Positions 1 through 42,479 are shown, numbered from the stretch's first letter. The stretch is DNA of 42,479 nt from Bacillota bacterium (GCA_021324255.1 JAJPJL010000021.1:1-42479), one strand, 5' to 3'. Notes: generated from the sequence alone by a model not told the origin. Numbers and translations are program-made.

Positions 1-92
1 AAGGTACTCAATCCGCGTCCCCCGGCGCCATCGGGCGCCGAACGGATGTCGGCACCCGGCTGGCGCCGGGGTGTGGACCTACGTTCGCGCGT

Positions 93-260
93 TCAGTGGC
101 CCAACCGGCTGAAGGCCAGGCCGAGGTAGTAGGGCCACAGCACGATGGCCAGCACGGCCTTCCAAAAGGCGAGGTGAAGGAACCCAATCGTGAACAGCCA
201 CCCCGCGATCCACAGCAACACCAGCGAACCCGGCGCCGGGTCGACTGTCGCCCTTTCCAC
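93..260 (-). CDS. 55-aa small membrane protein
   Basis: An unrecognised mini-protein of 55 residues. It has a short polar N-terminus (MERATVDPAPG) followed by two hydrophobic stretches at about residues 12-28 and 34-50, so it is probably a two-helix inner-membrane protein. The C-terminal part contains aromatic residues (LWPYYLGLAF) and ends SRLGH. The start is GTG at 260, chosen because a strong purine-rich ribosome site (GGGAGGG) lies seven bases upstream. A longer frame in another register covers the same bases but gives Arg/Cys-rich sequence without protein character. The gene is divergent from the SHOCT protein at 515, so the two may share a control region. Function is unknown; similar two-helix proteins occur in respiratory gene neighbourhoods, which is only a context hint. 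Confidence 0.62.
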   Translation of the reverse strand: MERATVDPAPGSLVLLWIAGWLFTIGFLHLAFWKAVLAIVLWPYYLGLAFSRLGH

Positions 261-514
261 GGCATGTCCCTCCCATCGGGAACACGGCGGCGCCAGCCGG
301 TACGGCCGGTCCAGTCAGGACGATAGGGCACACGGCCCCGATCGGGAATCGGACGCGCGCCTGATCTCGCCGGCGCCGTGGCCTAGCGCGACCGCCGCTG
401 GTGCCAGGCTCCGTCCACCGCTTGTAGCATGCATCAGCGGCAAATACAGTGTCTGCCCTATGGCCGTGCCGGCTCGCCACGCCCAACATGAAGAGTGAAA
501 GGGGGTGAAGGTGC

Positions 515-727
515 ATGTGGCCGAGCATGTTTGGTCCTGGCTGGCCGTGGGGCGTTATCGCGGTGGCGACCTGGGTCGCGCTCATGGTAGCGTGGCTTCT
601 ATGGGTAGTGGGGCTGGCATCGCGCGCAACATCCGAGATGCCCCCGGACGACCTCTGGCACCGCTATGAGGAAGGTGACCTCACGCACGAGGAGTTCGAG
701 CGCCTGCGGCGTCAACGCGCGGCCTGA
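515..727 (+). CDS. SHOCT-domain small membrane protein
   Basis: A 70-residue protein with an N-terminal aromatic/Gly segment (MWPSMFGPGWPWG), one transmembrane helix at about residues 14-36, and a C-terminal SHOCT motif at about 45-68 (LWHRYEEGDLTHEEFERLRR). SHOCT segments are short helical modules at the ends of bacterial proteins, thought to mediate oligomerisation; the biochemical role here is unknown. A ribosome site (GGGGGTGA) lies a few bases before the ATG. The protein at 12318-12536 is a close paralogue sharing the MWP..FGPGW.WG start, and a third SHOCT protein lies at 1107-1346. The gene is probably monocistronic. Confidence 0.85.
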   Translation: MWPSMFGPGWPWGVIAVATWVALMVAWLLWVVGLASRATSEMPPDDLWHRYEEGDLTHEEFERLRRQRAA

Positions 728-880
728 GACAGGTACGGTTGACTTCGGCCGAGCCCGATGCGTCCCGCCACCGCGGCCGGCGCGGTAACGAGCGTAGTCC
801 TCTACATCGCCTGGCCATTGCTGGATGGGGAGGCGGCGGTCCATTCTTTGCGCACCCAGCACGCGCCGTGCAGGGCCCCG

Positions 881-1060
881 CTACGGCGTCCGAGGAGGCG
901 CGGCAGGCTTCGTTTCGCCACCGCTCCTGCGCGGCGAGCCACCACCCTCGACTTCGCCCCAATAGCAGCCGTCGCAAAAACGCACGATCACGCCGTTTCG
1001 CTCCAGTTCATGTCGAACCGCACGAAGGCCGCACCGATCGCATGGCGTTTGGGCTTTCAT
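881..1060 (-). CDS. Small zinc-ribbon-like protein
   Basis: A 59-residue protein beginning MKAQTPCDRCGLRAVRHELE. Two CxxC pairs (CDRC near residues 7-10 and CDGC near 29-32) bracket a short beta-hairpin-like segment (RNGVIVRFCDGCYWGEVE), the layout of a small treble-clef or zinc ribbon that would bind one Zn or Fe ion. The C-terminal 20 residues are Ser/Pro/Arg-rich and probably disordered. I chose the ATG at 1060 rather than an in-frame start ten codons upstream because AGGGGGAG sits directly before it. It lies just downstream of the SHOCT gene at 1107-1346 on the same strand (46-base gap) and may be co-transcribed. The specific role is unknown. Confidence 0.68.
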   Translation of the reverse strand: MKAQTPCDRCGLRAVRHELERNGVIVRFCDGCYWGEVEGGGSPRRSGGETKPAAPPRTP

Positions 1061-1106
1061 CGTTCTCCCCCTTTGCCGGTCATGACGCAATAGAGCCGCA
1101 CGCCGC

Positions 1107-1346
1107 TTACGCGATGCGCTTCTTCATATCCTCGAATTGGTCCGCCGTCAGATCGCCGTGCGCGTACCGGCGTTTGAGAATGTCCAGGGCCGTCTCCCTC
1201 GGCGGCTCGCTTGCCGCATGCCGTGCTCCGGCCACGCGCACGAGGGCCGCGACGCCGACGACGAGAAGACCCCAGAAGACGATCATCATGATCCATGCAC
1301 CGGGCGCCCATCCCCATCCGGGGCCGTATCCATAGCCGTACATCAT
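1107..1346 (-). CDS. SHOCT-domain small membrane protein
   Basis: A 79-residue protein with a Gly/Tyr/Trp-rich start (MMYGYGYGPGWGWAPG), a single transmembrane helix at about residues 18-40, a short linker, and a C-terminal SHOCT motif (ILKRRYAHGDLTADQFEDMK). This is a standard bacterial SHOCT membrane miniprotein. The start at 1346 follows GAGGTGAGCC, a good ribosome site. The gene is on the opposite strand to the SHOCT gene at 515 and sequence-divergent from it, so the two are separate family members rather than a recent duplicate. No enzymatic function is predicted; a scaffold or envelope-stress role is speculative. Confidence 0.85.
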   Translation of the reverse strand: MMYGYGYGPGWGWAPGAWIMMIVFWGLLVVGVAALVRVAGARHAASEPPRETALDILKRRYAHGDLTADQFEDMKKRIA

Positions 1347-1451
1347 GGCTCACCTCGTGGCGTTCGATCCCGCCATGGCCACATGATGCGCCTTCTTCGG
1401 GCCCGCGGACATCGGGCGGCAGCCGGATTTTGTGGCCCCGTCGTCCCGGGT

Positions 1452-1514
1452 ACCACCTCCGAGCAAACGGCTGTGTTGATGCGCCAACGTAAGGTCGGGG
1501 CCTGTGCATACCTT
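1452..1514 (+). pseudogene. CBS-domain gene fragment
   Basis: About 50 bases here match the second CBS domain of the intact gene at 8582-9259. By hand alignment 43 of 50 positions are identical between 1452-1501 and 8855-8904. The translated piece reads TTSEQTAVLMRQRKVG against TTIEQTAVLMRERKIG in the intact copy. Similarity fades on both sides, and there is no start, stop or ribosome site of its own. This looks like a relic of a second CBS-domain gene, lying just outside the left inverted repeat of the insertion sequence. Confidence 0.6.
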
Positions 1515-1604
1515 CCCAAACGATCGGCCCTCAGCGGGCAGCGTAAGCGTTGCGGCTTCCGGGGCGTTGATCCGCCGCGACCCGATTCCGTTAGGTTCCC
1601 TACT

Positions 1605-1619
1605 TACTTTCCGGTGCAA
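1605..1619. repeat. Left inverted repeat of IS
   Basis: TACTTTCCGGTGCAA, a perfect 15-base inverted match to 3589-3603 on the other side of the transposase genes. It is the probable left terminus of the element or a subterminal transposase-binding site. Confidence 0.6.
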
Positions 1620-1692
1620 AAACCCGTTCGTCGAATTTGATGCGTGACGGTGCAGTTTCCTGGTGTGCGGGGAGAGAGCGGGTGAGGCGGAG

Positions 1693-3114
1693 TTACCGAG
1701 CGGGCGACGGTTGGTCGGGCCGGGTGAGCAGCAGACGGAGGTTGTGCGCGAGGACGCCCCAACCGGTCCACCGTTGACTGCCAGTAAATTGCCGATAGCG
1801 GCACCGACTCAAGCCGTCTCGACGTTTGAGGAGGCTGATGCGTCCTTCTGATCCGGTGCGCCAGCGTTGGCCGCGGCGGAACCATCGTTGGTGCTGGCGC
1901 TCGCGTTGCGCGGCGGACGGCCGCCCGGTCGCCGGCACGCAGACGCGCTTTACGCCGGCCTCCTCGGCAAGCGTGCGGTTCTTCCCCGACCAGAATCCGG
2001 CATCGGCCGCCAGCAGATAGGGCGCCCGACCGAAGACGTGCTTGTGGCGGTCGATCGTCGGGGCCACGAGGATCGTGTCTGCCGGCCGATGTTCGTACAC
2101 CTCGTAATCGACGACCACACCGTGCTCCGCTTCTTGGATCTTCACGAGATGGCCGAACTCCGCGGGTTTGGCGGCCTTGCCTTTCCGAATCGCTTCCGTA
2201 TGCGGCTCGAAGAGGCTGAGCAGCTTCTCTGGATAGTGCGTGTTGCCACCGAACACCCGGGCGCGCGTCTGCGCGATGACCCGCTCGACGCGCGGCATAA
2301 AGGTCTCCAGCAGGTCCCGGGCACGGAGCACCGCGCGCCAAATCGCCGCGCGGACAGGCGGTTGGGGCGCCTGCACGAGCGCTTCCTGGACGCGGCGGGC
2401 ATCACGGAGTGTTGCACGCGTGAGGGCCAGTAACCGGCGGTAGCCAGCCTGCAGGCGCTCACGTCCATGCTGCGCGATGCCGCGACTGGCGCGGCCGATC
2501 TCTCGGACGCGCCGATTGGCCGCTCGCAGGCGATCGTGGATCCGCAACACCGCATTGCCGGTCACCGCGGCCACCCGGTGCGCGGTCCGCGTCAGTACGC
2601 GGAGCCCATCCAGCAGCAATGTCGCATCCGTCGGATAGTGGACGTTCGTTTCCACGACGGTTGTGTCGACCCGTGCCCGCCGACCCTGGACCTTGAGCTC
2701 GGTGCGGGCGACCTCGACGACGCGCTCATGGAGTGCCCGCACTCCAGCATCCCCGAGCACGAGAGACTGCCGCACCAGGGTTTTCGCATCTGGCACCGGG
2801 CCCAAGTAGATGCGCGTCACCCACCGATACACCAAGCTCGCCCGGACCTCGCGCTCGGTCTCGTCGAACGTCCAGCCGCGCACGCGCTGCAGCACCAGCA
2901 GCCGCAGGATGACATCCGCCGGTGTGCCCGGCCGTCCGCGGTCTCGACTGTGCGGAAAGCGCCCGGCCTGGCGCTCGAACACCGCGTTGACCAACTGCTC
3001 GTCCGCCAAGATCGCATCGAGTCGTCGTAACGTCGGGTCGAGCAGCAGCTCGATGGTGTCGGCGCCGAGCGCCGCCTCGAACAGGCTCCGCTGTCCGCCG
3101 TAGCGGCGAATCAT
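1693..3114 (-). CDS. DDE transposase (ISNCY/ISDol1-like)
   Basis: A 473-residue transposase that moves the surrounding element. It begins MIRRYGGQRSLFEAALG. An N-terminal DUF772-like helical region (about 10-110) contains the RGWTFDETEREVR block. The catalytic core shows a first Asp in RARVDTTVVETNVHYPTDAT, a second Asp in LLAADAGFWSGKN, and a Glu in GSEGRISLLKRRDGL, which together form the DDE triad. A coiled, Arg-rich insertion separates the first and second acidic residues. The ATG at 3114 overlaps the stop of the DUF6788 gene in an ATGA, pointing to translational coupling. A longer upstream reading frame exists but is only the shadow of DUF6788. The gene appears intact, with no frameshift. 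Length and motifs fit ISNCY-type enzymes known to me; subgroup naming is less certain. Confidence 0.85.
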   Translation of the reverse strand: MIRRYGGQRSLFEAALGADTIELLLDPTLRRLDAILADEQLVNAVFERQAGRFPHSRDRGRPGTPADVILRLLVLQRVRGWTFDETEREVRASLVYRWVTRIYLGPVPDAKTLVRQSLVLGDAGVRALHERVVEVARTELKVQGRRARVDTTVVETNVHYPTDATLLLDGLRVLTRTAHRVAAVTGNAVLRIHDRLRAANRRVREIGRASRGIAQHGRERLQAGYRRLLALTRATLRDARRVQEALVQAPQPPVRAAIWRAVLRARDLLETFMPRVERVIAQTRARVFGGNTHYPEKLLSLFEPHTEAIRKGKAAKPAEFGHLVKIQEAEHGVVVDYEVYEHRPADTILVAPTIDRHKHVFGRAPYLLAADAGFWSGKNRTLAEEAGVKRVCVPATGRPSAAQRERQHQRWFRRGQRWRTGSEGRISLLKRRDGLSRCRYRQFTGSQRWTGWGVLAHNLRLLLTRPDQPSPAR

Positions 3115-3452
3115 CGCTTCGACCGCCGCCGGCGCTGCGGCCCCAGCACGCGCTCGAGATTCGTGGCGGCCACCTGGTGCCCGAGCTCGCGATACTGTTG
3201 AAAGGCCTCGACGCCGCGCCGGACGGCATCCAGGTGCTCGGGGGGGACAAAGCGCATATGGGTGCGGCCCTGCGCATGTTGGGACAGGTACCAGACAGGG
3301 CCGTGCTTCTCGCCGGTCGCGCAATGGCAGGTGGGCTTGCCGCACTTCCGATACACGGCGACGAGGCTGCCCCAGAGCATGTGCTCCGCGGCCAGAACCA
3401 GATCGCGAATCCATCCACGGCGCCCCGTCGTCATTACTGTAATGCGTACCAC
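3111..3452 (-). CDS. DUF6788 family IS accessory protein
   Basis: A 113-residue protein (or 107 residues from the ATG at 3434) encoded just ahead of the transposase. It carries the family hallmark KCGKPTCHCATGEKHGP, a CxxxxCxC cluster likely to bind metal, followed by aromatic residues (VWYLSQHAQGRTHMRFVP) and a basic tail ending RRRRSKR. DUF6788 genes commonly precede transposases of this type; their role is unknown but DNA binding or transposition control is plausible. The GTG at 3452 lies inside a direct-repeat unit, so the internal ATG at 3434 (MTTGRRGWIRD) may be the real start. The stop overlaps the transposase start. Confidence 0.78.
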   Translation of the reverse strand: MVRITVMTTGRRGWIRDLVLAAEHMLWGSLVAVYRKCGKPTCHCATGEKHGPVWYLSQHAQGRTHMRFVPPEHLDAVRRGVEAFQQYRELGHQVAATNLERVLGPQRRRRSKR

Positions 3453-3512
3453 AATACAGATCTTGTGTCAAGACTGACTGTGCACCACAATACAGATCTC
3501 GCGTCAAGACTG
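3448..3512. repeat. Two 29-bp direct repeats in IS end
   Basis: The unit ACCACAATACAGATCT plus 13 further bases occurs at 3448-3476 and 3484-3512, matching at 27 of 29 positions with an offset of 36 bases. Both units lie between the DUF6788 start and the right inverted repeat. They could be transposase-binding sites or duplicated promoter elements: read on the minus strand, each contains a TTGAC block resembling a -35 element. Confidence 0.7.
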
Positions 3513-3588
3513 GGCGAACTGAAATCGTGCGAAGTGCCACGTTTGCGCAGCGACAGCCCATACGCGCTCTAACATGGGCGATGGACTA

Positions 3589-3603
3589 TTGCACCGGAAA
3601 GTA
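3589..3603. repeat. Right inverted repeat of IS
   Basis: TTGCACCGGAAAGTA, the perfect complement of 1605-1619. It is followed at once by two tandem copies of ACTTATCCCGGC (3603-3614 and 3615-3626), which may be part of the element end or of the target. Confidence 0.6.
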
Positions 3604-3641
3604 CTTATCCCGGCACTTATCCCGGCGATGCGGGCGAAGGC

Positions 3642-3972
3642 TCACCGGCCAAATGCCGCCGGTTTGATGTCCACGCCATCGGGATTCCGGAGATATCCCG
3701 GCTCGCGCCCCGGGACACCCGTCACGCCGTACTGCCAGACAATGCGCGTTATCGTCCGGTCGGGCACGATTACCCGCTGATTCGTGCCTCGCTTCGCCGT
3801 CGCGTCGAGGCTCAGCGACAACGCCGCCGCACCGGCCGCCTTCCGCCTCCGCGGTCACGTGGGCGGTCAACAGCGGCGTCGTTGAAGCCGAGAAGGCTAC
3901 CGGAAAGCGGCGGCCCGCAGCGTACCCGATCACGCCCGCCGCCCCATCATGGAGATCGTAGAGCGGCGTCAC
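3642..3972 (-). pseudogene. Frameshifted gene remnant downstream of copD
   Basis: Two overlapping frames look coding. From GTG 3972 the first reads VTPLYDLHDGAAGVIGYAAG and continues to about AHVTAEAEGG near 3845. A second frame then continues AGAAALSLSLDATAKRG, TNQRVIVPDRTITRIVWQYG and NPDGVDIKPAAFGR to a stop at 3642. One protein would be restored by a single-base shift near 3845. It follows copD by 14 bases on the same strand, so it was probably the last gene of that operon. No family is recognised. It is either a true pseudogene next to the insertion sequence or an assembly error in a homopolymer-poor G/C tract. Confidence 0.42.
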
Positions 3973-3986
3973 GGACGCGTAGGGGG

Positions 3987-4490
3987 CTACGGAGCGCCGC
4001 GGACCAGCGTGACCCCCAAGGCGAGGATGGCGATTGAGAGCACCAGCACGATCCGACCGACCCAGGCGGCTCGCCGCCGGTAGCGGCGGAGTTGGGCGGG
4101 ATCCACGTCACCGAGTGCCAGGTGTGCCTGGCGGCTCGCCGAGATGTCGTGCCACGCGCTGATCAGGACAACGGCAAGCACGAGCATAAGTTTCAGGGCC
4201 AGCACGTGGCCAAACCATCCGCGCCACATCTCACCGTCCTGCACCTGCCGCCAACCGTATCCGCGAACCATCAGGTTTGCGCTCCCCGTGATTGCGAGCG
4301 TGAGCAGCGCGGCCCACCCAACCCACCGGAACCGGATGGCCGTAGCCCGGATCAGCGGAAGCGCCACGCCACGATAGTCGGGCTGCCGTAGCGCCGGGAG
4401 GAGAACCGCCGCGAGAAACACCATACCGCCAATCCAAATGCAGGCGGCGAGGATGTGGACCGAGACTGCGGCGATGTACCAGCCCATCAC
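3987..4490 (-). CDS. CopD-family membrane protein
   Basis: A 167-residue protein with four predicted membrane helices at about residues 5-30, 50-72, 90-112 and 138-160. The opening AAVSVHILAACIWIGGMVF is typical of CopD/DUF4149 proteins, with a conserved membrane His and the WIGG motif; a second His-bearing stretch is GHVLALKLMLVLAVV. Family members act in copper handling or bind heme in the membrane. The start is GTG at 4490 or ATG at 4487; the first overlaps the stop of the upstream NnrS-like gene (GTGA), indicating co-translation. It closes the operon running down from 8315. The partner CopC is not present. Confidence 0.82.
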   Translation of the reverse strand: MMGWYIAAVSVHILAACIWIGGMVFLAAVLLPALRQPDYRGVALPLIRATAIRFRWVGWAALLTLAITGSANLMVRGYGWRQVQDGEMWRGWFGHVLALKLMLVLAVVLISAWHDISASRQAHLALGDVDPAQLRRYRRRAAWVGRIVLVLSIAILALGVTLVRGAP

Positions 4491-5698
4491 TGCTCGTGCT
4501 CCACGGATGGCTTGGTTCGGGCCGCCGCTCGCGCGGGGACGTTCTTCCGCGGGTTAACATCGCCCAGTGTGGCGGCCGGCCGAGCAGTTTGACGTTGGAC
4601 CGCGAAGGCCGACGAGGTCGAGTTGAACAGGAACAGCACGATCGCGACGGCCCCGGCCAACCCACCCCAGGCCCGCACCCGGTCCCACCCGCCGAAATCT
4701 CCCAGCAGGCGCACAACGAGCGAGAAATTGAGCAGCCCGACATGGCTGTAGCACCACGCCCGATACGGGACGGCGCCGCCCAGGACCGCGGGGAAGATGA
4801 TCGGAGCGTGCGCGAAGACCACCGAGAATACGAACCCGAGGAACACCGTGTGCAGCATCGCGTCGTACCGCGGGCCCGCGACCGCGTCCCCGGATACCAG
4901 CCACAGAACGCCGCCGATTCCGAGCCAGACATATCCGGCCAGAAGACTGAGCCCGATGAACCGCGGCAGCCCGGCCCTCCGAACCGTATACCGTGCGATA
5001 TCGTACCGCCACAGCCAGGCGGCCAGCCCGACCATGGTGAGGCCGGCGATTGCTTGCCCGGCCTGGCGAGAGAAACCGGCCAGTACGATAGCCGCGACAT
5101 AAACGCACACGATCGCAATGATGGCGACCTGCCGGAACCGCGTGCCGCCTGCCACGCGGCTGAGCTCGAGCCGTTCGCCCACGACCGTGAGCACGAGGAA
5201 ACCTGTCAGGCTCGACACGAGAAACGGGACGGCGGCGCCCGCGAGCCACGCGATATTAGCTCCGAGCCACGTGAGCACCGCCACCGTCATGATGCCCGTG
5301 AACCACGTGAGTTGCCGCTGCACAATCCGGCCGAAGATGCAAACGAGGCCGAGGCTCCCGAGGGTGATAAGAGCTGGGCCGACCGGAGCCGGCGTGTCGG
5401 CCACAAGGGCCAGGGCCCCGAGCCCACTCAGAAGCGGCGCGGCGAATGCCCAGGGCTCCCGGATCGCGACCGCGCGTTCGACGCTGATGAGCGTACCGAG
5501 AAACCCCGACACCATAAGAGGCCCGTGAGCCGCGAGCAATATGGGGCCTGGGAATGGCAGGAGCCAGCCGATGCGCTCCAGGCCGGCCCACAGGCCGGCC
5601 AGCAGCGCCACAACGCCCAGGGCCATGAGCGCAAGACGGCCGGGGCGCCCGACGCCGAACCCAGCATGGAGCGGCGGTCCGCTCCGGGCTACCGCCAC
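4487..5698 (-). CDS. Polytopic NnrS-like membrane protein
   Basis: A 403-residue protein with about 11-12 hydrophobic helices beginning at LALMALGVVALLAGLWAG. Several helices carry conserved His or polar motifs: LLAAHGPLMVSGFLGTLISV, MLHTVFLGFVFSVVFAHAPI, and YSHVGLLNFSLVVRLLGD. These resemble NnrS and related heme-copper-type membrane proteins linked to nitric oxide responses, but the family assignment is by pattern, not by search. The C-terminal 50 residues are polar and cytoplasmic. The start is probably GTG 5698, overlapping the end of the cupin gene by ten bases; a GGAAGGA lies farther upstream than ideal. It is followed by copD with a four-base overlap. In this setting, a role in NO or heme/copper homeostasis is inferred. 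Confidence 0.7.
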   Translation of the reverse strand: MAVARSGPPLHAGFGVGRPGRLALMALGVVALLAGLWAGLERIGWLLPFPGPILLAAHGPLMVSGFLGTLISVERAVAIREPWAFAAPLLSGLGALALVADTPAPVGPALITLGSLGLVCIFGRIVQRQLTWFTGIMTVAVLTWLGANIAWLAGAAVPFLVSSLTGFLVLTVVGERLELSRVAGGTRFRQVAIIAIVCVYVAAIVLAGFSRQAGQAIAGLTMVGLAAWLWRYDIARYTVRRAGLPRFIGLSLLAGYVWLGIGGVLWLVSGDAVAGPRYDAMLHTVFLGFVFSVVFAHAPIIFPAVLGGAVPYRAWCYSHVGLLNFSLVVRLLGDFGGWDRVRAWGGLAGAVAIVLFLFNSTSSAFAVQRQTARPAATLGDVNPRKNVPARAAARTKPSVEHEQ

Positions 5699-6084
5699 CG
5701 GCCGCGGCGCAATCCTTCCGTGACCTCCGCGTGATCGGTATCTGTCGGCGGCGGCGTGACGAACGTCAGCGCCGTCATCCGGGTCGTGGCGAGCACCCCG
5801 CGTGCCTGGTCGCCAGGCACCACGGCAACGGCGCCCGGACCAACCTGCTCTTCCCGCTCGCCCGCAACGAGCCGGCCTTCGCCCTCCAAGATCACGATCG
5901 CGAGGTCCACGCTCGGATGGTGGACCGGGATGAACTGGCCGGGCTCCAGACACACCAACAGCACGCGGACCCGAGGTGTTTGTCCTACCGGGACGGTGGT
6001 AAAGCGGCCGCGGGCGAAAGATGCTGCCGCGCGATACGAGGCGAGAAATGCGGTCACGGCGACTCCGGCGCGCCGGCCGGTCAC
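5689..6084 (-). CDS. Cupin-domain protein
   Basis: A 131-residue single-domain cupin. Motif 1 appears as EPGQFIPVHHPSVDLAIVIL (two candidate metal His and a later Glu), and motif 2 as GPGAVAVVPGDQARGVLATT, within a small beta-barrel at about residues 35-110. The second motif lacks the usual His, so metal binding may be incomplete. The N-terminus includes a short basic/hydrophobic segment, not a signal peptide. The GTG start at 6084 overlaps the hemerythrin stop (GTGA) and its end overlaps the NnrS-like gene, so it is translationally coupled on both sides. Cupins in such clusters often sense or bind a small ligand; the specific one is unknown. Confidence 0.78.
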   Translation of the reverse strand: MTGRRAGVAVTAFLASYRAAASFARGRFTTVPVGQTPRVRVLLVCLEPGQFIPVHHPSVDLAIVILEGEGRLVAGEREEQVGPGAVAVVPGDQARGVLATTRMTALTFVTPPPTDTDHAEVTEGLRRGRWR

Positions 6085-6803
6085 ACGCCGGACACCCGCG
6101 CGATCCTGACCTGCCAGACTTCGGGACCCCGCTCCAGGTACTCCCAGCTGAATTGTCCGGTCAGATCCGCCTGGAACTGGTAGTAGAGGGGTTTGGGATC
6201 GTAGTCGTTCACGAGCGTGAACGCCTGCCCCGGCGCCAGCGCGCCAAAGGTCCCAAGAATTAGTGGGTGACGCCGGGACGGCGGAACCTCCCGGACATCC
6301 AGCACGTCTGCGGCAGGAGATCCCGGTTGTATGGGAGGTTCGTGCATCTGCTCCAGGACCCGTTGCTGCGCCGCCGCAGGCACGTACTGCTCGAACAAAG
6401 GCAGGTACACCTGCTCCTCTTTGGCCAGGTGTACGCAGAACAAGGCCTGCAGCCGGAGCATCAGGCGGCCGAGCTCACGCTCGAGCGCCGGGCGCTGGTC
6501 AGCGGACGCTGCCCGCAGACACCCGGCCAGGTCCTCGATCTTCGCGGTGTAGTCCTCGAGAAACCGATGATCGACCCGCATGGTCGCCGTGGCCATCCCG
6601 TGGGCCTTGAGAAGCGGCTCCACGGCCGGATACAGGTGTCGCTCCTCCCCGGCCGCGTGCGCGAGGAGTTCGCGCCTGAGGAACACCGCGAGATCAACGG
6701 GGTCCGCGCCTGGGGCACCCGATGTGATCGCGTCTGTACGCTCCTCGAGCTCCCGTGCAAGCGCCTGGTGGTGGCGCCGGAACGCCTCTCCAACGCTACT
6801 CAT
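6081..6803 (-). CDS. Hemerythrin-DUF2249 fusion protein
   Basis: A 240-residue cytoplasmic protein. Residues 1-145 form a hemerythrin HHE four-helix bundle with candidate di-iron ligands H11 or H12, H49, E53, H56, H79, H125 and E129, the last in VHLAKEEQVYLPLFEQY. Residues about 166-238 are a DUF2249 domain beginning VLDVREVPPSRRHPLI and including VNDYDPKPLYYQF. Hemerythrin-DUF2249 fusions bind oxygen or nitric oxide at a di-iron site and are typical of microaerobic and denitrifying gene sets. The ATG at 6803 is the first in frame. The stop overlaps the cupin start. The gene is 135 bases downstream of the DUF59 gene. Confidence 0.88.
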   Translation of the reverse strand: MSSVGEAFRRHHQALARELEERTDAITSGAPGADPVDLAVFLRRELLAHAAGEERHLYPAVEPLLKAHGMATATMRVDHRFLEDYTAKIEDLAGCLRAASADQRPALERELGRLMLRLQALFCVHLAKEEQVYLPLFEQYVPAAAQQRVLEQMHEPPIQPGSPAADVLDVREVPPSRRHPLILGTFGALAPGQAFTLVNDYDPKPLYYQFQADLTGQFSWEYLERGPEVWQVRIARVSGV

Positions 6804-6938
6804 GACGTCGCTCCTCTCCCCCCATGGGCTGCGATCGCCGTGGCCGCATAATCACGGACTCCTTCTCCCCATGGTCTCAGGGTGCGATCTCCCGAGCGTG
6901 CATCGCCTACCGGCCTTCTACCTGCTGTGGCCGCCGGC

Positions 6939-7247
6939 TCACGCGAGCCATCCAAGAGACACCTTTGCCAGATCCGACATCATCGCGGGTTCCCACCGCG
7001 GCTCCCACACGATATCGACCGCGACGGCACGAACTTCTGGAAAGCGCTGGCGAACGGCCGCCTCGATCGCGCGCTTCAGGTAATCGCCCAGCGGACAGGC
7101 GGGTGTTGTCATGGTCATCGTGACGCTCACCTCTCCGCCGTCCGCGACCTCGACGCCGTAGACCAGGCCCAAGTCCACGATATTCATGCCGAGTTCGGGA
7201 TCGTCCACGAGGCGCAGGACATCGCTGACCTCGTCCGCGGTCGTCAC
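6939..7247 (-). CDS. DUF59 (MIP18/PaaD-like) Fe-S assembly factor
   Basis: A 102-residue protein of the metal-sulfur cluster assembly family. It shows DDPELGMNIVDLGLVYGVEV, the conserved cysteine in TMTTPACPLGD, and the C-terminal WEPRWEPAMMSDLAK block. Members help load or repair Fe-S clusters. I chose GTG 7247 as the start (VTTADEVSD), four bases after the stop of the DUF1858 gene and with AGGG upstream; a frame open further upstream runs into DUF1858 coding sequence. Next to hemerythrin and Crp/Fnr genes it may serve cluster repair under NO or oxygen stress (inference). Confidence 0.86.
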   Translation of the reverse strand: MTTADEVSDVLRLVDDPELGMNIVDLGLVYGVEVADGGEVSVTMTMTTPACPLGDYLKRAIEAAVRQRFPEVRAVAVDIVWEPRWEPAMMSDLAKVSLGWLA

Positions 7248-7251
7248 CGGC

Positions 7252-7506
7252 TTATCCCTGCCGCCGGCGATTTCGGACTCGAGTGAGGCGTGTTGTCTTT
7301 CGGGCCGTGATCGCACGCCGGAGCTCCTTTACGAACGTATCGAGCGGTACGCGGTACACTGCTGCCACGTCCGCGACCGACTCGAACCGATTGATCGCGC
7401 ATCCCACGCACGACATGCGGCGCCTGACGAACACTCGCACGGTTCGCGGCCAGCGCGTCACCAACTCGGCGACGGTCGTGTGAATCAAGGGCGAAGTGGG
7501 TGACAT
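7252..7506 (-). CDS. DUF1858 small protein
   Basis: An 84-residue protein. Its core MSCVGCAINRFESVADVAA (Cys33, Cys36) and the flanking helices, with a TVAELVTRWPRTVRVF segment before it, match DUF1858, the domain also found at the N-terminus of RIC/ScdA di-iron repair proteins. The CxxC pair is conserved and probably redox-active or metal-binding. The ATG at 7506 follows GGGGAG. A longer in-frame start exists upstream without a ribosome site. The last 17 residues are basic. The gap to the DUF59 gene is only four bases, so the two are co-translated and are likely to act together. Confidence 0.85.
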   Translation of the reverse strand: MSPTSPLIHTTVAELVTRWPRTVRVFVRRRMSCVGCAINRFESVADVAAVYRVPLDTFVKELRRAITARKTTRLTRVRNRRRQG

Positions 7507-7580
7507 CGCTCCCCACGAGGACCGTATCCGATTGCCCCGACGCTGTCTTTGCTCCAGCGCAATAGTCGCTGAGGAAGCGT

Positions 7581-8315
7581 TCAACGGCTCCTGTCTCGCC
7601 CGCGGGCCGCGTTGCGCTCCACGATGCTGACGAGGCCGTGCGGGTCTCGCACGACCACGCGTTGCCGATCGGCCGTGATCAACCCCTGGGACTCCCACCC
7701 ACTGAGGATACGGCTCGCCGTGTAGAGGGTCGTACCTGTCAGCTCGGCTAGGTCGCGTCGCGACAAGGGCATGTCGATGAGGATGCCGCCTTCCACCCTG
7801 GCACCCGCCTTGTCTACCAAGCGCAGCAGCGCCTGGGCAAGACGCTGCTCCACCCTTTCGGCGACGAGCTCGGACAGGCGGTCCTGGAGTTCATGCACCC
7901 GGGCGACGAGAATCCGGACCGTATTGAGCGCGACGACCGGGTACTCGAGAAGCAACCGCGCGACGGTCTCGCCGTCCCACGCGAGGGCTTCGCTCGTCTG
8001 TACCGCCTCTGCCGACACGGGATAGGTCGCATCGCCAACCGCCGCGACCGCCCCGCAGACCTCACCGGGCCCGATGATCCGGACAATCACTTCTTGGCCA
8101 TCGGGGTGCACCTGGGTGAGCTTGACCTTGCCACGCACGAGGACGTACACGCCGGCGGCGCGGTTGCCCTGTCGAAAGAGCAGCGTACGACGCTCGAGAT
8201 GTACGCGTTTGGCGCGCTCCAGCACGGCTTGGACGTCTGCCCGCACAAGGCCTTGGAACAGCGCTGAACGTGACAGCAGTCCCTCCCACCTGTCTGACGG
8301 TATCGTTGGCGGCAC
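7581..8315 (-). CDS. Crp/Fnr-family transcriptional regulator
   Basis: A 244-residue regulator. An N-terminal cyclic-nucleotide-binding-type beta barrel (about residues 18-135) includes the LFRQGNRAAGVYVLVRGKVK segment, followed by a long dimerisation helix (VALNTVRILVARVHELQDRL) and a C-terminal winged helix-turn-helix (LSRRDLAELTGTTLYTASRI, then LSGWESQGLI). No N-terminal cysteine cluster is present, so it is not an Fe-S Fnr; heme-based NO or CO sensing, as in Dnr or CooA relatives, or another ligand, is possible. The start is GTG 8315, preceded by GAGGAG. It heads the minus-strand cluster ending at copD and probably controls it; its own site was not located. It is divergent from the CBS gene at 8582. 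Confidence 0.88.
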   Translation of the reverse strand: MPPTIPSDRWEGLLSRSALFQGLVRADVQAVLERAKRVHLERRTLLFRQGNRAAGVYVLVRGKVKLTQVHPDGQEVIVRIIGPGEVCGAVAAVGDATYPVSAEAVQTSEALAWDGETVARLLLEYPVVALNTVRILVARVHELQDRLSELVAERVEQRLAQALLRLVDKAGARVEGGILIDMPLSRRDLAELTGTTLYTASRILSGWESQGLITADRQRVVVRDPHGLVSIVERNAARGRDRSR

Positions 8316-8581
8316 GGTCTCCTCGAAGACGCCTCTCCCATGATCGCATGACGTCGCAGCACGTAGTCGCGAGACCGCGACAGCGACGCGGGCTTGCCAC
8401 ACCGTGCTCCGATGCATCCGACATTCGAGTGGGAGGGCGCCCGGTTCCTTTGGCGGGCGCGACGCGGCCGATCCGCTGTCACTGCGAGAGAGGCGCCGAC
8501 GCAAGCCCCTGAAGAATACTCTGCGGACCCGATAGCAAACATCTCGGAGGTTGCTACAGTGGCGGGAAGAGGCGATTTCCG

Positions 8582-9259
8582 ATGCTCGTACGAGATTTCA
8601 TGACCGCCGCCGTGGTCACCATCGCACGCGACGCACGTATCGCAGGCGCCGCGCGTCTCATGCAAAGGAAGCGTATCCGCCGCCTGCCCGTTCTCGACGG
8701 GACGCGACTCGACGGGATTGTGACGTGGACCGACCTGGCGCGCACATCACCCCTGTTCGCGCCACGGTCTGCGGCGCGGTCGACGACGGGTGCCACCGAC
8801 TCGACGTGCGTCGGCGACATCATGACGCCCAACCCGCTCACGGTCGCCCCGGATACCACCATCGAGCAAACGGCCGTGTTGATGCGCGAGCGCAAGATCG
8901 GGGGCCTTCCCGTGATGGAGGACGGGGTCCTCGCCGGCATCATTACGGAGAGCGACGTGCTCGAGGCTTTCATCAGAATCATGGGACTGCGTAGCGGCGG
9001 GACGCGCTTGACGATCCGCCAGAACGAGACCGCTTCCGCGCTCGCAGACATCGTTAACACCGTGCACGCGTGCGACGCGGCCATCCTCAGCCTCGCTACG
9101 CATCGTATGCACAACGTCCAATGGATAGTCGTCCGCGTCGGGGCGCCGTACCCACTGCATGTCGTGCAAACCCTCGTGGAACGCGGTATCAACGTCACGC
9201 ACCTGGCACCGCTTCCGCAGCCGCGTCGCGCCAGTTCCCACCGCAAATCTCGCGCGTAG
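8582..9259 (+). CDS. CBS-pair protein with ACT-like C-terminus
   Basis: A 225-residue protein. Two CBS motifs lie at about residues 1-57 (LVRDFMTAAVVTIARDARI) and 76-135 (VGDIMTPNPLTVAPDTTIEQ), joined by a Ser/Ala/Thr-rich linker. The C-terminal third (about 142-212) resembles an ACT regulatory domain like that of AcuB proteins. CBS pairs bind adenosine nucleotides and act as energy sensors. The ATG at 8582 is preceded by AGAGG. It is transcribed divergently from the Crp/Fnr gene, sharing a 266-base control region. A degraded copy of part of its second CBS domain lies at 1452-1514. Confidence 0.88.
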   Translation: MLVRDFMTAAVVTIARDARIAGAARLMQRKRIRRLPVLDGTRLDGIVTWTDLARTSPLFAPRSAARSTTGATDSTCVGDIMTPNPLTVAPDTTIEQTAVLMRERKIGGLPVMEDGVLAGIITESDVLEAFIRIMGLRSGGTRLTIRQNETASALADIVNTVHACDAAILSLATHRMHNVQWIVVRVGAPYPLHVVQTLVERGINVTHLAPLPQPRRASSHRKSRA

Positions 9260-9312
9260 TCTGGCGCGGTCGCGCGTGGGCCATCGTGCCATCGGGTCCC
9301 AGGCCTTAGTTG

Positions 9313-10512
9313 TTAGCGCTCGTTGCGGCGGCGTCGCTGTGGCGGAAACGGCAATCGTGCCACAATCGTCGTCCCCTGACCAGGCGCCGAGATCAGCTGG
9401 AACGTACCGCTTACCAGCTCGGCTCGTTCGCGCATTCCGTCGAGCCCAAGCGTAGCTCTCGTTGGTGCCGCTTTCGTGTCGAACCCAATCCCATTGTCGC
9501 GGACCGCGACCGTCACCGAATCTTGGCGCTGGTCGATACGGATCTCCAACCGCGTCGCCTCGGCGTGGCGAAGCGCGTTGGTCGTGGCTTCCTGGATAAT
9601 CCGATAGGCCGCCGTTTCGACGTCCCGCGAACACCGGCTTTCGGTCCCGGCGGTCTTAAGCTCCACGTGCATCCCGGCCGGTTGCAGGTGACTGTGGACG
9701 TACGCGCGCACGGCTGCAACGAGACCGTACTCGTCAAGCACCGGTGGCCGCAAATCATACACGAGCTTGTGAATCTCCTCGAGGCCCTGATCGGTCATCG
9801 TACCGAACCGATCGAGTTCCGAGGCAATCCTGGCGCGTTCTGCTTCACCCAGGTGCGCGCGCAGATGTCTGAGTTGCATGCTGAGCGCAGACATCACCTG
9901 CCCCGCGTGATCGTGGAGGTCCTGCGCAATCCGGCGGCGCTCATCTTCTTGGGCGGTCAGGAGACGTTGCGTGAGCTGCCGCATGCGCGCTTCTCTGTGG
10001 CGCGCCTCCTCAAACAGCTGCACGCGCTGGACCGCAACCGCGACCTCATGACCCAGCGCTTCGAGCACATCCAGGTCCGCGCGGCCCAGCGACCCGCCTG
10101 CCGGAAGCAAGAGGTTCAAAAGACCGATCACGTCGCCCGCGTGAGAGCGCAGCGGAACGCTGGCATGCCGGTGCCTCTGCGGCGAGGCTGGAAGCGCCTG
10201 CTCAAGCCGGCGGCACTCCACAACGTTGACCGCCTGGGTAAGCTGACCGTCCTGCAGCATCTGAAGACATCGGCACTCTCCCGTCATCCGGTGCTTGCCG
10301 CCCATCAGTAGCGGCACCGGTAGATTCACGTCGGCGGCCAGCAAGAAATCATCTGTCTCCCCATCGCGCAGAAAGATCCACCCGGCCTCGGCTCCAGCCA
10401 GTTCAACAATTCGCGGCAACGCGCCATCGAGCGCCTCGCGGAGCGTGGCCGCGCGATTAAGACTCTGAGCCAATATCCGGAAGACCTCGGTCTTGCCCGC
10501 CTGCACCGTCAC
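9313..10512 (-). CDS. GAF sensor histidine kinase (NarX/DegS type)
   Basis: A 399-residue soluble sensor kinase. An N-terminal GAF domain (about 10-165) carries three cysteines, C80, C82 and C100, in GECRCLQML and VVECRRLE. The HisKA_3 dimerisation domain has the phospho-acceptor H200 in ERRRIAQDLHDHAGQ. The C-terminal HATPase shows the N-box IIQEATTNALRHAEA, then VRDNGIGFD and LGLDGMRERAE. No membrane helix is seen, so it senses a cytoplasmic signal, and the cysteines may carry the cofactor. The LuxR-type response regulator usual for this class is not adjacent. The start was taken as the most upstream one, at 10512. It is convergent with the CBS gene. Confidence 0.9.
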   Translation of the reverse strand: MTVQAGKTEVFRILAQSLNRAATLREALDGALPRIVELAGAEAGWIFLRDGETDDFLLAADVNLPVPLLMGGKHRMTGECRCLQMLQDGQLTQAVNVVECRRLEQALPASPQRHRHASVPLRSHAGDVIGLLNLLLPAGGSLGRADLDVLEALGHEVAVAVQRVQLFEEARHREARMRQLTQRLLTAQEDERRRIAQDLHDHAGQVMSALSMQLRHLRAHLGEAERARIASELDRFGTMTDQGLEEIHKLVYDLRPPVLDEYGLVAAVRAYVHSHLQPAGMHVELKTAGTESRCSRDVETAAYRIIQEATTNALRHAEATRLEIRIDQRQDSVTVAVRDNGIGFDTKAAPTRATLGLDGMRERAELVSGTFQLISAPGQGTTIVARLPFPPQRRRRNER

Positions 10513-10662
10513 GATCCCCGGTTCTCGGCCTCAGACGCTGGGGAATATCTCTCCATCATCGCCCCAGACGGGGTCCCGCGACTCCACGAGCCGTGCATTC
10601 ATAACATGATAACACGCGAGAGGGCCATGGTCGTTGCGCCTCAGCAATGACGTGCCACCCTG

Positions 10663-12021
10663 TCACGAGATACGCCATCGCCACTCGAATGCGAGCCGGC
10701 CCGACAACACAGGAGGGATCCACCGATAGGCGAGCATATAGGCCAAGCCGAACGCCGAAAGCGCGATCGCAACGGCGCCGGCCTCCGCTATCGTCGCGGC
10801 ACGTTCCCAAATACCGATGGTCATCAGGACCACCCCGGTGTTGCTCGCCCAGAACACGCCGCTGCCTACCGGCGGGGAGTACAGATCCGGTCTCCGGGAA
10901 ATCGCCGGCACGTCCGGGATCGTCGAGCGATAGTACCACATCAGAAAGGGCGCGATCTTGTACAGTTGCCCGATCACCGCCTGGGTGACCCACCCCAGGA
11001 GAAACAGGACGGCGACACATTCGCCCAGCCGATCGGGCGGCCCGCTGCGCACCGCCCCCAGGCTCCAGGCCACGGCGACGCCTGCCAGAACGATCGAGTA
11101 GCCCAGGACGGCGTACCAGTGGCGCACGTTCAGATCGGGTGCTCGACTACGGCGATGCTGAAGCACGTGCCCGACCTCCACAGCGAGGAGCACCAATGCA
11201 GCCGCTGCGGAGAGCGCCGCGACGCGAAGCGACCAGTCGAGTCTCCCCGCCACTCCGCCAAACGTCGAGACAATCGCCCATCCTGCGAGCAGCAGAACCG
11301 CCAGGCCTCTCGACCGGCTGGCCACCCTGGCGCCGTGGATCAAGGGTACCAGGCGGTAGAACGTCCCCACAACCATCAGGCCGAACCAGCCTCCGAGGCC
11401 GAGAGCCAGATGCACGACGAGTCCACGGTGTCCCACCAGGAGACCCGGCCAAAACCCGAGGCTCAGGTTCGCGGCGAGCATGGTACCCCAGAGCGTGACG
11501 AGACCAAGGCAGACAAACGCGACCGGCAGATGGAGCGGCATCGACGCCGGTCTCGACCGCGCCGCCCGCGCGGTCCAAAGCATCAACGCCACAAACCACA
11601 GCGACGCCAGGGCGACCCCGGCTCCCCCAACCGCGGCGAGAACGAACCGGCCCCCAAGGAACCCGACGACGAGTAACGCCGCGCTCACGGTGAACACCCC
11701 GTACAGGTACGGCAGCGTCGCTTCTCCCCGAACCCGAGCGCCGAGCAGCGCGGGCGCCATCTGGGCCGCCGCGCCGATGATCGTCATGGTGACCCAGCCG
11801 AGTGTCGCTATGTGCGTGCTCGCCAAAACGGGAGGTGCTTCCCAAGCGCCACGCGCCAGCAAGCGGGCCACCGCCACGAGGGAGATCCCGACGCCTGGGA
11901 ACCCGATACCGACCGCGGTCCACGTGAACCAGTTTCCGATCGTGAACGCGAGAGGGCCGGCGGTCGGAAGGGCGCGCTCACGTAGTGCCCCGCGCGTTCC
12001 CGCGTCCCCTGCTAGCGGCAT
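10663..12021 (-). CDS. Polytopic NnrS/CcoN-like membrane protein
   Basis: A 452-residue protein with about 12 membrane helices. Conserved histidines lie in STHIATLGWVTMTIIGAAAQ, in GHRGLVVHLALGLGGW and in RLVPLIHG. These patterns resemble heme-copper oxidase subunit I-like and NnrS-like proteins, but the full six-His ligand set of a true oxidase or NO reductase was not confirmed. The ATG at 12021 has an excellent ribosome site (GGAAGGAGAT); an upstream in-frame start would add 15 residues without one. It is distantly reminiscent of the protein at 4487-5698. A heme-binding or NO-related membrane function is plausible, the exact role unknown. Confidence 0.72.
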   Translation of the reverse strand: MPLAGDAGTRGALRERALPTAGPLAFTIGNWFTWTAVGIGFPGVGISLVAVARLLARGAWEAPPVLASTHIATLGWVTMTIIGAAAQMAPALLGARVRGEATLPYLYGVFTVSAALLVVGFLGGRFVLAAVGGAGVALASLWFVALMLWTARAARSRPASMPLHLPVAFVCLGLVTLWGTMLAANLSLGFWPGLLVGHRGLVVHLALGLGGWFGLMVVGTFYRLVPLIHGARVASRSRGLAVLLLAGWAIVSTFGGVAGRLDWSLRVAALSAAAALVLLAVEVGHVLQHRRSRAPDLNVRHWYAVLGYSIVLAGVAVAWSLGAVRSGPPDRLGECVAVLFLLGWVTQAVIGQLYKIAPFLMWYYRSTIPDVPAISRRPDLYSPPVGSGVFWASNTGVVLMTIGIWERAATIAEAGAVAIALSAFGLAYMLAYRWIPPVLSGRLAFEWRWRIS

Positions 12022-12317
12022 ATCTCCTTCCGGGACCTGCGCGTGCGGCGAACTCGGGCAGGCCATGTGGGCGGCACGGTCCAGGAGTTAGCCGAAGAAT
12101 GGCGCGGCCCCTGTCGAACCGTGAACGCCCGCGGCGGGATGCAAATCGCGGTCAGCGGCCGCACGAGCCCGCCGACCCTACTGCCGGTCTTCCAAGAGGG
12201 ACCCGGTCACTTTTACTCGGACTCCAACTCCCGCCGGGCGCGTGGCGGCTGGGGATCACAGCCCGGGATCAGGCGGTCAGGTACTGCGGACATACGTTAT
12301 CGTCCGTCTCTGAAAGC

Positions 12318-12536
12318 TTACGGCCCCTGCGTGGGGCGAGCCCTCTTCAAGCGCTCGAACTCCGGGCGCGTCAGATCGCCGATCTCATACTGATGCCATA
12401 CGGCCTGAATATAATCCACCTTGGCCGCCGCCTGAACGCTCGTGGCCATGCGAACCAGCGCGGTTAGGATTGCTACGACTCCGGCGACAGATAGGACGCC
12501 CCAGATCCATCCAGGACCAAAACTATCCGGCCACAT
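12318..12536 (-). CDS. SHOCT-domain small membrane protein
   Basis: A 72-residue protein starting MWPDSFGPGWIWGVL, with one membrane helix at about residues 10-32 and a C-terminal SHOCT motif (WHQYEIGDLTRPEFERLKR). It is a paralogue of the protein at 515-727: same length class, same MWP..FGPGW.WG start and same tail. The ATG at 12536 follows GGGGGTG; the longer in-frame open stretch upstream is unlikely to be translated. It is divergent from the LLM oxidoreductase. The two copies 12 kb apart suggest dispersed duplication of this envelope miniprotein within the redox region. Confidence 0.85.
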   Translation of the reverse strand: MWPDSFGPGWIWGVLSVAGVVAILTALVRMATSVQAAAKVDYIQAVWHQYEIGDLTRPEFERLKRARPTQGP

Positions 12537-12867
12537 GACGCACCCCCGCTTCAGGTGATAGATTGCCACCGCATCGTAACTCCCCACAGGCGGTGTCGCT
12601 GTGAGGCGCATCACACCGTGGGTGTCGGACACGCCACACATCCGTGTCCTCCCGGTTCGTTGCCTCGCTCATGCGGGTCTCGTCACGCCGGCGCCGGAAC
12701 CCATGCCGAACTCGACGTACCCAATTCGCACCACAGCGCGCGTTCGAGCAGCGTGTGGCCACGAGTCCGAGGTGCGGACAACCGCCAAGGGAAGCGGTGC
12801 AAAGCGGCGAACGACGTAGGAGCAGGCAACAACAGGCTCCCACGATGTTTCGCTCTTGGAGGCCGGC
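12537..12867. other. Divergent intergenic region, no gene seen
   Basis: This stretch separates the minus-strand SHOCT gene from the plus-strand LLM oxidoreductase and should hold both promoters. I found no convincing open frame, hairpin or Fnr-type palindrome in it. Confidence 0.5.
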
Positions 12868-13740
12868 GTGGACTACGGTGTCACGTTGCCGACTGCGGGC
12901 CCGCTCGCGGCACCCGACGCGCTCACCGCCGTCGCGACCCGAGCAGAGGCACTCGGCTACACGTCGGTCTGGGTCACGGACCACATCGCGATGCCGCTTA
13001 CGATTCAGAGCCCGTACCCGTACACGGCCAGCCGGCGGCCGCCGTGGGATCCGAGCATTCCGTACCTCGACGCGTTCACGGCACTCACCTGGGCGGCCGC
13101 CGTCACACGGCGAGTCCTGCTGGGCACATCGGTGCTCGTGCTGCCCATGCGCCCGCCCCTGGCCGTCGCGAAGACCGCCGGCACGCTCGACTACCTCTCG
13201 GGTGGACGGGTGATCCTCGGCATCGGCGCCGGCTGGATGGCCGAGGAGTTCGAACTGCTTGGACAGGCGTTCGGAGACCGCGGCCGCCGCACCGTCGAAG
13301 CCGTCCGGGTCTTGAAAGCGTGCTGGTCGGGTGATCCGGTCTCGTTTACGGGCGCGTCGTATCAGTTCGCGCCGTTTGCGATGGCCCCAAAACCGCGGCA
13401 GGGTGCACGCCTTCCGGTGTTAGGCGGCGGCGAAAGCGATGCGGCGCTGCGCCGGGTCGCCGAGGTGTGTGACGGCTGGCATCCGCTCGGGCTCGACCCC
13501 GATGCCTTCGGCACGGCGCGCGCCCGCCTTGAGCGGTTCGTGACACGCGCTGGGCGGTCGATGGCGGAGATCCTTCTCACCGTTCGGCCGGGTTTGGCCA
13601 ACCCGCTGACCCCGGAGCTGGTCTCCGGCTACGGAGCGCTCGGCGCAAGGCTGCTCGTCGCCGATGTGAACTACCGGCAGCTCACCCTGACGCAAGCGCT
13701 GGCAGAAATTGAGCGGTTAGCCCGAACTCTTCATCTCTGA
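12868..13740 (+). CDS. LLM-class flavin/F420-dependent oxidoreductase
   Basis: A 290-residue luciferase-like (TIM-barrel) oxidoreductase of the F420/FMN family (TIGR03619-like). It contains the N-terminal strand YGVTLPTAGPLAAPDAL, the AEALGYTSVWVTDHIAMP block, LGTSVLVLPMRPPLAVAKTA, LSGGRVILGIGAGWMAEEF and LPVLGGGESDAALRRVAEVC. These are the conserved phosphate- and cofactor-binding loops of the family. The substrate is not predictable. I chose GTG 12868 because GGAGG sits five bases before it; a TTG four codons upstream is less likely. It is transcribed alone and convergent with the cytochrome bd operon. Confidence 0.85.
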   Translation: MDYGVTLPTAGPLAAPDALTAVATRAEALGYTSVWVTDHIAMPLTIQSPYPYTASRRPPWDPSIPYLDAFTALTWAAAVTRRVLLGTSVLVLPMRPPLAVAKTAGTLDYLSGGRVILGIGAGWMAEEFELLGQAFGDRGRRTVEAVRVLKACWSGDPVSFTGASYQFAPFAMAPKPRQGARLPVLGGGESDAALRRVAEVCDGWHPLGLDPDAFGTARARLERFVTRAGRSMAEILLTVRPGLANPLTPELVSGYGALGARLLVADVNYRQLTLTQALAEIERLARTLHL

Positions 13741-13772
13741 GTAGACTAACGGACCTAGGAAGATCGCAAGCA

Positions 13773-13955
13773 TCATGGATACCGCATCACGCGATCAACC
13801 GCCGAACGGACATGGGGTGTCCCCAGATACGCGTCCGCGTCCTGCAGGGTGACCCAGGTCCAGGTGCGTTCGTCGAGGTCCGCGCCGAGTATCGTCTCGT
13901 GACCCGGCTGCCACGCCGCGGACATCGCGATCAACCCGGTGGCGGCTGACGCCAT
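13773..13955 (-). CDS. 60-aa ORF coupled to cydB
   Basis: A 60-residue frame whose ATG at 13955 shares a base with the cydB stop (TGATG), the same junction type as cydA-cydB. It starts MASAATGLIAMSAAWQPGHE and continues ILGADLDERTWTWVTLQDAD to a stop at 13773. It is not the hydrophobic single-helix CydX found in Proteobacteria: only the first dozen residues are apolar. No family is recognised. Real translation is supported by the overlap and the amino-acid composition, not by homology. It could be an accessory of the bd oxidase, or a chance frame. Confidence 0.45.
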   Translation of the reverse strand: MASAATGLIAMSAAWQPGHETILGADLDERTWTWVTLQDADAYLGTPHVRSAVDRVMRYP

Positions 13956-14971
13956 CAGTAGTGTGCGCCGGCGTTGATGCGCACCTTGCCGGCGAACACC
14001 CGGTACACGACCACCTGGTACAGCAAAATCAGTAGGACGCCGGGAAGCAGCCAAAACGCCGCGGTGACGAGCCCGCTCGATGAGGCAGCCGCGTTGGCTA
14101 CTGTCAGGCTCCGCTCGGGAAACGGCTGCGACCGGAGGAGGTACGGATAGGCGCCGATCGCCGTTGCCGCAAGCAGCGCGGCCATGAACCCGCTCGACCC
14201 CAGGAAGGCCGCGCTGTGGCGGCGTCGGCGGTGAGCCCGCCGCATCACGATGACGCACCATGCCGCGGCAAGCGGCGCGAGCAGCCAGATCGGGTGGGTC
14301 CGATAGTTCCCCAGCAACTCGGGCCGCAACGCAAATGTCACGGCGGTCAGCACGATCCCCAGGGCCAGTACAGCGGCCCACAAAGGCTCCGCCGCGCGGG
14401 AGGCGCGCTCGTAGACCGGACCGTCGGCTTTCAGGCACAGATAGTACGCGCCGTGGAGCATGAGAAGCGCGACGCTAAACAAGCCCATGACGAGCGCATA
14501 CGGGTTGAGGATCCACCCGAAGAGACCCTGGAAATACCCGTTGGCACCGATCGGCACGCCCGTCACCACGTTGCCGACCGCGACGCCGTAGAAGAGCGCA
14601 AGTAGCAGGCTGCTGCCGGAGAAAATGACATCCCACGCGCCCTGCCATAACGGGTCGCTGATGTGGTGCCGAAATTCGAGCGCGATGCCGCGCCCCATCA
14701 GGAGCCACAGGACGATCATCAATGGCAGGTAGAAGCCGCTAAAACCTACCGCAAAGGCTCGGGGAAAGGCCAAAAAAGCGCCGACGCCAAAGCCGAGCAG
14801 CCATACCTCATTGGCGTCCCAGACCGGCCCGATCGCGTTGAGCGCGGTTCGACGCTCGGCATCCGCGCGCGCAACCGCCAGGTGCAGGGCCCCGACGCCC
14901 AGGTCGAATCCGTCCAAGATCGCGTACGCCACGACCAGCACGACCAGAATAATAAACCAGAACGTGGCCAT
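13955..14971 (-). CDS. cydB: Cytochrome bd oxidase subunit II
   Basis: A 338-residue membrane protein, the CydB subunit that pairs with CydA in the quinol:oxygen oxidoreductase. It begins MATFWFIILVVLVVAYAILD and has the hallmark GFDLGVGALHLAVAR with the following NAIGPVWDANEVWLLGFGVG motif, then about nine helices in all. The C-terminus is short (VRINAGAHY). The ATG at 14971 overlaps the cydA stop (TGATG), so the subunits are co-translated. Length is normal for the family (about 335-380). The cydDC export genes are not in the window. Confidence 0.95.
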   Translation of the reverse strand: MATFWFIILVVLVVAYAILDGFDLGVGALHLAVARADAERRTALNAIGPVWDANEVWLLGFGVGAFLAFPRAFAVGFSGFYLPLMIVLWLLMGRGIALEFRHHISDPLWQGAWDVIFSGSSLLLALFYGVAVGNVVTGVPIGANGYFQGLFGWILNPYALVMGLFSVALLMLHGAYYLCLKADGPVYERASRAAEPLWAAVLALGIVLTAVTFALRPELLGNYRTHPIWLLAPLAAAWCVIVMRRAHRRRRHSAAFLGSSGFMAALLAATAIGAYPYLLRSQPFPERSLTVANAAASSSGLVTAAFWLLPGVLLILLYQVVVYRVFAGKVRINAGAHY

Positions 14972-16314
14972 CAGCGCGCCGCCTCCGACGGCGCGGTTTG
15001 CTCGTCGGGACCGCGCAGCACGAGCAGAACCGCCAAAAATACCGCGAGCACGCCGAGGAGAGCATACATTCCGGCGAACCCGAGCACCGTGAAGATCGTC
15101 TCCCCGGCTTCGACGGTGGGCGAGACCCCCGCGGCGGTCCGCAGCAGCCCGTAGATCAGCCACGGCTGGCGGCCGACCTCGGTCACGACCCAGCCGGCTT
15201 CATTCGCGATATAGGGAAAGGGCAGCAGGAGCATCAACACCCAGAGGAACCACCGGCTCGTGAACAGGGCGCCGCGCGACCACAGCGCGACCCCCAGCAG
15301 CAGCGCGGCGATCAAGATCGTCCCCAGTCCGACCATGATGTGGTAGGCGTAATAGGTGATTTGTACGAGCGGCCATTCTGTCTGGGGGTAGTCGTTGAGC
15401 CCCTTCACCTCGGCGCGCAGGTTGCCATAGGCGAGGAAGCTCAGGGCGTCCGGCACGAAGACGGGATCTAGCAGCCGATGCTCTGTCGTCGACGGCATCC
15501 CGATGATCGCGATCGGCGCGCCGTACCGTGTTGCGAACAATCCTTCCATCGCGGCGAGTTTGACCGGCTGATAGGCTGTCACGTTGCGGCTGTTCATGTC
15601 GCCGGTTGGAAACAGCTGCGTCAACGAGAACACCACGCCGACCCCGACCCCGAGCGCGACGGACAGTCGCCCGAACTCGACGTGCCGGCCGGCCAGCAGG
15701 TAGTATGCGCCGACCGACGCCGTCACCACCGCGGCGGACAGGACGGCGCCGTTGATCACGTGGGCGTACTGCCACCACAGGAACGGGTTGCCGAGCAGCG
15801 CCCCAAGGCTGGCCAACTGCACGGTCCCGTCCGCAGCGATGCGGTACCCCACCGGATGCTGCATCCAGGCATTCGTGGCGGTGATGAACAGCCCCGACAA
15901 CCACGCGCCCACGGCGACCAGCACGGCCGACAACCAGTGCGCCCGCGGCGACACCCGGCCCTCCCCAAACAGGAGGATCCCCAGGAATGTGGACTCGAGG
16001 AAGAACGAAAAGACGCCTTCGAGTCCGAGGGTCTGCCCGATGACCCCGCCGGCGAACGCGGAAAACTGCGCCCAGTTGGTCCCAAATTGAAACTCCATCG
16101 GGATACCGGTAATCACGCCGACGGCGAAGTTGAGCGCGAAGATCTTCGTCCAGAAACGGGCCGCCGCCGCGTACCGCGGTTCGCCGCGGGTCAGGTGCAG
16201 CGTCTTAAGCACAACGATCAGCGGAGCCAACCCCATCGTCAGGATCGGAAAGAGGTAATGAAACATGACGGTGAACGTGAATTGAATGCGGTCAGCAATC
16301 GCCGTGTCCGTCAT
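14971..16314 (-). CDS. cydA: Cytochrome bd oxidase subunit I
   Basis: A 447-residue catalytic subunit carrying hemes b558, b595 and d; it oxidises quinol and reduces oxygen to water at high affinity without pumping protons. Recognisable blocks are FTVMFHYLFPILTMGLAPL (heme-ligand His near residue 19), GIPMEFQFGTNWAQFSAFAG, GLEGVFSFFLESTFLGILLF (acidic residues of the proton path), the HVINGAVLSAA His, and EAGWVVTEVGRQPWLIYG. At 447 residues it belongs to the short Q-loop class. I chose ATG 16314 (MTDTAIADRIQFT) with AGGTG upstream; a GTG three codons earlier is an alternative. It is first in the operon. Confidence 0.95.
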   Translation of the reverse strand: MTDTAIADRIQFTFTVMFHYLFPILTMGLAPLIVVLKTLHLTRGEPRYAAAARFWTKIFALNFAVGVITGIPMEFQFGTNWAQFSAFAGGVIGQTLGLEGVFSFFLESTFLGILLFGEGRVSPRAHWLSAVLVAVGAWLSGLFITATNAWMQHPVGYRIAADGTVQLASLGALLGNPFLWWQYAHVINGAVLSAAVVTASVGAYYLLAGRHVEFGRLSVALGVGVGVVFSLTQLFPTGDMNSRNVTAYQPVKLAAMEGLFATRYGAPIAIIGMPSTTEHRLLDPVFVPDALSFLAYGNLRAEVKGLNDYPQTEWPLVQITYYAYHIMVGLGTILIAALLLGVALWSRGALFTSRWFLWVLMLLLPFPYIANEAGWVVTEVGRQPWLIYGLLRTAAGVSPTVEAGETIFTVLGFAGMYALLGVLAVFLAVLLVLRGPDEQTAPSEAAR

Positions 16315-16719
16315 GCAGGGCACCTGTCGGTTGTAACACTTGAACTTTGGCGTCGAACGCGAAACTTCACCGGTGTTGAAGCCAGGTCGACACGAGCTTC
16401 ACCGTCCCCCCCATCAGGTCCCCGCAGACGGAGGCGGGTACTCGTCGCTCTGCAGCCGCGCCGTGAGATCGTCGGAATCGCCGCTGCAGACGTCTCCGGT
16501 ACTCTCGTGAGTCATTTGGCGGTCATCGCGGGACTCATTCCCACATCACCCCGGGCGGTACTCCAAGTCCAGGCGCAGGTGCGGTGCCTCGACGAGCGGA
16601 ATAGGTTTTTGAGTCAGCAAGAGTACAGCGAATCCCACGCCTCGGCGGTGAAATCCCCCAGGTCGTGACAAGAGCGGTTCGGAGCGCGGAGTTGCACAGG
16701 CGCCCGAAGGAGGAATGCG
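16315..16719. other. Intergenic region, no gene seen
   Basis: About 400 bases between the start of cydA (minus) and the AhpD-like gene (plus). It must contain the promoters of both. I see no convincing reading frame, terminator or repeat. A loose palindromic stretch (TTGAACTTTGGCGTCGAA, about 16338-16355) lies upstream of cydA but does not match a Fnr box. Confidence 0.45.
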
Positions 16720-17046
16720 ATGACGACATTGCCGGCCGCGTACGAAGCGTTTAAGCGAGCATACCCCGCCGTATGGGAGGCATACGATCGCCTCGGCGCC
16801 GCCGCCCACGGCGCTGGCCCGTTAGACGAGAAATCGCGAGCCCTCGTCAAGCTCGGCATGGCGATCGGCCGCCAGATAGAGGGAGCCACGCACGCACACG
16901 TCAGGCTTGCCCTGCAGTCAGGGGTCACCGCTGATGAAATCCGCCACGTGGTCCTCCTAGCGGTCACGACACTCGGATTCCCGGCGATTATGACGGTGCG
17001 CACCTGGGTCGAAGAGGCCCTCTCGACATCGCAGAAGACGCGGTAG
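16720..17046 (+). CDS. Carboxymuconolactone decarboxylase-like protein
   Basis: A 108-residue protein of the CMD/AhpD fold. It has the helical core LDEKSRALVKLGMAIGRQIE, the motif EGATHAHVRLALQSGVTADE, and IRHVVLLAVTTLGFPAIMT. The AhpD peroxidase CxxC is absent (HAH at that site), so a thiol-based peroxidase function is unlikely; the CMD-type sub-family with a His is a better match, of unknown substrate. The start at 16720 follows AAGGAGG. It is a single gene convergent with the cytochrome operon, ending only 34 bases from it. Confidence 0.86.
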   Translation: MTTLPAAYEAFKRAYPAVWEAYDRLGAAAHGAGPLDEKSRALVKLGMAIGRQIEGATHAHVRLALQSGVTADEIRHVVLLAVTTLGFPAIMTVRTWVEEALSTSQKTR

Positions 17047-17080
17047 CGTCGTCCCATCTGTCAGCGCATCGCGGCTCTGG

Positions 17081-17794
17081 CTATTGTGCCTTCGCGTGTG
17101 TTTGGAGGTACTTCAGGACCAGCAGCAGATCATCCCCGCTCAGGCCGGCACGATCGGCCATGTTTTGGAGGGTTCCCGGCCACTGGTTGGCCGTGTACTG
17201 TTCGGGTGCATAGAGAGAGTGGCAGGTGCTGCAGTGGGATTCATACACCTGGCGGCCGTGCGTCCATACGGCCTGCAGGTCGGACGTGAGGGCCCCGGCG
17301 GCGACCCACCCGGTGACCGTCACTTGCGTCCACACCGTCCCGTAACTGTCCTTCGTCTGCGAACCCATCTGCCGCTCAGCCTGGTCCGGCGCCGTGACAT
17401 TGACAAGCACCACGCGCTGCCCGACCGCCGCCACGATCGCGTTGCTTCCCGCGGATGACCAGCCCTGGACGGACACGTGGACGTCCGAGGCACGTGTCTC
17501 CGTGACTGACAGCGGCGTCCCGGGTGTGACGGTCCCGACCGCTGTCCCGCCCGGGTCCTTTCTCAGTGGCGTCGATCCTGCGGCATACGCGGTCTTTCCC
17601 ACCGCCGGCGGGGCGGCCGCGGCGAGGCGCATCGACGGGGTCGTCCCGAGCGGTGCTGGCGGCGCATCGGTAAGAGCCCCCCCTCGAGACCATACCAAGC
17701 CGGGCGCCGCAAGACAGGCCGCGACGCCCATCGCAACCAGCACCGTCCGTCGCAACATACCCGGCATCTCCTCGAGTCCCTCCGCGGTCGTCAT
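17081..17794 (-). CDS. Monoheme cytochrome c with SH3-like domain
   Basis: A 237-residue exported cytochrome, probably the electron donor to the adjacent reductases. A signal/anchor segment near residues 13-35 (MLRRTVLVAMGVAACLAAPG) is followed by an SH3-like segment (GKTAYAAGSTPLRKDPGGTA, then GTVTPGTPLSVTET). At the C-terminus is a single heme motif, CSTCH, inside YESHCSTCHSLYAPEQYTAN and QWPGTLQNMADRAGLS. That block resembles the C-terminal heme domain of TorC pentaheme cytochromes, whereas the four N-terminal hemes are missing. The start is ATG 17794 after GGGGAG; an internal start at the second or third Met of the leader is possible. It is the last gene of the reductase operon. Confidence 0.82.
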   Translation of the reverse strand: MTTAEGLEEMPGMLRRTVLVAMGVAACLAAPGLVWSRGGALTDAPPAPLGTTPSMRLAAAAPPAVGKTAYAAGSTPLRKDPGGTAVGTVTPGTPLSVTETRASDVHVSVQGWSSAGSNAIVAAVGQRVVLVNVTAPDQAERQMGSQTKDSYGTVWTQVTVTGWVAAGALTSDLQAVWTHGRQVYESHCSTCHSLYAPEQYTANQWPGTLQNMADRAGLSGDDLLLVLKYLQTHAKAQ

Positions 17795-17833
17795 AGACTC
17801 CCCGAGATCGCTGGTACCGGTCCGGACACACAC

Positions 17834-18541
17834 TCACCTGGCCGCGTGTTCGGCGCCGGCAATCACGTGACATAACCACGCATCGTCGCGCCGCAGAAAC
17901 GCCACGAGCAACCCCGCCGCCTCTCGGTAGAATCCGGACACGGTTTCGCGCGCCACATCCTCGGCCCATCGCGGTGCCCAGCCCAACAAGTGCCCCTGGA
18001 GGAATGCAAGCTGCTTTCGATAGCTCCGTGCGGCATCCGCATCCGCGGCTTCGATGGTGGGGCTGCGCTCCGCGAGATGCTGCATGATCGCCAGCTCGAC
18101 GGCCACGTGGTCGGGAGGGGCACCGAACTCGCGCCCGACCTCAAGCCCCTCATCGCGCAGTACCGCGGCGACCTCGGAAAACGCTTCTCCGTAGAACCGT
18201 TGGATCTGGCCTGCATAGGCCGATTCGTACGGTGGTGCCAACCCGGGACCCGGGCCGATGAACAGCCGCGCGTACTCGACGGCCAAGTCGCCGACGACGT
18301 CGGCCGGGACTCGCGTCCTGGACGCGGCGACGGACCGAAGGAGGCTTCCGGCCTCGCGCTCGACGCGGCAGTCGGCCGCGACGTGCCGCAGCCGCGCCTG
18401 CGTATCGGTGGCAGAGAGGCGCGTCCATCCGTCCTGGGTCAGCTCCCGCGCAAAGATCGCCGACAGCGTCGCGTACATGGCGGCCCGGGAAGACGCGCTG
18501 TCGGCCGCGTTGGGGCGTCCTTGTGCGTGCGCCGTCATCAC
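17834..18541 (-). CDS. TorD-family molybdoenzyme chaperone
   Basis: A 235-residue cytoplasmic chaperone that binds the Tat leader and apo-form of the reductase while the molybdenum cofactor is inserted. It is mostly helical, with the family motifs LAVEYARLFIGPGPGLAPPY followed by ESAYAGQIQRFYGEAFSEVA, then PPDHVAVELAIMQHLAERSP and the later HLLGWAPRWAEDVA. These fit TorD/DmsD proteins (about 200-240 residues). The start is GTG 18541 or the next ATG; GTG is the better spaced from AGGAG. It begins five bases from the stop of the reductase at 18546. One chaperone apparently serves two reductases. Confidence 0.9.
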   Translation of the reverse strand: MMTAHAQGRPNAADSASSRAAMYATLSAIFARELTQDGWTRLSATDTQARLRHVAADCRVEREAGSLLRSVAASRTRVPADVVGDLAVEYARLFIGPGPGLAPPYESAYAGQIQRFYGEAFSEVAAVLRDEGLEVGREFGAPPDHVAVELAIMQHLAERSPTIEAADADAARSYRKQLAFLQGHLLGWAPRWAEDVARETVSGFYREAAGLLVAFLRRDDAWLCHVIAGAEHAAR

Positions 18542-18545
18542 GAAG

Positions 18546-20990
18546 TCACGCTCCTGGCGGCGACCGAAACGCCGTCACGGCCGGAGGCACGCCGACGTAC
18601 TTCTCTACCTCCACCAGCGCCGTGTGCGACGGATTGCCATCGGCCAGGCGCGAACTCGGGACATCGGAGGTGAGCATGTTGACGTTCCCGTGGCGGTCCA
18701 GGGTCCCCGGGCGGCCGGATTCGAGAGGATCGTACCATCCGCCCTCGTGCATGGCCACCACCCCGCGCCGTGTGCGCGCGGTGACGACGGCACCGGCCAG
18801 CGTCTGCCCGCGGTCGTTGTACACGCGCACGAGGTCGCCGTTGGCGATCCCCCGGGCGGCGGCGTCCTGGGGATGAATCCAGATCGGTTCGCGGTCAGCG
18901 ACCTCGTACGTGCGGCGCAACCCCGTTTCATCGAGCTGGGAGTGCAGCCGCTCGCGGGGGTGCGGCGAGACCAGGTGCAGGGGAAACCGGGTCGCCAGCG
19001 GGCTCCTGAGCCACTCGGGCGGCGGCACCCACACGGGATGCGGCGGCACGTCGTCGTACCTGAACGAGGCGATCGTCTCGGAGTAGATCTCGATCTTGCC
19101 GGATGGGGTCGACAACGGGTGGTTGGCGGGGTCGGCCCGGAACCCAGCGTACGCCACGACCTGGTTCGCCGCCTCGGGCACGGGAAACTCGAGGTAGCCG
19201 CGCTGCCAAAAGACGTCGAAATCGGGGAGCTCGGCGCCGCCGGCGCCGGTCTGTTGCCGCGCGGGCGCTTCGGCATTGCGGGCGTTCCACTGCTGCTGCG
19301 CCGCCCTGTAGAACTGCCGCAGCCACGCCATCTCGTCCTTGCCCTCCGTGTACTGCGGGCCGAACCCGAGCCGCTCGGCCAAGGCAGCGCAGATATCGAA
19401 GTCGTGCCGCGCCTCGAAGAGTGGCGGCACGACCTGCTGCATCGCGAGGATGAATTTGTCGGTGCCCACGAGGTCGTTGCGCTCGAGCGTGGTGGTCGCG
19501 GGTAGCACGATGTCGGCGTGCTTGGCCGTCGCTGTCCAAACGTAGTCGTGCACGATCGTCACCTCCGGACGCTGCCACGCCCGCAGCGTGCGGTTCGTGT
19601 CCTGTGCGTGATGCAGTGGGTTCCCCCCCGCCCAATAGACCAGTTTGATGTCGGGGTACGTGACGGTGCGCCCGTCGTACTCGATCATCTTTCCCGGATT
19701 GAGCAGCATGTCGACCCACATGTTGATCGGCACGAAATCCTTGACGGGGTTGCTCCCCGCCGGTAGTCCAGGAAGCGGGGGCGCGCTGCCGACTGGTGAG
19801 CCGAGCCCGCTCGGGAAGTTGATCTGCGCACCGCCGCCCGGCAGTCCGATCTGCCCCAGCATGGCCGCGAGCGTGATCATCATCCATACCGGTTGCTCTC
19901 CATGCGCGGCCCGCTGCAGTGAAAACCCGCCGACGAGCGCCGTCCGCGACCGGGCCATGCGACGCGCCAGCGCCCGGATCGTGGCGGCCGGCACGTCCGC
20001 GATCGCCGCGGCCCATTCCGGCGACTTCGGCTGACCGTCGGCCTTGCCGCTGACGTAGTCCGCGAACCGGTCGAACCCGACCGTATAGTTCGCCAGAAAC
20101 TCCTTGTCGTGCAGGTTCTCCATGACCAAGGCGTGCGCGATGCCGAGGAGCAGCGCCGTGTCGGTGTTGGGACGGATCGCGATCCGCTCGGTGCGGAGAT
20201 ACTGATCCGTGTCGGTCTCCAACGGGTTCACGGAGACGACCGGCGTCCTCTTGTCGCGAAGCTGGGTGAGCCATCCTTTGTCGAGGTGGGCGCCATCGCC
20301 GCCGGAGAGAATCTCGGCCGTGATTAGTGGATCCGTGCCGATGAGGACGACCAGCGTGCTGTGCTGCACGATCGTCGGCCACGCGGACGCCAGAGGCCGC
20401 GCGTCGCCGAGCACGTGCGGCGTGATCACGGGCAGGACGGGCGCGCTGTAGGTGTTGACGTACGACACGTAGCCGCCAAACATCCCCAGCATGCGCTGGA
20501 GCGCCTGGGTAGCGCCGTGAAACTTGCCCGCGCTCTGCCAGCCGTAGCTGCCACCGTAGATCGCCCGGTTGCCATATTGGCTCTTGACGCGCCGCAGTTC
20601 CGCCGCCACGATGTCGAGGGCCTGGTCCCACGACACGCGGACAAACGGTTCGACGCCGCGGCCCGTCGTGTCGCTCCGCCCGCGATCACGGTAGAAGCCC
20701 TGCCGGACCATGGGAGATTTGATGCGGTTCGGCGCGTACAAGACGTCCCGCATCACGGTGACCATGCGGTTCGGGTCGGGGTCGCGGGCGAACGCCCGCG
20801 TGCGGACGAGCCGGCCGCCGGCGACGTCCGCGGTGAACGCGCCCCAGTGCGCTACGCTGAGGCGGGTCACCGGCGCCGCCGGTGGTGCGGCGCTCGCCTG
20901 TATCGCGCGCACCAGTGGCGCCGCAGCAAGACCCCCGATCGTCATGCCGGTATCGCGCAGCAGCGCGCGTCGTGTGAGCCTGTGCATCAT
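18546..20990 (-). CDS. Tat-exported molybdopterin S/N-oxide reductase, copy 1
   Basis: An 814-residue periplasmic-type molybdoenzyme of the DMSO reductase family, in the TorA/BisC/DorA (type III) group. The Tat leader is HRLTRRALLRDTGMTIGG. Active-site residues are visible: Y149 and W151 in GGSYGW, and S182 in NTYSAP, whose 31-residue spacing from the Trp matches the Mo-ligand Ser of DMSO reductase. Molybdopterin-binding motifs include VYWAGGNPLHHAQDTNR and the C-terminal GNPSHTALVEVEKYVGVPPA. No N-terminal Cys cluster for Fe-S is present, consistent with the group. The substrate may be DMSO, TMAO, a biotin sulfoxide or another oxide; this cannot be decided here. I chose ATG 20990, preceded by GGGAGG. 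Confidence 0.9.
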   Translation of the reverse strand: MMHRLTRRALLRDTGMTIGGLAAAPLVRAIQASAAPPAAPVTRLSVAHWGAFTADVAGGRLVRTRAFARDPDPNRMVTVMRDVLYAPNRIKSPMVRQGFYRDRGRSDTTGRGVEPFVRVSWDQALDIVAAELRRVKSQYGNRAIYGGSYGWQSAGKFHGATQALQRMLGMFGGYVSYVNTYSAPVLPVITPHVLGDARPLASAWPTIVQHSTLVVLIGTDPLITAEILSGGDGAHLDKGWLTQLRDKRTPVVSVNPLETDTDQYLRTERIAIRPNTDTALLLGIAHALVMENLHDKEFLANYTVGFDRFADYVSGKADGQPKSPEWAAAIADVPAATIRALARRMARSRTALVGGFSLQRAAHGEQPVWMMITLAAMLGQIGLPGGGAQINFPSGLGSPVGSAPPLPGLPAGSNPVKDFVPINMWVDMLLNPGKMIEYDGRTVTYPDIKLVYWAGGNPLHHAQDTNRTLRAWQRPEVTIVHDYVWTATAKHADIVLPATTTLERNDLVGTDKFILAMQQVVPPLFEARHDFDICAALAERLGFGPQYTEGKDEMAWLRQFYRAAQQQWNARNAEAPARQQTGAGGAELPDFDVFWQRGYLEFPVPEAANQVVAYAGFRADPANHPLSTPSGKIEIYSETIASFRYDDVPPHPVWVPPPEWLRSPLATRFPLHLVSPHPRERLHSQLDETGLRRTYEVADREPIWIHPQDAAARGIANGDLVRVYNDRGQTLAGAVVTARTRRGVVAMHEGGWYDPLESGRPGTLDRHGNVNMLTSDVPSSRLADGNPSHTALVEVEKYVGVPPAVTAFRSPPGA

Positions 20991-21096
20991 GCGTGCTTCC
21001 ACCTCCCGAGTAGACTCAACCGGACGCGTCCCCGCGTCCGAGGCTCTACCACAACATCTCCCCGCCCGCCTGCGACCGGCGACCTGGCGCACCGCC

Positions 21097-23529
21097 CTAT
21101 GCGCCGGGCGGTGGCGAGAACGCGGTGACGGCTGGTGGGACCCCTACGTACTTCTCGACCTGTACCAACGCCGTGTGGGATGGGTTCCCGTCGGACAATT
21201 TCGAGTTCGGGGCATCCGTCGTCACGTTGTTCACACTCCCGTGGCGATCGAGCGTGCCGATCGCCTCTGGGCTCAAGGGATCGTACCAGCCGCCTTCGCG
21301 CATGGCGACGACGCCATGCCGGATCCGCGAAGTGACGACCGCGCCCGCGAGCGTCTGGCCGCGGTCATTGAACACGCGGACAATGTCGCCGTCGGCGATC
21401 CCGCGGGCCTGAGCGTCCGCTGGATTGATCCAGATCGGCTCCCGGCCGCGCACTTCATACTGCTGGTGCAGGCGCGTCTGATCCAACTGGGAGTGCAGCC
21501 GATCCTTCGGGTGGGGTGTCAGGAGGTGGAGCGGGAACCACGCCGCAAGCGAGCTTCCCAGCCATTCCGCGGGCGGAATCCATGTGGGATGCCCAGGGCA
21601 GTCTTCGTAGCCAAACCCCGCGATGGTCTGGGAGTAGATCTCGATCTTTCCCGACGGCGTGCCGAGCGGGCGATTGGCCGGATCGGCCCGAGAATCCGCG
21701 TAAGCCACGACCCGGTCCGCATTCATGGTGACCGGGAACTCGATATACCCCTGCCGCCAAAACGTGTCAAAGTCCGGCAGCGCGACCGCTTGAGGCTGGT
21801 TCCCTTGGTCCGGCATATTGGTGCGCGTTTGCATCTGTTGCTGGGCGGCGCCGTAGAATTGGCGGAGCCACGCCATCTCATTCTTGCCCTCCGTGTATTG
21901 GGAATCAACGCCCAGCCGCTCGGCGAGGGCCGCGCAGATGTCAAAATCGTTTCGTGACTCGAATACCGGCGGGACCGCCTGCTGCATCGCCGCGATAAAT
22001 CGGCTCGTCCCCATGATGTCGTTTCGCTCAAGAACGGTCGTGGCCGGCAAGACGATGTCCGCGTGTTTCGTGGTCGCCGTCCACGCGTATTCGTGCACGA
22101 TGATGACCTCCGGCCGCTGCCATGCACGGAGCACTCGGTTCACGTCCTGGGCATGATGCAACGGATTGCCGCCAGCCCAGTACACCAGCTTGATGTCCGG
22201 GTAGGTGATCTTGCGGCCATCGTAGTCGATCGTTTTGCCGGGGTTGAGGAGTAGATCGGTCCACATGTTGATCGGGACGAAATCCTTGACGGGGTTGGTC
22301 CCGGTCGACAACCCGGGCACAGCGGGCGCCATACCGAGCGCCGTGCCGACGCGGCCGGGGAAATCGATCTGGACGCCGCCACCGGGAAGCCCGATCTGCC
22401 CGAGCATGGCCGCGAGCGTGATCATCATCCACACTGGTTGCTCCCCGTGGGCCGCCCGCTGCAGCGGGTATCCGCCCATGAGCATGGTCGGCGACTTCGC
22501 CATGCGGCGGGCGAGTGTCCGGATCGTCGCCGCCGGCACCTCGGTGATGGCGGCGGCCCACTCCGGCGACTTCGGCTGTCCGTCGGTCTGGCCGCTGAGA
22601 TACTCGGCGAACCGGTCGAAACCGACGGTGCACTTCGCGAGGAAGTCCTGCGCGTAGAGATTCTCGGTGGAGAAGATATAGGCCAGCGCGAGCATGAGCG
22701 CGGTGTCCGTGTTAGGACGAATCGCGATCCGCTCGGCGTGGAGGTACTGATCGGTATCGGTTTCAATCGGATTCACGGACACGACCGGGATCCTGGCGTC
22801 CCGGAGCTGGCGGACGTAATCCATGATGAGGTGGCCGCCGTCTCCGGACACCACCTCGGCGTTGACGAGCGGGTCGTACCCGAACATGACGACCAGTCGG
22901 CTGTTTCGAATGATCGTCGGCCACGCGGATGCCCGCGGCGCCGAATCCCCGACCACGTGGGGACTGATGACCGGCAGGGTAGGCGCGCTATAGGAGTTCA
23001 CGTGGTAGACGTAGCCGCCAAGCAACACCAAGAGCCGCTGCATCGCCGCGGTCGCACTATGGAACTTGCCGGGGCTCTGCCACCCGTAGCTGCCACCGTA
23101 GATGGCACGGTTCCCGTACTGCGTCTTCACGCGTTGCAATTCGCCGGCGACGATCCCGAGCGCCTCGTCCCAAGAGACGCGGACGAACGGTTCTGCCCCG
23201 CGGCCAGCGGTGTCGCTGCGCGACCGGTCGCGGTAGAATCCCCGGCGGATCATGGGGTATTTGACACGACTGGGTCCGTAGAGCAGGTCCGGCATCACCG
23301 TTACCATGGGGTTCGGGTGCGGATCCTTAGAGAACGGTATCGTCCGGACTACCCGCCCGCCGACCACTTCTGCCGTAAAGAGTCCCCAGTGGGCGTTATT
23401 GAGCCTCGTGACCGTCGCGGGAGCGGCGGCCGCCTCTGTGCTGGCGAGCCCGAGCAACGGTGCGACCATGAAGCTCCCCGCCGTGAGCCCGCCCTGGCGA
23501 AGGAACGTTCGTCGCGTCATCGGTTGCAT
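21097..23529 (-). CDS. Tat-exported molybdopterin S/N-oxide reductase, copy 2
   Basis: An 810-residue paralogue of the preceding gene (roughly two-thirds to three-quarters identical over the blocks compared by eye). The Tat leader is QPMTRRTFLRQGGLTAGSF. The active site is intact: Y148 and W150 in GGSYGW, and S181 in NSYSAP. The cofactor motif VYWAGGNPLHHAQDVNR and the C-terminal GNPSHTALVQVEKYVGVPPA are shared with copy 1. The start is ATG 23529 with GGAGG upstream. It leads the operon; 106 bases separate it from copy 1, so both are likely transcribed together. Divergence is greatest in the substrate-facing C-terminal half, so different substrates are possible. Confidence 0.9.
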   Translation of the reverse strand: MQPMTRRTFLRQGGLTAGSFMVAPLLGLASTEAAAAPATVTRLNNAHWGLFTAEVVGGRVVRTIPFSKDPHPNPMVTVMPDLLYGPSRVKYPMIRRGFYRDRSRSDTAGRGAEPFVRVSWDEALGIVAGELQRVKTQYGNRAIYGGSYGWQSPGKFHSATAAMQRLLVLLGGYVYHVNSYSAPTLPVISPHVVGDSAPRASAWPTIIRNSRLVVMFGYDPLVNAEVVSGDGGHLIMDYVRQLRDARIPVVSVNPIETDTDQYLHAERIAIRPNTDTALMLALAYIFSTENLYAQDFLAKCTVGFDRFAEYLSGQTDGQPKSPEWAAAITEVPAATIRTLARRMAKSPTMLMGGYPLQRAAHGEQPVWMMITLAAMLGQIGLPGGGVQIDFPGRVGTALGMAPAVPGLSTGTNPVKDFVPINMWTDLLLNPGKTIDYDGRKITYPDIKLVYWAGGNPLHHAQDVNRVLRAWQRPEVIIVHEYAWTATTKHADIVLPATTVLERNDIMGTSRFIAAMQQAVPPVFESRNDFDICAALAERLGVDSQYTEGKNEMAWLRQFYGAAQQQMQTRTNMPDQGNQPQAVALPDFDTFWRQGYIEFPVTMNADRVVAYADSRADPANRPLGTPSGKIEIYSQTIAGFGYEDCPGHPTWIPPAEWLGSSLAAWFPLHLLTPHPKDRLHSQLDQTRLHQQYEVRGREPIWINPADAQARGIADGDIVRVFNDRGQTLAGAVVTSRIRHGVVAMREGGWYDPLSPEAIGTLDRHGSVNNVTTDAPNSKLSDGNPSHTALVQVEKYVGVPPAVTAFSPPPGA

Positions 23530-24054
23530 CGCTGATCCTCCACGTGGCGATTCGCGTCGTCGGTGTTCACGGTAGCCTATCGGCACATCGGGCTTGCGTG
23601 TCCGTCGACACGTTGCTCGTGCCATGCACAACGAGCGATGCGCGGGTCGCGAGGAACACTGGAAAGTCGGACATCTCTAACCTCCGTATCCTCGGCTTTG
23701 CGTCATTGAGTCCGGTATCAGCGTAAACGCGCGCTCTCGCGTTCCGCTATCGGACACTCAACCGATTCCTGCATCGGTCCAGGATCACATCACGCGAAGA
23801 GAAAACTCGCCCCAGGCAACCCCCCCACTATCCAGGGGGTGACCCGCAAGGAACCAGCGGCGCATTGGTCGCATAGGATGCGGGGGTGCTTTCGACAGGC
23901 GATCCTCCGCCGTGCGTTGGTTTGCAAGATTGGTGGTCCCGGGCGGCGGGGCTCCACGATGCTGGCTGGTCCAAGATTGAGATTCGATCGAGCCAGAACC
24001 GGCGCCACGGCCTGACGCGCACTGGGCTTCCACGGCCGATGAGGAGGGCGTGCT
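23530..24054. other. Divergent control region, no gene seen
   Basis: About 525 bases between the reductase operon and the ABC permease. It is the probable site of both promoters. It contains a short GC hairpin (ACCCCCTGG complementary to the C-run near 23819-23842, on the minus strand) but no gene-like frame. I looked for riboswitch motifs (ykkC, TPP) upstream of the ABC genes and found no match. Confidence 0.5.
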
Positions 24055-24870
24055 GTGAAGGTGAACCGATATCCGCGTCACCATCACATGCCGCTCTACG
24101 AAACGACGCCCTCGCATTATCTGGTTTCCATCGCGATCGCAACCGGCCTCGCCATCGGTCTGACGGCCCTGCTGGTGCACTTCGTGTACCCGCACAATGC
24201 CTTTGACGTTAACCGGATTTCCTTGGGCGTCATCGTGCAGGGGGCGCTCAACACCTTGGCGCGCATGGTGCTGGCATTCATATTGTCCGTGGCCGTGGCC
24301 GTCCCGCTCGCCCTTTTCATCGGCAGCACGCCGCGCATCCAAACCATCTTCCTGCCGATCGCGGACATTCTTCAGTCGGTTCCGGTGCTGGCATTCTTTC
24401 CGGTCGTGGCGGTCTTCTTCGTGGCCAACAATGCCTTCGAGCTGGCGGCGGTCTTCGTCATCTGCGTCTCGATGGTCTGGAACATCGTCTTCCCGGTCAT
24501 CGGCGGGCTCCAGACCATCCCCGACGACATCAAATCGGCGGCGTTCGTCTTCCGCGTCCGCGGCTGGCGCCGGTTCTGGTTTATTACCTTGCCGTCGCTG
24601 TTCCCGTTCCTCGTGACCGGGTCACTCCTCGCCTGGGCTCAGGGGTGGACGATCGTGATCGTCGCCGAGGTTCTGCACGCATACATCCCGAAGGGAAATC
24701 CCTCCCAGGACCTGCTGGGGTTGGGCAGCTTGCTGGTCGACTCCAACGCCCAAGTCAAGAACGGCGTGTTTCTCGCCTCGCTGACCGCGATGATTCTGGT
24801 TGTCACGCTCATGAATTTCGCGGTCTGGCAACCGCTGCTCCGCTTGTCCCAGAGGTTCCGCTTTGATTAA
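24055..24870 (+). CDS. ABC permease, SsuC/TauC-like
   Basis: A 271-residue inner-membrane permease of the nitrate/sulfonate/taurine transporter family. It has about six helices, starting YLVSIAIATGLAIGLTALL. The conserved EAA-type loop that contacts the ATPase is seen in AAFVFRVRGWRRFWFITLPS. GTG 24055 is the start, with GAGGAGG upstream. Its last codons overlap the ATPase gene by eight bases. No periplasmic binding-protein gene is adjacent, so either it is encoded elsewhere or the transporter is atypical. The substrate is unknown; the family imports organosulfur and nitrogen compounds and also nitrate or other oxyanions. Confidence 0.88.
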   Translation: MKVNRYPRHHHMPLYETTPSHYLVSIAIATGLAIGLTALLVHFVYPHNAFDVNRISLGVIVQGALNTLARMVLAFILSVAVAVPLALFIGSTPRIQTIFLPIADILQSVPVLAFFPVVAVFFVANNAFELAAVFVICVSMVWNIVFPVIGGLQTIPDDIKSAAFVFRVRGWRRFWFITLPSLFPFLVTGSLLAWAQGWTIVIVAEVLHAYIPKGNPSQDLLGLGSLLVDSNAQVKNGVFLASLTAMILVVTLMNFAVWQPLLRLSQRFRFD

Positions 24871-25618
24871 CGGGACTGCGCCCATCGTGCTGGCGCACGT
24901 CAGCAAGTCCTACGTGACGCCGCCGAACTATGTGGTTCGCGACTTCTCGCTGTCGATCGCCGACAGGGAATTTTTCTGTCTCATCGGCGCGTCGGGATGC
25001 GGGAAGTCCACCGTGATCAAACTGATGGCCGGACTCCAGGCGCCAAGCACCGGAACCGTCGTGCGTCCGGAGCGCATCGGCATGGTCTTCCAATCCTTCG
25101 CCCTGCTGCCATGGCTCACCGTGGAACGTAACGTTGCCTTCGCGGTGCGGATGCAGGGGTTCGATCGGGACAAAGTCAGAGCCACTACTGAACGACACTT
25201 GCGCATGGTCCACCTGGAGGACTTCGCCGAGCGGTATCCTCGCGAGCTGTCGGGCGGCCAGCGCCAGCGTGTCGGGATCGCGCGCGCACTCGCGATCGAG
25301 CCCGAGGTTCTCCTGATGGATGAGCCCTTTTCCGCCCTCGATCCAGTCATGACTGACGAACTCCACGCCGATGTGCTCCGGATCTGGGAGCATACGAAGA
25401 CCACCGTGGTCATGGTTTCACATCATTTCGAAGAGGCGGTCACATTGGCCGATCGCATCGGCGTCATGAAGGACGGCACGCTGGCAGAAATCGTCGACGT
25501 GAAACTGCCGCGGCCACGGCGCGAGGGCGATCCGGCGTTCACGTCCACGGTGCGCAAGCTGCGTGGATTTCTCGAGGGCAGCCATGCAGCGCCCACCGTG
25601 GGCCCCCAACCCGAATAG
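24863..25618 (+). CDS. ABC transporter ATPase, SsuB/TauB-like
   Basis: A 251-residue ATP-binding subunit that powers the permease at 24055. Walker A is GASGCGKST (residues 42-50), the Q-loop is MVFQSFALLPWLT, the signature is LSGGQRQR, Walker B is VLLMDEPFSALDP, and the switch His is in VSHHFEEA. The gene starts with TTG at 24863 inside the permease end (an eight-base overlap), so translation is coupled. The last 25 residues are a Pro-rich tail. The paired substrate-binding protein was not found. Confidence 0.92.
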   Translation: MINGTAPIVLAHVSKSYVTPPNYVVRDFSLSIADREFFCLIGASGCGKSTVIKLMAGLQAPSTGTVVRPERIGMVFQSFALLPWLTVERNVAFAVRMQGFDRDKVRATTERHLRMVHLEDFAERYPRELSGGQRQRVGIARALAIEPEVLLMDEPFSALDPVMTDELHADVLRIWEHTKTTVVMVSHHFEEAVTLADRIGVMKDGTLAEIVDVKLPRPRREGDPAFTSTVRKLRGFLEGSHAAPTVGPQPE

Positions 25619-25676
25619 GGGCGCTGTCAGGGAGGCAACACGACGATACAGATAGAGTAGCATCTGCTCGTCGGCC

Positions 25677-25967
25677 TCAAGCACGATCACCGGGTCTGGA
25701 ACAAGATGTGGCCGCGCGTGCCAGACGCCGGCTGTCGACACCGGGCCAGTGCGATGACAAGACGGCGCCAGCACCGTGGACGCCGTCTACCGCGTCATCG
25801 AGCGCCTCCAGGATTTCCTCGAGTTGCTCCCGCAGGGGATCAGAGTCGCTGAGCCGACGCGCATTCAACCGAATGAAATCAGCGACGCCGGCGAGCCGCT
25901 GTTCGACGCCCGTAAGGATCGCCATCTCCTCATCGCGGAGGTCCACCTGTGCCGTGCCCACGACCAT
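25677..25967 (-). CDS. Small hypothetical protein, mostly helical
   Basis: A 96-residue protein of unknown function. Its central part (RDEEMAILTGVEQRLAGVAD, then RLNARRLSDSDPLREQLEEI) is amphipathic helical and coiled-coil-like, ending in a basic Ser/Arg tail. An AAGGAG lies just before the ATG at 25967 (GTG two codons later is an alternative). No motif is recognisable. It stands alone, between the ABC ATPase (convergent) and the TVP38 protein on the same strand. Confidence 0.55.
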   Translation of the reverse strand: MVVGTAQVDLRDEEMAILTGVEQRLAGVADFIRLNARRLSDSDPLREQLEEILEALDDAVDGVHGAGAVLSSHWPGVDSRRLARAATSCSRPGDRA

Positions 25968-26110
25968 CAACTCCTTCGGGGCCCATTGCCGACGCCCTCA
26001 GAGCCTACCCGCTCCTGCTATGTCCCCAAAGGTACGGTATCATCCGCGCTGCCTGGAGGGGATCGGGTGGAGGATCGATTTGGCCCTCTTGAAATCCAGG
26101 CTGGCGGTGT

Positions 26111-26815
26111 TCAAACGGATGATCGGCGAGGACGCTGCCAGTGGACCTGGGGCGCGTGCCACGCGTGGACGATCCGGGAACGGAGCCCCACGCTCGCGAA
26201 CGTCAGGAGCGCCAGCGCCGCGAACGCCCACGGCACGGCGCCGTGCCCTTCTCCGACCCCGCGCCCGAGCGCCACGAGGAGCACGTCGGCGGGCAGGATG
26301 CTCGCGGCCAGCGTCCACAGGAACGTCGTCCACGTGAGCCGGGTGATACCGAGCAGAAAGTTCAGCAGGCTAAACGGAACGAGTGGAAGGAACTGAAGCG
26401 CCAAGACGCTCATCCAGGCGCCCTGCGCGGCCACGCCGTCCACCCAATCCACGACCGATGCGGGCACGAGCCGCAGGGCCGCGGGCCGGCCCAGGATTCG
26501 TCCGAGCCCGAACGCGACGCACCCGCTGAGGACCGCCCCGGCAAGCGACACGGCGAGGCCTTCCCAGAACCCAAACGCGGCGCCGTTGGCCATGATGAGG
26601 AGGTCGGCGGGAAAGGGGAGGAACGTCTGCACGACCATGATGGCCGTCGATGCCACGGCCGCCCACGGCCCCCACGGGGCGATGCTCTCGCGCACGCGAT
26701 CCACGGTCAGATTGAAGGAAATGACGAGCAGGAAGCGATGGACTGCGGGTTCAAGCCTGGCGATGAGGAGGGCCACCGCCGCCATCATCCAAAGCAAGGC
26801 GCGGAGCAACATCAC
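26111..26815 (-). CDS. TVP38/DedA-like membrane protein
   Basis: A 234-residue polytopic protein of the TVP38/TMEM64/DedA (SNARE-associated) family. The diagnostic middle segment is VVQTFLPFPADLLIMANGAA and then FGFWEGLAVSLAGAVLSGCV, followed by FLPLVPFSLLNFLLGITRLT. These proteins have two re-entrant loops and act in lipid or proton handling in the envelope. The start is GTG 26815 or the next ATG at 26812; neither has a strong ribosome site. An ICMT relic precedes it. Confidence 0.88.
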   Translation of the reverse strand: MMLLRALLWMMAAVALLIARLEPAVHRFLLVISFNLTVDRVRESIAPWGPWAAVASTAIMVVQTFLPFPADLLIMANGAAFGFWEGLAVSLAGAVLSGCVAFGLGRILGRPAALRLVPASVVDWVDGVAAQGAWMSVLALQFLPLVPFSLLNFLLGITRLTWTTFLWTLAASILPADVLLVALGRGVGEGHGAVPWAFAALALLTFASVGLRSRIVHAWHAPQVHWQRPRRSSV

Positions 26816-26849
26816 GCGGGGCCGCGGGGACCAACCGGCCGGTCGTCCC

Positions 26850-26967
26850 TCAGTAGAGTCCCTGAATCAGTCGATGTTCGGGCGCGGTAAGCCTCGTACT
26901 CGTCGTCAAACTGACTCCCCAGCAGCTGCTCCTCCGCGCGCATACGGATAGCCAGCTTATAGTTACG
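26850..26967 (-). pseudogene. Remnant of isoprenylcysteine methyltransferase (ICMT-like)
   Basis: The reading frame gives AIRMRAEEQLLGSQFDDEYE followed by AYRARTS, the characteristic C-terminal end of ICMT-family membrane methyltransferases. The expected final LIPGLY-type ending appears as LIQGLY one frame over, before a stop at 26850. Thus a small indel separates the two. An in-frame stop just upstream of 26967 and the missing membrane helices show that only about 35-40 codons remain. It lies between the TVP38 gene and the alpha/beta hydrolase. Confidence 0.6.
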
Positions 26968-26995
26968 CTAGACACCCCGCCGAAGGGCAGGCCGC

Positions 26996-28297
26996 CTATG
27001 CGGGCAAGGGCGGCCAGGTCCGGGTAACATCCCGGGTCGGATCGTACGGCACGACCGCGTACGTCGCGTCGACACCACGGGCGAGCCGGACATCGACGTA
27101 TGTCGTCTCGTTGGGACGGACAAGCGTAGCCAACGCGCCGTCGACCGGGTAGTCGATATCACGATAGTCGATGAACCGGCTCCCGCTCCGGGCTTCGAGG
27201 TGAAGCACATGCGGGCTCGTCGCCGTAAACCGCCCATGGTTGACGTAGAAGCTCACCGACGATGGCTCCTCGGCATTCTGGATCGGTTGATGCGGCTCGA
27301 GGGCACTGCTCACCGCCGACGCATCACCGGCCTGATCGACGATGAGAACGAGGTGATCGGGAATCGGCCGGAGCGCCTCGTCCCTGAGGCGGAATACGAT
27401 CATCGCGTTGGTCTCATCCGGATGTTGCGCCGTCCACTGCGCGGTCCGTGCCGCCCAGTCGGCCGCGACCGCCTGATATCCCGGCGCGTCGTCAACCGCG
27501 AGGGCCTGCAGCAGCGCGGCAAACGGCACATCGGTGGCGGCACGCACGTCACCGATGATGCCGCCATGAGTGTACCCGGGGACGACAAGATGCGCGGTCG
27601 GCCGGGCGGCGGAGGTCACTCGAAGCCGTGGCGGTGTTGCCTGGGGATCGGCCTCAACGACCGTATAATTGAGGTTGGCCCCGCAAACGCGCACGATGCT
27701 GTCGGATCCGCGTTCACCAACCTGCCAAAATACCTCTCCCGCAAACCCGCCGTGATTGTCGCCGCCCAGGCTAAAGACACGTAGCGCCTCCAGCCCTCCT
27801 GCGCTGGCAGCGTTCAGCCAGTCGGTGTTGAGGCTCCATAGGAAGCTGCTCCCGTAGTCGAGATCGGCCAGCACCTGCGCCCCTACCGCGGACTGCTCGA
27901 TCACGTCGCGAAACAATCGGGCAATGATGGTACGCCCGACCTGCGCCAGCGTGGATCCGTGGTTCGCGCCGGCGAAGCTCACAAGGTGCGATGGCAGCGG
28001 GCGGCCGGCGGTCGCGCGGTTGAGGATCCACCGCCGGGCGACGATCGCGCCGGTCGAATGGCAAAGGAGTGCGGTGCGCCCGATCGTTCCACTGGCCGCT
28101 TCGAACTTCGTTACGTGATCCTCGAGCGCGCCGGCGAGATCGTCACAAGTCACGGCGTCGTCGAGCGACAGGAACGCGGAGAGCAAGATATTGCTATTCG
28201 GTATCCCGTGTGCGGCCAGGAGCGCCGGGAACCGCGCGTACGCGCTCAATTGGCGCACGCTGTAGCCGTGTACTAGAAGGACGTGGTCGACAGCCAT
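26996..28297 (-). CDS. Alpha/beta-fold hydrolase (esterase/lipase-like)
   Basis: A 433-residue hydrolase with a lipase-like N-terminal half. The oxyanion-hole motif HGYS is at residues 10-13 (VDHVLLVHGYS), and the nucleophile is Ser81 in LLCHSTGAIVA, with Cys in place of the first Gly of GxSxG. The block SFAGANHGSTLAQ follows. The C-terminal 150 residues form a separate domain rich in beta segments (about 285-433) of no recognised family. No signal peptide is seen, so the enzyme is probably cytoplasmic. The ATG at 28297 overlaps the stop of the 73-aa protein (TAATG); the two are co-translated. The substrate is unknown. Confidence 0.82.
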   Translation of the reverse strand: MAVDHVLLVHGYSVRQLSAYARFPALLAAHGIPNSNILLSAFLSLDDAVTCDDLAGALEDHVTKFEAASGTIGRTALLCHSTGAIVARRWILNRATAGRPLPSHLVSFAGANHGSTLAQVGRTIIARLFRDVIEQSAVGAQVLADLDYGSSFLWSLNTDWLNAASAGGLEALRVFSLGGDNHGGFAGEVFWQVGERGSDSIVRVCGANLNYTVVEADPQATPPRLRVTSAARPTAHLVVPGYTHGGIIGDVRAATDVPFAALLQALAVDDAPGYQAVAADWAARTAQWTAQHPDETNAMIVFRLRDEALRPIPDHLVLIVDQAGDASAVSSALEPHQPIQNAEEPSSVSFYVNHGRFTATSPHVLHLEARSGSRFIDYRDIDYPVDGALATLVRPNETTYVDVRLARGVDATYAVVPYDPTRDVTRTWPPLPA

Positions 28298-28518
28298 TAG
28301 GCTGGCTTCGCCATGACAATCTCCAGGACCGCCTGCCGGCCGATCTTGCGGACCTCACCTGGGAGCACCACCGGCGTTCCGTGACGCTCCCAGCACGCAA
28401 CTTTCATCTCAGCGTAGTTGCCGGCCGTGTTGAGGTCGTCGAGCCGCGTCGATAGCCGGGATGAGGTTGCTCGAACCCGGCGCGGCTGGGGGACCATGGT
28501 AGGTGGACAGCTCGACAT
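28297..28518 (-). CDS. 73-aa hypothetical protein coupled to hydrolase
   Basis: A 73-residue protein encoded directly ahead of the hydrolase, with the stop sharing a base with its start (TAATG). The N-terminal 25 residues are Ser/Pro/Arg-rich; the rest reads LNTAGNYAEMKVACWERHGT and PVVLPGEVRKIGRQAVLEIV, a compact alpha/beta piece with one Cys. The ATG at 28518 follows GGAGGAG. No family is recognised. Coupling suggests a functional link to the hydrolase. Confidence 0.62.
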   Translation of the reverse strand: MSSCPPTMVPQPRRVRATSSRLSTRLDDLNTAGNYAEMKVACWERHGTPVVLPGEVRKIGRQAVLEIVMAKPA

Positions 28519-28903
28519 CGTCTCCTCCCGACGCTCGGGCCGGACGGGCGCTCGGCATCAACGCGAGCAGCTATCATCCTCGATAAGTTGTGCCCCGCTT
28601 TCTCATGCCGCAGCCTGAAGTCCGGCTACCGAATCGAGGCGCGTGCCGTACAGCTCCGCCAACCACTCCCACCGCGGTACCGGCTCGAGCGCGAGCACCT
28701 CGCGGACGGAGCTGTACAAACAACCTGATGCGGGACGCGTTCGTCGGCGTGGGCGCGGCCCGACACGCTGCTCTTTAGCCGAAGGGGAGCGCCCACAGGC
28801 TCTTCCGCCCAGGGCTACGGCTTAGACACCCGATTGTGAAGGCACCAGGAAGACACCAAATACCGTGGTCAGAACAGCGGATGCACGCTAGCTCTTGTAA
28901 ATC
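28519..28903. other. Region with no gene seen, perfect inverted repeat
   Basis: A stretch of about 385 bases without a credible protein frame. It contains a perfect 11-base inverted repeat (GTACAGCTCCG at 28648-28658 and its complement at 28707-28717, separated by 48 bases). It could be a structured RNA element, a regulatory site or a relic of a mobile element; no other partner motif was found. Confidence 0.4.
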
Positions 28904-28980
28904 TGGTCGGGGCGCCCGGACTCGAACCGGGGGCCTTCTGCTCCCAAAGCAGACGCGCTACCAGGCTGCGCTACGCCCCG
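28904..28980 (-). tRNA. tRNA-Pro (anticodon TGG)
   Basis: A 77-base tRNA reading CGGGGCG acceptor, a D-stem (GCGC/GCGC), a five-pair anticodon stem (TCTGC/GCAGA) with loop TTTGGGA, and a T-stem (CCCGG/CCGGG), with the paired 3' acceptor strand and discriminator A. The anticodon TGG reads proline codons. The 3' CCA is encoded in the DNA at 28904-28906. The first pair C1-G72 and A73 are usual for bacterial tRNA-Pro. Confidence 0.95.
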
Positions 28981-29431
28981 CAAAAGCTTATGCTACACCC
29001 CTTCTCGATTCAGTGTATCAGAAAACTGTTGCCGGTGTGGCTCATCCGCCCTCGTAGCTTCTCCCCCCGCATCTGATGCGTGCAGCCCGCGGAGATCCGC
29101 ACTCCGATAACCGCCTGGATATCACGACGGCCGAGATTGTCCATCGGCGCTCCACCGGCCGTCGTCGTTGCGTCTGCTCCGTACGATGCAGCTGTGCTGC
29201 GTTTCTCGTCTGTGGCGCAGGCTAGAGAGGTGAAAGCATACTCACTGGAGGGTAAGCGCCCGAGTTTGGGCAGATACGACGCCATATGGAGTTCGCTTCC
29301 CTGCGCGAACAAAGGATAGAATGAGGTCGGTTCTTCTTCCTCACGTCGACGGCCCGCTCATTTCATTCGGTCGGTTTCTCGAAGGAGAAAGCCCCAAAGA
29401 ACCGCTCCCTGTGGGGAGATGGAGGGTTGCC
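28981..29431. other. Intergenic region, no gene seen
   Basis: About 450 bases between the tRNA and the ABM-like gene. Open frames on both strands here have no protein-like composition or ribosome site, and one is only the tRNA read through. It presumably includes the tRNA promoter and that of the gene at 29432. Confidence 0.5.
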
Positions 29432-29737
29432 ATGTATCTAAGCGTGCGGCAGTACGAGAAGGTATCGAATCCGAAGGAGTTGGCGCGGTCCTTCCACGAG
29501 GAGTTTGCGCCGTTGATCAGTGCGATTCCGGGCTTCATGGGCTACTACTTCACGGACGCCGGTGCCGGGACGGTCCTGTCGACCAGCATCTTCGACACCA
29601 AAGCGAACGCTGAGGAATCCAATAGGGTCGCGGCGGACTGGGTGAAGAAGCATCCCGATGTGCTTCCCACCGCGACTCGCGTGACGACGGGAGAAGTGAT
29701 CGGACACAAGGTCAAGGAGACGACCGGAACCAGGTAG
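29432..29737 (+). CDS. ABM/dimeric alpha-beta barrel-like protein
   Basis: A 101-residue protein of the dimeric alpha/beta barrel type resembling antibiotic-biosynthesis monooxygenase or stress-response proteins. The first strand is MYLSVRQYEKVSNPKELARS, then FHEEFAPLISAIPGFMGYYF, and later STSIFDTKANAEESNRVAAD, then a C-terminal VTTGEVIGHKV. No catalytic residues are diagnostic. GGAGGG before the ATG at 29432 fixes the start. It is monocistronic, ending in the terminator at 29787. Confidence 0.72.
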   Translation: MYLSVRQYEKVSNPKELARSFHEEFAPLISAIPGFMGYYFTDAGAGTVLSTSIFDTKANAEESNRVAADWVKKHPDVLPTATRVTTGEVIGHKVKETTGTR

Positions 29738-29786
29738 ATCGAGTACCTTATCTCGGTCTCGCGGGTCCGGTTAGGATTCGGGGACA

Positions 29787-29820
29787 AGGCCGCGCCGCAC
29801 GTTCGGGCGCGGCCTCTTTA
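29787..29820 (+). terminator. Rho-independent terminator
   Basis: A perfect 10-base-pair stem (AGGCCGCGCC with GGCGCGGCCT), a nine-base loop, and the tail CTTTA. It lies 49 bases after the ABM-like gene and would end its transcript. Confidence 0.75.
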
Positions 29821-29882
29821 GCGGAGATCCAATCTGAGGAACCGCCCGAGGAACGCACCTGCATGAGGCGAAGTGCTGAGAC

Positions 29883-30719
29883 ATGCGGTGCTTCGGCGGC
29901 ACACGCGTCCGCGCTTCGCCGACCCGCTGTTTGACCCGACGGCAGCTTCTCACGGCTTCAATCGGAACGGCGCTGGCGGGTTGGCGGGGCGCGGCCGGGT
30001 GCGGCACCGGCGAGGCCGAGGAACCGCTCGTCGACGTGCGCACGGGCATGTTTGGCGCGCTGCTGGAGGCCTCCTACGCCGGCCCGCTCGGAATTATCCG
30101 CGCCCGCGTCACGAGGAGCACGGCCGGGGCGGCCGCCCAGGCCGCGATCGACATCCTTCAGGGGAGCACGGTGCTCGCTACGGTGTCGGCGAGCGCCCCG
30201 CTCCAGGTGGTGCCCCGGACGCTCGGTGCCGCATCGCTCGCCATACGGGCCGGGCCCGCGAACTACCGGTTGCGGTGGGACGCGAGCACGCTCGCGGTGG
30301 AATCCGGAGTGCTCCCCACTACCGGCGCGGCCGTGGTCGAAGTGCAGGCTGACTCGCGAATCTGGCGCGGCCTGTTCGACTTCGAGACCTGGAGCCTGCG
30401 AGATCCGTGGGACGCGCCGGATCTAGAGACGTTCCTGCCGGTCGACGTAAGACGGCCCGCCGAACCGTTCGCGGCGGTGTTCCGGTCGGTCATCCTTGGC
30501 AACGAGTCCCGGTCGGCGGGTGCCTTTGCGCCGACGGCGGGGCAACGCCCGGCGGTGCTGGCCGGGACAGCCGGGGCGCCGTGCGCGACCGCGTGTTGGA
30601 CGGCACCCGGAGGCGCGGTGGCGGCGGCGTGCCCCGAGCCTTCGGGGATCGTCTGCATCCTCGCCACCGCGGCGTGCGGCACCGCCGCATCCGTGGCGTA
30701 CGCCACGTGTACCCGGTAG
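29883..30719 (+). CDS. Secreted lipoprotein-like protein with Cys-rich tail
   Basis: A 278-residue protein of unknown function. It has a twin-arginine leader (LTRRQLLTASIGTALAGW) and a possible lipobox (AAGC, Cys40). The middle (about 50-190) is beta-rich with repeats of the sort VVEVQADSRIWRGLFDFETW. The C-terminus carries six cysteines (234, 238, 250, 258, 265, 276) in a small, hydrophobic Ala/Gly-rich segment (APCATACWTAPGG). The layout of RR leader, spacer and Cys-rich tail recalls halocin C8-type precursors, but this is analogy only. The start at 29883 is the first ATG without a strong ribosome site. It is transcribed after the ABM-like gene's terminator. Confidence 0.55.
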   Translation: MRCFGGTRVRASPTRCLTRRQLLTASIGTALAGWRGAAGCGTGEAEEPLVDVRTGMFGALLEASYAGPLGIIRARVTRSTAGAAAQAAIDILQGSTVLATVSASAPLQVVPRTLGAASLAIRAGPANYRLRWDASTLAVESGVLPTTGAAVVEVQADSRIWRGLFDFETWSLRDPWDAPDLETFLPVDVRRPAEPFAAVFRSVILGNESRSAGAFAPTAGQRPAVLAGTAGAPCATACWTAPGGAVAAACPEPSGIVCILATAACGTAASVAYATCTR

Positions 30720-30947
30720 CGACGCGACGCCAGGCGCCTCCTGGTGGCGCCGCAGCCCGCGATCTCACCGCGGCCGGCGCTCGACCGACCGCGGCATGGA
30801 GATTCACCGGCCGGGTCCGCGCCCGAGAGCGCACCCAAAACCGCCCAGGACGGGAAAATACCGGCAAACGGCGAAGAACGCCGGTGGCGTGCCGCGCGAC
30901 ACCGGCTCGCCTGCGCGCGTAAATTCCTCACCAAGGACCCTGCCGTC

Positions 30948-33341
30948 ATGCACACCGAGACCAGCGGTTCGGAGGTGCGCCGGGCTGCCGGCACACCGCT
31001 GTCCCCGGCGGAACTCGCGGCCATGGACGCCTATTGGCGTGCGGCCAACTATCTATCCGTCGGGCAGATCTACCTATACGACAATCCGTTGCTCAGGGAA
31101 CCGCTGGCGCCGGCCCATATCAAGCCCCGGCTGCTCGGCCACTGGGGCACAACGCCGGGGCTGAATTTCGTCTACGTGCATCTCAACCGGCTCATCAAGC
31201 AGCACGACCTCAACGCCATCTACGTCGCCGGGCCGGGCCACGGTGGTCCCGGTCTCGTCGCGAACACCTATCTCGAAGGCACGTGCAGCGAACTGTATTC
31301 GCACGTTCCGCGAAACGCGGAGGGCCTGAAGCGGCTCTTCACACAGTTCTCGTTTCCGGGCGGCATCCCCAGCCACGCGGCCCCGGAGACGCCGGGGTCG
31401 ATCCACGAGGGCGGAGAACTGGGGTACGCGCTGGCCCACGCCCACGGGGCGGCGTTCGACAATCCCGATCTCCTGGTGTGCTGTGTGGTGGGCGACGGCG
31501 AGGCCGAGACGGGGCCGCTCGCCACCAGCTGGCACGGCAACAAGTTCCTCAACCCGGTGCGCGACGGTGCGGTCCTCCCGATCCTGCACCTCAACGGCTA
31601 CAAGATCGCGAACCCCACCGTGCTCGCGCGGATCGGCGAGGACGAGCTCGCCTCCTTGCTCGCGGGGTACGGGTACCGCCCGTACTGGGTCGAGGGCGAC
31701 GAGCCGGAGCCGATGCACCAGCTCATGGCGGCGACGCTGGACGCGGTCCTCGAGGATATTCGCGCGATCCAGCGTGTCGCGCGCGCGGAGGGATTCCGCG
31801 GGCGTCCGGTCTGGCCGATGATCGTCCTCCGTACGCCGAAGGGGTGGACGGGCCCGAAGGTCGTGGACGGCCTCCCGGTCGAAGGCACGTGGCGCGCCCA
31901 CCAAGTGCCGCTCGCCGAGGTCCGGTCGAACCCCCAGCACCTGCGCATGCTCGAGGAGTGGATGCGGAGCTATCGCCCCGAGGAGTTGTTTGATGCCGGC
32001 GGAGCCCTCCGGCCGGCGCTCGCGGAGTTGGCGCCACGCGGCGACCGCCGGATGGGCGCCAATCCCCACGCGAACGGCGGGACCCTGCTCCGCGATCTCG
32101 AGATGCCCGATTTCCGTGACTACGCGGTCGCGGTCTCCACGCCCGGACGCGTGATGGGCGAGGCCACGCGGGTCGCGGGCCGCTTCCTGCGCGACATCAT
32201 GAAGCACAACCCCTGTTCCTTCCGGCTCTTTGGCCCCGACGAGACGGCGTCCAACCGGCTCGAGGCCGTCTTCGAGGCCACCGACCGCGCGTTCACGGGG
32301 ACGATCCTTCCCACCGATGATCATCTCTCCCCGGACGGCCGGGTCATGGAGGTATTGAGCGAGCACCTCTGCCAGGGCTGGCTCGAAGGGTACCTCCTCA
32401 CCGGACGGCACGGGCTCTTTTCCTGCTACGAAGCATTCGTCCACATCGTCGACTCGATGTTCAACCAGCACGCCAAGTGGCTGAAGGTGACGCGCGAGAT
32501 CCCATGGCGCCGGCCGATCGCGTCGCTCAATTACCTGCTCACATCGCACGTGTGGCGGCAGGACCACAACGGCTTCAGCCATCAGGATCCCGGCTTCATC
32601 GACCATGTGGTCAACAAGAAAGCGGACGTCGTCCGCGTCTACCTCCCGCCCGATGCGAACACGCTCCTGTCGGTGCTGGATCACTGCCTGCGCAGCCGAC
32701 ACTACGTGAATGTCATCGTGGCGGGCAAGCAACCCGCGCCGCAGTGGCTGGCCATGGGCGCGGCGATCAAGCATTGCACGGCCGGCATCGGCATTTGGAC
32801 GTGGGCCAGCACCGACGAAGACGCCGAGCCGGACGTCGTGATGGCATGTGCGGGCGACGTTCCGACGCTGGAAACGCTCGCCGCCGTCGACCTGCTCCGC
32901 CGCCACTTCCCGGACCTCAAGATCCGCGTCGTCAACGTGGTGGATCTCATGACGCTCCAGCCGTCGACGGAACATCCGCACGGGCTGCCCGACGCCGAGT
33001 TTGACTCGATGTTCACGACGGACAAGCCCGTGATCTTCGCGTATCACGGGTACCCGTGGCTCATTCACCGGCTCACGTACCGCCGCGCCAACCACCCCAA
33101 CCTCCACGTTCGCGGTTATAAGGAGGAAGGCACGACGACCACCCCGTTCGACATGACGGTGATGAACGACCTCGACCGCTTCCATCTCGCCGGGGACGTC
33201 GTCAACCGCGTGCCCCGGCTGGCGCGCGTGGGCGCTCACTTCAAGCAGTTCCTGCGCGACAAGCTCGTGGAGCACCGGCAGTACGTGCGCCGGCACGGCG
33301 ACGACCTTCCCGAGGTCCGCGACTGGACATGGCCGTATTAG
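30948..33341 (+). CDS. xfp: Xylulose-5-phosphate/fructose-6-phosphate phosphoketolase
   Basis: A 797-residue thiamine-diphosphate enzyme that cleaves xylulose 5-P (and often fructose 6-P) with phosphate to acetyl-P plus glyceraldehyde 3-P (or erythrose 4-P). The N-terminal half shows [36 protein letters not shown] and the TPP motif [18 protein letters not shown]. The middle carries the [20 protein letters not shown] block; the C-terminal part includes [20 protein letters not shown] and [20 protein letters not shown]. Length is normal (about 790-820). ATG 30948 follows AAGGA. It is 21 bases ahead of the acetate kinase gene. Confidence 0.95.
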
Positions 33342-33362
33342 GGTAGGCCCCGGGGGCGGATC

Positions 33363-34508
33363 GTGGCATCCACGCGCATTCTCGCGGTCAACGTCGGCTC
33401 CTCGTCGCTCCGGGTTGACCTCTGGAACGTCCCCGGCCCCGCGCCGGTCACGGTCCTGCGGGCCGATCGCATCGGCGCCCCGCGGGCGACGGTCGCGGAC
33501 GGCGGCCGCGAGGAAGAGACCCCGGGCTTTCCGGACCATGCGGCGGCGCTGGACGCGCTGCTCGGGCGCCTCGGACCCGCGGAGCTGGACTGCGCCGGGC
33601 ATCGGGTGGTGCACGGCGGACCGCGCCATCGGGAGCCCGCGTGGGTCACGGACGAGGTGCTCGCCGACCTGGACGCGCTCGCCGAACTCGTCCCGCTCCA
33701 CGTGCCGCCCGCGCTTCGGGTGATTCGGCACCTGGCGCGCGCGCGCCCCGGCCTGCGCCAGGCCGTGGTCTTTGACACCGGGTTCCACGCCACGCTCCCC
33801 GCGCGCGCCGCCGAGTATGCCGTGCCCGCGGCGTGGCGGGCGGCCGGGGTCCGCCGGTATGGGTTCCACGGCCTCGCGTGCGCGGACGCGGTTGCCCAAC
33901 TCGGCTCGGAGCTGCGCGGGCGCGCGGTCCTGCTGCACTTGGGGGCCGGATGCTCGGCCACGGCGCTCCGCGACGGCCGGAGCGTGGACACGACGATGGG
34001 GCTCACGCCGCTCGAGGGTCTCGCGATGGCGACGCGGTCCGGCGACCTCGATCCGGCGATCCCGCTGTATCTCCAGCGCCGGGAGCGATGGCCCGCGGAG
34101 CGGGTGGAGCACGCGCTCAATCACGAGTGCGGGCTTCTCGGCCTGTCGGGCGTATCCGGCGACATGAAGACGCTCCTCGACCGCGCGGGCGAGCCCGCGG
34201 TGCGGCTCGCGATCGAAGTGTTTTGCTACCGCGCGGCGAAGGCGGTCGGGGCGTTCGCGGCCGCGCTCGGCGGCTGCGAGCAGGTGGTATTCACGGGCGG
34301 CGTCGGGGAGCACGCGGCGCCGATCCGCGCGGAGATCATCAGCCACCTGGCGTTCCTCGGCGCCCACCTGGACGAGCGCGCCAACGCCGCCAACGCTCCG
34401 GTGATTTCCGGCCCGCAGAGCCGCGTGGCCGTCCACGTTGTCCGGATTGATGAGGGCCGCCAGATCGCCCTGGCAACGGCGCGCCTGCATCGCGCCCGCC
34501 AGGCCTAA
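33363..34508 (+). CDS. ackA: Acetate kinase
   Basis: A 381-residue kinase converting acetyl-P and ADP into acetate and ATP, taking the product of the adjacent phosphoketolase. ASKHA motifs are visible: ILAVNVGSSSLRVDLW (Asn near residue 10), CAGHRVVHGGP, VVFDTGFHATLP, LHLGAGCSATALRDGRSVDT, TMGLTPLEGLAMATRSGDLD, and VVFTGGVGEHAAPIR. One variation is GFHGLAC where most acetate kinases have GFHGTSH. The length is slightly short of the usual 390-405. GTG 33363 is the start; a purine-rich stretch precedes it. The phosphate acetyltransferase gene was not seen. Confidence 0.9.
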   Translation: MASTRILAVNVGSSSLRVDLWNVPGPAPVTVLRADRIGAPRATVADGGREEETPGFPDHAAALDALLGRLGPAELDCAGHRVVHGGPRHREPAWVTDEVLADLDALAELVPLHVPPALRVIRHLARARPGLRQAVVFDTGFHATLPARAAEYAVPAAWRAAGVRRYGFHGLACADAVAQLGSELRGRAVLLHLGAGCSATALRDGRSVDTTMGLTPLEGLAMATRSGDLDPAIPLYLQRRERWPAERVEHALNHECGLLGLSGVSGDMKTLLDRAGEPAVRLAIEVFCYRAAKAVGAFAAALGGCEQVVFTGGVGEHAAPIRAEIISHLAFLGAHLDERANAANAPVISGPQSRVAVHVVRIDEGRQIALATARLHRARQA

Positions 34509-34669
34509 GACGGCTGGACGAACGCCGCCATCGCCCGCACCAGCGCATGCGTACGCCGCCCGCGTTGATGCGGTAGAGGCGGCATCGACGGCACTGCTCG
34601 AGCGGTGTCGAGCGGCGGCCGCCGTGCCGGCGAGCGTGGGGTGCGGCTTCGGTTTCCGGCGCCCGTCGA

Positions 34670-35350
34670 TTACCCGCCTGAGGGCTTGTCGGGGCCTTCC
34701 TGCGACGCGCGTTGCGCCTTGATCGCCTCGGCTTTCGCCTTGGCGGCGGCGATGCGCTCTTCGCGGCTCGGCGCGCCTGCAGCCGCACCGGGCGCGCTCG
34801 ATGCGCCGCCTGCGGGCTGCGCGGCGCCCGACGCTGCGGCCGCCGCGGCGGCGCCCGGCTGGGCGGCCGGCGCCGCCGCAGGCGCCGGCGTTTCGCCGAG
34901 GAATTCACCGCGCAGGTACCGCTCGACCGCCTGCCGGATCCGGTCGAGTTGCTCGGCCTTGCCCGCCCGGGCGTCGGTGACCCACGCCTTGTCGAGACGG
35001 TAGGTCACGAGGCGCTTGTCCTGGGCCAAGTGCACCACGAAGTGCCCGTGCGCGTCCCGGATGACGATCGTCCGGGCGCGGATCCCAAGCCGTTCCGCAA
35101 CGGGTGTGACCTGCTCAAGCACCCACTGCTCCGGTTCGGTCATGGGTCGCGGCGTCAGCGTCTCCGCCACTGACCGCGTCGCGAGGGGATCGAGGACGGC
35201 CGGCCGAGCACGCGCCGCCGCGCGGCGGCGCCGCGACGCCTCCAGGAGTTCGTCCTTGGCCGTGAGGAGCGCGACGAGAATGGAGAAGCCCCAGATCGTG
35301 AGGATCGCAAACAGCAGCGACCAGTAGGTCAAAAACTTGCTGAGCGTCAT
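34670..35350 (-). CDS. Membrane-anchored protein with Ala/Pro-rich tail
   Basis: A 226-residue protein of no recognised family. Residues 1-32 form a single N-terminal membrane anchor (TLSKFLTYWSLLFAILTIWG). A folded middle section (about 70-150) includes EQWVLEQVTPVAERLGIRAR and IVIRDAHGHFVVHLAQDKRL; residues 152-226 are low-complexity Ala/Pro/Gly then a charged stretch (SREERIAAAKAKAEAIKAQR). The ATG overlaps the stop of the 46-aa protein (ATGA) without a ribosome site of its own, so translation depends on that gene. The anchor is a duplicate of the 46-aa protein. Confidence 0.68.
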   Translation of the reverse strand: MTLSKFLTYWSLLFAILTIWGFSILVALLTAKDELLEASRRRRAAARARPAVLDPLATRSVAETLTPRPMTEPEQWVLEQVTPVAERLGIRARTIVIRDAHGHFVVHLAQDKRLVTYRLDKAWVTDARAGKAEQLDRIRQAVERYLRGEFLGETPAPAAAPAAQPGAAAAAAASGAAQPAGGASSAPGAAAGAPSREERIAAAKAKAEAIKAQRASQEGPDKPSGG

Positions 35351-35487
35351 CGACCGGTCAGCGGCCGCTTGAACCTCGCCCGCAGTTCGTCCTTCGCGTC
35401 CATGAGCGCGACGAGGACGGAAAAGCCCCAGATCGTCAGGATGGCAAAGAGCAACGACCAGTACGTCAGGAACTTACTGAGCGTCAT
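35347..35487 (-). CDS. 46-aa membrane miniprotein, paralogue of adjacent anchor
   Basis: A 46-residue protein consisting of TLSKFLTYWSLLFAILTIWG, a short continuation and a basic end (DELRARFKRPLTGR). It is nearly identical over about 36 residues to the start of the next gene. The two DNA copies differ mostly at third codon positions, so both are likely under selection for protein sequence. The ATG at 35487 has GGGGAGGG upstream. It is co-translated with the 226-aa protein (ATGA overlap), 71 bases after rdgB. Confidence 0.72.
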   Translation of the reverse strand: MTLSKFLTYWSLLFAILTIWGFSVLVALMDAKDELRARFKRPLTGR

Positions 35488-35558
35488 GCAGCCCTCCCCA
35501 CGAGGACCCGCAGGCGCCGTCTGCGCGCCGTGAGCGCGTCCCCGGTGCGCGACGCGTC

Positions 35559-36227
35559 TCACCCGGTATTGGCGCCCGGCGCGGAGCCCTCCTCCCCGCG
35601 ATCGCCGAGGAGCTCGGATACGAGGTAAGGCTCGGCCGCCCGGAGGCCCCGCGCGCGGTGGCTGATCCGGTTCTTCTCGTCGAAGCTGAGCTCCGCCATC
35701 GTCCGGCCGTCGGGCGCCGCCACGAACAACGGGTCGTAGCCGAAGCCGCCGGTGCCGCGCGGGGCGCGGGCCACTCGTCCCGGGCACACGCCCTCGAAGA
35801 GCCGCGGCTCGCGGCCCGGCACCACCACCGCGATCGCGGCGCGATAGCGGGCCGTACGGCGATCGTCGGGGACGTCCCGCAGCAGGTCCAACACGTGCCG
35901 GTTACGGTCGGCGTCCGTGGCCTCATCACCGAGGAAGCGCCGGGAGCGCGGCCCGGGGGCGCCTCCGAGCGCGTCGATCTCGATGCCCGAGTCATCCGCG
36001 ATGGCCGGGAGGCCGGTGGCCGCCGACGCGGCGGCGGCCTTGCTCACCGCGTTTTCGGCGTAGGTGCCGCCGGGTTCCGGCAACTCGCCCACACCGGGGT
36101 GATCCCGCAGCGTGACGATGTCCAGGGCCAGGTGCGCGTAGATCGCGCGGATCTCCCGGATCTTGTCCGGATTCCGCGTGGCCAGGAGCAGCCGCGGTCG
36201 CCCGCGCGGGTCCCGGGGCGCCGTCAC
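35559..36227 (-). CDS. rdgB: XTP/dITP diphosphatase (RdgB/HAM1)
   Basis: A 222-residue nucleotide-pool cleaner that hydrolyses dITP, XTP and dXTP to monophosphates plus pyrophosphate. Motifs are [56 protein letters not shown], and [20 protein letters not shown], with [17 protein letters not shown]. The GTG at 36227 overlaps the rph stop (GTGA), typical of this pair. The open frame extends farther upstream only as a shadow of rph. Its C-terminal 20 residues are a disordered Gly/Glu tail. Confidence 0.95.
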
Positions 36228-36958
36228 GTGGCCGTGAGCGAGTCCGCGAGCGCCTCCCGCTGGCGGGCGACCAGCGTCACGATGCCCCGCTCCGCGAGCG
36301 CCATCAGCGCGGCGGCCTCCTGCTTGGAGAACGGCCCCCCTTCCCCGGTCCCCTGCAGTTCCACAAACTTGCCGGACTCCGTCATCACGACGTTCATGTC
36401 GACCCGCGCCCGGGAGTCTTCCTCGTAGGTGAGATCGAGCACCGGTACGTTGTCCACGATCCCCACGCTCGTGGCCGCGATGAACTCGCCGACCGGGAGC
36501 TTGGAGAGCGCGCCGGTGCGCCGGAGCAGCGAGAGCGCGTCCACGAGCGCCACAAACGCGCCGGTGATCGCCGCCGTGCGCGTTCCGCCGTCGGCCTGGA
36601 GCACGTCGCAATCGATCTGGATGGTGCGCTCGCCGAGCCGGGCCAGGTCCACGGCGGCGCGCAGCGACCGCCCGATGAGGCGCTGGATCTCCTGCGTGCG
36701 CCCGCCGACGCGGCCGACGGCGGCGTCCCGGGGGCTGCGCTCGTGCGTGGCGCGCGGCAGCATGCCGTACTCCGCGGTGACCCAGCCCTGGCCGCTGCCG
36801 CGCAGAAACGGCGGCACCTTTTCGTCGATGCTCGCCGTGCAGATCACGCGGGTGTCGCCGAGCTGCACCAAGACCGAGCCTTCGGCGTACTTGTTGTACT
36901 TGCGGGTCAGCACCAACGGCCGGAGCTGGTCCGGCGTCCGGCCATCGCGACGCGCCAT
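36224..36958 (-). CDS. rph: Ribonuclease PH
   Basis: A 244-residue phosphorolytic exoribonuclease that trims tRNA 3' ends. Diagnostic stretches are [78 protein letters not shown], and [21 protein letters not shown] chose the ATG at 36958, as GAGGAG lies about six bases before it (a GTG one codon earlier is possible). It precedes rdgB with overlap, and follows the amidase, matching the Gram-positive arrangement of rph with spore or wall genes; gerM is not present. Confidence 0.96.
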
Positions 36959-37197
36959 CACGGGCTCCTCGGAGCGTTTGCGCCGCCGGCCGCGCGGCTC
37001 GCCGGGGCATCATCGGTTCGGTGCGACCCCCCGATACACGGCGCTTCTCGCGCCGGCGGCGCGCGGCACGGCAGACCGCTGTCGTCGGGACAAATCCCGC
37101 GGTTGCTTCGTGGCGGCGGCGAGCCGGTCCTTCGGCGCCGGGGCCCGAACGAGCGGCGGGCCGCGCCTCCTCCGGGAGGCACGTGCCGGGTCGGGCC

Positions 37198-39330
37198 TCA
37201 GTGGGCGGTGGGCTGCGCCTGCTCCGAGAGAAACGCGGCGACGCCCCGGGCGATCGCCTCGGCGATGCGCGTCTGGACCGCCGGATCGCGGAGCATCGCC
37301 TCCTCCGCGGCGTTGCTGATGAACGCGGTTTCGACCAGGATCGCCGGCATCTGCGTGTTGACGAGCACGTAGAAGCGCGCCGCCAGGATGCCGCGATCCG
37401 GCTCGCCGAGCGCCCGCACGACTTCGGCCTGCACCATCTCCGCGAGGGCCCGGCTCTGCGGCGTGTAGTAGTACGTCGTCGTCCCCTGCACGCTCGGGTC
37501 GGCGCTGGCGTTGGCGTGGATGCTCACAAACACGACGCCCCCGTAGCGCTCGGCGAGATCAGGGCGGTCCTCGAGGGCCACCGTGCTGTCGTCGTTGCGC
37601 GTGAGCACGGCGTGCATGCCCTGGCGCTCCAGCGCGGCCTTGACCAGCCGCCCGATGCCGAGCGCGACGTCGGCCTCATGGGTCCCCCGCGGCCCGATGG
37701 CGCCGGGGTCCTCCCCACCGTGCCCCGGATCGATGATCACCGCCGGCGCGAGCGGCCCCGGCCGGCCGGCGTTCGCGAACACGACCGTCACGGTCCGGCC
37801 GCCGTCCGCCGTGGCCACGGTGTAGGCGATCTTGTGGTTCAGGTGCACGAGCACCCGGGTCAGGTTCGGGTGCAGGCCGAACTGCGAGACGACCACGTTG
37901 CGGATCCCGCCGCTGCCGATCTCGATGTCGGCGCGGCGGTCCCGGAACACCCCGTTGTGGATGTCGAGCGCGACGCGATCCGGGTACGTCCATTGATGGA
38001 CATCGACCGTGATTCGCTGCGACGCGCGGATGACGAGGCGTCCGCCGGCATCGTCGTAGGTCACCGACTCCACGTGAAACGCGCCCGCACTGTCCGCGAA
38101 CTCGGGTAGCGGCGGGAGCGCAACGGGCTCCGGGGCGCCCGCGTCCTTGCTCGCGACCGCCCCGCCCGACGCGTCGAAGCTGCCGCCGGTCCCGCCGGCA
38201 CTGCCGCCTCCGCCGGACGCGGATCCGGACACCGGCGTTGCGGCCGGCGGCGGAGCCGCGGCGGTCGATCGGCTCGCGGCGGACACAGGCGGCGCCGCAC
38301 GCGCCCCGGTCGCGGGGGATCCCTGGCCCTCCGGTGTCGCGGGCGTCGAGGCGCCGCCCGGTCCCGCGCTCGAGGGGGAACCCGGCGCCTGCCCGGGCGC
38401 CGCCGGCCCCCGCCCGGGGGGAACCGGCGATGATGGAGCCGCCGGACCCCAGGCCGTCGCGGACGATGACGGCGAGCCCGCACCCGCAGCCGCCGCGGGC
38501 TGCGACGGGTCGGGCCGGGCCGACACCGTCGCCGATGACGCGGACGGCGCGGCGCCTGCTCCGGATCCCGCGGAACCATGCGCGACCGTGGGGCCGGCGC
38601 CGGCCCCGATCGCCACGGTCACCGCCGCCCCGCCGCCGGCTACGCGAAACGGCACCGGCCGGGCGAGGTCGAAGACCAGCCGCGTCACGTACGGCTGCAC
38701 GTGGAACTGCGCTGCGCGCATACCCACGACGGCGCCGGAGGCGATCTGCGCCGTCGGGGCCGCAAGCCGGATCACGGCGCTGTCGAGATCGATCACGAGC
38801 CGCTCCGGCCCGTGCAGCAGGCTCCCCGCGGCATGCACGGGCCCCGTCGCCGAGATCGTGATCGTGAGGCCGGCATCGCCGGCATGCCAGTCCACGCCGG
38901 TCACCTGCGAGACGGCATCGAGCGTCCCGTCGTCGTGCAGCTTGACGTACGCGCCGAGGCCGCGCAGCAGCGGCGCGATCGGTGCGACGAGCACGCCGTC
39001 CCGAAGCGCGGGCGCCATCGGGAGGTCCCAGCGGGCCTCGCCTTGGGTGACGGTCGTCTGCCCGACGACCATCCGCAGCGACGTCCCCGCCACCCCCTGC
39101 ACCGCGAGCGCGCGGGCGGCCGGATCCCACTGGATCGTCGCGCCAAACGCCTGCACGACGGCCGCCACCGGGGCCATGACGACGCCGCCCACGGTCTGCG
39201 CCGGCTGCGGCAACGAGACGGGGGCGTCGTTCACAACGACACGAACCTGCGGGGTCTCAGCGGTCGCAGGGGACGGCGCGACGCACACACACACCCATAG
39301 GAAAGGAAGCGCGGCCCACCACGGCTTCAT
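37198..39330 (-). CDS. N-acetylmuramoyl-L-alanine amidase with AMIN domains
   Basis: A 710-residue exported peptidoglycan amidase. A signal peptide (WWAALPFLWVCVCVAPSPAT) is followed by a copper-amine-oxidase N-like repeat domain (about 30-130), a first AMIN domain (about 145-245), a long Pro/Ala/Gly/Ser linker (about 250-405), a second AMIN domain (about 415-515), and the Amidase_3 domain from about residue 520. The Zn ligands and base are visible: His in VIIDPGHGGEDPGAIG, Glu in GTHEADVALGIGRL, His in VFVSIHANASADP, and Glu in ILVETAFISNAAEE. It cleaves the amide between MurNAc and the stem peptide. The linker is unusually long and low-complexity. Upstream of rph on the same strand. Confidence 0.92.
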   Translation of the reverse strand: MKPWWAALPFLWVCVCVAPSPATAETPQVRVVVNDAPVSLPQPAQTVGGVVMAPVAAVVQAFGATIQWDPAARALAVQGVAGTSLRMVVGQTTVTQGEARWDLPMAPALRDGVLVAPIAPLLRGLGAYVKLHDDGTLDAVSQVTGVDWHAGDAGLTITISATGPVHAAGSLLHGPERLVIDLDSAVIRLAAPTAQIASGAVVGMRAAQFHVQPYVTRLVFDLARPVPFRVAGGGAAVTVAIGAGAGPTVAHGSAGSGAGAAPSASSATVSARPDPSQPAAAAGAGSPSSSATAWGPAAPSSPVPPGRGPAAPGQAPGSPSSAGPGGASTPATPEGQGSPATGARAAPPVSAASRSTAAAPPPAATPVSGSASGGGGSAGGTGGSFDASGGAVASKDAGAPEPVALPPLPEFADSAGAFHVESVTYDDAGGRLVIRASQRITVDVHQWTYPDRVALDIHNGVFRDRRADIEIGSGGIRNVVVSQFGLHPNLTRVLVHLNHKIAYTVATADGGRTVTVVFANAGRPGPLAPAVIIDPGHGGEDPGAIGPRGTHEADVALGIGRLVKAALERQGMHAVLTRNDDSTVALEDRPDLAERYGGVVFVSIHANASADPSVQGTTTYYYTPQSRALAEMVQAEVVRALGEPDRGILAARFYVLVNTQMPAILVETAFISNAAEEAMLRDPAVQTRIAEAIARGVAAFLSEQAQPTAH

Positions 39331-39445
39331 TACAATCCTCCGAAGAAAGCGCGACGTGAGCAGCCTGCCGCGCAGCGCGTATTCGCGCCACGAGCCGAAA
39401 ATCCTGCGTTTTAGCGGTCGCGCGAGGAACCGGCGGGGGCGGCGA

Positions 39446-40399
39446 TCAAGGCAGGCGCCGCGGGTCGAGCGCGTCGCGCAACCCGTCGCCGACGTAGTTC
39501 ACGGAGAGCACGGCGAGACAGATCATCAAGCCGGGGAACAGCGCCATGTGCGGGGCCATATCGAGGTAGTTTTGCGAATCGTACAGCAGGCGCCCCCACG
39601 TCGGCGTGTCCGGCGGGAACCCCAGGCCGAGAAACGACAGGGTCGACTCCGCGATGATCGCCGACCCGACCGACAGCGTGGCGGAGACGATGACGGGGCT
39701 CAGCACGTTCGGCAGAATATGCCGGAAGATTTGTGACAAGGTTCCGACGCCCAAGCTCCGGGCCGCTTCGATGAACTCCTTTTCCTTCACCGCCAGGAAC
39801 CCGGCGCGCACTAGCCGGGCCGTCGGCATCCAGTTCAAGCCGCCGATCACCACCACGATCAGCCAGAAGATGCCGAACTGCGGGCCGAACAGCCGCGTCA
39901 GCGTGTCGCGGTACAGGTAGATGACGAGCAGGAGCAGCGGGAGCGACGGCAGCGACAGGAACACGTCCGTGACACGCATGAGCAGGAGGTCCGTGCTGCG
40001 GCCGAAAAAGCCTGCGATCGCCCCCATGAGCGTCCCAACCGTCACGGACATGAGCATCGCGGTGATGCCGACCGCGATCGACAGCCGCCCGCCGTAGAGG
40101 ACCCTGGCCAGCATGTCCTGGCCGAGATCGTTCGTCCCGAACGGGTGCGCCGCCGACGGCGGCGCCATGGACGCGTGGAAGTCGATGGTGTTGATCCCGA
40201 CCCGATAGACGACGGGACCGATCACCGTGGCCGCGGTCAACACGAGAAAGACCGTGGCGCCCGCCATGGCCAGGCGGTGCTGGCGGAAGCGCCGCCACGC
40301 GTCGCCCCACATGGTGCGCGCGGGGCGCGGCCGGGCTGCCGCAAACGGGCGGATGGCGGCGGGAACGGACGCAGCGTGGCCGGGGGGGACGCTCGCCAT
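39446..40399 (-). CDS. Peptide/nickel-type ABC permease (DppC-like)
   Basis: A 317-residue inner-membrane permease of a Dpp/Opp transporter. A long N-terminal cytoplasmic stretch is followed by the first helix (LAMAGATVFLVLTAATVIGP), the conserved HPFGTNDLGQDMLARVLYGG, and GRLSIAVGITAMLMSVTVG. The EAA loop is seen as FIEAARSLGVGTLSQIFRHI followed by LPNVLSPVIV, and LSFLGLGFPPDTPTWGRLLY is another family block. It is downstream of the DppB-like gene by six bases. Confidence 0.93.
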   Translation of the reverse strand: MASVPPGHAASVPAAIRPFAAARPRPARTMWGDAWRRFRQHRLAMAGATVFLVLTAATVIGPVVYRVGINTIDFHASMAPPSAAHPFGTNDLGQDMLARVLYGGRLSIAVGITAMLMSVTVGTLMGAIAGFFGRSTDLLLMRVTDVFLSLPSLPLLLLVIYLYRDTLTRLFGPQFGIFWLIVVVIGGLNWMPTARLVRAGFLAVKEKEFIEAARSLGVGTLSQIFRHILPNVLSPVIVSATLSVGSAIIAESTLSFLGLGFPPDTPTWGRLLYDSQNYLDMAPHMALFPGLMICLAVLSVNYVGDGLRDALDPRRLP

Positions 40400-40405
40400 G
40401 GCGTC

Positions 40406-41350
40406 TCAGCCGTACCGAATTCTGGGATCGAGCAACCCGTACAAGACGTCGGCCACGATGTTGAACAGCACCACCAGGATCGCGTAGACGAACGTGATGG
40501 CCATCACCACCGGCGTGTCGCTGTTTTGGATCGACGCGATGAGCAGCGACCCGATGCCCGGGACGCGGAAGATCTGCTCGGTGATCACGGCGCCGACGAA
40601 CACCGCGGGCAGACCGAGCGCGAGCAGCGTCACGACGGGGATCAGGCTGTTGCGGAGCACGTGGCGTACGATGACCTTGCGCTGCACCACCCCTTTGGCG
40701 CGCGCGGTGCGGACGTAGTCCTGACCGACGTGGTCGAGCATCGACGACCGGACGTAGCGCATCAGGCTCGCGGAGTTGAACAGCGCCAGCACGCCGACCG
40801 GCATCACCGCCTGCTTGATCATGCCGAGCGGGTCGGTGACCTGCACGTTGTAGATGAACGGCAACCAGCGCAGGCGGACGCTGAACACGATGATGAACAA
40901 GAGACCCGTGAAGAACGTCGGCAGGGAGAACCCGATGAAGGCGAACGTCGTCGCGATCTGGTCGAAGACCGAGTACTGCTTCACGGCGGACAGCACGCCG
41001 ATCGGGACCGCCAGCGCCACCGCCACCAGATACGACGACCCCACCACCCACAGATCGGTGGGCAGGCGCTGGAGGATCAGCCGGTCGACCGGCACGCGGC
41101 TGGCAAACGAGTAGCCCCAGTCGCCGTGGAGGAACGCCGTGCTCCACTTCACGTAGCGGACCGGGATCGGTTGATCGAGCCCGAGCTGGTGGCGGATATT
41201 CATGCGCACCTCGGGCCGCACGTCGGGGTTGGCGGCGAACTGGCCCAGCGGGTCGCCGGGGGCGAGCGCGAGGATGCCGAACACGACCATGCTGATCAGG
41301 ACCAGCGTGGGCACCGACGCCAGGAGCCGCCGCGCGATGTACCCGGTCAC
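40406..41350 (-). CDS. Peptide/nickel-type ABC permease (DppB-like)
   Basis: A 314-residue permease with the family start TGYIARRLLASVPTLVLISM, the soluble LAPGDPLGQFAANPDV segment, and five or six helices. The ATPase-contact EAA loop reads YVRTARAKGVVQRKVIVRHV followed by LRNSLIPVVTLLALGLP, and the terminal IVADVLYGLLDPRIRYG is typical. The start is GTG 41350. Downstream genes: DppC-like at six bases. The ATPase subunits DppD and DppF were not found within the window. Confidence 0.93.
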   Translation of the reverse strand: MTGYIARRLLASVPTLVLISMVVFGILALAPGDPLGQFAANPDVRPEVRMNIRHQLGLDQPIPVRYVKWSTAFLHGDWGYSFASRVPVDRLILQRLPTDLWVVGSSYLVAVALAVPIGVLSAVKQYSVFDQIATTFAFIGFSLPTFFTGLLFIIVFSVRLRWLPFIYNVQVTDPLGMIKQAVMPVGVLALFNSASLMRYVRSSMLDHVGQDYVRTARAKGVVQRKVIVRHVLRNSLIPVVTLLALGLPAVFVGAVITEQIFRVPGIGSLLIASIQNSDTPVVMAITFVYAILVVLFNIVADVLYGLLDPRIRYG

Positions 41351-41383
41351 GCCGGCACCGTCACCGTTCCGGCCCGGCCGCGA

Positions 41384-42479
41384 CTACGCCTTGCGCCGCC
41401 AGTCGGCGATGTTGCGGGTCCCGACGTCGAACGGCGAGAGGTTCTTGCCGACGTCGAGGCTGTTGCTGTGCGCGTCCACCGACTTCCGGTCGATGAGCGG
41501 GATCGACACCGCCTGGTCCACGACGCGGTCGTTCATCTTGATCCACAGATCGGCGCCCTTCTTGGGATCGAGCTCCGCCTGCGCCTGCTCGTACAACGCG
41601 TTGTATTGTTTGTCGACCCAGCGGCAGATGTTGAGGCCCGCCCAGTTGTTCTCCTTTTGCGCCAGGTCCTTCGCGGGGTCGCCGCTGTAGAACCGCCCCA
41701 TGTACGCCGCCGGGAACGGGGAGTCGAACGTCGAGGTGAACATCTCCACGTCGGTGTAGAAGTGCGCGTACGTGTCGTTGTTGCCCGGCGAGCTGCTAAA
41801 GAAGACGCCGGCGTCGACGGACTTGAGCGTCGTACCGACGCCGATCTGGCCCCAGCCGGCCTTGACGATCTCCTGCTCCTTCTGCCGCAGGCTGTTGACG
41901 CTCGTTTGGTACGTGACCTGCATCTTGACGCCGCCCTTCTGGCGAATGCCGTCGGGGCCCCGCTGCCAGCCCGCCTCGTCGAGCAGTTGGTTGGCCTTGG
42001 CGACGTCGTGCACCATCTTGGTGTTCTTCGAGGCGAGGCTCGTCGGGGTCGTGAGCACGTTCGCGGTCGCGTCCCCCTCCAGCCCGTAGAGCTGCTGCGC
42101 GATCGTCTGCCGGTCGACGGCGAGCGCGAGGGCCTGACGCACCTTGACGTCGGTCAAAAACGGGTGCGGCGCCTTGACCGACGACCGCTGGCCGTCCACC
42201 TCCTTGTTCGGATCCGTCATGTTGCAGTAGATCTGCTCGACGCCGCCGCCTGCCCCGGTGATGAGCTGCCCCTTGCCCTCCGCGATCATGTGCTGCAGCA
42301 CCGGCCATTCGACCTGGAGGTTCCAGGAGTAGTCATATTCCCCGGTCTCGAACACCGCGCGCGCGGCGGACACGGCGTCGCCCCCGCCCTTGATCTGCAA
42401 CTGGGAGAACGCCGGCTTGTTGGGCTCGCGGTAATTGGGATTGATCGAGTAGACGACGAGGTCGCCGGGCCTGAAGCTG
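41384..42479 (-). CDS. Peptide ABC substrate-binding protein, family 5 (partial)
   Basis: The C-terminal 365 or so residues of a DppA/OppA-type solute-binding protein (SBP_bac_5); the start, signal peptide and N-terminal part lie beyond the right edge. Visible pieces are FRPGDLVVYSINPNYREPNK at the edge, then FDVGTRNIADWRRKA at the end. Typical blocks are VKVRQALALAVDRQTIAQQL and KANQLLDEAGWQRGPDGIRQ, and KVTYQT-like strands follow. It delivers peptides or another ligand to the DppBC permeases. Gap to the DppB-like gene is 33 bases; all three are one operon. Confidence 0.92.
   Translation of the reverse strand, partial: SFRPGDLVVYSINPNYREPNKPAFSQLQIKGGGDAVSAARAVFETGEYDYSWNLQVEWPVLQHMIAEGKGQLITGAGGGVEQIYCNMTDPNKEVDGQRSSVKAPHPFLTDVKVRQALALAVDRQTIAQQLYGLEGDATANVLTTPTSLASKNTKMVHDVAKANQLLDEAGWQRGPDGIRQKGGVKMQVTYQTSVNSLRQKEQEIVKAGWGQIGVGTTLKSVDAGVFFSSSPGNNDTYAHFYTDVEMFTSTFDSPFPAAYMGRFYSGDPAKDLAQKENNWAGLNICRWVDKQYNALYEQAQAELDPKKGADLWIKMNDRVVDQAVSIPLIDRKSVDAHSNSLDVGKNLSPFDVGTRNIADWRRKA

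Follow-up and report, generated by a model that had tools for sequence, protein, structure and literature searches.

A Crp/Fnr-associated gene cluster encoding a polytopic protein of predicted heme-copper-oxidase fold, a candidate accessory module of nitrogen-oxide respiration

The seven genes described here occupy positions 3987 to 8315 of a 42,479-nucleotide stretch of DNA from a Bacillota bacterium, the whole of which was analysed and is referred to as the window. All lie on the minus strand and run from 8315 to 3987 in the order given by the original prediction, as Pfam and NCBIfam matches show. The first encodes a Crp/Fnr-family regulator (7581..8315; PF00027 1e-19, PF13545 4e-17) with a GTG start at 8315, in a reading frame that stays open up to 8504. 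It is followed by a DUF1858 protein with a CxxC redox-disulfide motif (7252..7506; PF08984 3e-10; TIGR03980 63 bits against a cut-off of 45), a DUF59 (MIP18/SufT-like) protein (6939..7247; PF01883 3e-20) whose GTG start codon was set by alignment to relatives, a hemerythrin (HHE) protein with a C-terminal DUF2249 (6081..6803; PF01814 8e-14, PF10006 7e-30) and a small single-domain cupin (5689..6084; PF07883 5e-7). The last two genes encode an unnamed protein with 12 transmembrane (TM) helices, here called POLY (4487..5698; no Pfam family at E 0.1 and no NCBIfam family), and a CopD-like membrane protein (3987..4490; PF05425 2e-7, partial NF033808), whose PF05425 score of 31.7 bits is just below the family cut-off of 32.1. 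The junctions also read off the coordinates as predicted, with three overlaps of at most ten bases (hemerythrin/cupin 4, cupin/POLY 10, POLY/CopD 4) and a gap of 4 bases between the DUF1858 and DUF59 genes. Two further gaps, absent from the original prediction, separate the regulator from the DUF1858 gene (74 bp) and the DUF59 gene from the hemerythrin gene (135 bp), so that the cluster gives the impression of two or three coupled blocks rather than a seamless unit.

Among the soluble proteins, the hemerythrin-DUF2249 protein has His/Glu and HDPKPLYYQ motifs that are conserved among relatives. Its assignment to RIC/YtfE/DnrN found no support (NF041614 26 bits against 300, TIGR03652 20 against 205, NF008221 15 against 254), as was that of the DUF59 protein to the SufT equivalog (TIGR02945 94 bits against 143, TIGR03406 88 against 203), the latter protein passing the PF01883 threshold. 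The cupin has a conserved EPGQFIPVHxP motif and keeps one histidine, the second cupin histidine being missing. As predicted, no NO reductase or nitrite reductase gene is present within the window, which does encode cydAB (cytochrome bd) and two molybdoenzymes. A NarX/LiaS-type GAF histidine kinase, recognised by domain matches, is encoded at 9313-10512 (minus strand) with a TTG-N8-CAA box, TTGCGCCTCAGCAA (10634..10647, no strand assigned), upstream; the kinase and its box are doubtful members of the module.

The regulatory features of the cluster are centred on the 74-bp gap. It holds an operator-like palindrome, TTGCGCTGGAGCAA (7549..7562, minus strand), of the TTG-N8-CAA form (FixK2/NnrR type); the DUF1858 ATG follows 43-56 bp downstream. 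In three loci of relatives (L018, L039 and L040) a box is found at nearly the same place. This form was recognised from a published consensus (PMC6710368); in Bradyrhizobium, boxes of this type stand in front of nirK, norC and nnrR and of a DUF1858 gene with strong, NnrR-dependent induction (PMC6710368). Upstream of module genes in relatives, 17 such sites were observed against 2.2 expected from the rate in the remaining parts of the loci (P 2e-10; 21 kb). Because the box form had been picked after some sites had been seen, 14 control palindromes of the same design were counted, and none showed a comparable enrichment upstream of module genes. A de novo dyad search for the operator returned GC-rich noise, no better than shuffles. 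The stringent form TTGYKCNNGMRCAA has 7 matches in the 3.74 Mb of the window's own genome, TTGCGCTGGAGCAA among them, against 10 for the reversed control, so that there is no genome-wide enrichment of the box; another of the 7 lies within a second cluster, Crp/Fnr-[box]-cupin-hemerythrin-hemerythrin. The recognition helix of the regulator, GTTLYTASR, is conserved in relatives, and no N-terminal Cys cluster of the [4Fe-4S] type is conserved in ten aligned regulators, so that the regulator of the window is not FNR proper. Taken from sequence, control by a Crp/Fnr protein of the FNR/FixK/NnrR/DNR type acting through predicted TTG-N8-CAA operators is supported. Such boxes are common to FNR and FixK regulators, and those of FNR type are also used where control is by oxygen alone. 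The main rival to a role in NO metabolism starts from this point: the regulator would report oxygen or redox state rather than NO, and the membrane proteins would help to assemble microaerobic oxidases, for instance the nearby cytochrome bd, or pass electrons to them. The cydAB genes and the two molybdoenzymes of the window are in keeping with this explanation, which we regard as rather doubtful in view of the gene neighbourhoods described below.

Of 61 relatives searched, 14 have POLY, one of them only at E 8e-4; its absence from two genomes of the same genus counts against the explanation that we favour. Named records carrying POLY, mostly MAG contigs, come from Chloroflexota, Deltaproteobacteria, Betaproteobacteria, Magnetospirillum, Myxococcota, Solirubrobacteraceae, Bacillota and Salinivenus. 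Thirty loci around POLY were read with profiles made from the first matches, counting matches at any distance within the stretch. The DUF59 protein and the cupin were each found in 14 of the 30 (several of the cupin matches being weak), hemerythrin-DUF2249 in 12, the Crp/Fnr regulator in 11, CopD in 10 (9 besides the window) and DUF1858 in 7, and the same models matched nothing in 53.5 kb of control sequence from the own genome (four loci, L057-L060). The arrangements are diverse: HHE-DUF59-cupin-POLY-CopD (L036); Crp/Fnr-HHE-DUF1858-POLY (L038); DUF1858-DUF59-HHE-POLY with a divergent Crp/Fnr-CopD (L039/L040); Crp/Fnr-HHE-DUF59 facing cupin-POLY-CopD, with NirK within the locus (L032-L034); qNOR-NirK-DUF59-DUF59-HHE-cupin-POLY-CopD with a divergent Crp/Fnr (L035); NrfH-NrfA-Crp/Fnr-DUF1858-cupin-protoglobin-POLY (L018); and, in Magnetospirillum sp. 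SS-4 (L022), DUF59-POLY with a TTGATCGCCATCAA box. Partial, shuffled sets of the other six families accompany POLY in the 30 loci, and the exact seven-gene order occurs in none of the relatives, which is why we speak of a functional set and not of a frozen operon. The position of the cupin beside the polytopic gene, which the original prediction had singled out, recurs outside its own family (L031, L019, L024, L028, L030, L015) and is therefore not a one-off.

The identity of the neighbouring genes supports a link to nitrogen-oxide metabolism. Of the 30 loci, 7 encode NirK or a NirK-like protein with a complete set of copper ligands (L014, L026, L029, L032-L035); the others of note are quinol NO reductase (qNOR) in 2 (L035, L039), NrfHA in 1 (L018, with a protoglobin) and NnrS in 2 (L020, and L069, which overlaps L017); about 18 of the 30 have no nitrogen-oxide gene within the stretch read, which counts against the link. 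The NirK-like proteins of the window's own family (L032-L035) score 186-190 bits against an equivalog cut-off of 296; no type 1 or type 2 copper ligand is missing from them, the catalytic Asp/His is in place, and their motifs HSVDFH, HCGTPPAFMH..M, FHVIG and VTH line up with those of true NirK. Within the order, 9 genomes have both POLY and NirK, 4 have POLY only, 5 have NirK only and 25 have none of the two (one-sided Fisher P 0.0014, with NirK counted at E <1e-40 and the species not independent owing to shared ancestry). It is on these neighbourhoods that low-oxygen control fares worst, since NirK, qNOR, NrfHA and NnrS recur among the identified neighbours in relatives and oxidase genes do not. 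On the other side, NirK, NrfA and Hcp were all absent in searches of the own genome (~95% complete), as a low-oxygen role would allow, and PF02239 gave a weak propeller match only. Two parts of the original prediction lack support here: the module can hardly be called self-contained, with partial and shuffled sets in relatives and no NirK, NrfA or Hcp in its own genome, and Fe-S repair is disfavoured by the lack of Hcp and by a hemerythrin far below the DnrN/RIC/YtfE cut-offs.

The neighbourhoods also bear on the proposition that NirK and NOR receive their copper or heme during maturation through POLY, CopD and the cupin, the other proteins giving Fe-S or thiol help. The CopD-like gene adjoins POLY in the window and in L032-L036 and lies a short way upstream of POLY in L017, NirK is the reductase most often found nearby, and the one conserved histidine of the cupin would be compatible with such a role. 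Against this, POLY is kept in loci with NrfHA or without NirK and, beyond three histidines, conserves no known copper-binding motif; we consider this explanation improbable.

POLY itself had been labelled NnrS-like, a label that its sequence does not support: the 488-aa frame has no PF05940 match in Pfam at E 0.1, identification as NnrS by profile-profile comparison reached a probability of only 7-39%, and no PF05940 protein was found in the own genome by profile search. NnrS (PF05940) and POLY share an NO-regulon context, a TM2 histidine, a His-bearing TM10 and weak profile similarity; they differ in the missing Pfam match and in being separate genes of one locus (L020, G065). Across 30 aligned POLY sequences the invariant residues are H58, E74-R75, E175-R176, D233, D279, H283 and H297, the three histidines being the only invariant ones of the family; the predicted model places H58 in TM2 and H283 and H297 in TM10. 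This model has 12 TM helices (pLDDT 90, pTM 0.87), and its top matches in both Foldseek and VIA-align are subunit I of heme-copper oxidases, with Z 29.6 over 351 residues to cbb3 CcoN (8smr_E) and Z 27.8 to cNOR NorB (4xyd_A), the lower, unrelated Foldseek rows having probabilities <0.3. The 12-TM fold is shared with CcoN and NorB over 340-358 residues at Z 26-30. Since sequence-profile comparison with heme-copper oxidases (qNOR/cbb3) found no similarity, the tie is one of fold only. POLY further differs from these subunits in that the CuB/FeB site is absent, as there is no histidine in TM6-TM7 of the window protein and no invariant histidine between TM3 and TM9 of the family; in addition, no oxidase subunit II or III is seen beside POLY in the window. 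According to the model, POLY is thus a homologue of heme-copper-oxidase subunit I by fold, without CuB/FeB ligands. It would probably retain a heme b held by two histidines, H58 (TM2) and H283 (TM10).

That the nearest fold is cbb3 CcoN would also suit a low-oxygen module, and the similarity to NorB raises the question of whether POLY could be a new type of NO reductase, the more so as most loci with NirK neighbours have no NOR nearby. The latter is very improbable, because TM6 and TM7, the required place of the CuB/FeB ligands, carry no histidine in the window protein and because qNOR stands directly beside POLY in L035 and L039. It is possible, and we advance it tentatively, that POLY represents an undescribed, non-catalytic branch of the heme-copper fold that senses NO or redox state in the membrane, or serves there as a conduit for heme, together with hemerythrin-DUF2249 and the cupin in many phyla.

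The original idea of an NO-type module under a Crp/Fnr regulator is retained in its outline, given the reductases and NnrS in the loci of relatives and the FixK2/NnrR-type box, and finds no support as to self-containment and Fe-S repair. We propose, with a probability of roughly 0.55, that the cluster is a module accessory to nitrogen-oxide respiration and regulated by NO or low oxygen, which would serve sensing, protection or maturation and would not be the reductase itself. The gene set, the co-localisation with reductases in relatives, the operator enrichment, the fold and the lack of TM6/TM7 histidines form the basis of this proposal; from them we infer that POLY binds heme, what the signal is, and that the role lies in protection or maturation. 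It can be hypothesised that, upon a change in NO or oxygen, the Crp/Fnr protein switches on the downstream genes via the TTG-N8-CAA box. The DUF1858 (CxxC) and DUF59 proteins might then act as thiol and Fe-S helpers and hemerythrin-DUF2249 as a di-iron protein binding NO or O2, and the cupin, POLY and the CopD-like protein could form one membrane unit. Within it, POLY would respond to NO or pass electrons as a membrane heme protein, would not reduce NO, and may protect, mature or feed nitrite and NO reductases.

Each part of the module is of a kind already known, as are NO regulons that include NnrS, DUF1858 and hemerythrin. The NnrR/DNR/FixK2 regulons (Bradyrhizobium, PMC6710368; survey, PMC1274295) resemble it in having a Crp/Fnr regulator, TTG-N8-CAA boxes, DUF1858, a polytopic protein and NirK/NOR partners; the present module adds hemerythrin-DUF2249, DUF59, the cupin and CopD, its polytopic protein is not Pfam NnrS, and its window contains no reductase. 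Similarly, DrpA/DrpB of the Thermus nar element combine DUF1858 and DUF2249 under Crp/Fnr-type control in nitrogen-oxide respiration, DrpB (DUF1858/DUF2249) acting in nitrate respiration (PMC6282519), whereas in the present cluster each of the two domains has its own protein, that of DUF2249 also carrying the hemerythrin domain, and the window shows no nar operon. In Haloferax, DUF2249 proteins are induced along with denitrification (PMC11218638). In the family libraries and literature searched, where an earlier description may have escaped us, we found neither the combination with cupin and CopD nor an unnamed oxidase-fold family devoid of the second metal site. Many partial denitrifiers carry unnamed genes beside their reductases; the recurrence and the shared operator connect nitrogen-oxide metabolism with six families whose annotation is loose, and the module exposes a family of oxidase-fold proteins without the second metal site. 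Should it sense NO or mature reductases, it would bear on the avoidance of NO toxicity and on N2O leak in lineages with incomplete pathways.

Two further proteins are of note. A second unnamed polytopic protein, POLY2, is encoded in the window at 10663..12066 (minus strand) and also near POLY in L032, L040 and L013; it has a weak profile match to POLY and a structure model, made from a single sequence, of pLDDT 47, and it is a possible associate of the module. On another contig of the own genome (L057 9346-10890), a heme-copper protein carries HNMVN in place of the HxxxY tyrosine site; it is possibly an unusual NOR, and as the sole NOR candidate of this genome it offers a lead.

The second unnamed polytopic protein of the window, POLY2 (10663-12066, minus strand), has invariant histidines, and three of the loci read in relatives, L032, L040 and L013, likewise have it close to the module. 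Its profile match to POLY, the 12-TM protein of the module with a heme-copper-oxidase subunit-I fold, is weak. At L023, L024, L026, L028 and L030, POLY is adjoined by paired small membrane proteins of about 130-145 aa, which bear an H-x2-TLGW motif and are found in Chloroflexi in most cases; the match of one of them to COX1 is marginal (E 0.01). A chlorite-dismutase-family (PF06778) gene adjoins POLY in a same-order genome (L038 7459-8157), and a Chloroflexi MAG (L018 3726-9032) presents NrfH-NrfA, followed by Crp/Fnr, DUF1858, cupin, a protoglobin bearing a ThiS-like tail, and finally POLY.

On another contig of the window's own genome lies a heme-copper subunit I gene (L057 9346-10890, G000:C85), adjoined by a prenyltransferase-like gene. 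In its product the HxxxY tyrosine motif is replaced by HNMVN; we propose this protein as a candidate unusual NO reductase. The same genome holds a second cluster, Crp/Fnr-TTGCGCGCGCGCAA-cupin-hemerythrin-hemerythrin (L082 6495-8890, G000:C73), to which a row with cupin and hemerythrin-like genes in L035 (17121-19001) is comparable.

Within the window, two molybdopterin oxidoreductases sharing 70% identity are encoded in tandem (18546-23631, minus strand). Next come the genes for a TorD/NarJ-type chaperone (17834-18541) and for a cytochrome c-like protein (17081-17833), and after these cydAB (13955-16323). A transposase (PF05598; 1693-3561, minus strand) lies immediately downstream of the module, and phosphoketolase, then acetate kinase, are encoded at 30744-34508 (plus strand).
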